Origin: a virus
DNA: 40,994 nt
Direction: 5' to 3' (one strand)
Virus record (IMG/VR): IMGVR_UViG_3300030419_005118
Coordinates: 1 to 40,994 of that record
Shown: one piece after another, positions 1-40,994 of the stretch
Position numbering within the stretch: position 1 is the stretch's first letter
Layout: each line of letters starts with the position of its first letter
The notes under the pieces: model-generated
Databases searched by the model: none
What the model was told of the DNA's origin: nothing
The model's input: only the letters and a program-made list of their open reading frames with translations
Position numbers and translations under genes: made by a program

Positions 1-154
1 CCCCCCAGCCGATAGGGTTGCTCTCAGAATTCCATAAAATTTTGTACTCTGCCAAGCGTCCAAGGGTGGCGCCCCTACACTCCAGAATAAGTCCGATGCA
101 TCGAAAGCCATTTCTCAAATCCTGCTTTGCATAAACGAGGTCACCGACTTTCAC
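1..154 (-). CDS. VGDLV-family small protein, 3' part beyond window
   Basis: First 51 codons of a gene that runs off the left edge. It starts with GTG behind a strong GGAGGT and opens MKVGDLVYAK. The rest keeps the family pattern of two hydrophobic strands (CIGLILE and YKILW), but the residues between them are not conserved. Its first 14 bases also encode the last codons of the gene upstream. Function is unknown. A small SH3-like barrel is my inference from the VGDLV...GLIxE...VLW pattern. Confidence 0.75.
   Translation of the reverse strand, partial: MKVGDLVYAKQDLRNGFRCIGLILECRGATLGRLAEYKILWNSESNPIGWG
141..154. repeat. Dual-coding junction repeat of the VGDLV array
   Basis: The 14 bases GTGAAAGTCGGTGA or near-identical ones recur at 319-332, 497-510 and 678-691. 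In each place they are read twice: as (S)ESR-stop of one gene (ASR in one case) and as MKVGDL or MQVGDL of the next. Flanking bases (GAGGT, ATCA) are also shared and give the ribosome binding site. Confidence 0.88.
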
Positions 155-332
155 TGATAACCTCCAGATAACAACTCCACTCGTATGTGATACTGCCGTC
201 AGACCACAGCACGTGCATACGGGTCTGGCCATGCTTCGGATTTTGCACTTCCATAATTATTCCGTAGCTGGGGTAATCGCGTTGCATCACCCACGCTTTG
301 GTTTCAATTTTCACCAAATCACCGACTTGCAC
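141..332 (-). CDS. VGDLV-family small protein (63 aa)
   Basis: Starts with GTG preceded by GGAGGTAATCA. The protein opens MQVGDLVKIE, has central strands YGIIMEV and MHVLWSDGS, and ends LEVISESR. The C-terminus is encoded by the same bases that carry the Shine-Dalgarno sequence and first codons of the next gene, a 14-base overlap. It is one of six consecutive paralogues. No catalytic residues are apparent and the function is unknown. Confidence 0.85.
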   Translation of the reverse strand: MQVGDLVKIETKAWVMQRDYPSYGIIMEVQNPKHGQTRMHVLWSDGSITYEWSCYLEVISESR

Positions 333-510
333 TGATTACCTCCATTTGATGTCGTAAAAAATCATGTGGTTTAAGTTGCCATCGTGAATCAAATAGTTTT
401 ACCGAATAATGTTTAATGCGATACCCGCTTGTGTGGTCGCGAATATCCAATATCATGCCCACTGGCCAACCGTCCACGCCCGTTACTCTTACCAAATCAC
501 CGACTTTCAC
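319..510 (-). CDS. VGDLV-family small protein (63 aa)
   Basis: The GTG start follows GGAGGTGGTTA. A longer reading frame exists upstream, but it would run through the neighbouring gene, so the family start (MKVGDLVRVTGVDGW) is preferred. The core GMILDIRD and the end MEVISASR match the paralogues on either side. It overlaps both neighbours by 14 bases. Function is unknown. Confidence 0.85.
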   Translation of the reverse strand: MKVGDLVRVTGVDGWPVGMILDIRDHTSGYRIKHYSVKLFDSRWQLKPHDFLRHQMEVISASR

Positions 511-691
511 TAACCACCTCCAGTTCTCGCGACTTCTCGGTGTTCCAGTACCGCTTGCCTTTGTATGACCACAGGACTTTAATATCCTTGCGCCCAACGT
601 AAACGCCAACCTCGATAACAAGGCCGACATGCCGTGGAACGGGTGCCCACTTCTGATGTTCATTAAATCTTACCAAATCACCGACTTTCAC
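497..691 (-). CDS. VGDLV-family small protein (64 aa)
   Basis: GTG start after GAGGTAATCA. The protein opens MKVGDLVRFNEHQKW, has strands VGLVIEVG and IKVLWSYKG, and ends LEVVSESR. The middle is quite unlike the adjacent paralogues although both ends are almost identical, which suggests old duplication with the ends conserved or homogenised. Function is unknown. Confidence 0.85.
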   Translation of the reverse strand: MKVGDLVRFNEHQKWAPVPRHVGLVIEVGVYVGRKDIKVLWSYKGKRYWNTEKSRELEVVSESR

Positions 692-854
692 TGATTACCT
701 CAATAAGACCCCGTTGGATCTTTCTAACGCTGCCATCATCCCACAAGATGAAAGGTGTTTTGCTTTCAGTGTGCGCCCACGATTTGATTTCTACAATGAT
801 TCCCATCATTCCGCGCTCTGAATATATGTGTCGCACCAAATCACCGACTTTCAT
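678..854 (-). CDS. VGDLV-family small protein (58 aa)
   Basis: A 58-codon gene, read directly from the sequence. It starts with ATG, opens MKVGDLVRHIYSERG, contains MMGIIVEIKSW and FILWDDGSV, and ends GLIEVISESR. The start overlaps the stop of the upstream gene by 4 bases (ATGA), and the 3' end overlaps the next paralogue by 14 bases. This member uses ATG because its upstream junction does not need to encode the ESR ending. Confidence 0.85.
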   Translation of the reverse strand: MKVGDLVRHIYSERGMMGIIVEIKSWAHTESKTPFILWDDGSVRKIQRGLIEVISESR

Positions 855-1012
855 TTGACTACCTCATAATCTGCTGCGCTCTGCCATCCATCGCGACCCA
901 GCACCTTAATCCACTCCTTAATCGTGGGCTCCGCAAACTCCGTTACGAGAAATGCCTTATTGAAGTTTCTGGTTGTAGGACGCTTTAGTTTAACCAAATC
1001 ACCGACTTTCAT
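851..1012 (-). CDS. VGDLV-family small protein (53 aa)
   Basis: Opens MKVGDLVKLKRPTTR and ends DYEVVK, with strands AFLVTEF and IKVLGRDG. Its ATG overlaps the preceding stop (TGATG) and its stop overlaps the next ATG (ATGA), so translation is probably coupled. It is the first member of the tandem array in the direction of transcription. It lacks the ISESR ending, so its junction differs from the four that follow. Function is unknown. Confidence 0.82.
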   Translation of the reverse strand: MKVGDLVKLKRPTTRNFNKAFLVTEFAEPTIKEWIKVLGRDGWQSAADYEVVK

Positions 1013-1422
1013 CAAAATTCAATGCTCCTGCTCACGTATACATCCCAAAATGCGCTGCCACGCTGCTCGGTATCTTCCAAGTCCTCACCGACGCGAACAA
1101 ACTTATAGCACTCGTCGCCATCTACGTGAGTGACTGGGGTGGGGCTCTTATCCTGCGCTTTCTGCTCGTCGGACACGGGCACCTGTTCGCCGTCGCACCA
1201 GTCGAGGAAGTCTTCGATGGCAGCGATGCCTTCATACGAAGTATACCACTTGATGCCATTCCACGCGAATAGCATATTTCCCTTGCCATCATAATCTTTA
1301 ACCATACGGTCGTGGTCGCCCCAACAGAGAGCACGCGCTTGCGGCGACTTTGCCATCGTGACCATAAACTGAGGCATGACTTCTTTACCAACGACGAGAA
1401 CGACCTCTGAACGATAACCCAT
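1012..1422 (-). CDS. Phage protein of the MGYRSEV type (136 aa)
   Basis: Opens MGYRSEVVLVVGKE, an N-terminus I recognise from uncharacterised phage proteins. The middle (ALCWGDHDRM, FAWNGIKWYTSYEG) is rich in aromatic residues and looks like a compact alpha/beta domain. The acidic C-terminal third contains ECYKFVRVGED. It starts at ATG behind AAAGGAGAG and is the first gene after a TTGAAT-16-CGTCTA promoter, so it probably leads the VGDLV operon. No catalytic motif was identified. Confidence 0.8.
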   Translation of the reverse strand: MGYRSEVVLVVGKEVMPQFMVTMAKSPQARALCWGDHDRMVKDYDGKGNMLFAWNGIKWYTSYEGIAAIEDFLDWCDGEQVPVSDEQKAQDKSPTPVTHVDGDECYKFVRVGEDLEDTEQRGSAFWDVYVSRSIEF

Positions 1423-1452
1423 AAATGTCTCTCCTTTGTTTAGACACCCTCT

Positions 1453-1480
1453 TAGACGCAGGAGTTCCGCGAATATTCAA
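1453..1480 (-). promoter_or_regulatory. Putative phage promoter, TTGAAT-16-CGTCTA (copy A)
   Basis: Minus-strand TTGAAT at 1480-1475, 16 bases, then CGTCTA at 1458-1453, preceded by an A/T-rich tract. It lies in the only gap of this area, downstream of one gene's stop and 31 bases before the ATG of the MGYRSEV gene. Three other copies with the same spacing occur at 2700, 4311 and 5197. Confidence 0.7.
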
Positions 1481-1497
1481 AAAAATTAAATTATTTT

Positions 1498-1671
1498 TCA
1501 AGGCGTGCAAACACCAGCATCAATCAGGGATTTCGCCATTCGTCCAAACGCGCCTTGCAGCGTCCAGGCTAACCCGGTGTCGATTAGGTGCTGCCATGCC
1601 TCGATGATTCTCTCCTCGTCATCGCAATCAACAAACCCTTCTGCAATTCCAACTGCTTCGTAATCATCCAT
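1498..1671 (-). CDS. Small phage protein with LIDTGLAWTLQG motif (57 aa)
   Basis: Opens MDDYEAVGIAEGF, followed by an acidic stretch (DCDDEER), then AWQHLIDTGLAWTLQG and FGRMAKSLIDAGVC. This pattern is a recurrent tiny phage protein, which I believe is catalogued as DUF7417 (not checked). Its function is unknown. The ATG follows GGAGAAATTAAATA and overlaps the upstream gene by 8 bases. It is the last gene before promoter copy A. Confidence 0.85.
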   Translation of the reverse strand: MDDYEAVGIAEGFVDCDDEERIIEAWQHLIDTGLAWTLQGAFGRMAKSLIDAGVCTP

Positions 1672-1870
1672 TATTTAATTTCTCCATGTCACCTTTTTCA
1701 ACTCTAAAAATTTTTCCATCGACAAGAACTTTGTAATAACTCATATAATAAAAGTCTCCATCTTTTCCATGCTTCATTAGGTCAGACCTTTTATCTCGTC
1801 CGACGATGAGCCCAATTCTTTCTCCGACGCCCTCCAAAATTCGGACACGAACCAAATCACCCACCTTCAT
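1664..1870 (-). CDS. VGDLV-family protein (68 aa), detached copy
   Basis: The longer frame upstream overlaps a tiny membrane-peptide gene, so I start at the family N-terminus MKVGDLVRVRILEG. The protein has ERIGLIVGRD, KVLVDGKIFRVEK and ends MEKLNNG. The ATG overlaps the upstream stop (TGATG) and has no strong ribosome binding site, so translation is probably coupled. It is a paralogue of the array at 1-1012 but separated from it by two other genes. Confidence 0.8.
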   Translation of the reverse strand: MKVGDLVRVRILEGVGERIGLIVGRDKRSDLMKHGKDGDFYYMSYYKVLVDGKIFRVEKGDMEKLNNG

Positions 1871-1953
1871 CAATCGTCTAAGTGCAATTGAAGCACGTGC
1901 GCTGCTGCTACAGCGAATATCAAACAATAAAAAACAACTGCAATCGTAAACAT
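1870..1953 (-). CDS. 27-aa membrane peptide
   Basis: ATG with GAGGAAGTGAAATA in front overlaps the upstream stop (TAATG), and its own stop overlaps the next ATG (TGATG). The peptide MFTIAVVFYCLIFAVAAAHV continues with QLHLDD, giving one hydrophobic segment and an acidic tail. The exact fit between two genes with coupled starts supports it as real. Function is unknown. Confidence 0.6.
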   Translation of the reverse strand: MFTIAVVFYCLIFAVAAAHVLQLHLDD

Positions 1954-2267
1954 TATTTCACTTCCTCGACGTTGCGCCAATATTCGGATGCCATTCGCAT
2001 CGACCGACCAAGAGCGGGCACATAAACTTCATGTCGGTATTCGTATGGGGAATCAGGGTTGGACTTTGGACGCCTGCAAACATAAATCACTGGCTTCTCG
2101 GAGCCGCCTGGACTTCTCTGCATATAAACTCGTCGTCCGTTGTTGACGGTTTCGATACGCACGGCCTCCAAGTGCTCATGCATATTTTCGGTTTTGTCGT
2201 AACGAACAAAAATAAATCCATCCTTCGGGCGCAGAAGCATCCCAGGCTTTAGTTCACTGGCTCTCAT
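1953..2267 (-). CDS. Hypothetical protein (104 aa)
   Basis: Opens MRASELKPGMLLRPKDGFIF, reminiscent of the LKPGMLL openings of small beta-barrel proteins. A charged middle (GRRVYMQRSPGG, VICRRPKS-like) follows, with an aromatic C-terminus (ASEYWRNVEEVK). Start ATG after AAGGGGAAGCG, overlapping the upstream stop by 4 bases. I do not recognise a characterised family. Confidence 0.72.
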   Translation of the reverse strand: MRASELKPGMLLRPKDGFIFVRYDKTENMHEHLEAVRIETVNNGRRVYMQRSPGGSEKPVIYVCRRPKSNPDSPYEYRHEVYVPALGRSMRMASEYWRNVEEVK

Positions 2268-2395
2268 CGCTTCCCCTTGTGCTTGGTCTTGCGGCTATAC
2301 ACCTTTTTGCTCTTGTGCTTTCCAGCACCGGAGCGCATAAAAGCAGCGATATGCACCACGGATGGTCGCGATACTTTCTTCTTAGAATTCTTCAT
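2264..2395 (-). CDS. Very basic 43-aa protein
   Basis: MKNSKKKVSRPSVVHIAAFM is followed by a tail of Lys, Arg and Ser ending KHKGKR. Roughly 17 of 43 residues are Lys or Arg. Its ATG, after GGAGCC, lies 14 bases inside the preceding gene, and its stop overlaps the next ATG (ATGA). It could bind nucleic acid, judging by charge alone. I have no family assignment. Confidence 0.7.
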   Translation of the reverse strand: MKNSKKKVSRPSVVHIAAFMRSGAGKHKSKKVYSRKTKHKGKR

Positions 2396-2678
2396 GGCTC
2401 CAAACCCTATCGGCAAATTGTTTTGTATAGCGAAGCCCACCAACGTCTTTCAGCTCTAAATCCCCGCTCGCAACATCATCACGGATCTGTTTTGAAAAAG
2501 CGCGGAGCACCTTGATAAACGGAATCCTGCTAAATGATATATCGTTAGTGCTGTACTTAGCGGCATACTGACTTGGCATCAATTCGCTAAGGTATTCACG
2601 CTCAAGGTGTTTCGCGATGCGAACTGCTGCTGCGAGTCCTTTAATATCTTCAGTGTCCAATACGATTACAGTCTTCAT
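2382..2678 (-). CDS. Hypothetical protein (98 aa)
   Basis: I start at MKTVIVLDTEDIKGL because GGAG lies just upstream and because the longer frame would start close to promoter copy C. The sequence is mainly helical: AAAVRIAKHLEREYLSEL, then SFSRIPFIKVLRAFSKQIRDD, ending VWSHEEF. It is the first gene after that promoter. Family not recognised. Confidence 0.75.
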   Translation of the reverse strand: MKTVIVLDTEDIKGLAAAVRIAKHLEREYLSELMPSQYAAKYSTNDISFSRIPFIKVLRAFSKQIRDDVASGDLELKDVGGLRYTKQFADRVWSHEEF

Positions 2679-2699
2679 CTTTTCAACTCCGATGCATAA

Positions 2700-2727
2700 T
2701 AGACGCACGATCTTCAGTTTTATTCAA
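2700..2727 (-). promoter_or_regulatory. Putative phage promoter, TTGAAT-16-CGTCTA (copy C)
   Basis: Minus-strand TTGAAT at 2727-2722, 16 bases, CGTCTA at 2705-2700, then TTATGC. A run of T and A precedes the TTGAAT. It sits in the gap between the stop at 2734 and the ATG at 2678, which is 22 bases beyond the CGTCTA. Confidence 0.7.
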
Positions 2728-2733
2728 AAAAAA

Positions 2734-2943
2734 TTAAACTTTTTTGCTAATCGACTTTGAACCACCGGAAAGAAGTTTTAGCTCATCGTTCTGAACCCAC
2801 CATGTCATGCCGTTGTGGATTGTGCGAATCCTGCACTGTTTCCACTGAGCCTCAATGACAATAGCGAGCGATTTATATCTCTTGTCTGGAGAAATATAAT
2901 AAAAGTCTTTTAGTGCGACGAGATCCCCCTCTTCAAGAATCAT
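2734..2943 (-). CDS. Divergent GDLV-type small protein (69 aa)
   Basis: Opens MILEEGDLVALKDFYYISPD, close in layout to the VGDLV family. It then has SLAIVIEAQW and a terminal strand TWWVQNDELKLLSGG with a basic tail. The ATG overlaps the upstream gene by 11 bases. Probably a remote paralogue of the left-end array, based only on the GDLV and I-V-I-E pattern. Function is unknown. Confidence 0.72.
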   Translation of the reverse strand: MILEEGDLVALKDFYYISPDKRYKSLAIVIEAQWKQCRIRTIHNGMTWWVQNDELKLLSGGSKSISKKV

Positions 2944-3202
2944 TCATAGCCTCTGCGATGTCCTGTAGCGTCACAGGCTTCGGCTTCTTTCTCTGTGCCT
3001 TCATTAGCTTATTGTATTTTGATGCCTTATGCTCGTTGACAAAAACATTTTCGATACCCATGCTCTCGTACCTCTGAGCGGCATATTTCGCAGCCCTAAA
3101 GTTGCTGGGTTTTGTGAGAACTCGCTCCGTTGCCACAAATCGTGGCTCGCCATTGTCCCGGTCACCGGGTCGAATATCAATCTTGCTTATGTAATACTTC
3201 AC
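2933..3202 (-). CDS. Hypothetical protein (89 aa)
   Basis: GTG start after GGAGGTTATAA, overlapping the upstream VGDLV gene by 26 bases. The N-terminal half looks like a beta-alpha unit (YYISKIDIRPGDRDNG, FVATERVLTKPSNF, AAKYAAQRYESMG). The C-terminal half is basic (KLMKAQRKKPKP) and ends in a short helix (LQDIAEAMNDS). No recognised family. Confidence 0.75.
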   Translation of the reverse strand: MKYYISKIDIRPGDRDNGEPRFVATERVLTKPSNFRAAKYAAQRYESMGIENVFVNEHKASKYNKLMKAQRKKPKPVTLQDIAEAMNDS

Positions 3203-3374
3203 TTATAACCTCCACTTCATCTTCATAGACGCTGATTTCTCCATTATAACCTTGCATACGCACAATCAGTTCATGCGGTAGCACATCATCACGCACCTCG
3301 ACAACCAAAACCAAGTTGTCCATACCTCCGTGATGTTCTGGATTTAGTCTCACCAAATCGCCAACCTTAATCAT
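3177..3374 (-). CDS. VGDLV-family protein (65 aa), detached copy
   Basis: I use the ATG giving MIKVGDLVRLNPEHHGG, which follows GAGGAGGGG and overlaps the preceding stop. The core LVLVVEVRDD and the ending VEVISEVLHKQD match the array at the left edge. Here the EVIS bases again carry the ribosome binding site of the next gene, but that gene is not a family member. The shared junction is therefore older than, or independent of, the tandem array. Confidence 0.82.
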   Translation of the reverse strand: MIKVGDLVRLNPEHHGGMDNLVLVVEVRDDVLPHELIVRMQGYNGEISVYEDEVEVISEVLHKQD

Positions 3375-3957
3375 TAAGCCCCTCCTCATATTTATTGAGC
3401 GTGTCTATAAAAATCTGCCACTTCTTAGATGCAAAGAGTTTTTCTCTTTGGTCGAGGACATGCAGGATTCTTTCCTTCAACCTGTTGGACAAATCAACTC
3501 TTCTCAACAGGTCGTTGTAAGTCAGAGAGCACTTGACAAACTGATTCGCGTTCGATGAAAGAAACTGATAGTTTGTCAGACAATCCTTGCCACCAGCATT
3601 TGTCGGATGAACGTGGTCGATTTCGTAAATAATGTTTTTAATTTTCCAGTTGCAGTAGTTCCCACCGGGCCGGTTCCAAACACCATTTAGTTCGGAGGGC
3701 GCAACGTGGAGCCAGTGCGTGCAGCGATAATCCTGAGTTTCAAGAATCATATCGACATACTGCCTGACAAGTGCCCTACTCTGCTTTCGCTTGGCCTCGT
3801 TGTGCTTTCCTCGCGCCTTGTAGTTTTGCCACACGTTGTTAAATCCGCAGACCCGAAACCTGCCTCGCATGCGCTCACACAGACTTTCAATCTCTTTCGC
3901 GGTTGCCTGTGAATTTTGGTCAACCATTTCGATGTGTTCATTCAGCGTTACTTTCAT
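3367..3957 (-). CDS. Putative HNH endonuclease (196 aa)
   Basis: The C-terminal half carries an HNH-like core: IIYEIDHVHPTNAGGKD, then LTNYQFLSSNANQFVKCSLT. The DH pair and following Asn residues sit where metal-binding and catalytic residues are expected. The N-terminal half is helical and basic (HNEAKRKQSRALVRQYVD) and could bind DNA. The start MKVTLNEH is chosen for the GGGGGGGA just before it. It may be a free-standing homing-type nuclease or a phage recombination nuclease. No inserted target is visible nearby. Confidence 0.65.
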   Translation of the reverse strand: MKVTLNEHIEMVDQNSQATAKEIESLCERMRGRFRVCGFNNVWQNYKARGKHNEAKRKQSRALVRQYVDMILETQDYRCTHWLHVAPSELNGVWNRPGGNYCNWKIKNIIYEIDHVHPTNAGGKDCLTNYQFLSSNANQFVKCSLTYNDLLRRVDLSNRLKERILHVLDQREKLFASKKWQIFIDTLNKYEEGLND

Positions 3958-4153
3958 TCCCCCCCCAAGAGTAGCGAGCATCACACTCGCCATATTTATA
4001 TTTTATAAAGACGTGCCTTCTTTCTTGCTTTGTCAACTCCACATCGTTGCCGTTTTCGTCAATGGAGTTATACAAAAAGTCATCGAACACTTGGACGAAT
4101 ATCGTTTCATCCGGCGACCGTTCGATAACCACAATCAGCGGTTCCCTGTTCAC
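3938..4153 (-). CDS. Hypothetical protein (71 aa)
   Basis: GTG start overlapping the upstream stop (GTGA). The sequence is acidic with one beta-rich stretch: PLIVVIERSPDETIFVQVFD, then VELTKQERRHVFIKYKYG. Second gene after promoter copy B. Not recognised. Confidence 0.7.
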   Translation of the reverse strand: MNREPLIVVIERSPDETIFVQVFDDFLYNSIDENGNDVELTKQERRHVFIKYKYGECDARYSWGGNESNAE

Positions 4154-4284
4154 GATGTTAGCCCCGCGACCACGCCATCAATCCAGTTCTTCAAATCGCG
4201 AAAAACATGCGGATTATCAGCGAGATAAGAGATAACAAAATAAGTACCACATGCGATGAGTGCGTACTTGACAAATGTATTCAC
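4150..4284 (-). CDS. Small membrane protein (44 aa)
   Basis: GTG start behind AAAGGAGAGACTT. MNTFVKYALIACGTYFVISY is one membrane-spanning segment, followed by a short polar tail with an amphipathic helix (FRDLKNWIDGVVAGL). First gene after promoter copy B, 27 bases from its CGTCTA. Its stop overlaps the next GTG. Confidence 0.65.
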   Translation of the reverse strand: MNTFVKYALIACGTYFVISYLADNPHVFRDLKNWIDGVVAGLTS

Positions 4285-4310
4285 AAGTCTCTCCTTTGTT
4301 CGTCAGTCTA

Positions 4311-4338
4311 TAGACGAAGCACATTCAAGAATATTCAA
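4311..4338 (-). promoter_or_regulatory. Putative phage promoter, TTGAAT-16-CGTCTA (copy B)
   Basis: Minus-strand TTGAAT at 4338-4333, 16 bases, CGTCTA at 4316-4311, followed by TAGACTG. It sits in the gap between the stop at 4354 and the GTG at 4284. The leader AACAAAGGAGAGAC after it also appears after copy A, so promoter and ribosome binding site are repeated as a unit. Confidence 0.72.
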
Positions 4339-4353
4339 TATTTTTTGAAATTA

Positions 4354-4575
4354 TTATTCGGGCTCACCACACCTCAACTCAGTCACGCCATCTATAACTT
4401 GAGCGTAAAATAAATCGCCCTCCGAAATTTCACATGGAAAAAGTTCAACAGGTATATCTGCCTCGTAAGTTTCTGGGCCATCTGTTGTAAAAATTACATG
4501 TGCCATACCATTGTCAATCATATCGACCGACCCAATACAAAACAAACTGGCTACAATCGCCATATATTTATACAT
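4354..4575 (-). CDS. Small protein with N-terminal hydrophobic segment (73 aa)
   Basis: I start at MYKYMAIVASLFCIGSV, behind AAGGAAAG. The body DNGMAHVIFTTDGPETYEAD, the helix-breaking VELFPCEISEGDLFY and the end VTELRCGEPE form a small beta-rich domain. It resembles the short phage proteins that look like DUF3006 (my recollection, unchecked). The N-terminus could be a membrane anchor or simply a core strand. No lipobox fits the Cys well. Confidence 0.7.
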   Translation of the reverse strand: MYKYMAIVASLFCIGSVDMIDNGMAHVIFTTDGPETYEADIPVELFPCEISEGDLFYAQVIDGVTELRCGEPE

Positions 4576-4588
4576 TTTCTTTCCTTGT

Positions 4589-4864
4589 TTATTTATCAAA
4601 AAAGACTCTGACGTGACCGACTGGCACCTTCAGAACCACCATTCGCCACCCCATCCATTTGGCGTCGAATTTAGAACGAAACTCTTGACCCAGCAAATCA
4701 TTCGGGTCATTCACTTCTAAAACTGCCCTAATCATTTCGCCTCCGTCGTCGGAGTGAAAATCGACAGTAAAGCCACCGGTCCAGTTATCGGCGATATATT
4801 CCATTAAAGATTTTTTAGCCTCCTGCTTGGAGGCTTTTTTGCCGCTAAAAAAGATGTTTGCCAT
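4589..4864 (-). CDS. Hypothetical protein (91 aa)
   Basis: Opens MANIFFSGKKASKQEAKK, then YIADNWTGGFTVDFHSDDGG, VLEVNDPNDLLGQEF and WMGWRMVVLKVPVGHVRVFF. An alternating alpha/beta pattern suggests a compact cytosolic domain. The ATG overlaps the upstream stop (TAATG) with no strong ribosome binding site. The early codons contain an inverted repeat described separately. Confidence 0.72.
   Translation of the reverse strand: MANIFFSGKKASKQEAKKSLMEYIADNWTGGFTVDFHSDDGGEMIRAVLEVNDPNDLLGQEFRSKFDAKWMGWRMVVLKVPVGHVRVFFDK
4817..4840 (+). terminator. Terminator-like hairpin on the antisense strand
   Basis: On the plus strand AGCCTCC, loop TGCTT, GGAGGCT is followed by at least five T, the form of an intrinsic terminator. 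It lies within the first codons of a minus-strand gene, so it would stop antisense transcription. On the mRNA the same stem would form just after the start codon. It may be incidental to the codons for KKASKQEAKK. Confidence 0.4.
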
Positions 4865-5121
4865 TACGCACTGATGCCATTCAATTCCTGACGGGCGGCG
4901 GCGGCTGTCGCAAAAAGCTGTGCAGTGTATTCGCAGAAAGCTGCGTATGCCTCTGGTGTCAGATTGGGTGGGGCCTTATCGGGATCAGTAAGAGACTCTG
5001 ACGTACTGAACGCCATGGCCGAAAAATACATATTCTCCCCGAACAGCAGCGCACTTTCAATCGCGGTTTCAAGCGGAGTCAGTGACTTATCGAGATCGGT
5101 AAAATTAAAATTGGTTTCCAT
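4864..5121 (-). CDS. Hypothetical protein (85 aa)
   Basis: I start at METNFNFTDLDKSL, behind AGAAAGGCG. The longer frame would begin upstream of promoter copy D and is unlikely. The protein is helical and alanine-rich (AIESALLFGENMYFSAMAF, AYAAFCEYTAQLFATAAAAR) and ends NGISA. First substantial gene after the promoter, with a 76-base leader. Not recognised. Confidence 0.72.
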   Translation of the reverse strand: METNFNFTDLDKSLTPLETAIESALLFGENMYFSAMAFSTSESLTDPDKAPPNLTPEAYAAFCEYTAQLFATAAAARQELNGISA

Positions 5122-5196
5122 CTTTTCGCCTTTCTTCAAGATGATGATTTTTGGTTCAGCTTTTGGTTTTGTCTCGTTTTTATTTGAGACATGTAA

Positions 5197-5224
5197 TAGA
5201 CGTTCTTCGTCTTCGGAAATTCGA
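5197..5224 (-). promoter_or_regulatory. Putative phage promoter, TCGAAT-16-CGTCTA (copy D)
   Basis: Minus-strand TCGAAT (one change from TTGAAT) at 5224-5219, 16 bases, CGTCTA at 5202-5197, then TTACATG. Preceded by an A-rich stretch. It lies in the 5122-5260 gap, the longest in the window. The leader contains an 18-codon ORF (MSQIKTRQNQ...) without a ribosome binding site that I would not call a gene. Confidence 0.65.
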
Positions 5225-5260
5225 TTTTTTTTGAAAAAAGTTCTTACAGCAGTTGCAAAC

Positions 5261-5476
5261 TTACTTATCAGGGAAGCGAAGTAGGTTATCAAAATCTTCC
5301 TCCCCAGGCAGTGCCTTAATCTTCTCACCAGTCAATTCCTGCAAGATGTCTTTTAGATATTTTCTTTGAAGTTGAATGTTATACACAGATTGTCTCAATT
5401 GTGACTCTTCCTTAATTAACAAAGATAATTGAAGATTACAAAACTGAATTAAACTTTTATTTAGGTCTTTTTTCAT
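5261..5476 (-). CDS. Coiled-coil small protein (71 aa)
   Basis: MKKDLNKSLIQFCNLQLSLL leads into a long helix with heptad-like spacing (EESQLRQSVYNIQLQRKYLKDILQELTG) and a short acidic tail. Likely a helical dimer. It overlaps the upstream gene by 20 bases. Last gene before promoter copy D. No function can be assigned. Confidence 0.72.
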   Translation of the reverse strand: MKKDLNKSLIQFCNLQLSLLIKEESQLRQSVYNIQLQRKYLKDILQELTGEKIKALPGEEDFDNLLRFPDK

Positions 5477-5699
5477 TAACTCTGTGCCTATAGTATATAT
5501 GACACTCAGGATACTTTTCTACTATTCGATCTACAGATTCTTTGCCAAATACGATTGTTTCGTAGGGCTTCCATGAAAAGAAAACATGAAACCACAACGG
5601 ATTGTCACCGTGCCTCTCAAAGACAGCTTCTCTGTCAGCGCCCGACAGATCAATATCATTGATGGTTTCGTACTCGACTCTAATCCACGGACTCTCCAT
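5457..5699 (-). CDS. Hypothetical protein (80 aa)
   Basis: I choose the ATG giving MESPWIRVEYETINDIDL, which has GGAGAGC upstream. A TTG eight codons further upstream is possible. The aromatic middle (NPLWFHVFFSWKPYETIVFG) and the end HIYYRHRVNEKRPK suggest a small beta-sheet protein. It overlaps the upstream gene by 20 bases. Not recognised. Confidence 0.72.
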   Translation of the reverse strand: MESPWIRVEYETINDIDLSGADREAVFERHGDNPLWFHVFFSWKPYETIVFGKESVDRIVEKYPECHIYYRHRVNEKRPK

Positions 5700-6015
5700 A
5701 AGTCTTTTGCTCTCCGTCTTCAAAAGTTATAATCGTCCTGTTTGTAGGGTGGGGGTGGACATGGACTTTCAAAAAGTCATCCATCGAATCGAAAATCGCA
5801 ATACCTCCACGTGGAGGAGGATATAGCCAGTGAACCATGCACTGGCCGGTGCCCATGACCGCGCCCTCGATTACCACGCCCTCGCCAGATACGCCTGTCT
5901 CATCAAGTTGACGACACACTGTAAAAGTACGAATTCCTTGCGGTGCCAGCTTCTCTGGCGGTTTTGGTTTAAGGTCCACTTCTTCATGGACTTGTTCTAA
6001 TTCTTTTTCAGACAT
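5680..6015 (-). CDS. Conserved phage protein (111 aa)
   Basis: ATG behind GGAGGACAC. After an acidic, proline-rich N-terminus comes TFTVCRQLDETGVSGEGVV, then GTGQCMVHWLYPPPRGGIAI, DSMDDFLKVHVHPHP and IITFEDGEQ. I recognise this combination from uncharacterised proteins of large phages. The glycine-rich strands look like a small beta domain. No catalytic site was seen. Confidence 0.8.
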   Translation of the reverse strand: MSEKELEQVHEEVDLKPKPPEKLAPQGIRTFTVCRQLDETGVSGEGVVIEGAVMGTGQCMVHWLYPPPRGGIAIFDSMDDFLKVHVHPHPTNRTIITFEDGEQKTYGESVD

Positions 6016-6068
6016 TTAAGTGTCCTCCGAACACACAGTAAGTAGTTTAACAACACGCTTAATTGCTA

Positions 6069-6407
6069 TCAAGGCGTGGGGGCCGTTCTGGGGAGAACCC
6101 AAACATCGTCGTTCAAGCCGCCAAATTCGTTCTCAAGTCGTGAAATACATTCGCATGTCGAATTTGAAACAGATTTCATTCTGTTGCCGGATGTGCTGCA
6201 TGAGGCTTCGCACTGTACAATTGTTTCTGAATCAAGGCTGCAAGACGAGACATAAAAACAAAGAAAAATTGTCAGACAAATGTATAAAACACACTTTGCA
6301 ACTCCCGATGCAATCGCTTTCAGAGCCTTGTCTTCTGCGTCAATGTCTAACTTTTGTCCATGATTGTGTCTCGGCATTCCAGACGAGTCTATTGGTCGCT
6401 GTGTCAT
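6069..6407 (-). CDS. Membrane protein with Cys-rich extracytoplasmic tail (112 aa)
   Basis: I start at MTQRPIDSSGMPRHNHGQK. After a polar N-terminus there is one membrane segment (CVLYICLTIFLCFYVSS). The tail has Cys in CSLDSETIVQCEASCSTSG and STCECI. Five Cys residues outside the membrane suggest disulphides in an oxidising compartment. It overlaps the upstream gene by 68 bases, unusually long here. Function is unknown, possibly envelope remodelling or exclusion. Confidence 0.7.
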   Translation of the reverse strand: MTQRPIDSSGMPRHNHGQKLDIDAEDKALKAIASGVAKCVLYICLTIFLCFYVSSCSLDSETIVQCEASCSTSGNRMKSVSNSTCECISRLENEFGGLNDDVWVLPRTAPTP

Positions 6408-6624
6408 GTATATTCCTATCTCTTTTTGGGATCGGGTGGCCGAATCCCATATCATCAGGATCTATTATATCATAGTCGTAATCGCTATTCAATAAATTAT
6501 CGACCGTTCGATTAAGTTTTTTTATTCTTTTGGATTCTTTATGCATTACTATGCCGGATACTAAATAATAAATACCGAACAGTACACAGCAAGCATATGC
6601 AAACAAAAATATGTTATGCGGCAA
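6340..6624 (-). CDS. Membrane protein (94 aa)
   Basis: Best start is a TTG behind AGAGAGGTGTAGA, giving MPHNIFLFAYACCVLFGIYY and one membrane segment. A basic stretch (HKESKRIKKLNR), an acidic stretch (NSDYDYDIIDPDDMG) and a tail ending WNAETQSWTKVRH follow. An earlier TTG would overlap the tiny gene upstream. Third of four consecutive small membrane proteins. Confidence 0.68.
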   Translation of the reverse strand: MPHNIFLFAYACCVLFGIYYLVSGIVMHKESKRIKKLNRTVDNLLNSDYDYDIIDPDDMGFGHPIPKRDRNIHDTATNRLVWNAETQSWTKVRH

Positions 6625-6625
6625 T

Positions 6626-6718
6626 CTACACCTCTCTCTTACTAAATAGCCAGTAAATTGCAATTCCCACGACGACAGCCAAGTCCAATAATAAAATATA
6701 CGCGCCGCATTCCATCAT
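6626..6718 (-). CDS. 30-aa membrane peptide
   Basis: Two adjacent ATG codons overlap the upstream stop (TGATGATG). MMECGAYILLLDLAVVVGIA, then IYWLFSKREV, gives a single hydrophobic helix with a basic end. Its stop lies one base before the next start, so translation is probably coupled. Function is unknown. Confidence 0.6.
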   Translation of the reverse strand: MMECGAYILLLDLAVVVGIAIYWLFSKREV

Positions 6719-6894
6719 CAGTCCCAACCTTTATTTTTCTCATGGTCGTGAATCATCTGATCCATAAATCTTTTCATTTCGTAATCTAAAACCTTAACTC
6801 TATATGTCTCATTTTTTTTATACTGCGAATATCTATACATCACAAATCCGTACATGCATACAACCATCAGCAGACTAAATCCAGCAAAACCCAC
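6718..6894 (-). CDS. Small membrane protein (58 aa)
   Basis: GTG start after AGGAGGGTAAAGT. MGFAGFSLLMVVCMYGFVMY is one membrane segment, followed by a basic, helical cytoplasmic-type tail (RYSQYKKNETYRVKVLDYEM) ending HEKNKGWD. It directly follows the vWA lipoprotein gene, so the small membrane proteins and the lipoproteins may belong to one envelope-directed operon. Confidence 0.65.
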   Translation of the reverse strand: MGFAGFSLLMVVCMYGFVMYRYSQYKKNETYRVKVLDYEMKRFMDQMIHDHEKNKGWD

Positions 6895-6905
6895 ACTTTA
6901 CCCTC

Positions 6906-7949
6906 CTATGCGCCAGTATCCAAGCCTGTATCTCCTGTGTCGCCTCCCTCCGTTGGAAAGTAGCGATACCCGACCTCCACTAAGTCGTTTCCACTTGGCA
7001 CAACTGTAAAATAAATAGTATTGTCGGAAGAAGTATACGTCCAATCATAATTTAATGCCCCATTTATGAAAACTCTTATCGAATCTTCGATAGGCTCGTG
7101 AGTTAGCTGAAGATATTCATACGGTTCCAGGCGAGAGGCTGCGTCTATTACACCAGCAGACCAATCTTCGGAGCAAACATCAACAATTTGGCCAGCAAAG
7201 TAATTGGTAGCCTCAATATACCTATCGCCATTATTATAAGCATTAGTATTGCAAAGCGACTCAGAAGGATCTATATTAACAATGCTTGATAAGAATACTG
7301 ATCCACCTCGTAGTCCCTGATACCATGATACGAACCCATCAACCGTTGGAAAGTGGGCATCACTTTGCTCCTCTTCATCGGACACAAACACTACTAGTAG
7401 CGCCGCATCATAGCGAAGCCATGTTTGAGCATATGTATTGTTGATGAGATATTCATAAGATGCATCGAAGCCTTCTTCCCTGTGCCCCCTTCCCATATTG
7501 TAGTACATATTCTCTGCGTCTACTATATCGTCACCAGGGACAAGTGGAAATTGAGCCTCTATAGAAGCGTATGATGGGTCATTGGTCATCATAGCCAATC
7601 GCCAACCACTGTCTGGCAGCGCCAAGAGCATCGCCTCTATTCCGGCCAACAATTGTTCATCATAGCGATTCATTGAGCCGGAAGTGTCAATAACCCAAAG
7701 AATATCAACACCATCGACCGACTGAGGTTGGATAAACGAGTCTACCCATATCTCGCCTGCATCAGCGGGAACCTCGACCTCTATGTAGACAGGCACCTCT
7801 ACTTCTTCATAAACAGTTTCATAAACTGTTTCCACCACGGTTTCAGTGCCGGATCCGACGATATGGTAATCCATGTTTGTGGTGCATCCGGTTACAAAAA
7901 GTATCGAAAGAAGAACTCCAATAATTCTTTTTGCAACTCCGACAAACAT
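6906..7949 (-). CDS. von Willebrand factor A domain lipoprotein (347 aa)
   Basis: Starts at ATG behind GGAGGATTG. A signal peptide with lipobox FVTGC (Cys about residue 22) predicts a lipid-anchored envelope protein. A Glu/Val/Thr-rich linker (VVETVYETVYEEVEVP) leads to a vWA domain with a MIDAS motif WVIDTSGSMNRYDEQ near residue 85. VVFVSDEEEQSD follows later, and two Cys may pair. After a C-terminal beta region the protein ends in repeated DTG (GDTGDTGLDTGA), a tail style I associate with lipoproteins of Myxococcota-like bacteria. Such proteins bind ligands through a divalent metal. A secreted vWA lipoprotein is unusual in a phage and may be a host-derived surface or exclusion factor. Confidence 0.85.
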   Translation of the reverse strand: MFVGVAKRIIGVLLSILFVTGCTTNMDYHIVGSGTETVVETVYETVYEEVEVPVYIEVEVPADAGEIWVDSFIQPQSVDGVDILWVIDTSGSMNRYDEQLLAGIEAMLLALPDSGWRLAMMTNDPSYASIEAQFPLVPGDDIVDAENMYYNMGRGHREEGFDASYEYLINNTYAQTWLRYDAALLVVFVSDEEEQSDAHFPTVDGFVSWYQGLRGGSVFLSSIVNIDPSESLCNTNAYNNGDRYIEATNYFAGQIVDVCSEDWSAGVIDAASRLEPYEYLQLTHEPIEDSIRVFINGALNYDWTYTSSDNTIYFTVVPSGNDLVEVGYRYFPTEGGDTGDTGLDTGA

Positions 7950-7954
7950 AGCTA

Positions 7955-8743
7955 TCAATCCTCCAATAGACCCTCTATCTCTTCTACACTAACGCCCCAA
8001 ATCGGAGAAACATACACAATATTTTCTTGTAGTTGCGGCCCAAAGATGCCCCGATTTACATCTATGGCAACCAAGACACCTATATATCTACCTCTGCTGT
8101 CAAAAACGCCAGAACCAGAAGATCCCATCCAAGCGTATGACTGCATGATGATAAATCCATGCCCATCGTCAATTCCTGCCAACGTACCATTTAGTGTCAG
8201 CGGTTCCGTATGCTCATGGTTGCCAGGGAAGCCAGTGTATAATACTTCCACGCCCTCATCAGCCTGTGCTGGGCGCAGCGGATTGAATCGAGCGGCATCC
8301 ACCGTTCTCATTCTTGGCACCAGCAACACACATATATCGCGCTCGCGGTTGCTATAAATTATTGTTCCAGCAACCATTTCACCGTCCTGACTCTGAACCA
8401 TCGCTCCTGAGATTCTAGGATCGTCGTACACATGGTACGCTGTTATAACAATGTGCGATCCCTTGTGTTCAAAATATGTGCCAGAGCCCCTGACAACTCT
8501 GTGGCCCGCAATTGTTCCCCACACGACAACGGCAGAGTCTTTTGACATCCTTAAAGTTCGTGCATGTCTTAGCGATGCGGGTACGGTTTCACCAACTGTT
8601 TCGCCGACCGTAGCTTCAGGCGCATGCGTATCTACGTTGCTTTGCGCTGCTTGATGCTGTGGGACCGGCGTGCATCCTAGGGCCATAAACAAAGCCGCGA
8701 ACCATAAAATCAGGGTGGATTTATGGCGTGCGACATGCTGCAT
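7955..8743 (-). CDS. Trypsin-like serine protease lipoprotein (262 aa)
   Basis: Signal peptide with lipobox MALGC, then a disordered linker with repeated VGETVGETV. The protease domain shows the chymotrypsin-fold triad: His in VITAYHVYDD (about 103), Asp in RERDICVLLV (about 136) and Ser in GSSGSGVFDSRG (about 208). GTLAGIDDGHGF and YIGVLVAID match the fold. No PDZ domain is present, so it is a minimal S1 protease anchored in the envelope. ATG follows GGAGGG. It lies 5 bases upstream of the vWA gene, so the two are co-translated and may act together. Targets are unknown. Confidence 0.85.
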   Translation of the reverse strand: MQHVARHKSTLILWFAALFMALGCTPVPQHQAAQSNVDTHAPEATVGETVGETVPASLRHARTLRMSKDSAVVVWGTIAGHRVVRGSGTYFEHKGSHIVITAYHVYDDPRISGAMVQSQDGEMVAGTIIYSNRERDICVLLVPRMRTVDAARFNPLRPAQADEGVEVLYTGFPGNHEHTEPLTLNGTLAGIDDGHGFIIMQSYAWMGSSGSGVFDSRGRYIGVLVAIDVNRGIFGPQLQENIVYVSPIWGVSVEEIEGLLED

Positions 8744-8779
8744 AAAATATGCCCTCCATTTGTAACTATGGGCGACAAA

Positions 8780-8806
8780 ACAAAAAAGACACCAAACGGC
8801 GTCTTA
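8780..8806 (-). terminator. Intrinsic terminator after the cupin gene
   Basis: On the minus strand AAGACGCC, loop GTTT, GGTGTCTT (one G-U pair) is followed by a T run. It separates the cupin and upstream genes from the lipoprotein operon. Confidence 0.75.
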
Positions 8807-8829
8807 ATTGAAAAAATAAATTTGTGGAT

Positions 8830-9207
8830 TTACGTTTTTGCAATCATCACTTCACGGTCGTAATCGTCTTCAAGGCGAATCTCGTCATCCACTTTTGCGC
8901 CGCTTATTTCCAAAAGTTTTACGTCACAATTACAGTGGGCACAAAATCTATGCACAGTGCTCGGTCTAATTCTAAAGACATCGCCATTCCTTAAAATTCT
9001 GACATTATCTTCACCATCTTCTGTGATCTCAAGCATTAGTCTACCGCGCATAACATAGATTGTTTCGTCCTTAACTATATGATAATGCTTAGAAATTCTA
9101 TGACCTTCTTTAATTCTTAAAATGCGAGCCGAGTAGTGCTTATTTTTTGCAATAGTCACTACGCTTCCCCATGGCTTCTGAACGTGTTGTGATTCAAACT
9201 TTGGCAT
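8830..9207 (-). CDS. Cupin-domain protein, mannose-6-phosphate isomerase type II-like (125 aa)
   Basis: Opens with VQKPWGSVVTIAKN, matching the start of the C-terminal cupin of mannose-1-phosphate guanylyltransferase/phosphomannose isomerase. Likely metal ligands are HYH and Glu in ISKHYHIVKDETIYV and the His in RPSTVHRFCAH. It ends with the family's EISGAKVDDEIRLEDDYDR. The transferase domain is absent, so it is a stand-alone cupin. It may isomerise a sugar phosphate or act as a binding protein. Nearest functional partner unknown. Confidence 0.85.
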   Translation of the reverse strand: MPKFESQHVQKPWGSVVTIAKNKHYSARILRIKEGHRISKHYHIVKDETIYVMRGRLMLEITEDGEDNVRILRNGDVFRIRPSTVHRFCAHCNCDVKLLEISGAKVDDEIRLEDDYDREVMIAKT

Positions 9208-9208
9208 C

Positions 9209-9985
9209 TTATACTCCTTTCGTAATTAAAATGTGTGCGGGATCTTGTTCTGTTTTGTTGTAGAATTTATCAATTTTTATAATATTGTTTTGCTTATACA
9301 TTTTAACCAAATCGTCGTGATAATTTAAGAATAAAATCCATTTATTTTTTAGCGCCAAAAGCTCACGTAAAATAGAATGGTCGATAATGTTGTTTTCTGG
9401 GTGGGTCAGTGTCGCATGCGTCAGGCCAATCATCGGCTTGTATGGCGGCGGGCAACACAAAAGCAAGCCATCGGTGCTGCTGATTGTATTTGCATAATCC
9501 TGTTCATAAAATACTTTTAGATTTTTGGTATTAAAATTTCTCAGAACCTGTAGCGAATATTCATTAAAATGTGGATGATATTTTTGCATCCTGCCGTGCG
9601 AAACTGTGCCGGTCACTGTACTTCTATTGATTGCAAAAAACATAGCGGCCTTTGTAAATGGTTCGTTATTGTCGCTAAGATTTTTCTGCATTAAGTAAAG
9701 CATGTCCTCGTCAATTGACAATAAATGTTTGGCCGACTGAAAGATGGCTTCGGAATCTTTTAGCAAGCAATTCCAAAAATCAAACAAATCTTTGAAATCA
9801 GTGTACGCTTTAATTTTGAATGCATAGTTTAACAAGCCAGTCTCTAGCCCGCCGCCCGCAAAAAACGGAGATACAATATCCTTTGTCGAACCTGAGATTA
9901 TATCAGAAACAATGTGGGTTATTTTAGATGCATCATTCGGAAAGCGCAGAGGTGTTTTTAATCTATTGAACATTCGCTTTCGCAT
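9209..9985 (-). CDS. D12-type adenine methylase-like protein with altered DPPY (258 aa)
   Basis: The N-terminus FNRLKTPLRFPNDASK and PFFAGGGLETGLLN (about residue 40) match the start and the SAM-binding FxGxG motif of Dam-family (D12) DNA adenine methyltransferases. The following helices and NRSTVTGTVSHG also fit. Where DPPY is expected, near residue 178, the sequence is LLLCCPPPYKP, with Pro in place of the catalytic Asp. It may be a non-methylating relative, an altered enzyme, or a sequence-level divergence with another acid. The start may instead be the ATG four codons later. It overlaps the glutaredoxin gene by 28 bases. Confidence 0.78.
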   Translation of the reverse strand: MRKRMFNRLKTPLRFPNDASKITHIVSDIISGSTKDIVSPFFAGGGLETGLLNYAFKIKAYTDFKDLFDFWNCLLKDSEAIFQSAKHLLSIDEDMLYLMQKNLSDNNEPFTKAAMFFAINRSTVTGTVSHGRMQKYHPHFNEYSLQVLRNFNTKNLKVFYEQDYANTISSTDGLLLCCPPPYKPMIGLTHATLTHPENNIIDHSILRELLALKNKWILFLNYHDDLVKMYKQNNIIKIDKFYNKTEQDPAHILITKGV

Positions 9986-10245
9986 TCTTCGGAGTCATTA
10001 CCAATCTCAAAATATTCTTTCAGATCACTGCAACCTCCGACCAAACACTCTTCGCCGTTAATGTCTCTGACCACAACGATTGGTACAGTGTCCCACTTCC
10101 ATTTCTTTTTTAGCTGATTTCGATATTCAGCACTTTTGTCAAGCATGGTCAAAACATATTCATAGCCCGAATCATCAAGCACCTTGATGGCCTCGATACA
10201 AAATGGACACGTGCTGGTGGCGTAAATGTGAAAATGGTTTATCAT
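9958..10245 (-). CDS. Glutaredoxin (95 aa)
   Basis: Thioredoxin fold with the active site STCPFCIEAIKVL near residue 12, TVPIVVV carrying the cis-Pro, and CLVGGCSDLKEYF for the glutathione-binding GG. The acidic C-terminus adds Cys residues (SEECESECSID). A likely electron donor to the ribonucleotide reductase encoded at 27824-29797. ATG follows GAGAGGATAAA. Confidence 0.9.
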   Translation of the reverse strand: MINHFHIYATSTCPFCIEAIKVLDDSGYEYVLTMLDKSAEYRNQLKKKWKWDTVPIVVVRDINGEECLVGGCSDLKEYFEIGNDSEECESECSID

Positions 10246-10246
10246 T

Positions 10247-10543
10247 TTATCCTCTCAATAATTGTTTTGCACCGGTTCTCAATTGACCCTCTACCACGTC
10301 TGGTGACCCAACAACAACCAAGTCTAGACCGGTGGATCCACGATTCAATTGAACCCTGGTGAACCTCTGGCGATCGTCCAGTCCCTCGGGTAGCTTGCCT
10401 TCTTGAAGAAGTCGCGAAGTGAATATATCTTCGCGCAGGCAAACAACGTGCTCTGGATTGATATACACTTCTCTTAGTGTATATGCTGAATTTTTTATAA
10501 CATTAGAACTTTTTGATACTTCTATCAAGCGAATAGTCGCCAT
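10247..10543 (-). CDS. Conserved phage protein (98 aa)
   Basis: I start at MATIRLIEVSKSSNVIKN behind ACGGAG. The body YTLREVYINPEHVVCLREDI, RLLQEGKLPEGLDDRQRFTR and LDLVVVGSPDVVEGQL matches an uncharacterised family I have met in large phages. The first half (REVYINPEHVVCLRE) resembles the small FlbD-like fold, but that is weak. Immediately precedes the glutaredoxin gene. Confidence 0.82.
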   Translation of the reverse strand: MATIRLIEVSKSSNVIKNSAYTLREVYINPEHVVCLREDIFTSRLLQEGKLPEGLDDRQRFTRVQLNRGSTGLDLVVVGSPDVVEGQLRTGAKQLLRG

Positions 10544-10790
10544 TTTTAACTCCGTTTTCTTCGTTATCGACCGTAAATAAGTCACTTGGTTTTGCAGACC
10601 ATGTTTGGCCTCTAAATAATACCTCACATGCGAAAACAAATTTGCTCTTTTTTAATTCAGAATTTAGAACAAGAACGTATTGTGGTTCCGTCGTTGTAAA
10701 ATAATTACTGACCCCTCCATCGTCGTTGTACTGAACTAGGGATACGTCGGATGGAACATAGGCTAAGTCCCCAGGTTGAAAATCTTTCAT
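10503..10790 (-). CDS. GDL-type small protein (95 aa)
   Basis: Opens MKDFQPGDLAYVPSDVSLVQ, then TEPQYVLVLNSELK and ACEVLFRGQTWSAKPSDLFTV. The layout of an N-terminal PGDL, a hydrophobic strand, and a terminal strand holding W and DLF resembles the VGDLV proteins, and may be a distant relative. ATG follows GGAGG. It overlaps the downstream gene by 41 bases. Confidence 0.75.
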   Translation of the reverse strand: MKDFQPGDLAYVPSDVSLVQYNDDGGVSNYFTTTEPQYVLVLNSELKKSKFVFACEVLFRGQTWSAKPSDLFTVDNEENGVKNGDYSLDRSIKKF

Positions 10791-11093
10791 CTATTCCGCC
10801 TCCATTGGCACTTCGCCAGTTGTTGGCAGTTCGCCCATTAACAGCTTTTGATAGCCACCTAAAATACTCATGCAGTCATCAAGGCGAATATCAATCTCTG
10901 CTAGTCTTTCGCGAAATTTAGATATTATGTCCAAGGCAGTGAGCACATTTTTATTGTCCAAGCACTCTCTTGTGTCATTCGCAAGTGCTTCATTGTTCAA
11001 GTAGTCTAACAAATTTTCTGCTTCCTGCACAAAAGCGATAACGCGATCTGGTATTTCGTCAGTGTCAACTGAAAACTGTATGTTGACCCTCAT
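10791..11093 (-). CDS. Helical phage protein (100 aa)
   Basis: MRVNIQFSVDTDEIPDRVIA starts with one beta strand, then three amphipathic helices (FVQEAENLLDYLNNEAL, VLTALDIISKFRERLAEIDI, DDCMSILGGYQKLL). A short proline-containing tail closes the protein. I recognise the MRVNIQFSV opening as a recurrent phage protein of unknown role. ATG behind GGAGTTTAA. Confidence 0.78.
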   Translation of the reverse strand: MRVNIQFSVDTDEIPDRVIAFVQEAENLLDYLNNEALANDTRECLDNKNVLTALDIISKFRERLAEIDIRLDDCMSILGGYQKLLMGELPTTGEVPMEAE

Positions 11094-11106
11094 TTAAACT
11101 CCAATG

Positions 11107-11427
11107 TTAACTAAGTTGTGGAAATAGTGCTTGCCATATTCCCAAAGATGCCAAGCCAACAATTGATGTGAACATGATCCACATTATTTTGGACGATGTG
11201 GACTTCCACGATTCTAAAGAACGAAGTCGTGCATAAATTCCTTGATCTGGATTATAAACCGCTTCCTTGATTTTTGTTATATCCTCGGCCATGGATTCGA
11301 TTTCGTCCTTGACGACACCGATGCCATCCATCATTCTTTCGAGTTGTGACTCTAGTCGAATAAAAGCCTCTTTAAGCTCGTAACTTTGCTCATCCACAAA
11401 TTGATCCCTCGCTAATGCTGCATGCAT
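11107..11427 (-). CDS. Coiled-coil protein with C-terminal membrane anchor (106 aa)
   Basis: A long charged helix (ELKEAFIRLESQLERMMDG, VVKDEIESMAEDITKIKEAV) is followed by YARLRSLESWKSTSSKIMW and a hydrophobic anchor (IMFTSIVGLASLGIWQALF). The layout resembles XhlA-type proteins that work with holins, so a lysis role is possible but unproven. It starts immediately after groEL. Confidence 0.75.
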   Translation of the reverse strand: MHAALARDQFVDEQSYELKEAFIRLESQLERMMDGIGVVKDEIESMAEDITKIKEAVYNPDQGIYARLRSLESWKSTSSKIMWIMFTSIVGLASLGIWQALFPQLS

Positions 11428-11435
11428 AAATAGTT

Positions 11436-13013
11436 TTATACTCCGATAATAGCATGATTAGTGGTAATTAAAGTACCGGCGACCGACACCGCGTTTGAGA
11501 GGGCGGTGCCCGTTACCTTGACAGGATCAACGATTCCGGCCTCAAACATATCGCATTGTTCACTGTTGTAAAAACAATAGCCCTCGGTATCGCCTAGGCT
11601 CTCAACTAACGATTCGATTAAGTCGGGAGACAGGCCAGCGTTCAAGGCCATTTGTCGGAGCGGAGAACGAACAGCATGCTGTACTATACTAGCTCCCATA
11701 GCCTGATCGTCATTGTCGGCGTCGATGGTCAACTCTTTGCCGGCACGGATCAGTGCAACGCCTCCACCGGGCACAATGCCTTCGATTTGAGCAGAGCGCA
11801 CCGCCTCCAAAGCATCTTCGATTCTATGCTTTTTCTCGACCATTTCAATTTCAGTCGGTGCACCGACGCGAATGACTGCGATGCCACTAGCTAGGCGCGT
11901 AACTCTTTCCTGTATCCTCTCGCAATCATGCATGGACTCGGTAGATTTTAATTGATCCTTTAAGGTTTCAATACGTTGATCGACCAACTCATAATCAGCG
12001 TTACCTCCAACAACGGTTGTAGAAGTTTTTGTGCATTCGATAACCTTAGCAGATCCAAGATCCTCTAGCTTGGTTTCGTGCGCCTTCATGCCAGACTCGC
12101 GGGAGACAAACGTGGCGTTCACAGCGATGGCCAAGTCTTGCAAAATATTTCTTCGCTCCTCTCCATAGCGGGGAGCTTTGATAGCGGCAACCTTCAATGT
12201 CCCGCGCATCGCATTCATAATCATGGCCGCAAGTGCTTGATTTTCAATTTCTTCTGCGACTAAAACAAAAGGTCTTCCCTCTCTTGCAATAACTTCCAAA
12301 ATAGGCAGGATTTGCTCGACGGTCGAGATTGTATGGTCGGTTACCATGATCAACGGCTCGTCATAACGCATTATTCCTCGGCGCTCGTCAGTGATGAACG
12401 CAGTGGCACGATAGCCGGAATCAAAAATAAAACCCTCGGTAATGTCAAGAGAGGTTTCAGAAGATCGCGCTTCCTCAATTGTAATAGCGCCATCTTTTCC
12501 GACGCGATCAACTGCCATGGCAATCAAGCTGCCGATGCTCTTATCGTTGTTGGCAGAAATGGTCGCAACGTGGGCAATATCCTCCTCGCTGGTGATTGGC
12601 GTTGCTAGTTCTTTCAAATTGTCAATAACCGCTTCAGAAGCCTTGTCAATCCCTCGCTTGAGTTCAATCGGGCTAGCACCAGCAGTAAGGTATTTCTGAG
12701 CCTGCGTCAATATAGCTCGTGCCAAAACTGTTGATGTTGTTGTGCCGTCACCGGCAATATTATTTGTTTGTGTTGCTGCTTGTTTGATAATTTGGACACC
12801 AGCATTCATAAACGGATCGTCTAAATGAACGAATTGGGCCACGGTAACGCCGTCCTTTGTAATAATTGGGCTCTTACCTTTTTCTTGTAATATTACATTG
12901 CGCCCTTTCGGACCCAATGTTGATGCAACGTTATCCGCAAGGACATTAACGCCGTCAATAATCTTTTGATTCAGCGATGAATCTGAATCAAAACGCATTT
13001 TTAAGTCTGACAA
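11436..13013 (-). CDS. groEL: GroEL-like chaperonin (525 aa)
   Basis: Full-length group I chaperonin. The ATP site is intact: TLGPKGRNVIL, ITKDGVTVAQ with the conserved Asp, AGDGTTTSTVLARAIL, and RIEDALEAVRSAQIEGIVPGGG with the hydrolytic Asp. The apical domain shows YRATAFITDERRG and FVLVAEEIENQALAAMIMN. The Gly-Met-rich tail of host GroEL is missing, and the protein ends AIIGV. It probably folds phage capsid or replication proteins with the co-chaperonin encoded at 27310-27606. TTG start behind AGAGGTGTAAA. A sigma70-like promoter lies directly upstream, so it may be expressed early by host polymerase. Confidence 0.97.
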   Translation of the reverse strand: MSDLKMRFDSDSSLNQKIIDGVNVLADNVASTLGPKGRNVILQEKGKSPIITKDGVTVAQFVHLDDPFMNAGVQIIKQAATQTNNIAGDGTTTSTVLARAILTQAQKYLTAGASPIELKRGIDKASEAVIDNLKELATPITSEEDIAHVATISANNDKSIGSLIAMAVDRVGKDGAITIEEARSSETSLDITEGFIFDSGYRATAFITDERRGIMRYDEPLIMVTDHTISTVEQILPILEVIAREGRPFVLVAEEIENQALAAMIMNAMRGTLKVAAIKAPRYGEERRNILQDLAIAVNATFVSRESGMKAHETKLEDLGSAKVIECTKTSTTVVGGNADYELVDQRIETLKDQLKSTESMHDCERIQERVTRLASGIAVIRVGAPTEIEMVEKKHRIEDALEAVRSAQIEGIVPGGGVALIRAGKELTIDADNDDQAMGASIVQHAVRSPLRQMALNAGLSPDLIESLVESLGDTEGYCFYNSEQCDMFEAGIVDPVKVTGTALSNAVSVAGTLITTNHAIIGV

Positions 13014-13031
13014 TTTACACCTCTTTGTACT

Positions 13032-13060
13032 AATATAATCTATTTTTGTTTATTTGTCAA
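13032..13060 (-). promoter_or_regulatory. Sigma70-like promoter of groEL
   Basis: TTGACA at 13060-13055, 17 bases, TATATT at 13037-13032 on the minus strand. The likely transcription start is about 7 bases further, leaving a short leader with AGAGGTG before the TTG start codon. It fills the gap between the upstream stop and groEL. Confidence 0.82.
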
Positions 13061-13065
13061 GTTGT

Positions 13066-14655
13066 TTATTCAATATCTTGCTTGATTGGGTCGGCTTTGA
13101 GATTGGTAATAATCTCGCTGCCTTGTGTTTGCGCCTCGGTGTTCGCAGCTTGGCCCTCAGTTCTATCCTCGGAGCTAAAATATCTACCAACATTTTCTGT
13201 AAAACTTTTTGTCAATTCCAAAAGCTGAATCATTTGTTCGCCAAGAATGCCGCTGTATATCTCCACCAACTCGTCAATATTTTCCTGAGACAAATTAACT
13301 TCGCCATGGTAGTCAGTCGCTGCAAGGTCTTTGTTGGCATCCATTTGTGTTCTGGTAATTCCCCACTGTGACTTATCGCCTGGGCCAGCTTGAGCCTCTA
13401 AAAGCATCTGTTGTGTTTCCCACTTCATTAACCTTTTCTCTCTTGCGTGGAAACTCTCGGTCATAGATTCAGGCTGCTCCTCATCAGGTATTGTCGGCTG
13501 GTCATACTTTGCAGCTTTTTTTGATAAAGCAGCGTAACTACCTTTTTGTAATTTAATATTGCGCTCAATAGCCTTACATCTTTCGCGCCCCTCGGGAGTG
13601 TCTGGTATCTTAGCTTTCTCTGGGTCTGGCTCATCTGGATCAATGCAGATGTGCTCTGGGTTAGAAATATTTATAACATCTCCGGTCAGTTTGTCATAAT
13701 TTTTATAAAACATGCCCTTAACAGTGTAGCCTGGGACGCCAGGATCTTTTGGATCCTTCATCTTTTTGCCTTTTTTGTCTGGGTTTGGAATTAGGTTTGC
13801 TACAAGAACTTTGGCCAGTGCTGCCTGACCTTCGCGTGCTCCCTTGCTCTTGAAAATTTCAATTGCGGCCTTTAATTCATCGGCGCGATTGCCCATCACA
13901 CCAGCGTTTCCAGTGCCTATCATCAAATCAACCACATTATCACGTGTAATCATAAAATCAAAAATCTGCAATCTTTCAACGACACCTTCACCGATTCCGC
14001 CACCAATTGTCAACTTAAATGCAATTAAATATTTAATTTCAGGCAAGCCTTCACCACCACGAATAAAAAGATAATCCATGAGATTTGTAAAGCTGCCGTG
14101 AATTGGCGTGTCGGGGCCTAAAAGTTTTAGACTGACGTTTTCACCGGCTCGGGTTGCGAAATCTTCGATTGGAAGTGTGCCGCCAACACGACCGGACTCC
14201 TGAAAGCCGCCGGTAAGTGCGGCCATAAATGCCTCAAACACGAATCCGGCTGATGCCTCGTTGTAGTCGTTAAGGGTCGCTTGAAGCGCCTCGATGATCA
14301 TCATCATATTCAAAATTCTAGTCTGAGATCGTCTACCTGTGGCCCTCTTTGTGTCCAAAAAACTATTAACAGATTGTATACGAGCTTTCATGTTGTCGCC
14401 ACCGGTCACCGCCGCAAATATTTTAGCGATCTCTTGGCGGGATTGACTATCAGGATCTCCCCATGCCTCAGTGGGAATTAGTTTTGGAATCGGAATCGAA
14501 TAACTAAAGCGACCACCGGGTTTTCTTTGATCTTGCTCGGTTAGCGGCTTAGTGTCGAAAAACTCCATAGCTTTTTCGACTTCTTCAAATAAAGTTTTTA
14601 ATGTGATTTTTTCAGCACCAAAAAAATTATCAATTGCTTTATCTAAATCGCTCAT
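13066..14655 (-). CDS. Putative phage structural protein (529 aa)
   Basis: ATG behind GAGGAGTGCGA, overlapping the upstream stop by 4 bases. It opens MSDLDKAIDNFFGAEKITLK with a helical N-terminus. The core FVFEAFMAALTGGFQESGRV, VSLKLLGPDTPIHGSFTNL and IKYLIAFKLTIGGG looks like a globular alpha/beta domain. I have seen SLKLLGP...GSF only in uncharacterised phage proteins. A Lys/Pro/Asp-rich middle and a helical C-terminus rich in Gln and Glu follow. The position between the cell-wall enzyme and groEL fits a virion or assembly protein, but this is inference. Confidence 0.72.
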   Translation of the reverse strand: MSDLDKAIDNFFGAEKITLKTLFEEVEKAMEFFDTKPLTEQDQRKPGGRFSYSIPIPKLIPTEAWGDPDSQSRQEIAKIFAAVTGGDNMKARIQSVNSFLDTKRATGRRSQTRILNMMMIIEALQATLNDYNEASAGFVFEAFMAALTGGFQESGRVGGTLPIEDFATRAGENVSLKLLGPDTPIHGSFTNLMDYLFIRGGEGLPEIKYLIAFKLTIGGGIGEGVVERLQIFDFMITRDNVVDLMIGTGNAGVMGNRADELKAAIEIFKSKGAREGQAALAKVLVANLIPNPDKKGKKMKDPKDPGVPGYTVKGMFYKNYDKLTGDVINISNPEHICIDPDEPDPEKAKIPDTPEGRERCKAIERNIKLQKGSYAALSKKAAKYDQPTIPDEEQPESMTESFHAREKRLMKWETQQMLLEAQAGPGDKSQWGITRTQMDANKDLAATDYHGEVNLSQENIDELVEIYSGILGEQMIQLLELTKSFTENVGRYFSSEDRTEGQAANTEAQTQGSEIITNLKADPIKQDIE

Positions 14656-15278
14656 TCGCACTCCTCAAAATCTTTTTCTTCTAACAATGTATATGTGAAC
14701 GTTGGTCCCCAATATTTGGCGGCACGATTCACTAGCGTCATGAAGTCGTTGAAATCACTACTGGTTTTGAAAACTTGGCATCCGGCGCTCCATGTGTGAA
14801 CGATTGTGGAGTTAGAACCTGCCTTATGAATGTTGATTCCGTACCAGCCCTCGGCCATAGTATCGTTTGACATGTCAAGAATTTCATCCTTATTTGAATC
14901 GCGATATATTTTAATTGGATTCTTGCCCCTCTGAACCAAAGCCTCGTAAGTTCGATGAGTGCCGATCTTGTACGCCGATCTGTACTGTCCCGGCACCATA
15001 ATCGCAGTACCGGTCACTTTCATTGGATTTTCTAAATAATAAGTTCCGGGATCCGTGGTTGCCTTGTAAACTCTGACTTCCCAATCTTTTTTTGTATTCT
15101 TATAAAAAACATTTATGCTGTCGTCAAATTTGTTTGCACGCATATTGAAACTACGAACGCCTACAATATTTAAATCGTATGGCTTTCTGCCTTCAAAAAA
15201 GACGTATCCTTTCTTTTCCATTATACAACGAAAGTGGTTAACTAGTACGCGGGCCTCGACACCTGTAATCTTTGCCAT
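14652..15278 (-). CDS. YkuD-like (L,D-transpeptidase-fold) cell-wall enzyme (208 aa)
   Basis: Residues about 150-185 contain WYGINIHKAGSN, then HTWSAGCQVFKTSSDFNDFM. This is the arrangement of a His followed by S-x-G-C with the nucleophilic Cys, as in YkuD-type L,D-transpeptidases. Upstream, KVTGTAIMVPGQYRSAYKIG and IKIYRD fit the fold's strands. There is no signal peptide. In a phage it is more likely to cut or modify peptidoglycan (endolysin or virion-associated) than to cross-link it. No lysozyme or amidase gene is in the window. Confidence 0.68.
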   Translation of the reverse strand: MAKITGVEARVLVNHFRCIMEKKGYVFFEGRKPYDLNIVGVRSFNMRANKFDDSINVFYKNTKKDWEVRVYKATTDPGTYYLENPMKVTGTAIMVPGQYRSAYKIGTHRTYEALVQRGKNPIKIYRDSNKDEILDMSNDTMAEGWYGINIHKAGSNSTIVHTWSAGCQVFKTSSDFNDFMTLVNRAAKYWGPTFTYTLLEEKDFEECE

Positions 15279-15298
15279 TTAATCAAGTCTCCTTTTTA

Positions 15299-15952
15299 CT
15301 ATATAATTAGGTCAGCGATGCCCAATTTTACCGCTTCTTCGGCACTTAAATACACGTTTACTTTTTTTTCTAACATTTTTTTCAATTGTCTGGTAGTCAT
15401 ATTTGTTTCATCGACAAGAGCCTTAATATATTGCTCTTGAATATATCTTACTTCTTCCATTTCATTTTCAAGATTGTGCAGCGATCCCGCGTACCCTCCG
15501 ACTGCGCTGTGAATCATGACGCGGCAATTTCGTCCGATTTCTCTCTGACCTTTTGTGCCGGCGGCCAACAGCAAGACGCCGGCTGACATGACCTTGCCAA
15601 GCCCTCGGGTAATAATATCACAATCCTTCTTCACGTTACGCATAACATCGTAGATGCCAAACATTTCTTCGGCGGATCCACCATGCGTAGATAAAATAAA
15701 TTGTATCGGATTGACCACCTTGACAATCTCTGAGTTGGGATCGCTCGGATCTGATAGTTGCTCCACCTCTCGTGACCGATGGAAGTGCATTAGCGAGTAA
15801 ATTGCTTCTGATGACTTCTCTTCATTGATGTCGCCAACGATGCCGAATGCGCGAAATTCATCATCGCCTTTCTCATCCGATCCAACTAGGATAAATGTTT
15901 TGTTGTCGTCCACCTTCTCATCTACACTATCAGTAAATTTTTTCGGTTTCAC
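15299..15952 (-). CDS. ClpP-family protease with Asn at the triad Asp position (217 aa)
   Basis: S14 fold. It has FILSTHGGSAEEMFGIYDVM (oxyanion region), GKVMSAGVLLLAAG with the catalytic Ser near residue 122, and RVMIHSAVGGYAG with His near 146. By alignment to the ERDRFLSAPEAV region of E. coli ClpP, the third residue of the triad falls on the N of KVNVYLSAEEAVKLG. A charged 25-residue N-terminal extension precedes the fold. It could assemble with the second ClpP of this phage or act as a capsid-maturation protease. GTG start behind GGAGAAATA. Confidence 0.88.
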   Translation of the reverse strand: MKPKKFTDSVDEKVDDNKTFILVGSDEKGDDEFRAFGIVGDINEEKSSEAIYSLMHFHRSREVEQLSDPSDPNSEIVKVVNPIQFILSTHGGSAEEMFGIYDVMRNVKKDCDIITRGLGKVMSAGVLLLAAGTKGQREIGRNCRVMIHSAVGGYAGSLHNLENEMEEVRYIQEQYIKALVDETNMTTRQLKKMLEKKVNVYLSAEEAVKLGIADLII

Positions 15953-15974
15953 TATTTCTCCAATAAATATGCTA

Positions 15975-16358
15975 TTATATTTTTACGTTTTTATATTCTT
16001 GTCTTAAATAGCGCATCGCGCCATTCCAATCATCAAATTCAAGTTGGCTCCTAAACAGTTCGGGGTACGAATGTAAAAAGCTTTGAATTGCTGAGTGCTT
16101 CCAGTTGTCATATGCCGCATCGTACAGTTGTTCGGTATTCTTTAGAGCCTGACCATCTGCGCCACTCTCAAGCAGCGCCTTGCGCCTAATCTCTTTTATA
16201 ACGACAAAGGTTGCGGCAGTTGTGGATAGCAGGTATAAACTTTGACATCCGATAGCCTTAACCAGCAAGCCGCTTTTTCCTAAGTTTAAAGCAAAGCTAA
16301 AAACCCTGCACGTGCAAAATCCAAAAACAAAACAAATGAGTCCTATGACATATTCCAT
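15975..16358 (-). CDS. Membrane-anchored hypothetical protein (127 aa)
   Basis: I start at MEYVIGLICFVFGFCTCRVF because GGAG lies just before it and the longer frame would begin inside a terminator hairpin. A second hydrophobic stretch (QSLYLLSTTAATFVVI) suggests two membrane spans. The soluble C-terminus has helices (YDAAYDNWKHSAIQSFLHSY, WNGAMRYLRQEYKNV). Not recognised. Confidence 0.72.
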   Translation of the reverse strand: MEYVIGLICFVFGFCTCRVFSFALNLGKSGLLVKAIGCQSLYLLSTTAATFVVIKEIRRKALLESGADGQALKNTEQLYDAAYDNWKHSAIQSFLHSYPELFRSQLEFDDWNGAMRYLRQEYKNVKI

Positions 16359-16367
16359 CTTAATCTC

Positions 16368-16402
16368 CAATAAAAATGCCACAGTGCATACTGTGGCATT
16401 CT
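16368..16402 (-). terminator. Strong intrinsic terminator
   Basis: On the minus strand AATGCCACAG, loop TATGCA, CTGTGGCATT is a perfect 10-bp stem followed by TTTATT. It ends the transcript of the acidic virion-like gene and separates it from the membrane-protein/ClpP genes. Confidence 0.88.
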
Positions 16403-16427
16403 ATATAAGTATTTTACACTAAAACAC

Positions 16428-17354
16428 TTACTGATTTAACTTTTTTGCGATTTTTTCTGCGAGTTTCTCGATCTGGCGTTCTCTCTTCTTTGCGCGAGAC
16501 TCTCTCATCAAGCGAGCGGCGACTCTACGGGCCACTTCCTCGACAACTGCTTCGTCATCCAAATCCACGGCTTCGGACTGCACAGCTTCTTTCGATCCAC
16601 ACTTGACTACTTTGCCGTTCTTGTCATAGCACTTTTCAGAGACTCGGGGAGTTCTTCTGTCGCCGCTATCATAGCCACGACCGGTGGCTGTGACCTCATC
16701 AAGCCCTTCTTCGCCGGCGGGGATGCATCTTCCAGCAGCCCATGTGCCACCTGACGCCTCGCACTGCTTTCTAGCACGATCGCCGTGAGCACGACTACCT
16801 TCGGCGGCCTCTTCCAACTCTTCTTCATCTTCGCCCTCTTTGAGCCAGCGACCGGAAGCCTTGTTAGCGACATCGCTGCGGTCCTGCTTTCCTGCCTTTG
16901 TATTGGGGCCGTGACCCTTGTTGGCTTGCTTGTCTTCCATGAGGTCATCCTCACCGCCCATATCTGGCATTTCACCTTCGGGCGCTTCGGGAGCTTCAGG
17001 AGCAGCATCCATTTCGTCGCCTTCACCTTCACGGCTAGCATCAACTGAGACGCCATACCTTTCTAGTTCTGCGCCCATCGCGTCAACTGCGGCCTCAACA
17101 GCCTGCTCAACAGCTTCGACTGCTTCGGGAGGAAGTTCCATTCCACCACCTTCGTCACCAACTGGTGCCATATCTTCATCTTCGGGGGCAGGGGCTTCCA
17201 TTTCTGGATCCATACCCATATCTTCATCGCGGTCATAAGCTGCGCCCATACCGCCCATTTCAGAAAGGCTTTGAAATTTTTCTGTAGCACCCAGGTCGGC
17301 AAGCTTCATGAACCTACGAATCTGAGTTTCGTTTAAAAGTGTTTTTTTACTCAT
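16428..17354 (-). CDS. Acidic virion/prohead-core-like protein (308 aa)
   Basis: The N-terminus KTLLNETQIRRFMKLADLG is one I associate with head-core and other virion proteins of marine T4-like phages. A long Met/Glu/Asp/Pro/Ala-rich low-complexity region follows, then a Lys/Gly-rich segment, a Cys segment (KQCEASGGTWAAGRCIPAGEE) and a helical basic C-terminus (EEVARRVAARLMRESRAKKR). LLNE near the start fits the L-x-E consensus of T4-type prohead protease. It is most likely a scaffold or internal head protein. ATG follows AGGAGATAATTAAGC, and a strong terminator follows the stop. Confidence 0.75.
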   Translation of the reverse strand: MSKKTLLNETQIRRFMKLADLGATEKFQSLSEMGGMGAAYDRDEDMGMDPEMEAPAPEDEDMAPVGDEGGGMELPPEAVEAVEQAVEAAVDAMGAELERYGVSVDASREGEGDEMDAAPEAPEAPEGEMPDMGGEDDLMEDKQANKGHGPNTKAGKQDRSDVANKASGRWLKEGEDEEELEEAAEGSRAHGDRARKQCEASGGTWAAGRCIPAGEEGLDEVTATGRGYDSGDRRTPRVSEKCYDKNGKVVKCGSKEAVQSEAVDLDDEAVVEEVARRVAARLMRESRAKKRERQIEKLAEKIAKKLNQ

Positions 17355-17423
17355 GCTTAATTATCTCCTGATACTTTAACAAGCAACTGTTATTAAATAG
17401 TTATATCTTCGGTAAAAAGCTTT

Positions 17424-17675
17424 TTAATCATATAAAAATTGCTTAAGATCGAACCCGCGCTTTTTAAGTTTCGCTAGCGCCGCATCTTGTATTTGTTTAA
17501 CCCTTGCGTAGCTTATGCCCTCGCGCATCGCGATCTCTCTGAGATTCATTTTACCGTTCTTATATATAGATAGTAACGAACAGTTGTTATCTTCGGAAAA
17601 ATTAATCCAGTATCTGCACTCTTCTGATTGGCAGTCTGTATCATTTCTGTAACAAACGCCGGAACATTTTTTCAT
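17424..17675 (-). CDS. Sigma-70 region 4-like DNA-binding protein (83 aa)
   Basis: The C-terminal half MNLREIAMREGISYARVKQIQDAALAKLKKRG matches the helix-turn-helix of sigma region 4, which contacts the -35 element. The N-terminal half has four Cys in a short span (CSGVCYRNDTDCQSEECRYW) that could bind zinc. It lacks regions 2 and 3, so it cannot be a full sigma factor. It could redirect host or phage polymerase to particular -35 sequences. It overlaps the upstream gene by 4 bases. Confidence 0.8.
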   Translation of the reverse strand: MKKCSGVCYRNDTDCQSEECRYWINFSEDNNCSLLSIYKNGKMNLREIAMREGISYARVKQIQDAALAKLKKRGFDLKQFLYD

Positions 17676-17998
17676 AAATCGGGATGCTCCTGTGCGATTA
17701 AATCGAAAATGTTTTCTCTTTCGTCTTCTTTTAAATTAAATTTCTTTTCCATTTCTCTACCTTCTTCGATTAATTTATTTGATTTTTTAATTCTTTCTTT
17801 GCTTTGTGATTTGTTGCTCTCTTTATATTCATCTAAAAATTCTAAAAACAGCGCATTCTTTTCAATATACGCGGTAACGACGGCTCTAAAAAACTCAGAT
17901 TGTTTTAAACTGTCATGCTGCAATCGAATCTTCAATTCAGCGTGACGCTTGTCCGTATCATAAAACATGATCTTTTTATTGTTAACGCCGTAACTCAT
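17672..17998 (-). CDS. Phage DNA-binding-like protein (108 aa)
   Basis: Has KIMFYDTDKRHAELKIRLQHD, then LKQSEFFRAVVTAYIEKNAL. A beta strand followed by two helices of this kind suggests a ribbon-helix-helix fold. The rest is a long charged helix (SKERIKKSNKLIEEGREMEKK) and NIFDLIAQEHPDL. I recognise the family from large marine phages. It sits directly upstream of the sigma-4-like gene and the two overlap, so a joint role in transcription is plausible but not shown. Confidence 0.78.
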   Translation of the reverse strand: MSYGVNNKKIMFYDTDKRHAELKIRLQHDSLKQSEFFRAVVTAYIEKNALFLEFLDEYKESNKSQSKERIKKSNKLIEEGREMEKKFNLKEDERENIFDLIAQEHPDL

Positions 17999-19017
17999 TG
18001 ATGTCTTTTTTCTATATGGGTTGAACTCTCAAACTGTCCCGCGCTAGTCTGCCTAATAAATGTCGCTTTAGCTTGCAACTCTCTCAAGTTCTTTGCGCCA
18101 GTGTAGGAGAACCCACTGCGAATGCCGCGTTCTAGTTTTGAAAGTATGTCCCTTACTTCCCCCTTGTAGGGCACACGAGTTGAAATACCCTCAAGTGAAG
18201 ATGCGGATCCGCGCCAGTCTTTCTGGGCCTCTGCGGAGGCCATGCCCCGGTAAGTTTTATATTTTTCGCCCGAAACATAAAAGACGCTTCCCGGCGATTC
18301 GGTGGTACCAGAGAGCAGCGACCCAATAATAACGAAATCCGCACCAGCCGCCAATACTTTAACAATGTCCCCAGATGTTCTGATGCCGCCATCGGCAATC
18401 AGTAGGGCGTCTCGATCAGACTGTGCACAATCGAGAACCGATTGCAACGTAGGAACGCCATGGCCGGTCTGGATTCTGGTGGAACAGATTGATCCACCAC
18501 CGATACCTACCCTAACGCTATCGGCCCCCCAATCGGCCAAATCATTAAACGCCTGAAGCGTTGCGACATTTCCAGCCATAACATGAATATTGTCGTCAAA
18601 AATGTTTTTAAGATTCTCTAGAGCCCGTCGCACTAGAGAGTGGTGACCATGGGCCACGTCAACACAAATAATCCTAGCACCCGCGTTATGTAGGGCCAGT
18701 GCCCGGTCTAGACAGTCATCCGACACGCCGATTGCCGCGCCAACGTTTTTAGCGCCAGCAGATATTGCGTTGTGAACTAGCCTGCATTGTCGTTCGACCG
18801 TATTGTAGCGATGAATAATGCCCAGACCGCCGGATTCTTGCATCGCGATGGCCATGGCCGCTTCGGTAACTGTGTCCATTGGGGCAGAGATAATTGGCAA
18901 ACTAAACTCTGCATTGTTAAATTTATTGCCGATGTTTATCTGCTTTCTCGACTTGATGTCTGAGTATTGTGGCGCTAAAAGAATATCATCGTAACTCAGC
19001 GTGTCCTTAATTTTCAT
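17995..19017 (-). CDS. IMP dehydrogenase/GMP reductase family protein lacking CBS domains (340 aa)
   Basis: TIM-barrel oxidoreductase. [20 protein letters not shown] and [20 protein letters not shown] start the barrel. [20 protein letters not shown] carries the catalytic Cys near residue 177, followed by [20 protein letters not shown] and [20 protein letters not shown]. The length is that of GuaC, and the CBS pair found in most IMPDHs is absent. The C-terminal [27 protein letters not shown] reads closer to IMPDH than to GMP reductase. It would change the guanine nucleotide supply during infection. ATG behind TTGGAGGAAAA. Confidence 0.9.
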
Positions 19018-19271
19018 TTTTCCTCCAATTTCTCAACAAGTGTGCGGGCCTTGCCCCAACAGTCTGGACAATAAAGCCTAACAATTTTCTCTTTCTCTCT
19101 CACGACTACGTTCCACAAGTTTACCATCTCTTTGTCTGTCTTGTCAAATGGCGCTACGCATGCGGAACACTCATCCGGCATCTGTTCAAACAGAAAAATT
19201 TTCTCGGAAAGTTCTTTATTCCCATCCTTCTTTGCTGCTTTTGCTGCGGCTCTGCGCTTGGCCCTATTCAC
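19014..19271 (-). CDS. Zinc-ribbon-like phage protein (85 aa)
   Basis: I start at the GTG behind GGGAG, giving MNRAKRRAAAKAAKKDGNKE. A basic Ala/Lys N-terminus is followed by KIFLFEQMPDECSACVAPFD and VREKEKIVRLYCPDCW. The pairs CSAC and CPDC, 29 residues apart, form a likely zinc ribbon. I know this protein only as an uncharacterised conserved gene of large marine phages. It overlaps the dUTPase gene by 8 bases and the IMPDH gene by 4. Confidence 0.78.
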   Translation of the reverse strand: MNRAKRRAAAKAAKKDGNKELSEKIFLFEQMPDECSACVAPFDKTDKEMVNLWNVVVREKEKIVRLYCPDCWGKARTLVEKLEEK

Positions 19272-19728
19272 CCGTGCTCCCAAGTGCTCCGTCACCTCTG
19301 TCACTAATGGCGATTGGATACCAATTATAAAGATCTCCCGACGCAGTTTCAATTGGCCGGAAAGAAACGACCGGAACCATAACAATCTGTGCAATTTTAG
19401 TCCCAGGCTCGACAAACTGATTTTTATGACCCACATTATGAAGATTGATAAAAACCTCTCCATCGTACCCAGAGTCAATCACACACGCACCGACAATTAA
19501 GCTACGTTTTGATGCCATGCTAGAGCGGTTCTTAACCTCAAGCATGTATCCATGTGGCACACCAAATCTCAATCCGGTGGCAAACAGCATTGATTGGCCA
19601 GGGGCCATTTCAATCGTGCTAAAGTCCATGGACTCTGGACAATAATACACATCCAAACCAGCATCCGATGGATGCCCCCTTGTCGGGGGCAGTACATCGG
19701 GTCGCAATCGACTGTACTCAAGTAGCAT
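19264..19728 (-). CDS. dut: dUTPase (dUTP diphosphatase, 154 aa)
   Basis: Hydrolyses dUTP to dUMP and pyrophosphate, keeping uracil out of phage DNA. All five trimeric dUTPase motifs are present: PSDAGLDVYYC, VKNRSSMASK, VIDSGYDGEVFINLHNVG, PGTKIAQIVMVPV, and C-terminal RGDGALGSTGE, where the usual GGFGSTG reads GALGSTG. Start at ATG (MLLEYSRLRPD). A GTG three codons upstream is also possible. Confidence 0.95.
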   Translation of the reverse strand: MLLEYSRLRPDVLPPTRGHPSDAGLDVYYCPESMDFSTIEMAPGQSMLFATGLRFGVPHGYMLEVKNRSSMASKRSLIVGACVIDSGYDGEVFINLHNVGHKNQFVEPGTKIAQIVMVPVVSFRPIETASGDLYNWYPIAISDRGDGALGSTGE

Positions 19729-19984
19729 TAGATGCACCCGCGCTACGGGCCTTAGCTAGCAGGCTATACATATCGTACAGGTCATCGAGGTCATCCCCCG
19801 CTCGCATGAGTCGATATGCCTTAACTGCTACTCGAATCTCGTCGCGAGAAAGCCAGCCCTTATCTTGATACTCCTTGCGAAGTTCGCGGCGCTGCTCCTT
19901 AAATGGCTCCATCGCATCCTCCAGGGCCTTGATTGACTTAATATACTCGACAATCATAAGTTCCTTTTCATTTTGTTCGTTCAT
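19718..19984 (-). CDS. Helical phage protein (88 aa)
   Basis: A long charged helix (YIKSIKALEDAMEPFKEQRRELRKEYQ, split by no glycine) is followed by WLSRDEIRVAVKAYRLMR and an acidic helix (DDLDDLYDMYSLLAKARS). The arrangement resembles small GapR/DUF2312-like DNA-binding proteins, but the match is by pattern only. ATG follows GGAGGCATAA. It overlaps both neighbours by 11-17 bases. Confidence 0.75.
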   Translation of the reverse strand: MNEQNEKELMIVEYIKSIKALEDAMEPFKEQRRELRKEYQDKGWLSRDEIRVAVKAYRLMRAGDDLDDLYDMYSLLAKARSAGASNAT

Positions 19985-20177
19985 TTATGCCTCCTTTGAC
20001 ATGTTGTATAAATGAGTAGTGAAATTTCTGAACGCGGTCCACAAGCTTGACACCATAAACTGTAGCATTCTCGTTAATTGATATGATGATGCCAATATTG
20101 TGTTTCGACAAAGGCTCATCGAATGCTACTCTAACTAAGTCGCCAATTTTGTATACTGCGTGATGATCTATATTCAT
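19968..20177 (-). CDS. VGDLV-like protein, distant copy (69 aa)
   Basis: Contains YKIGDLVRVAFDEPLSKHNI, then GIIISINENATVYGVKLVD, the same order of elements as the left-end family. It has an extra N-terminal MNIDHHAV and the tail FIQHVKGGINERTK. The ATG lies inside the TATAAT of a consensus sigma70 promoter, so a transcript from that promoter would lack it. It must then be read from upstream transcripts. No clear ribosome binding site. Confidence 0.7.
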   Translation of the reverse strand: MNIDHHAVYKIGDLVRVAFDEPLSKHNIGIIISINENATVYGVKLVDRVQKFHYSFIQHVKGGINERTK

Positions 20178-20204
20178 TATAGCTGTTCGAAGCAACTCTG
20201 TCAA
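20176..20204 (-). promoter_or_regulatory. Perfect-consensus sigma70 promoter
   Basis: TTGACA at 20204-20199, 17 bases, TATAAT at 20181-20176 on the minus strand, matching the E. coli consensus at all twelve positions with ideal spacing. It lies just downstream of the second clpP. The start of transcription would fall near 20169, inside the next reading frame, so its main products would be the dUTPase and IMPDH genes. Confidence 0.75.
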
Positions 20205-20207
20205 GGA

Positions 20208-20810
20208 TTATTCGAAATTAAAATCAACTTTAACATCAAAAGAAAACTTAGGCACGCGCAACTGGTTAGCTAGCTTATGCTTCATGCACTCGTCTGCATC
20301 GAGAAACCAATCGGCATGACCCTTTTCATGAACAATTTTCAAGAAATAGTCTTCCTTCTTTCCGCAATTCCTTGCCATCATCTTATAAACAATTTTATTG
20401 AGACGGTCAGTCTCCTCGGCACTAGCTTTGATCTCCTCAACCTTGCCTCGATCCATCGATGACACATCGTGAATCATAACTGTGGCATTGGGATCCATAA
20501 AGCGCATGTCCTTTGCCCCAAAAGAGAATAAAATAGCGCCGCACGACATCGCCTTGCCTTCAACAATTGTGGCAATAGGCAACTCTGAGTGTTCAATCTC
20601 TGATATCATCGCCATCAGCGAATACACTTGCCCACCATATGAATCAATAACGATTGGAATGACAGGTTGGCCTGTGTTGTGAGCATCGCTCATTTTCTCA
20701 GAAAATTCTTGAGCGGATTTTTCATCAAACTTGTTAACACGAATAATAACAGGCGTTCGACGTAGTTCAATTTTATGAAGTAGTGGATCTTTTGTATATG
20801 TAATCTTCAT
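20208..20810 (-). CDS. ClpP-family protease with complete triad (200 aa)
   Basis: S14 fold. IVIDSYGGQVYSLMAMISEI is the oxyanion region, EGKAMSCGAILFSFGAKD holds the catalytic Ser near residue 89, and ATVMIHDVSSMDRGK holds His near 112. GHADWFLDADECMKHKLA places an Asp near 167 at the third position. The handle region AEETDRLNKIVYKMMARNCG is normal. Overlaps the polymerase gene by 4 bases (ATGA). A regulatory protease or prohead protease are both possible, and no Clp ATPase is in the window. Confidence 0.9.
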   Translation of the reverse strand: MKITYTKDPLLHKIELRRTPVIIRVNKFDEKSAQEFSEKMSDAHNTGQPVIPIVIDSYGGQVYSLMAMISEIEHSELPIATIVEGKAMSCGAILFSFGAKDMRFMDPNATVMIHDVSSMDRGKVEEIKASAEETDRLNKIVYKMMARNCGKKEDYFLKIVHEKGHADWFLDADECMKHKLANQLRVPKFSFDVKVDFNFE

Positions 20811-23800
20811 CCTAATAACCTAAAGTTGTGTCGAATCGAGCGTGTTGAAAATCCCCACTGAGGATCGAAGTCAAGCTTTGCAAGATATGGACGGTTAATA
20901 TGAATCATGTCCTTTTCGGGCCGAACGCCCCAACATTTAATTTTTGTTACTGAACTTGTTGAGTCAATGACTTCAACAATCCAATATGTCTTCCCGTTCT
21001 TTGTCTTCTTAGGGATTATATCACGCGGAATAAACCAAGTCAACTGCAAATCTGGATCATATTCAGAAATTGGTGGAACATATTTATCGGCTAACTTGCG
21101 AACAATGTTCTCATCGACAACTCGATTCATGGGAAAGATGCCAGTTAAGTCAACTAGGTATTGGATCTTCTCCTCTTCTGTGAAGTCGTTCTCGTTCTTC
21201 GTAAGCTCGATGTTTTCGTGAAACTTATTTGCTTTTCGGACTCGATCGACAGCCACGCAATACCAAAAATGTTTCATATTTGCAAAGCGCTCATCCATAA
21301 GGGGCGCCAAAGCCTCAGAGCGTACAAGAACATCCAAACATTTTTTATTCAACTTCGAATAACTTATTTCATCATGAAACAAAAACTCTTCAATTGTATG
21401 AAATGGCCTGTGGTTTAGAATTTGTTCAATGGCCTTTTCGCCCAAGCCCTTGATTGAACTAAGCGGTTGTACCAGAGTGCTATCATCGTCGGCAATCTCC
21501 CAAACCATGCCGGAATGGTTGATATCAACGGTATCGATATCAAAACCATGCTTCTTGGCAATATTGATTGCCTTCTCCTTCCTGCTCTCTGGCTCTTTAT
21601 CGAGAAATGCGGCCATCCACTCCACTGGATGATAGTGCATTAGCCACGCGCATTGAAACGACAAGATTGAATATGAGACAGCGTGTGATTTATTAAAACC
21701 ATACCCAGAGAAATACTCAAAAGTGTCCCATAGTTTTTGGGAATCCACTTTTTGCATGCCTTTTTCGCTGCACCCTTGCATAAACTTTTCATAAATCTTC
21801 GTCTTCGTCTCATTGCCCTTGCCTGTTCCCTTTTTAGTAAGTAGCTTACGAAGTAGGTTACCTTCATCAAGGGTCAGATCTTTTCCAAGCTTGTGCGCCA
21901 ACAACGCAATTTGCTCTTGGAAGATCAAGAATCCGTATGTCTCTTCTGTAATCTCTCGCACTTCGTCAGAAAGATACTTGATATACTGTGGAGATTCCTT
22001 CGCTTCAACAAACTGCTTGTCAACATCTGCGCTCAGAGGGCCGGGTCGATAGATTGAAGTGATAGCTGAAATGTCGATTAGGCTAGTTGGTTTTGCTAGC
22101 TTGCAAAAATCTTGAGCACCACCTTCGGTAAACTGAAAGATTCCTGCCCACTTTCCAGCGTGAAAGACATTTTCGTAAACCTCTTGATCATCGAAGTTGA
22201 TTCGATCGGGATGCAAGTTGTCGTTATAAAAACTTCTTACGTCACTGAATGTGGGATTATCAACACCGTGATGGCGGCGAAGCACATGTTCGATGCACCC
22301 CTCAATCATACGCAGCGTTGATAGGCCAAGAATATCAAATTTGATAAAACCCATTGGCTCAAGATGTCGGACGTTCTGACCCTCGGACCATGGAGTCTGG
22401 CGAATACCTCCGGAGTTAATCAGCGGCATGTATTGATCCAAATTCTCCGCAACAACAACGCCACCGGCATGTCGAGAGCAAGAGCGTACCTGTCCATAAA
22501 GCGCCTCAACGTGAGTCTTGACATGGGGATACTTTCTGAGGAAAGCTTGGAGTGTCGTGCTGAATTCCATGACCTCTTCAAAGGTCGGATTGTATACGCC
22601 GGCCTTGATGCCGTGCTTCTTCTTCGCCGGCGCTTTGGCTTCGTGAAGCATGCGACCGGTGACAGCATTCACCTCTGTAAACGGAATTCCATAAAACTTT
22701 GAAATGTCCTTGATGAGCGAACGAAGTTGAAGCGTATTCCAGTTTGAAATCGGCGCGACGGTATCTTCACCCCACTCCTCGATAAGCATCTCCTTGAGTG
22801 TCATCGGATCGGCAACATCGTAATCGATGTCTGGATAATCTGTCGCATCGGAACGCAAGAACCGAGAGAACAGAAGTCCGTGCTTAATTGGATCGACCTG
22901 GGTGATGCCAAGAACGTAAGCGACTAGCGAGCCAGCCGCAGAGCCGCGACCGGGGCCGGTCAGCATCGCCTCAGAAGCTCGGTCAGAAATCGCCTTCATC
23001 GTTAGGAAGTATTTGCTGAACCCTCTGTCGTCAATAACATGCAACTCATGCTTAAGCCGGTCAACATACTCCTTATCGTTGTGTAAATTCAAAGACTTAA
23101 GACCATCAATACTAAGACCAGCCAGAGCTTGTGTTGCCGTCAGGTTTGGAGGGACCACAAAATCAGGCAAACGCACAGTATTATCAGGGTAAAAAGTAGA
23201 TATTCGTTCATGTGCAATCCTATGTGTTTCAGTAATCGAGTGCAGCACCAAGCTATCATCATATTCAATGCCACACTCAGTTGAATACTTTTTATACGAC
23301 TCCCACATCTGGTCGCCATTCTTCGGGTACAACTCGTAACCAATGGCATCGGTACCGGTTGGAAGTTCTGTGTCTTCGTAATCAGGCTTGCTCTTACCAA
23401 GCCAACCTAAGCGCTTATATAATTCGCGATCTCTCCAGGCATCTGGGTTTGGGTAGTGGCTGTCGGCTGTGGAAATCAATTTGATTCCAAACTCTTCATG
23501 CATCTTGATGATATACTGATTCAACTCGTGCTGTTCAGGGATATTATTCCACTGCAACTCTCCGTACCAGCGATCTCCAAAAACATCCATCATCCGGCGT
23601 GTTGTCTCACGCATCGCATCCAAGACGGCTTCAGGGCCATTCTCGCGGTTTTCCCAGTAGTTTCCAGCGTATACCCCACCAAGACACGCGGAAGCCGCAA
23701 TTACACCTTCAGAATATTTCGCCAGCAGATTATAATCCATACGCGGATAGCGATAATAATTCTCGCTCCTGTAGCTTTCAGAAATAAGTTTGAAAATATT

Positions 23801-24244
23801 ATTCAGCCCAGTTTGGTTTTGAGCTAGAAGAATAAGATGACGACGACGATTAAGAATACTTTTAATCGCCTTTTTGCTTGCGTCTTCGTCTTCGATTGTT
23901 GCACCAGACTGATCCTCCTTTGCATGGGCTCGACGCTTCTTCTTGTCTTCCATGACTTTTTCATAGTCTTCTCGCCACTCTTCAATCGACGGAATAAAGT
24001 ATGCTTCGCATCCGTAAATAGGCTTGAAGTTTTTGCCGGCTGCATGCATTTTTTTTGCATGCAAGACTTGATACGCCAAGCCGTTCATATTTCCATGATC
24101 GGTTAGCGCAAGGGCATCAGATCCATTCGAATGTGCGAATTCCATGTGCTCTTGTGGATACCCCATGGCATCAAAGATGGATCCGGCAACACTATGAGCA
24201 TGCAAGCCCACAAACTCAATACTACTCTTCTTCGATCGATTCAA
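20807..24244 (-). CDS. dnaE: DNA polymerase III alpha subunit, DnaE type (1145 aa)
   Basis: Replicative polymerase of the bacterial C family. The N-terminal PHP domain is well kept (FVGLHAHSVAGSIFDAMGY, ALALTDHGNMNGLAYQ, PIYGCEAYF). The palm has LTGPGRGSAAGSLVAYVLGI near 430 and DATDYPDIDYDVAD near 470, with the catalytic Asp pair. Further on are YGFLIFQEQIALLAHKLG and FNKSHAVSYSILSFQCAWLM. The C-terminus holds an OB-like region. TTG start is chosen for AGGAGAATTCG before it. A TTG five codons upstream is the alternative. T4-like phages normally use a family B polymerase, so this choice is notable. Confidence 0.97.
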   Translation of the reverse strand: MNRSKKSSIEFVGLHAHSVAGSIFDAMGYPQEHMEFAHSNGSDALALTDHGNMNGLAYQVLHAKKMHAAGKNFKPIYGCEAYFIPSIEEWREDYEKVMEDKKKRRAHAKEDQSGATIEDEDASKKAIKSILNRRRHLILLAQNQTGLNNIFKLISESYRSENYYRYPRMDYNLLAKYSEGVIAASACLGGVYAGNYWENRENGPEAVLDAMRETTRRMMDVFGDRWYGELQWNNIPEQHELNQYIIKMHEEFGIKLISTADSHYPNPDAWRDRELYKRLGWLGKSKPDYEDTELPTGTDAIGYELYPKNGDQMWESYKKYSTECGIEYDDSLVLHSITETHRIAHERISTFYPDNTVRLPDFVVPPNLTATQALAGLSIDGLKSLNLHNDKEYVDRLKHELHVIDDRGFSKYFLTMKAISDRASEAMLTGPGRGSAAGSLVAYVLGITQVDPIKHGLLFSRFLRSDATDYPDIDYDVADPMTLKEMLIEEWGEDTVAPISNWNTLQLRSLIKDISKFYGIPFTEVNAVTGRMLHEAKAPAKKKHGIKAGVYNPTFEEVMEFSTTLQAFLRKYPHVKTHVEALYGQVRSCSRHAGGVVVAENLDQYMPLINSGGIRQTPWSEGQNVRHLEPMGFIKFDILGLSTLRMIEGCIEHVLRRHHGVDNPTFSDVRSFYNDNLHPDRINFDDQEVYENVFHAGKWAGIFQFTEGGAQDFCKLAKPTSLIDISAITSIYRPGPLSADVDKQFVEAKESPQYIKYLSDEVREITEETYGFLIFQEQIALLAHKLGKDLTLDEGNLLRKLLTKKGTGKGNETKTKIYEKFMQGCSEKGMQKVDSQKLWDTFEYFSGYGFNKSHAVSYSILSFQCAWLMHYHPVEWMAAFLDKEPESRKEKAINIAKKHGFDIDTVDINHSGMVWEIADDDSTLVQPLSSIKGLGEKAIEQILNHRPFHTIEEFLFHDEISYSKLNKKCLDVLVRSEALAPLMDERFANMKHFWYCVAVDRVRKANKFHENIELTKNENDFTEEEKIQYLVDLTGIFPMNRVVDENIVRKLADKYVPPISEYDPDLQLTWFIPRDIIPKKTKNGKTYWIVEVIDSTSSVTKIKCWGVRPEKDMIHINRPYLAKLDFDPQWGFSTRSIRHNFRLLG

Positions 24245-24428
24245 CGAATTCTCCTGCAATGTCTATTGTAATTGTAAAGCCGCTTTCACCCTCGTTAAAC
24301 ACGAAGTTGCAGCTATTTTTCGCGAGGTGGTCAGCGATGTCAACATCGGTTTGTCTTATCCAATATTGTACGGCCGATTTAAGCTCATTGGCATCTATCA
24401 CCAATGAAATTTTACGAACAACGTTCAT
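24222..24428 (-). CDS. Hypothetical protein (68 aa)
   Basis: MNVVRKISLVIDANELKSAV, then YWIRQTDVDIADHLAKN and FTITIDIAGEFVESIEEE. Two strands flank a helix, and the end is acidic. ATG follows AGGAGCTAGTAGC. The 3' end overlaps the start of dnaE by 23 bases, and its AGGAGA is the dnaE ribosome binding site. Not recognised. Confidence 0.75.
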   Translation of the reverse strand: MNVVRKISLVIDANELKSAVQYWIRQTDVDIADHLAKNSCNFVFNEGESGFTITIDIAGEFVESIEEE

Positions 24429-24432
24429 GCTA

Positions 24433-24624
24433 CTAGCTCCTATCGATTATTTCATCAATCCTGCTAACGATGTCGGTTCTCAAATTGCCAGAAATATTGC
24501 TATTGTAGACTACCCACGATCTCAGGACGCTAATCGCTTCTAGCGTATTCCTTCGTCGGTTTGATTCCCACAATAGTTTGTTTTTTGTTTTCGAAAGCTC
24601 TTTTTCAACTTCTGCTTTAGTCAT
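24433..24624 (-). CDS. Coiled-coil hypothetical protein (63 aa)
   Basis: MTKAEVEKELSKTKNKLLWE begins one long amphipathic helix that continues SNRRRNTLEAISVLRSWV, then a short second helix (LRTDIVSRIDEIIDRS). Overlaps the upstream gene by 8 bases. No family recognised. Confidence 0.72.
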   Translation of the reverse strand: MTKAEVEKELSKTKNKLLWESNRRRNTLEAISVLRSWVVYNSNISGNLRTDIVSRIDEIIDRS

Positions 24625-25498
24625 TGTTGTCTTCTCCTATAGGGTTAAATTCTCTGTATCCCAGCAGTTTTTCAGATGGCCTTGAAGCTTCTCGCTCTGA
24701 GGCGAGAAATCCTCTATAACCCTTCCAACTGCCTATGTTGTAGTACCACTTTAAATCAATAATACTTACATTATCTAATATAACATCTTTAAATATTTTG
24801 TCAAGCGAAAAATGCCTCGCGGACCATCTTTTTTCGATAGGCAGGCGTTTCGTTGGATATAGCCCGTCCCTCAACTCTGAGTCGGGATCCCAGGCGCCGG
24901 TGCCCTCTTTGCGAATTGTTTTTCTGAACCTTACGAAGTCGCGACCATCGAAAGTAAAACTTAGGTACTCTCCGTCTTTGATAGTTTTATTATCGTGGCG
25001 CAAATAAAATGGCGTTTGGCTTGAGATTATTTTTCTGTGTGGTCTAAGAATCTCTGGATCGAATATGCCATACGGAAATGAAACGTAGTATCTATCTGGC
25101 GCTGCCCATTTGCTGATTTTATGACCAATCTTGAATGCTGTTAGGGATCCGTGCAATACGCTCCAGGCCAAACAGTCTCTTCTATCGCGATCTTTCGGAT
25201 GAATTGGCACATAGAATATTGGGATAACTCTTTTACTAGCACTTGGAAACCTGTCCATCGATCGGTTAAACCAAACTGGATCGAAAATATACTCGCCAAT
25301 TCTATGCCGTATCAGCGGCGAGGTGTCATCGTTACAAACGATCCATATCGTCTCGCAGCCGGCACAGGCACATTCATATACAGCAGACTCAATGGCTGTA
25401 TAATTTGGCGCTATGGGCATCAAGCAGTCGGACCAATCCATTTTAAAATCCAAAGGCTGGCCAGCGACCGGAATTATACCAGCAAGATGGAAAGCCAT
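24617..25498 (-). CDS. Conserved phage protein, nucleotidyltransferase-like pattern (293 aa)
   Basis: Opens MAFHLAGIIPVAGQPLDFKM, then APNYTAIESAVYECACAGCE, TIWIVCNDDTSPLIRHRIG and IFYVPIHPKDRDRRDCLAWS. DRYYVSFPYGIFDPEILRPH follows. The order (early P-V-A-G loop, then C-x-T-I-W-I-V, then P-I-H) resembles sugar nucleotidyltransferases with a GT-A fold, but the signature is not exact. I recognise the family as common in large marine phages and still unnamed. The start is the ATG of MAFHL. A GTG nine codons upstream is possible. An internal TTGACA-16-TATATT is listed separately. Confidence 0.78.
   Translation of the reverse strand: MAFHLAGIIPVAGQPLDFKMDWSDCLMPIAPNYTAIESAVYECACAGCETIWIVCNDDTSPLIRHRIGEYIFDPVWFNRSMDRFPSASKRVIPIFYVPIHPKDRDRRDCLAWSVLHGSLTAFKIGHKISKWAAPDRYYVSFPYGIFDPEILRPHRKIISSQTPFYLRHDNKTIKDGEYLSFTFDGRDFVRFRKTIRKEGTGAWDPDSELRDGLYPTKRLPIEKRWSARHFSLDKIFKDVILDNVSIIDLKWYYNIGSWKGYRGFLASEREASRPSEKLLGYREFNPIGEDNND
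24777..24804 (-). promoter_or_regulatory. Possible internal sigma70-like promoter
   Basis: TTGACA at 24804-24799, 16 bases, TATATT at 24782-24777 on the minus strand, inside a coding sequence (LDKIFKDVILDN). It would add transcription to the two small genes and dnaE. Coding position means it could be chance. Confidence 0.4.
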
Positions 25499-25512
25499 TT
25501 TATTTTTATTTT

Positions 25513-26445
25513 CTACAATCTCCACAATCGACTCGATAGTTTTTTTAGTTCCTCGTTTGGACCGTCAAAGCGCCACTCTATCAGCTCTTCGTCGGTCATT
25601 CTAACAATTAGTAGATTATCTTTTTCCTCTGCCATTTCGGGAAAATCAGTTTCGGGTAATGGTATTATTTCTCTTTTGAATGCCTCGACCTTTACAGCAT
25701 AGTGTTTGTGCTTTTCGGGATTGTTGGGATCTCGGCCATTCTTCTTTCCGCGTATGCCCGACTTCTTCATCAAATCGCAAACTTTAAATCTAGCGTATGT
25801 GTCCGAATATTCAAACTGGCCTATTTCTTCTTTTGTGAGGTAAGAAATAGCGACCAGATCTTTTTTATCCTTGTGGTTTCCATCGATTCTTTCAGATGGA
25901 TAAAAATAAACTTGAGTCACAAAGGTGTCCTCGCCCTCGATTAAATCGTAAGGGTGAACCATACCAGATCGAACGTTCATCCAGTCCAAAACCTTGTAAA
26001 TTTTTTCTGGATCTTTGGATGCGCTCGGCACAGGGAATCCTTCAAGATTCTCGTTGTCAAAAACAATAATTTTATCAAATGAAAATCTTATCATTCGTGA
26101 ATGTTCGGTTGTAATTTTTAAGATGTTGTCCTTCTCGATCCGCAACTTTTCAACTTTATCGGATAGCGGAACCAGCCCCGACATGGATAAGATATAAAGC
26201 AAGTGTCTCCAAATCTTATTTTTTTGAATCCCATAAGTCCATGGGCCGTTCGGCGTGTCTAAAGAAGTGGCTAAATTTTTAATACCCAAAGATGCTAAAT
26301 CTAAATTCCACCGGAACCTCTCATAAAATTTTGGCTCCTGCAGGTTAACGAATACTATTGGTAAAGAATTATAGTACGCAAATATTATAGCACGGAGGTC
26401 ACCACCAATTACAATCTTTTCATAATGGTAGACATGATCTTTCAA
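25513..26445 (-). CDS. Hypothetical phage protein (310 aa)
   Basis: The N-terminus HYEKIVIGGDLRAIIFAYYN looks like a nucleotide-binding beta-alpha-beta start. VFVNLQEPKFYERF, WTYGIQKNKIWRHLLYILSM and FSFDKIIVFDNENLEGF follow, then a more charged C-terminal half (MKKSGIRGKKNGRDP). I recall similar proteins beside the preceding family in large phages, without known function. The two genes may act together. No cofactor-binding glycine motif is convincing. Confidence 0.75.
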   Translation of the reverse strand: MKDHVYHYEKIVIGGDLRAIIFAYYNSLPIVFVNLQEPKFYERFRWNLDLASLGIKNLATSLDTPNGPWTYGIQKNKIWRHLLYILSMSGLVPLSDKVEKLRIEKDNILKITTEHSRMIRFSFDKIIVFDNENLEGFPVPSASKDPEKIYKVLDWMNVRSGMVHPYDLIEGEDTFVTQVYFYPSERIDGNHKDKKDLVAISYLTKEEIGQFEYSDTYARFKVCDLMKKSGIRGKKNGRDPNNPEKHKHYAVKVEAFKREIIPLPETDFPEMAEEKDNLLIVRMTDEELIEWRFDGPNEELKKLSSRLWRL

Positions 26446-26450
26446 TTTGC

Positions 26451-26855
26451 TTACTCATAAGCCTTCTTGATGGCATCTTTAAATTTATCAGTTATTAGAA
26501 TATCATCAAGTTGTTGCAAAGAAACAAACATGCTGTCCTTATGTTCGCTACTTAATATAATATCGCCCGGTGGAAGCTCGGCCGTAAAGAATGTAGTTGT
26601 ACCTTTCTGGTAAAGCTCTTCTGCATTTTTAATTATTAATCCTGTCTCTTCCCAAACTTCTCTTATCAAGCCGTCGATGATATTTTCATTAATCATCACA
26701 TGGCCGCCAGGAAGATCCCAGTGACCATCGAATTGTGGATTATTGTCTGTGGCCAACAAGAGCACCTCCAGATCATCATTTAAAATTACTGCTTTTGCAA
26801 CTTTGTTAGAGTCCACTTCTTCTCCCTCTCTTAGATAATTAGTGATCATGATCAC
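26451..26855 (-). CDS. Nudix hydrolase (134 aa)
   Basis: Complete Nudix box GGHVMINENIIDGLIREVWE followed by ETGL, with the Glu residues that bind metal. VAKAVILNDDLEVLLLATDN precedes it and WDLPGG marks the fold. Substrate cannot be read from sequence. Candidates are oxidised or non-canonical nucleotides, NAD or RNA caps. It lies with nucleotide genes. The first ATG overlaps the upstream gene, and a second ATG two codons later is as likely. Confidence 0.93.
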   Translation of the reverse strand: MIMITNYLREGEEVDSNKVAKAVILNDDLEVLLLATDNNPQFDGHWDLPGGHVMINENIIDGLIREVWEETGLIIKNAEELYQKGTTTFFTAELPPGDIILSSEHKDSMFVSLQQLDDILITDKFKDAIKKAYE

Positions 26856-27150
26856 ACGTGTGCGGTGGCTTCGTCTTTTTCTTTTTCCACACGAAGCAAT
26901 ACCATGACCACAAAATCGGAACGGCTATTGGATGCAAGCACAGTATCCATGCGACGGGTATTGCAGCAAAAAAACCACTGTGCACGTGGTGGCCCATGAA
27001 ATAGAATATGATGGGAAATATTACATCCTCGATTATTTCCCAAATGATGAGAATTACCAGAAACGGTAAGCCATACTCAACCATGTACCTCTTTAAGCTG
27101 GTCCAAAAATTAAATTTGTTTTTTATACTATTCGTTATCTTCTTGATCAT
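26839..27150 (-). CDS. Membrane protein (103 aa)
   Basis: Two or three membrane segments (LPFLVILIIWEIIEDVIFPI, FAAIPVAWILCLHPIAVPIL) end in a basic and His-rich tail (KKKKTKPPHTCDHDH). I recognise this protein as recurrent in large phages. Its role is unknown. The tail could bind metal. The start overlaps the small membrane gene upstream. Confidence 0.82.
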   Translation of the reverse strand: MIKKITNSIKNKFNFWTSLKRYMVEYGLPFLVILIIWEIIEDVIFPIIFYFMGHHVHSGFFAAIPVAWILCLHPIAVPILWSWYCFVWKKKKTKPPHTCDHDH

Positions 27151-27301
27151 GATCTAGTCTTATCCCCACGTAACAAGCGGCGCCAGATGCGATGGCCAAT
27201 AAACAAATTTTTGGACTTTCAAGGGCAAAGCCGGCTAGGAGTAGAACCATATTCATTCCTATAAAGCCGTATAATATCTGCTTTTTATAAGGTATCCTCA
27301 T
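27128..27301 (-). CDS. Small membrane protein (57 aa)
   Basis: MRIPYKKQILYGFIGMNMVL continues LLAGFALESPKICLLAIASG and AACYVGIRLDHDQEDNE, with two membrane spans and an acidic tail. It fills the space between groES and the next membrane gene, overlapping the latter by 23 bases. The ribosome binding site is weak. Confidence 0.68.
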   Translation of the reverse strand: MRIPYKKQILYGFIGMNMVLLLAGFALESPKICLLAIASGAACYVGIRLDHDQEDNE

Positions 27302-27309
27302 ATCATTAA

Positions 27310-27606
27310 CTAGTCTCTAATTCTACCGATAACATAATTTTCTAGAATAACCTGATACGCTTCTCCCTTGAATTGGATTTCATTGATCATTGAAGCCTCA
27401 ACTAGCAACGTTGCATCTTCTATGAGATCGCCAACACTATTGCAATCATTAGCACAGGCTAACAAGCGAACTGCAGCATATTGCTCCTGTTTTGGTTTGT
27501 AGGTTTCTGGTAGGACGATACCTAGATCGTCTTGTTCTTCCGATGATTCCGCTTCTTCATTAAGAAACTCGATTAGTATGTGCCGATTCATTGGTTTGAA
27601 TTGCAT
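27310..27606 (-). CDS. groES: GroES/gp31-like co-chaperonin (98 aa)
   Basis: Begins MQFKPMNRHILIEFLNEEAE, like GroES. A mobile-loop region rich in Glu/Ser/Asp ends in the chaperonin-binding GIVLPETYKPK. YAAVRLLACANDCNSVGD, LLVEASMINEIQFKGEAYQV and ILENYVIGRIRD complete the beta-barrel. It resembles phage co-chaperonins more than bacterial GroES. The natural partner is the phage GroEL at 11436-13013, 14 kb downstream, or the host GroEL. ATG behind AGGAGTTATTGACA. Confidence 0.88.
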   Translation of the reverse strand: MQFKPMNRHILIEFLNEEAESSEEQDDLGIVLPETYKPKQEQYAAVRLLACANDCNSVGDLIEDATLLVEASMINEIQFKGEAYQVILENYVIGRIRD

Positions 27607-27811
27607 TGTCAATAACTCCTTTGTGAATATTGTATTCGCCGTGACTTAAAAAAATATATTCTCGCTTGTCGCAATGCTTACAAAAAAACGCAATCGCAAC
27701 GTTGTCTCCTAGCTTGGCCTCGATCGACCCTGTGGGCAACCAGTAATGCTGTTTGCCGCTGTGGCATCTGCCAAGCTCCAAGTGTCTGGGCAACAAATGA
27801 TTTAATTTCAA
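27560..27811 (-). CDS. Zinc-binding-like phage protein (83 aa)
   Basis: TTG start behind GAGAGGTGTATT. HLELGRCHSGKQHYWLPTGS, then VAIAFFCKHCDKREYIFL, has Cys/His positions fitting a small zinc site (one Cys-x-His, one CKHC). I recognise it as a recurrent phage gene of unknown role. It overlaps groES by 47 bases. Confidence 0.8.
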   Translation of the reverse strand: MKLNHLLPRHLELGRCHSGKQHYWLPTGSIEAKLGDNVAIAFFCKHCDKREYIFLSHGEYNIHKGVIDNAIQTNESAHTNRVS

Positions 27812-27823
27812 AATACACCTCTC

Positions 27824-29797
27824 TCATAAAGTACATGTATCACCATCACAAAACTTCGTTCCCGCTCCTGCTGAATCTGTTTGAATTTTTGTTATCGGTT
27901 TAATATTTTTAATTAATTCTTCATATCTTTCTTTTGTGATCGGTTCATATGGAGCCTGAACATATCCGGTTTCTTGATATCTCAAAAAGGAGACTGCTTT
28001 CAATCTAGTTTCGTACATTTCAAGCGCATCCTTAATTTGCTCTGCCTCTTCTGGCTTAAATGTTACAGTGATGGAAACAGAGTTGTCTGCCCAATAGTGT
28101 TGATACTGTGCAGCGATCTCAAGCTGTTCCCATATTGATATATCTTTTTTGCCTTTTATGAAATGCTCTTCATGAATCGGAAAGTCAACGCAAACCGTAT
28201 TTGGTGAATAGCTGTCATCTTCAACATTATACCCGTTTTGAACCAAGATTTTAACTAATTCTGAATTTTTAGAGAATCTTACGCGTCGGATATAATACTC
28301 ATCTTCCGGGAAATGAATGCCTGGAGTTGAGCCATTTAGCAGCGAAACGGTGCCTGATGGTTTGATGCTGGTCATGCGAACGGATCGAGGAACGCAGAGC
28401 CAATCAGAATATTCCTGATCTAGTTGCTGTACGTGTCCGTATGCCATATCGCACCATTTAAACATTTCTCGACGGCCGTGCTTGTTAAACGCCTGTACAA
28501 CGCCAGACTGCGACAGGCCGATGCGACGATTCTTAAGCATAATCGCATTTGTTTCAGGCCAGTGGGTATTAACAAGCGTCACCGTTTTTCCATATAGATA
28601 GGCAATCTTCAATGTTCTCAAATAATCTTCGTATGAGTCGTGCTTTGCCGGGAATGTTTCCACCAGACAGCAAAGCTCTGCGTCTTCTAGTTGCTGCTCA
28701 ACACAGGGATTGAAGCCCATGACGTTCTTGTCATCGTCTCTTGGCTCATCCTTGAACCTGCCACGTGTTTTGGCATTTTCAAGCCAAATATATCCTGGCT
28801 CACCATTCGCCTGACTCTGTTTCGCATGCCATTCATAATCCATGCCAACCTTTGCAATAAAAGAATTGTTCGAGCCCCATCGATGATGATAAAGTTTTTC
28901 CTCATCGTTCTTCATGCTGAGATAGTCCATATCATCATGGTCGCCAAGAGCTAGTGCGGCACTGCGACGGACATTTCCCGCCACAACGCAACGACCAATA
29001 AGATTCTCGGTGTCAACAATATCGACCGAAGTGATTGCTTCGCCAATCTTTGAGCCATATAAGTCAATCAAATTTTGGTGAAGTTCCATTAGCGGCTTGG
29101 GGCCACTAGATGTACCACCAAAGCCGCGAATAGCAGCGCCGGCGGGACGAATAAGTGAATAGTCAAATTTAGGCACCTTAGATCCGAAAAAATAACCATC
29201 AAGCATGATCCTAACAGACTCTACCCAACCCTCTCGGGAATCAGGAATCTTATAACTATCTTCCAACCACTGCGGTTCTTTAATTTTAGTGGTGCCGGCG
29301 CCTTTCGTATCAAACCCAACACCAATGCCGACCATCAATGCGTCCATCATCCAAGCAAACAAGTATCCACCTTTGGATGAGATCTCCTTGGTGGAGCGAA
29401 AGGCGCAATTGAAAAGACCAGCACCCGTCTTCTCCTGCAAAAACTGAGTACCCATCATCCACAGGCCGCGGCCAGGGGGTGTCCACTTTAAGTTGAAAAG
29501 CCTATCGTATGCTTCTTTTGCTGTTCTTTGTGCTTTAGCGTCATTCCACTCTAAGCCTAGGCGGGCAACATGTTGCTTCTGAATATTAAACATGCCCTCA
29601 ATAACGCGGCGGCATGTCTGATACCACTCCTCAGTACCACCAACGTCTGGATCAAACTCACTTAACCGGCGAGCATATGTTCTCTTAAACGTGATGTACC
29701 CCATGGGGCCCCATGGCACATCCTCATCTCTATATTGGTCAATAAAAACTTCTGACAGGCGAAAGCGTCTTACCGCTGATGTTTCTTCTTTATACAT
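27824..29797 (-). CDS. nrdJ: Monomeric class II (adenosylcobalamin-dependent) ribonucleotide reductase (657 aa)
   Basis: Reduces ribonucleotides to deoxyribonucleotides using a cobalamin-derived radical. Recognisable parts are LKWTPPGRGLWMMGTQFLQE, LFNCAFRSTKEIS (first redox Cys), VGIGVGFDTKG, NVRRSAALALGDHDD, and GFNPCVEQQLEDAELCCLVE with the radical-site Cys and Glu near residue 363. SIKPSGTVSLLNGSTPGIH follows, and the C-terminal redox pair is CDGDTCTL. The single-chain length and layout match the Lactobacillus leichmannii type. Needs host or environmental B12. The glutaredoxin at 9958-10245 may regenerate it. Confidence 0.95.
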   Translation of the reverse strand: MYKEETSAVRRFRLSEVFIDQYRDEDVPWGPMGYITFKRTYARRLSEFDPDVGGTEEWYQTCRRVIEGMFNIQKQHVARLGLEWNDAKAQRTAKEAYDRLFNLKWTPPGRGLWMMGTQFLQEKTGAGLFNCAFRSTKEISSKGGYLFAWMMDALMVGIGVGFDTKGAGTTKIKEPQWLEDSYKIPDSREGWVESVRIMLDGYFFGSKVPKFDYSLIRPAGAAIRGFGGTSSGPKPLMELHQNLIDLYGSKIGEAITSVDIVDTENLIGRCVVAGNVRRSAALALGDHDDMDYLSMKNDEEKLYHHRWGSNNSFIAKVGMDYEWHAKQSQANGEPGYIWLENAKTRGRFKDEPRDDDKNVMGFNPCVEQQLEDAELCCLVETFPAKHDSYEDYLRTLKIAYLYGKTVTLVNTHWPETNAIMLKNRRIGLSQSGVVQAFNKHGRREMFKWCDMAYGHVQQLDQEYSDWLCVPRSVRMTSIKPSGTVSLLNGSTPGIHFPEDEYYIRRVRFSKNSELVKILVQNGYNVEDDSYSPNTVCVDFPIHEEHFIKGKKDISIWEQLEIAAQYQHYWADNSVSITVTFKPEEAEQIKDALEMYETRLKAVSFLRYQETGYVQAPYEPITKERYEELIKNIKPITKIQTDSAGAGTKFCDGDTCTL

Positions 29798-31171
29798 TTA
29801 AGCACCGTTCTCCTTTTTCTGCTTCTTATATTTTTTATATTTATCTTTCAACGTTTGTGCCTGATGCTTTGCAGAATCTGCTGCAATGCTGCTAGGCGTC
29901 TCACCTGTTGGGGGTAAAACTTTAATTTTTACATTTGAAGTATCCATGAATATCGGATAGACGAGTCCATCTGGTCCGTTCCTGTTCTTTGCGACGAATA
30001 TTCTTCCACTGTTTGCAGTCTTGTCTTCGATTGTTCGCGAAACGGAAAAGATAAAATCTGCGACAAAACATTTATTAAACGCCTCACTGATCGACTCCAT
30101 TGTAATCACTTCAGCGTTTAAGCCAGAGCGGTTTGTTTGTGAAGCTGTCCAAACCGGACAGCCAAATTCTTGAGCGATTGCTCGCATCTCTTCATAAATA
30201 GACTCCAGTTCGTTTCGCTTCTCTCTTTGTATCGAAATAGGTCTTAATAAGTCGCCATAATCCACTATAACCAAACCCGGGGTGTGACCTCTTTTCCTAA
30301 GCTTTTCTAAGTGGTTACGGATGGTTTTTGAACTGGCGGATTTTGTCGGATATTCTTTAATTATTAGCTTACCCGGTAAATTTTTGACCGCTTCGTAGAT
30401 ATTGTCTTTAAAGGTGTGTAGGTCGGACAATGGGTATCCAGTAATACAGCTATCATATCGACTAGCTACTACGGTATCGCCTAGTTCCAAAGTATAGTGT
30501 ACTACGGTCTTCCCGTTTTTTATAGCCTCCGCGCCTAAATGCACAAGCACCATAGACTTGCCGGCACCAGTCGGAGCGATAACAACTCCAAGCTCACCCT
30601 TCCCAAGACCGTTTTTGCAAATATCGTCTATCTCCTGCCAGCCGGTGGAAACGGGCCCGCGGGCTTTCACTTTGAACCTTTCTTCAAAATCAATCAAATA
30701 ATCGTGTCCAAAATTATTGTCACTACCAAGCACAAGGGCGTCATTTATTTCTTTGGAGATCTCATCAAATGAAAGCTTCTCTAAGAGAGGGACACATTTC
30801 ATCATTGATTCTTTAATTTTTTGCTTTCGACAAAAATCAAGAGACGTTTCTTTAATATACCCCTTGCCGTCAACTTCGGTTCGATAAATTCTCGCAAAAT
30901 AATCGCGAACCTGCTTTTGAATAACGTCATTTTCGTTTGACATTTCGGCGCGGAGAATCGTGACCATTATCTTATAGGTCGGATGTGTGCCGTATTTTTG
31001 ACGATACTGTAATATCTTCTTTACAAATACTTGAAGATACTTAAGTTCTAGAAAATTAATATCCAGAACTTCAGAGATCTGATCCGCAAACGGTCGATCT
31101 TCTAAAATTAATTGACAGAAGCCCTCTTGGAAGGATTTACCATACCTTCCAAAATCCACACGCTCTTTCAT
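29798..31171 (-). CDS. Replicative DNA helicase, DnaB/gp41 type (457 aa)
   Basis: RecA-fold hexameric helicase. The C-terminal domain has GVVIAPTGAGKSMVLVHLG (Walker A, about residue 202), VVHYTLELGDTVVASRYDS, LVIVDYGDLLRPI (Walker B) and VWTASQTNRSG. The N-terminal 150 residues are helical, as in T4 gp41 (FLELKYLQVFVKKILQYRQK). The Lys-rich end (KDKYKKYKKQKKENG) could contact DNA or loader. It directly precedes the reductase gene and follows a sigma70-like promoter. Confidence 0.93.
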   Translation of the reverse strand: MKERVDFGRYGKSFQEGFCQLILEDRPFADQISEVLDINFLELKYLQVFVKKILQYRQKYGTHPTYKIMVTILRAEMSNENDVIQKQVRDYFARIYRTEVDGKGYIKETSLDFCRKQKIKESMMKCVPLLEKLSFDEISKEINDALVLGSDNNFGHDYLIDFEERFKVKARGPVSTGWQEIDDICKNGLGKGELGVVIAPTGAGKSMVLVHLGAEAIKNGKTVVHYTLELGDTVVASRYDSCITGYPLSDLHTFKDNIYEAVKNLPGKLIIKEYPTKSASSKTIRNHLEKLRKRGHTPGLVIVDYGDLLRPISIQREKRNELESIYEEMRAIAQEFGCPVWTASQTNRSGLNAEVITMESISEAFNKCFVADFIFSVSRTIEDKTANSGRIFVAKNRNGPDGLVYPIFMDTSNVKIKVLPPTGETPSSIAADSAKHQAQTLKDKYKKYKKQKKENGA

Positions 31172-31200
31172 TTATGCCCCGATAGATTAGTGCCTATAAT

Positions 31201-31229
31201 AATATAGCCTGTATAGGCTAATTTGTCAA
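31201..31229 (-). promoter_or_regulatory. Sigma70-like promoter of the helicase gene
   Basis: TTGACA at 31229-31224, 17 bases, TATATT at 31206-31201 on the minus strand. The stop codon of the lipoprotein gene is built into the TTGACA. The gene's ATG lies about 30 bases downstream, behind CGGGGCATAA. This probably starts the replication operon. Confidence 0.82.
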
Positions 31230-31381
31230 GGAGATTCTTCGTCTTCTTCGCCAGCTTCTGGTAGATCTTCTAGCTCCTCCAAAGAAAGATCTAACGTCGG
31301 CCTAGTATCGACTAGTTGCTCCTCAACTTGCACATTTTTCGATGCACAACCTGTTGCTAATATTAGCAATAACTTCTTCAT
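31226..31381 (-). CDS. Small lipoprotein (51 aa)
   Basis: MKKLLLILATGCASKNVQVE has a basic start, a short hydrophobic core and the lipobox LATGC. The mature part is acidic (LDLSLEELEDLPEAGEEDEE). The ATG overlaps the upstream stop by 4 bases. The predicted product is a 40-residue lipid-anchored peptide in the envelope. It may be an Rz1-like spanin piece or an exclusion factor, but it is acidic rather than Pro-rich. Confidence 0.75.
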   Translation of the reverse strand: MKKLLLILATGCASKNVQVEEQLVDTRPTLDLSLEELEDLPEAGEEDEESP

Positions 31382-34300
31382 TTTAACATATTCCTTAGCT
31401 TTCGTCTAACTGTTTCTCGAATAACTTTTTTAATTAGTTCTTCTTTGCTCTCGCCCATAGTGCCCATTACCCGCTGCACCTGATCGTCAAGTTCTTTTTC
31501 TCTTTGCGGCAATTCCATTTCTTCAGGGGTTAGCGGTGTTAACTTTGGCTCGTAGCGGAAAGGACTGCCCTTGGCTACGGCATGGGGAGCGCCATAATAT
31601 CTGAGTGTTTTTGTTACCTCCCAAACCCAATTGTAAGGGTAGCCTGGGGTTTGTTCGAAAATGCCCTGATCGCCTGTTTCAATTCGGGTATAGTGCCCCT
31701 CGCCATCATAAATTGTTTTGCTTGAACTCCCATCCATTGGCTCAAGGTACTCTTCAACAGCTGCCAGCCTCTCTATCTTGGACATATTTGGCCAGTTTTT
31801 TCTGATAAATGCAATTACAGCCATAGCGCCTGGATCCTCTCGCATGTTTGGATCGGTTTGGATGCTGCCGATTAACTTTTGAGCATTCTCGCCATCATAT
31901 TGCTTTTCATGCTCTGTTTGAATTCTTGCAAGCGCTGCGTCGATCATTTTTGTTGCCGTCATCTGCATCGCTTTATGAATCATGTCGGCGTGCTTGTCAA
32001 CGAATCTTACGAACTTGAACGTACCGTCTAACGCTTCTCTAGACTGAGATTGTTTTGCGTAAATTCTAAAGCTGTAATGTATGATTGGATTCATAGCGTA
32101 AAGGGAGCCGGTCTCTTGGCTCCAGTTAGTTGGCCCAACAACTCGCACTCTTATTCTCGTGTCCTCGGCAAAGTTCACACCCTTGAAGGCTGGTCTTTTG
32201 TACTCATCGCCAAAGGCTAGCTCTAACTGGTTCACTGCGTATCCATTGGCCTCTTCTTCTAACTGCTTGACGTGTTTCAAAAACTCAGTTTTGAATTGTG
32301 ACATGTGAATATCAATCGCTTGTCTTCTTTGGGTTACGGATTCGCCGGCGTCACGAAAATCGCCGGATGGAGTAAAGGTTGTAAACCCTGGCACAAGAAA
32401 GCCGCCGCCGATAACATCGGGCATAAACACATTTTTGATAAAGTCGGTGGCATCAATTTTTCTTGGCATTCCGTTAATTGGAAACTCAACACCTGTTGAT
32501 ATGACCGCGCTGGGTGAATCGCCCATGTCTTTACCCATCAAGGTAAATAATACCTCGCCATCTGGCTCATCCTCATCCTCTCCAACAACAATAAAATTCT
32601 TTAACTCGTCTTCAATTTCTTCGACCTCTTCTCTTGTGTCGTCCCACGGGCTGGGCGCAAGATAGAAATCGTTTACCAAGGCTCTTCGAATTTTCTCGTG
32701 AATAGTTTCCCAGTAGCCCTCGCATTCTTTAAGCTCTTCGATAAATTGTTCGAACTCGTCTACCTCGTAGGTGTTGGGCTCAAAAAGAACATTGAATTCC
32801 ACCTCAAGAACTGCGTAGCCTTGACCAATCGGCATACCTCGCTCATTGGTATCTGGGTGCTCCGTTCGGACATGCCACCGTATACCATCAATTGAGGAAT
32901 ATAGACGATTTTCAAAGCCAGCTTCAATAAGATTGGCCAAGTTTCTAATTTGATCTTTATGAGTTTGATTTGAAGCTGAGTATAAATATTCAAACTCTGG
33001 AATTGAATACTCGCCGTCTTCTGCATATTCTCCTGGGTATGGGTGGCCGCCGCCCGCAAAATTAACTAGTTCCCACTTCTTCCAGTTTGTTTTAAACTCC
33101 ATCATAACGCTAGCGCCGCCGCTAACACTTGGTTGTTCCTCGTGATAATCATCAACATGCGCAGAGGCTTGAAAATGCTCTAAAGTATTGCTAGCAAGAT
33201 CGTTCAATTCTTCGACTCTCTCATTATACACATCGTAAAGGTTTGGACCCTCGTCGCTGGTGTCATGCTTAAAGTTCTGGTAATTATAGCCGTCGTATCC
33301 TGATCGTTCCAGCATCTCTTCGCCAGCTTCTTTAAAGAACTCGTCAAACAGTTCACCGTCTTTAGTGTCCTCCCAGGATCCGCCATATCTTATGATATCC
33401 TGTTCTCTAGGAAATTCTATTTGCTGCTCTTCTTCGGGTGGGCCCTCGTCAATAAAGATATCTTTTTGCTGATCCCACGACCATTTTCGAACCGCCTCAA
33501 CGAATCCTGGGGGGTGTGGCCCATAAGTTGCCATCTCTGGTATGGCAAAAGTCTCATCTGTGGATTGGTCATAATATTTTCTTATTCTGACGCGGGACTG
33601 TGCAATAATCCCCTTCACGTCTCTATCTCTATCTCTGAAAATTTCTTGTGTATCAAAATCGCCTATATCTCTCAAATCCTCGGGCTCGTGCTCGTCACCT
33701 GTGACTAGCGACCATTCCTTGCCGGCCCGGGCAGCGCTAACTGCATCATGAAACGCTTGATATGTCAGCTGATCTTTGGCTGTGCTGGGGAGATTATCAA
33801 CGTCTCGTCTGGTGGTTGGATTGAGCCGATCCTTGAGTGCATCGACACCAAATTCAAACAACTCGCGATTATCCAACTGCTTAAGCAGGGAGCTATAAAA
33901 TTTTGGATTCTTGATTGCATGTTTTCTAATAAATTCTTCTGCTTTTTGCTTGGCAAATCTTTCTGACATATCGAATGCAGCTTCGGGATCGTCTGCGGTG
34001 TCATATTCTGAATACAATCCCGCTAGCAGATCTTTATAATCTTTTTCTTTAACCAAATATGCAATTGGTCCATGGCCTTTAGCTTCTGCAACTGCACACT
34101 TAAAATAACTATTTCGAGGACTGTGGCATGATTCAATGGCTCCAATATCGCTCATTCGCAAAACGTCGATTGGATGACGAGTGAGGACAACCATATAACT
34201 TGTTGCATCACCCGACATTAGACCTTCTATTTCTTTATAATTCTCATCTTTTGTATAGTAAGTTTGTCGCCTCTGCCACCAGTTGAGAAGATCGGGATCA

Positions 34301-34812
34301 AGCTTTTTCTCTTTTATGAGCTTTTGCATAAGTTTAGCCATGCCGCGTCTATCTTTTTTCTGAATTGTCTCGCCCTTGCGTGGACCAGCAGGAATCGTAA
34401 AATCATATACCTTTTCGAATTCGATGTCAGCAACAGTTATTTCAATTTCATACTCCTCGCCTGTTCCCAGGCGGCGCTTCTTTTGTTTTACTCGTCTGCG
34501 GTTGAAGTAGCGATTGTCCAAAGAGTCGGCAGGGATCTGGTAGCCCTCTTTTCTTATTACTGATACAACGGTTTTTAGATTTCTGGCATCGTCTGTGTCG
34601 AGCGGGAATGCAAGGCGCATTTTTCCGCCGAAGAGATCATCGAAAGAGTAATCATGAGGGCCGGCCTGAGCCATCCACTTGCGAATTGCATTGGATTGTT
34701 CAGCGGACACTTCATTGAGCACTTTTATGTATTGTTCACGGAGAAGTTTGTGTTTATCTGCACTTCTCTCCTTGTGGCAAAATCGATTCCAATTTTCAAA
34801 TATTTGCTTCAC
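31378..34812 (-). CDS. Large ENW-tagged protein of unknown function (1144 aa)
   Basis: GTG start behind AAGAGGAATATCC. It opens with the shared tag MKQIFENWNRFCHKE. After about 150 charged residues comes a conserved segment TSYMVVLTRHPIDVLRMSDI, IGAIESCHSPRNSYFKCAV and GHGPIAYLVKEKDYKDL, known to me only from uncharacterised phage proteins. The Cys-His pair could be catalytic. The rest is acidic with many aromatic residues. The protein ends in a basic amphipathic helix (LIKKVIRETVRRKLRNMLK). Its size and tag suggest a packaged or virion protein. Possible processing site LLRE near residue 25. Confidence 0.82.
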   Translation of the reverse strand: MKQIFENWNRFCHKERSADKHKLLREQYIKVLNEVSAEQSNAIRKWMAQAGPHDYSFDDLFGGKMRLAFPLDTDDARNLKTVVSVIRKEGYQIPADSLDNRYFNRRRVKQKKRRLGTGEEYEIEITVADIEFEKVYDFTIPAGPRKGETIQKKDRRGMAKLMQKLIKEKKLDPDLLNWWQRRQTYYTKDENYKEIEGLMSGDATSYMVVLTRHPIDVLRMSDIGAIESCHSPRNSYFKCAVAEAKGHGPIAYLVKEKDYKDLLAGLYSEYDTADDPEAAFDMSERFAKQKAEEFIRKHAIKNPKFYSSLLKQLDNRELFEFGVDALKDRLNPTTRRDVDNLPSTAKDQLTYQAFHDAVSAARAGKEWSLVTGDEHEPEDLRDIGDFDTQEIFRDRDRDVKGIIAQSRVRIRKYYDQSTDETFAIPEMATYGPHPPGFVEAVRKWSWDQQKDIFIDEGPPEEEQQIEFPREQDIIRYGGSWEDTKDGELFDEFFKEAGEEMLERSGYDGYNYQNFKHDTSDEGPNLYDVYNERVEELNDLASNTLEHFQASAHVDDYHEEQPSVSGGASVMMEFKTNWKKWELVNFAGGGHPYPGEYAEDGEYSIPEFEYLYSASNQTHKDQIRNLANLIEAGFENRLYSSIDGIRWHVRTEHPDTNERGMPIGQGYAVLEVEFNVLFEPNTYEVDEFEQFIEELKECEGYWETIHEKIRRALVNDFYLAPSPWDDTREEVEEIEDELKNFIVVGEDEDEPDGEVLFTLMGKDMGDSPSAVISTGVEFPINGMPRKIDATDFIKNVFMPDVIGGGFLVPGFTTFTPSGDFRDAGESVTQRRQAIDIHMSQFKTEFLKHVKQLEEEANGYAVNQLELAFGDEYKRPAFKGVNFAEDTRIRVRVVGPTNWSQETGSLYAMNPIIHYSFRIYAKQSQSREALDGTFKFVRFVDKHADMIHKAMQMTATKMIDAALARIQTEHEKQYDGENAQKLIGSIQTDPNMREDPGAMAVIAFIRKNWPNMSKIERLAAVEEYLEPMDGSSSKTIYDGEGHYTRIETGDQGIFEQTPGYPYNWVWEVTKTLRYYGAPHAVAKGSPFRYEPKLTPLTPEEMELPQREKELDDQVQRVMGTMGESKEELIKKVIRETVRRKLRNMLK

Positions 34813-34844
34813 GGATATTCCTCTTCATAATAAATAGTTCTAAT

Positions 34845-35534
34845 TCAACAACGCATCTGTTGCAAATTGTATTTGTCTCCAGATTTAACGACTTTATAAA
34901 TTACTAATTCAAAATCATCTGGCTTGATCTCAGCAAGGGCCTCACTGTTGCAAACTTTGGCAAGAACGTCATCAATGTTTCTCTGCGAATCTTCATAATA
35001 CTCTATGCGGCGAATATTTGATTTTCCGTCGCTCATGATTTTATTTCGCATCATGGCGACCATCACATCACCCTTTGACTCGCCTTCAGTCGCAATTGGT
35101 CGAACTCGGCTAGAATCAATGCCAATTTGTTGAATATAGTCCAATATTGGCCCCAGCGAGTTGCCACGTCGAGCAGTCATAATATATGTCTTAGAATCGT
35201 CTGTAAATTGTTTCATGATGTCGGTTACGACTGTTATTTCCTCTGGATCTTTGACAATTGAAAAATCACTCAAATCAATTTGATATCCAAGCTCCCTGAG
35301 ATCATCGATGGGATCGTATGATCGAATATTTTCTTTTTCTGCCGCCTGATTCATGTATTCTTCAAATTCTTTTTGATTTCCAAGTGTTGCAACTGATCCA
35401 TCAGGTGCCTTCACTCGGGTCTCTGACGTGGTGTGTGCGATTGTCTCATCAAAATCAAAAATACGAAGCGTGGTGATAGGCTCCTCCATTTCCTCATTAA
35501 CAAACTTTCGCCAATTTTCAAATATCAGTTTCAT
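34845..35534 (-). CDS. ENW-tagged HAD-superfamily phosphatase (229 aa)
   Basis: Tag MKLIFENWRKFVNEE, then a HAD domain. Motif I is LRIFDFDETIAHTTSE, motif II is KTYIMTARRGNS, Lys in TEGESKGDVM is motif III, and motif IV is IEYYEDSQRNIDD. The layout resembles small phosphatases such as the 3'-phosphatase half of T4 polynucleotide kinase. A nucleic-acid or nucleotide end-processing role is possible. Its first 17 bases overlap the previous gene in another frame, so the tag codons are used twice. Confidence 0.88.
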   Translation of the reverse strand: MKLIFENWRKFVNEEMEEPITTLRIFDFDETIAHTTSETRVKAPDGSVATLGNQKEFEEYMNQAAEKENIRSYDPIDDLRELGYQIDLSDFSIVKDPEEITVVTDIMKQFTDDSKTYIMTARRGNSLGPILDYIQQIGIDSSRVRPIATEGESKGDVMVAMMRNKIMSDGKSNIRRIEYYEDSQRNIDDVLAKVCNSEALAEIKPDDFELVIYKVVKSGDKYNLQQMRC

Positions 35535-36135
35535 TAGATAAAATCTCCGCTAATCCGCCATAATCTGCCCAATCTCGGTAACCTAGACGCGGATCGTTCA
35601 AATCTTTTCTATACACAATAAATTTTTTAATCATTTTTGTAACATCGCCAATCCCGGCGCCAAGCTTATCTTTTAGTTTTTCTATTGGATCTTCTAATAG
35701 TTCAAGAAATTCTTTCAAGTACTCGGGAACTTTTATAATTTTCTCTAAAGCAAAGCCTCCTGTCATTTTAGCCGCAGCAGTAAAAATCATAACTGCCAAT
35801 TCTATATGTTTGTTGGTCATTAATAATTTAACTGCGTTTGTTTCATGTCGGGCACGATATTTTTTAAATACACCTTTAGATTTAAGTTGGGCAATAAAAG
35901 CTTCCATTTTTTGCCCCATAAATTTAACAAATTGTCTGATCTTATCATCAGCCCAGTCTTTCATATCATCGATAACATTAACAACCGCATCTTTAATACC
36001 TCTTCCGGCGCTAATAACATCGTCTATAATTCCTTCGTCCAAGGCGCTAAAATGCTTATCAAAGAAAGTTTCAAATTCTTGTTCATAAACAACCTGAGAT
36101 TGATAGTCTCGCCAATTTTCCATTAAGAGTTTCAT
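35518..36135 (-). CDS. ENW-tagged helical protein (205 aa)
   Basis: Tag MKLLMENWRDYQSQVVYEQE, without an obvious L-x-E. A helical acidic stretch (IDDVISAGRGIKDAVVNVID) follows, then a basic stretch (VFKKYRARHETNAVKLLMTN), HIELAVMIFTAAAKMTGGFA with a hydrophobic helix, and a charged C-terminus. KKYRARxxxNAxxLLMTNKHIxLAVM is a conserved block I know from other large phages. Function is unknown. Confidence 0.8.
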   Translation of the reverse strand: MKLLMENWRDYQSQVVYEQEFETFFDKHFSALDEGIIDDVISAGRGIKDAVVNVIDDMKDWADDKIRQFVKFMGQKMEAFIAQLKSKGVFKKYRARHETNAVKLLMTNKHIELAVMIFTAAAKMTGGFALEKIIKVPEYLKEFLELLEDPIEKLKDKLGAGIGDVTKMIKKFIVYRKDLNDPRLGYRDWADYGGLAEILSNETDI

Positions 36136-36803
36136 GTCTGGTCTATAAACCTCCCTAGCTCTATTAGTTTATTTATGGTGGTCGGCTGCTTTGTGTATCT
36201 CTTGCTTAGAGAGTTGTCGGGCCAATGATATTTGCCTCCAAGACCAGCCACGTATTGGTCACAATTGTCTTCATCGATATCGGGTGTGAGCGTGTTCTCC
36301 AAATCGTCAAGCTGATAGTTGTCGACATCAGAGCGTTGTCCTAGATAATAATCCCAAACGGCCCGGGCAAAGCTTGAAACCTCTTCACGATCAGCAATAA
36401 GGCCACCGCACTTGCGACCATCTTCGCAATGGGAGTGGCCCCACATCGTGGCATATTCCATTGCTACATCATAAAGAAGTGGGCCCCACTTGTCAGTCAC
36501 TTGGGACCATTTGACTTGCCAAGCGAGATGACAAGGGCCATGGCCCGCATATTCTCCTTCATCGTGGGGCGCTATCTCAATCTCTCCTGAGATTGGACTA
36601 TCATAGCCAAGCACGTATGGTGTTCCAAATCTGTCAACGCTAGCGTACACAAGCTCTACAGCACCATCCCCCGTTGCAGAGGGTTTGGCCAATATGTACA
36701 GGCCGCGGTCGCCTGGAATTTCCTCATTGTCAACAAGGTCATCAACCGTCATTGCTGCTTCGGTTAATAGATACTTCCGCCAATTTTCAAATAGGAGCTT
36801 CAT
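36132..36803 (-). CDS. ENW-tagged protein with GPLLYDVAMEYA motif (223 aa)
   Basis: Tag MKLLFENWRKYLLTEAAMTV, where LLTE followed by Ala fits the T4 prohead-protease rule L/I-x-E best of all members. The body has CHLAWQVKWSQVTDKWGPLL, YDVAMEYATMWG and CGGLIADREEVSSFARAVWD. The sequence GPLLYDVA...GGLIADR recalls acetyltransferase-like (GNAT) proteins of phages, but the acetyl-CoA loop is not clear. ATG overlaps the upstream stop (ATGA) and follows GAGG. Confidence 0.8.
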   Translation of the reverse strand: MKLLFENWRKYLLTEAAMTVDDLVDNEEIPGDRGLYILAKPSATGDGAVELVYASVDRFGTPYVLGYDSPISGEIEIAPHDEGEYAGHGPCHLAWQVKWSQVTDKWGPLLYDVAMEYATMWGHSHCEDGRKCGGLIADREEVSSFARAVWDYYLGQRSDVDNYQLDDLENTLTPDIDEDNCDQYVAGLGGKYHWPDNSLSKRYTKQPTTINKLIELGRFIDQT

Positions 36804-37351
36804 TCTGTATCCTCGTGTTCTTCTTTAGATCTTTCGGCCAAAAGCTTTACCTCAACAATTCCTCTAGAGTCCCAGATGCAACCAGAGGCAACATCCCAGC
36901 CATAATACCAATCTGCGGACATTCGAGCGTGCGACTGGTAAGGGCAAATTTCAATTCCACTATAGCCGGCATCTTGTATCGCTTTCCAGTCCATCACTTC
37001 ACCACCGAAGCGCCCTGGTCGAAGAAAATTTTCCTGAAGCCAGTCAAATTCGTCAGCATTCGTAATGCGCAAAACATCATCACCCAATACAACTTCATAT
37101 AAATAATTAGATTCCTCTAGCCAATGGGGCATTTCATATTTAGTCCAGTCAATCCAGTCATCACCACAGGAATACCATAACCCTTGAGGTTTTTTCGAGA
37201 AGCTTTGAGGCGTTTGCTGTGCTACATTTCGGAATTCGGTATAAGGCTCTTTTGATATAAAAACTTTTTCTTCAGGTTGTATATGGTGACCCAGGAATTC
37301 GCTCTGCTCCGTTAGAAGATATTGGCGCCAATTTTCCATTAATAATTTCAT
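36800..37351 (-). CDS. ENW-tagged protein with GLWYS motif (183 aa)
   Basis: Tag MKLLMENWRQYLLTEQSEF. The body contains KKPQGLWYSCGDDWIDWTKY, HWLEESNYLYEVVLGDDVLR, then MDWKAIQDAGYSGIEICPYQ and WYYGWDVASGCIWDSRGIVE. I recognise the family from phages and plasmids as uncharacterised. The early GLWYS loop, late Ser-Gly-Cys and acidic ends are compatible with an ADP-ribosyltransferase-like fold, which would parallel T4 Alt. This is speculative. Overlaps the next gene by 4 bases. Confidence 0.78.
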   Translation of the reverse strand: MKLLMENWRQYLLTEQSEFLGHHIQPEEKVFISKEPYTEFRNVAQQTPQSFSKKPQGLWYSCGDDWIDWTKYEMPHWLEESNYLYEVVLGDDVLRITNADEFDWLQENFLRPGRFGGEVMDWKAIQDAGYSGIEICPYQSHARMSADWYYGWDVASGCIWDSRGIVEVKLLAERSKEEHEDTE

Positions 37352-38812
37352 CTATCTTTTGCTCCAAGTTGGTACTCCGGTAGCTATATTTCCTATATCA
37401 GTCTGTACAGTTATATCATCACCTTCTCCGACTGCAGCATTAGTTAATATTCCGTGCCAACCATATGGACCTAAATCTTTAACAGTTGTTCCACTACCTT
37501 CATTGAATTTCCAATATGCTACAAGACCATCTCCACCTGAATTTTTATGGTTATAATCAGTTCCACCATTATATACACTCCTAACCCAATCGTTATCTTT
37601 AAGTTCATTATAGATAGCTACATCATCAAGTCCACAAGCGTGTCCGTTGTTATATTTAGACTTTTTAGTACCATCTGCCATTGATTCGTTTATTTTTAAT
37701 GCGCGCATACCAAAACTAAAACCACGAGTCATTACCGAATCCAAATGAGCAGTCCATGTAAGTAGACCTGTACGGTCAACATTATGCCAGTCATTATAAT
37801 CAGTGCCTATTGCTTCAGAATTATATCCATATATTTGTTTGCCATTGAAATATATCCTACGATACCTTGCTGTTTCATCTGCATTATCGTTACCTACAAA
37901 TGTTATTACAATATGATACCAATTGTCCAATATTAAATTAGAATCTCCATCAAGAAATTCATACAAATCTGTGTTTCCTGAATTCATAAACATCGTCACC
38001 CAGGAGTTATGACCACCATAAGTTCCAAATGTATTACTACCTATACCAAAATATGGCCTAGCTGCATTTCTCATACCAAAAGAAAATCTAGCTGTACTTT
38101 CCCTTTTCCATCCCATAGCAAATGCATCACCTGTATGTTCATCTGGTCTATACCAATAAGATATAGTAAATCCTGATTCTGCAAGTGGTTTTCTACCAGA
38201 GCCTTCCGCAAAGCCTTTATTTGTAGGGTCATTAGGAGTAAATTCAGTTCTTACCAAATCTGCTCTAGCGGTTGCTTGAGTATCACCGGTAAATGATAAG
38301 AAATAATCTATATTTCCTTCTCTTTTGCGGCCACGCGGGGGATGGGGTCGCGTTCTATAGCGCTGTTTTGCTAACAAGTTGTCGCGCTTAAACATCTCCA
38401 TTGCATAATCAAAATCTAAAGCAGCCAGCCTTTGATTAAGGGGGTCGGCTAGCCAACCAACCCAATCAAGCTCTTGAAGAGAGGGCTCACGACTTTGCAT
38501 TATAGTCTCTATTTCTTCAAGCTTGTTATCCTTTTGGAATTGGTCCTTTATCTGAGCCAGTAAAATATCAAGCTGTTTGTCCCATTTTTGTTCCGCTGTT
38601 TCTTCTTTTCTTTGAATGTACATCCGATGAAGACGTTCTGCCTCCTGTTGCTCCAGAAGAAGCTTTTTGCGTGCAGCGATCTCTTCTTGCTTGCGCGCTT
38701 CGGCTTCAATTTTAGCAATACGGGCGGCCTCTTTCTCAGCTTCCAATTTAGCCTCGCGTTGCATTTTTTTTCTCAATAATTTTTGTCGATATTTAAGATA
38801 TTGTAAATTCAT
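37352..38812 (-). CDS. Coiled-coil plus LamG-type domain protein (486 aa)
   Basis: Residues 1-100 form a charged coiled coil (KLEAEKEAARIAKIEAEARK). A linker (WVGWLADPLNQRLAALDFDY) precedes a basic hinge (RTRPHPPRGRKREG). From about 167 to the end is a concanavalin-A/LamG-like lectin domain: FTISYWYRPDEHTGDAFAMG, NLILDNWYHIVITFVGN, RRIYFNGKQIYGYN, GLDDVAIYNELKDNDWVRSV and LVAYWKFNEGSGTTVKDLGP. Such domains bind glycans, so a tail-fibre or capsid-decoration role is likely. Arg codons change from CGN to AGA at the hinge, suggesting the lectin part was acquired. It lacks the ENW tag of its neighbours. Confidence 0.85.
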   Translation of the reverse strand: MNLQYLKYRQKLLRKKMQREAKLEAEKEAARIAKIEAEARKQEEIAARKKLLLEQQEAERLHRMYIQRKEETAEQKWDKQLDILLAQIKDQFQKDNKLEEIETIMQSREPSLQELDWVGWLADPLNQRLAALDFDYAMEMFKRDNLLAKQRYRTRPHPPRGRKREGNIDYFLSFTGDTQATARADLVRTEFTPNDPTNKGFAEGSGRKPLAESGFTISYWYRPDEHTGDAFAMGWKRESTARFSFGMRNAARPYFGIGSNTFGTYGGHNSWVTMFMNSGNTDLYEFLDGDSNLILDNWYHIVITFVGNDNADETARYRRIYFNGKQIYGYNSEAIGTDYNDWHNVDRTGLLTWTAHLDSVMTRGFSFGMRALKINESMADGTKKSKYNNGHACGLDDVAIYNELKDNDWVRSVYNGGTDYNHKNSGGDGLVAYWKFNEGSGTTVKDLGPYGWHGILTNAAVGEGDDITVQTDIGNIATGVPTWSKR

Positions 38813-38836
38813 TGTTGTATACCAGCACCCCTCATG
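38808..38836. repeat. 29-bp leader repeat, copy 1
   Basis: Matches 39547-39575 with one mismatch. On the minus strand it holds the end of the 2H-phosphoesterase gene (IMRGAGIQQ, stop) and the ATG of the coiled-coil/LamG gene. The other copy precedes a microprotein start. Confidence 0.85.
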
Positions 38837-39474
38837 ATTCCCAATGCAGCTTGTTCTGGTTTATTAAACTTATTCATTATAATATTTTTAATTTGCTCCG
38901 GAGGCAACCCCCTGGTGGCCAACACTTTGGCAAATTCAACAGGATTATCTTGCCCTTTGGGCTTTTGTTGTTTTGGCTTCTCTTTCTTCTTTTGCTTGGC
39001 AGCGCGCTCTACGACGATACCAGTTACATCAAAAGATTTTTCCAGAGGCTCCCAATTGATAATCTTATTTGAGTGAAATGGCTTTCCATCTGGCGGCACC
39101 AACGCGGTGATGTGCGGGTGCTCATTTTTTATGGGCAAATTGTCAAAACTATCTGGATTGACCCTAAAGGCCATGGCCTTAGCACCCTCTTCGTTTACTA
39201 TGCCCCACTGATCAACAGTTAGTTTGATGGGCATATCATTTTCCCAACCGGGCAATAACGGGCCCATATTGATTGTCATGTGATGTGGCCATCTCCCTTC
39301 AGGGCTTTTTACAAATTCCGGCGGTACTTTGCCTTCCGCCCTCAGTTGTTCTGCCGCTTTTAATACGGCAAGAGCGTGATCACCATCCAATACCACGGAA
39401 GAATAATTAAGAGGTGGTCCTGCGTAGTTTCCTTCCGTTAAGAACTTTCGCCAATTTTCAAATAATATTTTCAT
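38809..39474 (-). CDS. ENW-tagged 2H phosphoesterase (221 aa)
   Basis: Tag MKILFENWRKFLTEG, with LTE before Gly as a probable processing site. The domain has two H-x-T-type motifs: RWPHHMTINMGPLLPGWEND near residue 64 and NEHPHITALVPPDGKPFHSN near 120. The 2H superfamily includes tRNA-ligase phosphodiesterases and 2'-5' RNA ligases. GKPFHSNKIINW is close to fungal tRNA ligase CPD domains. After a Lys/Gln-rich linker there is a small helical end (FAKVLATRGLPPEQIKNIIM). Likely acts on RNA ends or small cyclic nucleotides. Confidence 0.85.
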   Translation of the reverse strand: MKILFENWRKFLTEGNYAGPPLNYSSVVLDGDHALAVLKAAEQLRAEGKVPPEFVKSPEGRWPHHMTINMGPLLPGWENDMPIKLTVDQWGIVNEEGAKAMAFRVNPDSFDNLPIKNEHPHITALVPPDGKPFHSNKIINWEPLEKSFDVTGIVVERAAKQKKKEKPKQQKPKGQDNPVEFAKVLATRGLPPEQIKNIIMNKFNKPEQAALGIMRGAGIQQ

Positions 39475-39551
39475 ATGACTCTCTCCCCATTAAAAAACGA
39501 AAATCTGAAAAAATTTGCCGGCAAAAAATTTGGCCATTTCGAATATTTCAT
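39471..39551 (-). CDS. 26-aa microprotein, copy 1
   Basis: MKYSKWPNFLPANFFRFSFF followed by NGERVI. The stop overlaps the ATG of the 2H gene (ATATGA), and its last codons supply GGGGAGAG as that gene's ribosome binding site. A second copy at 40642 differs at six bases, three of them synonymous and two giving Val/Ile. Aromatic and basic, it may insert in or lie on a membrane. Confidence 0.62.
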   Translation of the reverse strand: MKYSKWPNFLPANFFRFSFFNGERVI

Positions 39552-39552
39552 T
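39499..39552. repeat. 54-bp perfect repeat, copy 1
   Basis: Identical to 40670-40723. It encodes the first 17 codons of the 26-aa microprotein. On the minus strand it contains the palindrome TTTGCCGGCAAA followed by six T, so it could also act as a weak terminator. Confidence 0.9.
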
Positions 39553-39575
39553 GTTGTATACCAGCACCCGTCATG
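39547..39575. repeat. 29-bp leader repeat, copy 2
   Basis: Matches 38808-38836 with one mismatch. Here the same bases carry the stop of the Lys/Cys-rich gene (in another frame) and the ATG of microprotein copy 1. Confidence 0.85.
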
Positions 39576-40599
39576 CTACCGACTTACTTCCCCTACATTT
39601 CCATTTTTTTCTAGAGAGCGTATTCGCACAAGGGGGGTTTTTACATTTCTTGATCTTTGCAGATCGAGCGCAGTAGGCGTCAGCCTTTGCTGTTCCGGGT
39701 CGAATTCGATCCCCGCCGCCTTTCGCTTGGCCGGCCTGACCATAAGAACGACATTTGCCATCAACTCGTTTGGCGAATCTCTTTCCCTTTGAAGGTTTGC
39801 ATGGTTTTTTCTTTTTTTCGGCTAAAAATGCTTCAATTTCTTCATCGATAATCCTATTTAATGATTCGCTTTTTGGTTCTTCCTTGCACGCAGAGGGCGT
39901 CGGTCTGCAGTAAGGCTTCTCTTTTCTATCACCCTGTGCACATTCTTTATATCCGCCATCTCCATCGGGAGCATTGCAATCAACCCAGCCACCTTTTGAG
40001 CCCTTTTCTCCTTTACGATCAAACCAGTCTCCAAGATGCTTCTCTTTACTAGCTTGCTTTTTTTCTTGTAAAATTTTTGTTAATTCATCTTCAATAATTG
40101 ATTGTAGATGTTCTTTTTTAGACTTACCCCAATTGGCTGCTCCCACTTTGCGACATTTCACAAGGGCTCCGGAGGCATAAGCAGAGGGCCAAACTTCATA
40201 ACGAGACTTTACTTTATGGTAACAAGCATCTCTTTTTTTGGCTTTCTTTTCCTCAAGCTCGATTTCGTTTAATTCCTCTTCTTTCATGATATCGCCAATT
40301 CTGTCGGCTTGGCTCTTATGCATTTTTGATGCGCCCTCAAGCTCTTTTCTAATCTTTTTTAATTCTTTTTCGTCTTCCCTGTCTTCTTCTTCTCCGACTA
40401 GTTTGGCAGCACCTCTTTTTCTGGAACGTCTATTTCGATCTTCGACTTCTGACCCGTAGGTATCTCGTGTGTCGGCGCCTTCATCGGTCTTCTTCACACA
40501 AGAGCCCTGTGCGAACTCTTTGCTGCCCGGGACGCGTTCATAGCCATCCTGACAATCTTCTTGCAAGAAGTTTTTCCAGTTTTCCATAATTAATTTCAT
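39571..40599 (-). CDS. ENW-tagged Lys/Cys-rich modular protein (342 aa)
   Basis: Tag MKLIMENWKNFLQEDCQDGY. Three basic Cys-containing modules follow acidic helical linkers ending in L-x-E-K-K. The first begins KKRDACYHKVKSRYEVWPSA and continues ALVKCRKVGAANWG, a domain I recall as DUF5872. The second is KHLGDWFDRKGEKGSKGGWV with CRPTPSACK. The third is GKRFAKRVDGKCRSYGQAGQ with RPGTAKADAYCARSAKIKK and NTLSRKKWKC. The linkers LEEKKAK, ILQEKKQ and FLAEKKK look like T4-type prohead protease sites. It may be a packaged polyprotein cut into DNA-binding pieces. Confidence 0.82.
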   Translation of the reverse strand: MKLIMENWKNFLQEDCQDGYERVPGSKEFAQGSCVKKTDEGADTRDTYGSEVEDRNRRSRKRGAAKLVGEEEDREDEKELKKIRKELEGASKMHKSQADRIGDIMKEEELNEIELEEKKAKKRDACYHKVKSRYEVWPSAYASGALVKCRKVGAANWGKSKKEHLQSIIEDELTKILQEKKQASKEKHLGDWFDRKGEKGSKGGWVDCNAPDGDGGYKECAQGDRKEKPYCRPTPSACKEEPKSESLNRIIDEEIEAFLAEKKKKPCKPSKGKRFAKRVDGKCRSYGQAGQAKGGGDRIRPGTAKADAYCARSAKIKKCKNPPCANTLSRKKWKCRGSKSVA

Positions 40600-40641
40600 G
40601 TCATGATCCTCTGCCTAATAAGTAGTTTAAAATCCTAAGTC

Positions 40642-40722
40642 TCATCTAATTCGCTCTCCATTAAAAAAAGAAAATCTGAAAAAATTTGCCGGCAAAAAAT
40701 TTGGCCATTTCGAATATTTCAT
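40642..40722 (-). CDS. 26-aa microprotein, copy 2
   Basis: MKYSKWPNFLPANFFRFSFF followed by NGERIR. ATG overlaps the upstream stop (TAATG) and lies behind GGGAGGTTCAT, a good ribosome binding site. It ends 42 bases before an ENW-tagged gene, as copy 1 directly precedes another. The substitutions relative to copy 1 are mostly silent, which supports it as a real protein. Confidence 0.65.
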   Translation of the reverse strand: MKYSKWPNFLPANFFRFSFFNGERIR

Positions 40723-40723
40723 T
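40670..40723. repeat. 54-bp perfect repeat, copy 2
   Basis: Identical to 39499-39552, 1171 bp away in the same orientation. Beyond it towards lower coordinates the copies continue to match in an interrupted way (TTTTTTAATGG). Confidence 0.9.
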
Positions 40724-40994
40724 ATGAACCTCCCGCACCAGGGGGCGCACTCTTTGATCTCGCGCCACCAGCCGGTCCGACCAACTTCTTTTTCATTTTG
40801 TCATGTTTTGCTCTAACTTTTCTTTGAAACGGTTCATTCTGCTCTTCAACTGGAGCGGAAACTGTTGGTGTGCCAAGCATAATTTTTAATTCACCTTCAT
40901 GACCTCCAACCGCCCTGCGATACCAGCCCTGATATTCTGGATGTTTTCCTTCGGGGTGTGCACCAAGCCACTGAATTGGCTTACTGGCGCCCAG
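40722..40994 (-). CDS. Partial gene, C-terminal 90 aa
   Basis: An open frame enters from the right edge and has no start here. It reads LGASKPIQWLGAHPEGKHPE, then YQGWYRRAVGGHEGELKIML, a basic stretch (FQRKVRAKHDKMKKKLVGPA) and a Gly/Ala/Pro end (SAPPGAGGS). It is the gene just upstream of the tagged block. Virion protein is a guess from position only. Confidence 0.7.
   Translation of the reverse strand: MGASKPIQWLGAHPEGKHPEYQGWYRRAVGGHEGELKIMLGTPTVSAPVEEQNEPFQRKVRAKHDKMKKKLVGPAGGARSKSAPPGAGGS

Follow-up and report, generated by a model that had tools for sequence, protein, structure and literature searches.

The window analyzed in the present study is the whole 40,994-nucleotide stretch (positions 1 to 40,994) of the IMG/VR record IMGVR_UViG_3300030419_005118, which derives from an uncultured virus. 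Nearly all of its genes are coded on the minus strand. The window encodes a DnaE-like polymerase, a DnaB-like helicase, ribonucleotide reductase, GroEL, IMPDH, and Clp-like proteases. The GroEL gene (11436-13013) and two Clp-protease-like genes (15299-15952 and 20208-20810), all on the minus strand, adjoin replication genes. A scan with the DNA polymerase of the window retrieved 554 relatives from IMG/VR, the best 80 of which were 69-94% identical. No close relative was present among the INPHARED phage isolates, in which DNA polymerase identity was below 60% everywhere. Near-complete relatives (118-195 kb) encode a gp55-like late sigma factor (phrog_234), and a terminase was read from its sequence in four of them. 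These two proteins place the family, the members of which are marine and uncultured, among the T4-like phages. MAG contigs carrying relatives gave four marine-phage matches in four different taxa, and, thus, no host was assigned.

The preliminary description reported a bipartite element, TTGAAT-N16-CGTCTA, in four copies. We found three exact copies and one with a single mismatch (TCGAAT), all on the minus strand. Copy 1 (1453-1480; TTGAAT at 1475-1480, CGTCTA at 1453-1458) is directly preceded by an A/T-rich, UP-element-like tract (1481-1502, minus strand). It ends 30 bp before the ATG at 1422 of a gene for a 136-amino-acid protein with no Pfam match (1012-1422, minus strand; Shine-Dalgarno sequence AAAGGAGA), and it is kept before the same gene in the near relatives G004 and G052. 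Copy 2 (2700-2727; TTGAATAAAACTGAAGATCGTGCGTCTA) is an exact match 21 bp before the ATG at 2678 of a gene for a 98-amino-acid protein (2382-2678, minus strand), homologues of which occur in three contigs at 61-83% identity. Before this gene in G004, G052, and G006, the boxes are kept and the spacer is changed. Copy 3 (4311-4338; TTGAATATTCTTGAATGTGCTTCGTCTA), also exact, lies 26 bp before the GTG of a gene for a probable membrane protein of 44 amino acids (4150-4284, minus strand), and both boxes are kept in G004 and G052 with an altered spacer. The weaker copy 4 (5197-5224; TCGAAT-N16-CGTCTA) lies 75 bp before the ATG at 5121 of its gene (4864-5121, minus strand) and is kept in G004 and G052. 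These distances from box end to start codon are close to the 22-76 bases given previously. The A/T-rich DNA noted before the motif was also confirmed: the A+T content over the 20 bp directly upstream averages 89% in the window clade vs 58% in the genome.

Each copy was previously placed in an intergenic gap, which is clear for three of them. Copy 4 is located inside a mechanically long open reading frame, and a coding signal is found only after the site. In the comparison with G004, the 25 codons before this site plus the 10 codons that it spans contain 9 nonsynonymous and 0 synonymous changes, whereas the codons directly downstream contain 0 nonsynonymous and 8 synonymous changes. Therefore, the coding part seems to begin only past the site, and the codon pattern suggests that translation of this gene may start earlier than the ATG at 5121.

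With no more than one mismatch, the window had 5 matches, whereas 0.34 were expected; a count of 5 was not reached in any of 100 shuffled sequences. The fifth match (34324, plus strand, TTGCAT) is antisense to genes and is probably due to chance.

In relatives with DNA polymerases 62-94% identical to that of the window, the two boxes are retained at a distance of 16 bp, and the sequence between them diverges. Three contigs with multiple copies, G050 (47 kb), G051 (145 kb), and G053 (136 kb), were retrieved by the pattern alone. They belong to the same family, and their polymerases are 62-70% identical to that of the window. A collection-wide scan for TTTTGAAT-N16-CGTCTA gave, among the matches listed, one per contig and was mostly uninformative. 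The carriers have 53 strict gene-strand matches and a single opposite-strand match; this count includes the near relatives G004 and G052, and, thus, not all matches are independent. A weight matrix, built partly from G050 sites, gave 39 gene-strand sites and 0 opposite-strand sites in G050. A ribosome-binding site, start codon, and open reading frame follow within 14-50 bp at 42 of 57 sites, vs 10% of random positions. Thus, the wider scan that had been proposed earlier, when run on relatives, revealed a motif enriched on the gene strand and mostly located just before gene starts. The motif extends past the window, but in the two near-complete carriers, almost all copies lie in the block that follows groEL.

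Non-coding RNA genes are also preceded by the motif. It is located 14-17 bp before tRNA-Leu in G050 and tRNA-Arg in G053. In G050, a phage tmRNA gene (locus L328, 7719-8142; tag ANNNDSYSQVALAA) begins approximately 62 bp after a motif copy with a long near-perfect inverted repeat. The positions before tRNA and tmRNA genes indicate that the element acts on transcription, not on translation. Two further arrangements were observed. G050 has five tandem motif copies, 61-67 bp apart, before a single gene (L328, approximately 890-1180; gene-strand 46237-46516). Small paralogous proteins starting with MKVGDLV or a similar sequence are arrayed in the window at 319-1012, 1664-1870, and 2734-2943 (minus strand), and the same protein start was found after motif copies in G095.

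The near identity and tandem arrangement of some G050 copies may point to an ancestral repeat without promoter function. However, the divergent spacers, the occurrence in five lineages, the strand bias, and the position before genes make such a repeat, or mere chance, an extremely improbable explanation.

The consensus was refined by a logo (47 sites, five lineages) to tTTGAATAAA-N13-CGTCTAA-N4-TG. An A follows TTGAAT in 89% of sites, A or T follows CGTCTA, and TG occurs 5 bp further; the A run, the A/T that follows CGTCTA, and the TG all lie outside the site-selection criteria. All 47 sites have the A of CGTC(T)A. CGTC is fixed or nearly so; it was a selection criterion for this logo, and a weight-matrix scan without that filter agrees. 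The N16 spacer dominates, with N15 and N17 being rare. The core of the first box is GAAT in approximately 65 matches and GAAC in 3 at N16.

Typical sigma70 promoters are present in the same genomes. In the window, TTGACA-N17-TATATT (13032-13060, minus strand) lies just before groEL, and a perfect TTGACA-N17-TATAAT (20176-20204, minus strand) is located in the replication block. Across 80 family loci, TTGAC-N18-TANNNT occurs 292 times on the gene strand and 19 times on the opposite strand. The groEL promoter is kept in nearly all relatives, including motif carriers. In the post-groEL block, carriers have 2-19 motif sites and no sigma70 site at 11/12 or better. The motif is absent from this block in non-carriers, in which the number of sigma70 sites ranges from 0 to 13 (13 in G043). 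On the polymerase tree, carriers do not group together; at least 4 changes are forced, which speaks against a single gain of the motif class, although this count is blurred by contig fragments.

The earlier view that the second box is not a sigma70 -10 element holds: the motif has CGTCTA at N16 in place of TATAAT at N17. We also considered whether the sites are sigma70 promoters with a degenerate -10 that depend on a phage activator or appropriator, analogous to T4 middle promoters. TTGAAT resembles TTGACA, and the upstream A/T tract might act as an UP element. In T4 middle promoters, the sigma70 -10 is retained and the -35 is changed. The present motif is the reverse, with a changed -10; its CGTC shows almost no variation, unlike the first T of TTGAAT, and many strict TTGACA-N17-TATAAT promoters exist in the same genomes. 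Hence, we consider this explanation unlikely. The gene-strand bias, the proximity to start codons, tRNA, and tmRNA, the conservation in distant relatives, and the sigma70 promoters in the same genomes together provide good support, at the level of sequence, for the four sites being promoters that belong to a class distinct from sigma70.

A third motif, ACTATTTA, shows a strong gene-strand bias throughout the family (for example, 24 vs 2 in G038 and 16 vs 0 in G014) and occurs in the window at 34831-34838, 17394-17401, 11427-11434, and 7012-7019 (minus strand). It is likely the late promoter for the gp55-like sigma of the family. The T4-type late box TATAAATA showed no gene-strand excess in the family. 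This box is a single -10 element, whereas the CGTCTA motif is bipartite. Sequence comparison demonstrates the CGTCTA class, its conservation, its position, and its contrast with sigma70 and late-type sites, and the simplest view is that the family has three promoter classes: sigma70, CGTCTA, and late-type.

Regarding the factor that reads the CGTCTA class, a sigma or sigma-like factor encoded by the phage is possible, but doubtful. Phage 7-11 provides a precedent in gp47, which recognizes GTAAtg-N16-aCTA, a promoter likewise spaced by 16 bp and with CTA at the end of its -10 (PMC8948821). The family also has the gp55-like late sigma, found in both near-complete carriers, and a small region-4-like protein. 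However, the gp55-like sigma is not confined to carriers but also occurs in non-carriers, and both groups have ACTATTTA, which fits it better; therefore, it is unlikely to read the motif. The region-4-like protein is a Cys-rich product of 83 amino acids (17424-17675, minus strand) with a sigma70 region-4-like helix-turn-helix (PF04545, over the cut-off) and is present in 19 of 22 relatives. We rejected it as the reader because it is missing from the carriers G050 and G053; it is possibly a sigma appropriator or a gp33-like co-factor. No convincing carrier-specific protein or regulator was found, though the contigs end inside the motif block and may therefore lack such a gene.

Inverted repeats with covarying arms flank the second box in G050, G053, and perhaps G051. 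These repeats raise the question of whether CGTCTA is a structural element exposed in a hairpin loop and read as an extruded DNA hairpin, as by the N4 virion RNA polymerase, or as an RNA signal. G050 shows better arm pairing within sites than between different sites (permutation p of approximately 0.0002), and its single sites fold at z of approximately -3.5 to -5.8; arm pairing gave p values of 0.04 in G053 and 0.02 in G051/G056/G057. However, this signal is absent in the window clade (p 0.45; z -0.7 to -1.6), which has the same boxes and spacing, and the fixed 16-bp spacing and the sites before tRNA genes favor duplex DNA. A single-subunit RNA polymerase was not found in the family contigs; the weak matches to PF00940 (T7-like RNA polymerase) were below the cut-off and are explained by the terminase, and the window is a fragment. 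Accordingly, we give the hairpin element little credence. The same low weight is given to an unrecognized phage factor, unlike known sigmas, that would read the box in a hairpin loop in some members and in duplex DNA in others. Possible explanations for the inverted repeat are an operator, a cruciform, and a read-through RNA hairpin; a plain ECF model leaves the repeats of G050 and G053 unexplained.

The second box resembles promoters of ECF sigma factors, the hallmarks of which are AAC at -35 and CGT at -10 (PMC8103513). The sites of Streptomyces coelicolor sigmaE have spacers of 16/17 bp and terminate in CGTCTA or a similar sequence (PMC6767563), the Bacillus subtilis sigmaM -10 is CGTC (PMC6827917), and ECF sigmas need a rigid spacer (PMC6411747). 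The motif has the CGT(C) core at -10 and the rigid spacing of 16-17 bp. However, GAAT takes the place of AAC at -35. Since the strict AAC core is lacking, we do not file the motif as an ECF promoter and only state that it most likely works like one. Therefore, the element previously called a new promoter motif does form a separate promoter class, but its second box is of a known kind, the CGTC(TA) of ECF-sigma -10 elements. An additional or modified polymerase specificity had also been proposed, which calls for qualification. CGTCTA with a rigid 16-bp spacer is the type of element that bacterial ECF (group IV) sigma factors read; a host ECF-type holoenzyme could, thus, suffice, and a modified phage polymerase is not required.

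With moderate confidence, we favor the reading that the sites are promoters of a second class with ECF-like specificity, mainly for the small accessory genes after groEL. The start point, the function of the UP-like tract, the timing, and the reading factor are what we infer. A holoenzyme with ECF-like (sigma2-sigma4) specificity would read GAATAA approximately 35 bp and CGTC(T)A approximately 10 bp upstream of the start, and the A/T tract above the -35 would aid recruitment through the alpha-CTD. RNA would start approximately 7 bp past the second box, at the conserved TG, giving a leader of approximately 15-30 nt. The reading sigma may be encoded by the host, and a host ECF factor is the leading candidate. 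The second candidate would be a phage sigma that is too divergent for profiles or encoded beyond the contig ends; a profile search did not find a linked sigma2 and sigma4 protein in the carrier contigs, which end inside the motif block. The post-groEL CGTCTA block probably comprises early genes, as suggested by its syntenic position and by the use of sigma70 promoters in this block by some relatives.

The literature searched contained no report of a T4-like phage with an array of ECF-type promoters. Should these sites be read by a stress sigma of the host, the accessory program of the phage would be tied to the envelope/stress state of its host. If the phage supplies the sigma, it would be one missed by profile searches. 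Moreover, the motif makes the putative early block easy to recognize in this widespread family of uncultured marine phages and could be tested directly in metatranscriptomes.

Among known systems, the N4 virion RNA polymerase promoters, which have a small hairpin at the start site, share an inverted repeat around the second box with some relatives, and a hairpin signal is present in G050. They differ in that the window clade lacks this signal, the polymerase was not found in the contigs searched, and the motif has a distant fixed -35 box. The late promoters of phage 7-11 are likewise bipartite, non-sigma70 promoters of phage genes with 16-bp spacing and a CTA-ending -10. However, their -35 sequence differs, they form a late class, and a recognized gp47 counterpart was not found here. 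The T4 system uses sigma70 for early, MotA for middle, and gp55 for late (TATAAATA) promoters, and the present family similarly has sigma70 promoters, a gp55-like sigma, and the single-box ACTATTTA. The CGTCTA class, with its changed -10 and nearly kept -35, is unlike both the middle and late promoters of T4. In comparison with the ECF (group IV) promoters of S. coelicolor sigmaE, B. subtilis SigW/SigM, and Escherichia coli sigmaE, the motif has a GAAT(AAA) core, not (G)AAC, at -35 and occurs in arrays in a T4-like phage family. The two nevertheless have in common the CGTC/CGTCTA-type -10, an A-rich -35 core, and rigid 16-17 bp spacing, and the SigW -35, ATTGAAACCTTT (PMC8103513), is close to the TTTTGAATAAA of the motif.

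Follow-up and report, generated by a model that had tools for sequence, protein, structure and literature searches.

The capsid-targeting peptide of phage T4 has previously been known from few genes of one phage group, and T4 Alt, a packaged ADP-ribosyltransferase, is cut at ITE-6 and LTE-619. Phage P1 has, to our knowledge, no separate T4-type scaffold. The N-terminal 30 residues of its DarB protein are enough to carry a reporter into heads, and a consensus common to the P1 Dar proteins was not found (PMC9024508). SPN3US harbors two proteins with an identical 15-residue N-terminus (PMC5694885). For the T4 internal protein IPIII, residues 4 and 7 of the capsid-targeting sequence (CTS) were assigned to targeting, and processing requires residues 8 and 10 (PMC9026906).

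The window analyzed here, a viral stretch of 40,994 nt (IMG/VR record IMGVR_UViG_3300030419_005118), contains a run of eight consecutive minus-strand ORFs (31378–40599), seven of which begin with an N-terminus of the form MK(L/I/Q)xxENW (Table 1). These are the seven ORFs named in the original prediction, and when all candidate N-termini of the window were compared without supervision, exactly the same seven came out as the largest cluster. Overall, 28 similar pairs were found among 221 candidate N-termini, compared to 2 among 203 internal Met-started segments.

Table 1. ORFs of the tagged gene run, in window coordinates, with the N-termini and tags of the encoded proteins.
ORF	Strand	Length (aa)	5′ end	N-terminus	Tag (position)	Features
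31378..34812	−	1144	34812 (GTG start)	MKQIFENWNRFCHKE	MKQIFENWNRFCHKE, degenerate (34771–34812)	
34845..35534	−	229	35534	MKLIFENWRKFVNEE	MKLIFENWRKFVNE (35493–35534)	HAD-phosphatase-like; FDFDETI, TAR and EYYED motifs read from sequence
35518..36135	−	205	36135	MKLLMENWRDYQSQV	MKLLMENWRDYQSQ (36094–36135)	no assigned domain; without canonical L-x-E at 12–14
36132..36803	−	223	36803	MKLLFENWRKYLLTE	MKLLFENWRKYLLTE (36759–36803)	
36800..37351	−	183	37351	MKLLMENWRQYLLTE	MKLLMENWRQYLLTE (37307–37351)	phrog_8582
37352..38812	−	486			untagged	Laminin_G_3/concanavalin-like (LamG-type) domain
38809..39474	−	221	39474	MKILFENWRKFLTEG	MKILFENWRKFLTE (39433–39474)	2H phosphoesterase-like; HMT and HIT motifs
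39571..40599	−	342	40599	MKLIMENWKNFLQED	MKLIMENWKNFLQE (40558–40599)	Lys/Cys-rich; phrog_727

Searching 2.9 million viral contigs for the tag core FENW[RS]K[YF]L, without requiring an N-terminal position, revealed 66 distinct matches. In 60 of these a start codon lay exactly four residues upstream; three more fell within 13 residues of the N-terminus, and the last three were chance-like. The expectation that the tag always sits at the N-termini of mixed domains was thus borne out for 63 of the 66 matches, but rare C-terminal copies also occur (e.g. G011_74956, ...CLFENWRGFLKED-end). The tag family comprises 210 tagged ORFs (194 non-redundant), whose bodies fall into 108 families without mutual relation; for the seven in the window, unrelated bodies had already been noted. 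Single genomes carry up to ~11 tagged genes, and the tag-bearing lineage consists of large uncultured T4-superfamily phages distant from T4. A tblastn search of INPHARED phages with the tag alone gave no match, and a literature search on the peptide strings FENWR and IIKEE returned no relevant report.

The cargo bodies include RNA-, nucleotide- and protein-modification enzymes, and their content is patchy and hypervariable from relative to relative. The T4 internal-protein family was absent among the 23 Pfam families matched by cargo; the PHROG view of the cargo takes in the 25 listed of 54 families. Guanylate kinase, deoxyribonucleotidase and NUDIX proteins, found among the cargo, are also plausible as ordinary intracellular enzymes, which speaks against their being packaged.

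The tag spans 14–15 residues (MKLLFENWRKYLxE), rather than the 12–15 first proposed for this short common N-terminus, and conservation stops at the Glu14 of an [L/I]-x-E motif. Across the 210 tagged ORFs, almost every position as far as E14 carried 2–6 bits of information, and from residue 17 the content was ~0; positions 13 onward had played no part in ORF selection. W8 was present in 190 and Y/F11 in 188 of the 194 non-redundant tags, and 170 of them had [LIVMF]-x-E at residues 12–14 or 13–15 (vs. 2.3% per position in the bodies). Two positions ahead of the Glu the tags have L/I/V/M instead of A/S; the residue following the Glu was A/G/S/N in 43% vs. 24% (p=6e-8), and proline never occupied that place (0/170, p=3e-4). 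The canonical site was missing in 24/194 tags. In the window, where an L/I-x-E motif had been reported at the matching place, it was confirmed for five of the seven ORFs ([LIV]-x-E, residues 12–15), the exceptions being 31378–34812 (lacking [LI]-x-E where it normally stands) and 35518–36135. AlphaFold2 models the tag, at low confidence, as a detached helix apart from the body. A docking helix could in part account for L-x-E and its amphipathic spacing, a point against the propeptide reading.

Gapless alignment places Y4 and F7 of IPIII, the targeting residues, on W8 and Y/F11 of the tag and the processing residues I8 and E10 on L12 and E14, which, as a correspondence in sequence only, is a closer likeness to the IPIII signal than initially noted. 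Like the CTS of T4 IPI, IPII and IPIII (MKTYQEFIAE), the tag is short, N-terminal and common to proteins that are not otherwise related, with an aromatic-x-x-aromatic-aliphatic-x-E core and an [L/I]-x-E end, and both phage groups encode a gp21 S77 protease. Unlike the T4 signal, it carries an N-terminal extension (LLFEN) with an invariant Trp, occurs on up to ~11 genes in a single genome, precedes bodies of at least 108 families with many enzymes among them, and belongs to a lineage only distantly related to T4, in which targeting is predicted from sequence. Alt resembles the tagged cargo in being an enzyme with terminal gp21 propeptides, and its C-terminal cut is paralleled by the C-terminal tag copies; homology of Alt to the window cargo is not established. 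The ejection proteins of SPN3US and phiKZ also reside in the head and are cleaved behind Glu by a relative of gp21, but at A-x-E or S-x-E motifs and with mostly long propeptides. We class the tag as an extended version of the T4 CTS, carried by a far wider range of cargo.

Looking for a gp21-like protease in the rest of the genome had been proposed as a check. The 41-kb window contained neither head genes nor an S77 prohead protease, but an S77 protease of the T4 gp21 type was found in 10 of the 11 tag-bearing contigs of at least 120 kb, a search of the 122-kb contig G021 giving no match. The window phage is close to G001 (73% for Pol III, 77% for RNR), which has a head module, and T4-like head genes (gp20, gp21, gp22-like and gp23) were present in all six fully read relatives. 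Across relatives, T4 gp21 residues H85, S140 and D168 as well as the major capsid protein (MCP) Glu aligned to T4 gp23 E65 are invariant. In four contigs (L130, L100, L080 and L089), gp21 is directly flanked by tagged genes; the gp21 of another tag lineage lies at G009:81388–81984. Moreover, orthologous bodies carry swapped tags, namely MKLLREYIRELLTE (G005), the T4-like MKAFKEYLEE (G011_84496) or a KQIIKEE type, and an untagged immuto ortholog, M|GGNVF, begins at the predicted cut of MKLIFENWRKFLDE|GGNVF. Flavobacterium phage vB_FspM_immuto (MW353175) is a cultured relative with a tag of its own, N-termini such as M(E/A)NxFDL(K/R)xFL(V/T)E being those of genes immuto26A_3, _179, _194 and _195.

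From these patterns we infer, with a probability of roughly 0.87, that the tag is a T4-type capsid-targeting propeptide whose cargo is docked on the prohead core, freed by gp21 and most likely ejected with the DNA, so that the capsid-targeting function originally proposed is largely supported. Counting against it are the tags without a canonical site, contig G021 and the lack of head genes in the window. Late in infection, the tag would dock unrelated cargo proteins onto the core, with the aromatic residues W8 and Y/F11 as likely contacts. The S77 protease would then cut behind Glu14/15 ([L/I]-x-E), with a second cut probable after Glu6, and so free the cargo within the head. The packaged cargo would then most likely be ejected into the next cell, where RNA, nucleotides, host proteins or host defence may be its early targets.

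The same docking and cleavage might instead serve head assembly or DNA condensation, the tagged proteins being core parts and not injected effectors. The gp21-adjacent tagged genes in the head operon, the slowed head assembly of T4 IPIII mutants (PMC9026906) and the Lys-rich tagged protein of the window would agree with this, but 108 unrelated bodies, enzymes among them, and a cargo varying so strongly between relatives are unlike core proteins, and we consider such a role unlikely. Less likely still, the tag could be an address to another phage-made place, such as the tail, a membrane or a replication compartment, to which the several nucleic-acid and nucleotide enzymes among the cargo would be suited; its abrupt stop at the gp21 consensus, the P1-prime residue preferences, the exchange of a T4-CTS-like sequence for the tag on orthologs and the adjacency to gp21 all argue for the head.

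Descent of the seven ORFs from one paralogous family with a common N-terminal folded domain would account for the first 14 residues being common to all, but is extremely improbable given the absence of similarity past residue 16, the number of body families and the separate, low-confidence helix of the model; the one-common-domain reading is contradicted by the sequence data. Codons within the tag do vary, as had been claimed (50 of 121 identical-residue pairs in the window differ), yet by less than the 68.6 expected under independence, and across the family TTT, GAA and CGA are used to excess inside the tag (CGA 49% vs. 14%, GAA 97% vs. 69%). Since tag codons are less varied than expected, some common DNA descent is visible besides peptide selection. 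This uniformity would also be expected of a DNA- or RNA-level element, i.e. a recombination cassette or translation-start signal with an incidental peptide. We give this next to no credence, as codon positions 1 and 2 are much more conserved than wobble, the region upstream of tagged genes contained no conserved sequence except a weak purine-rich ribosome-binding stretch, other peptides stand in for the tag on orthologs, and copies exist, if rarely, at C-termini. Cassette spread of the tag is compatible with a peptide function.

In uncultured phages the extended tag marks more than 100 families of proteins, with many enzymes among them. If the capsid-targeting reading is true, it would offer a swappable packaging signal, and 14 residues would provide a sequence-only route to listing what a phage injects before gene expression, and the resulting list would hold candidate counter-defence and takeover proteins. 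As orthologous bodies with different tags constitute natural swap experiments, the long-standing question of what decides which proteins enter the head would become directly testable. More tentatively, and at somewhat less than even odds, marine large T4-superfamily phages may use interchangeable address tags (the ENW type, LLREYIRELLTE, ITKxxLKQIIKEELxxxLxE and immuto FDLKKFLVE), each joining a core-docking helix to a gp21 site, with effector genes plugged in like cartridges; such tags would imitate the head-protein parts that meet the protease, namely the gp23 pro-segment LLENQAKELLRE and the gp21 N-terminus (LLxE-aromatic), and, once read, would give a full inventory of what uncultured phages inject. 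Scored with a PSSM of the tag, the gp23 pro-segment was one of the best-matching stretches of each MCP examined, at tail probabilities of only 1e-4 to 1e-3 per position and in homologous, hence non-independent proteins, so that a likeness between the two is suggestive.

Pfam and PHROG yielded few assignments for the window cargo. ORF 31378..34812 matched neither, but aligned over 61 aa with G001_10018, whose N-terminus reads MNINDWRSFLQES. The HAD-phosphatase call for 34845..35534 is favored by its motifs and a weak BLAST match to the likewise tagged G011_74422 (E=3e-7), while a Pfam search gave no match. Among 11 aligned homologs of 36132..36803, the tag Glu is invariant while the tag type differs. 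The AlphaFold2 model of this protein is decent (pLDDT <50 at residues 1–11, mostly 80–95 in the body); a PDB search with it returned nothing significant, and the sole profile match was to GNAT (E=0.46). The model of 36800..37351 was poor (54.7), and its best Foldseek matches, to PARP and RES folds, were not significant (E ~0.3–0.9), so that an ADP-ribosyltransferase-like fold is possible but weakly indicated. For 38809..39474, Pfam tRNA_lig_CPD scored 23.5 bits (cut-off 23). The untagged 37352..38812 has an ortholog (49%) in contig G011, again flanked by tagged genes, and 39571..40599 contains two 'xxIIxEExxxxLxE' segments internal to the protein.

The minus strand of the window carries a run of eight ORFs (31378–40599), seven of which begin with a common N-terminal peptide, the ENW tag (14–15 residues, MKLLFENWRKYLxE). 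The same seven formed the largest cluster in an unsupervised all-vs-all comparison of the window's candidate N-termini, with 28 similar pairs vs. 2 in internal control segments. The remaining ORF has an ortholog in the viral contig G011 (G011:C1:73030-74388; 49%) that is also untagged and likewise flanked by tagged genes.

In a scan of viral contigs, one relative of the window cargo matched 14 loci, five of them via the tag alone. To remove N-terminal bias, FENW[RS]K[YF]L was searched as degenerate DNA with no start codon required; of 66 distinct core matches, 60 were preceded by a start codon at a distance of exactly four residues, and a further three lay ≤13 residues from an N-terminus. Collecting every ORF whose residues 2–12 fit the tag profile yielded 210 tagged ORFs (194 at 80% redundancy). 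Behind the tag, their bodies fell into 108 families with no detectable similarity between them, as reached via the tag or via relatives of tagged proteins on incomplete contigs with predicted gene starts. The majority of these families received no Pfam assignment; single cases matched guanylate kinase, deoxyribonucleotidase, NUDIX, poly(A) polymerase/tRNA nucleotidyltransferase, DEDD exonuclease, HNH, AAA_33, HD, protein kinase, 2H phosphoesterase, HAD, alpha/beta hydrolase, a papain-like domain or GNAT.

Conservation was strong up to E14 (present in 158/194) and gone by residue 17, with positions beyond 12 unused in selecting the ORFs. The motif [LIVMF]-x-E occurred at 12–14 or 13–15 in 170 of the 194, as compared to 2.3% per position in bodies. 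The residue following it was enriched for A/G/S/N (43% vs. 24%, p = 6e-8) and never proline (0/170, p = 3e-4). Such a pattern is the one expected of a protease site. An earlier [LIVMF]-x-E, eight residues ahead, is found at residues 4–6 in 191/194.

In T4, the prohead protease gp21 cleaves after L/I-x-E (PMC9026906), and internal proteins of T4-type phages are diverse, their capsid-targeting sequence (CTS) being the sole conserved part (PMC3012670). IPII and IPIII start with MKTYQEFIAEA and IPI with MKTFKEFT (AF158101). The first 10 residues of IPIII are enough for packaging, with residues 4 and 7 mainly serving targeting and 8 and 10 processing (PMC9026906). In a gapless alignment, Y4, F7, I8 and E10 of IPIII correspond to W8, Y/F11, L12 and E14 of the ENW tag, all four strongly conserved. 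Judged by this alignment and the published mapping, the tag has the sequence hallmarks of a CTS and would work like one. We regard the ENW tag as very probably a capsid-targeting propeptide (probability roughly 0.87), whose purpose, by analogy with T4, would most likely be cargo injection.

The window resembles the 161.7-kb contig G001 in Pol III alpha (73% identity), RNR (77%) and DnaB-type helicase (70%). G001 and five more fully read contigs encode terminase, gp20, a gp21-type S77 protease, gp22-like scaffold and gp23, ordered as in T4; the S77 protease was present in 10 of 11 ENW-tag contigs ≥120 kb. T4 gp21 residues H85, S140 and D168 were invariant across the alignment with relatives. 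In gp23, the Glu at T4 E65 was invariant too, aligning with LLRE in the marine major capsid proteins (MCPs); T4 gp21 takes a 65-residue N-terminal region off gp23 (PMC9958956). The closest cultured MCPs were those of Flavobacterium phage immuto, Microcystis phage Mel-JY01 and Rhodothermus phage RM378. A tagged gene immediately follows gp21 in three contigs (L080, L089, L100), and in L130 gp21 is flanked on both sides, a tagged ATPase-like gene ending at one and a second tagged gene starting at the other. The gp23 pro-segment (LLENQAKELLRE; T4 KIFENQ...FLTE) and the gp21 N-terminus (LLxE-aromatic; T4 LLIETW) are themselves tag-like, a suggestive likeness at the sequence level; the gp21 N-terminal region reportedly blocks its own active site prior to activation (PMC9958956).

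Orthologous bodies were found to exchange tags. G005_120182 bears MKLLREYIRELLTE, its relative MKLIMEQWRKYLTE (54% over 120 aa), and the G005 orthologs of window proteins 36132 and 36800 likewise carry this LLREYI tag, which has the same [LIVMF]-x-E spacing as the ENW tag. G011_84496 starts with a T4-CTS-like MKAFKEYLEE where its relatives have MKLVMENWRKHLTE, and G009_164485 with a KQIIKEE-type leader. The untagged immuto_106221 begins M-GGNVFSS, its tagged relative MKLIFENWRKFLDE-GGNVFDG (40% over 308 aa). Among 12 aligned members of the 36132 family, the tag Glu is invariant while other tag residues change, and an AlphaFold2 model of 36132–36803 shows the tag as a separate helix (residues 1–11, pLDDT <50) beside a confident body. 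The original argument that tag codons vary holds only in part: third (wobble) positions are more variable than the other two, but TTT, GAA and CGA are over-represented within the tag, which probably also spreads between genes as a 5′ DNA cassette.

G005:C1:64191-120640 represents a sister lineage without ENW tags, with MKLLREYIRELLTE on six genes, the orthologs of window proteins 36132 and 36800 among them. At two loci the ENW tag sits at the extreme C-terminus (G011:C1:74956-76791, ...NNLNCLFENWRGFLKED-stop; G012:C1:40-207, ...AHLFESWRTYLNETLI-stop), reminiscent of the C-terminal gp21 cut in T4 Alt, which is trimmed at both ends (PMC5694885).

Features of the window by position
Position	Strand	Feature
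678–854, 851–1015, 1664–1927		tiny proteins starting M(K/Q)(V/I)GDLV(K/R)
6906–7958		apparent lipoprotein, von Willebrand A-type domain (DILWVIDTSGSM) and DTGDTG tail
7955–8743		apparent trypsin-like secreted protease; gene overlaps the preceding one
11436–13013		phage-encoded GroEL, 65% to G012
15299–15952, 20208–20810		two distinct ClpP-like peptidases
27310–27612		small GroES-like protein
34845–35534	minus	tagged ORF with HAD motifs
36800–37351	minus	tagged ORF; product may, tentatively, be ART-like
37352–38812	minus	untagged, LamG/ConA-like, long charged N-terminal helix
38809–39474	minus	tagged, 2H-like; Pfam match barely above cut-off

A second, very common N-terminal leader, MKITKxxLKQIIKEELxxxLxE, for which no description was found in the literature searched, precedes at least 94 unrelated body families (94 among 104 proteins). 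It has I-x-E at 12–14, and among 155 sequences [LIVMF]-x-E falls at 19–21 in 26% and at 20–22 in 36%. Its genes (L164–L243, e.g. L226; G011 80749–94258; G012 127314–173660) frequently adjoin gp21 or intermingle with ENW-tagged genes, and the leader tends to end in L-x-E. Immuto (MW353175) has its own repeated leader, M(E/A)NxFDLKKFLVEN (at 1803, 103806, 117631, 118632 and 125241). The M(K/Q)(V/I)GDLV(K/R) proteins, numerous also in G011 and G012 (up to 14 per genome), probably constitute a family of small beta-domain paralogs, not a tag. The window, a 40,994-base virus fragment from IMG/VR, has no tRNA genes. In PHROG, both ClpP-like peptidases match profiles of head maturation proteases of the ClpP type, though head maturation in the relatives uses the S77 protease.
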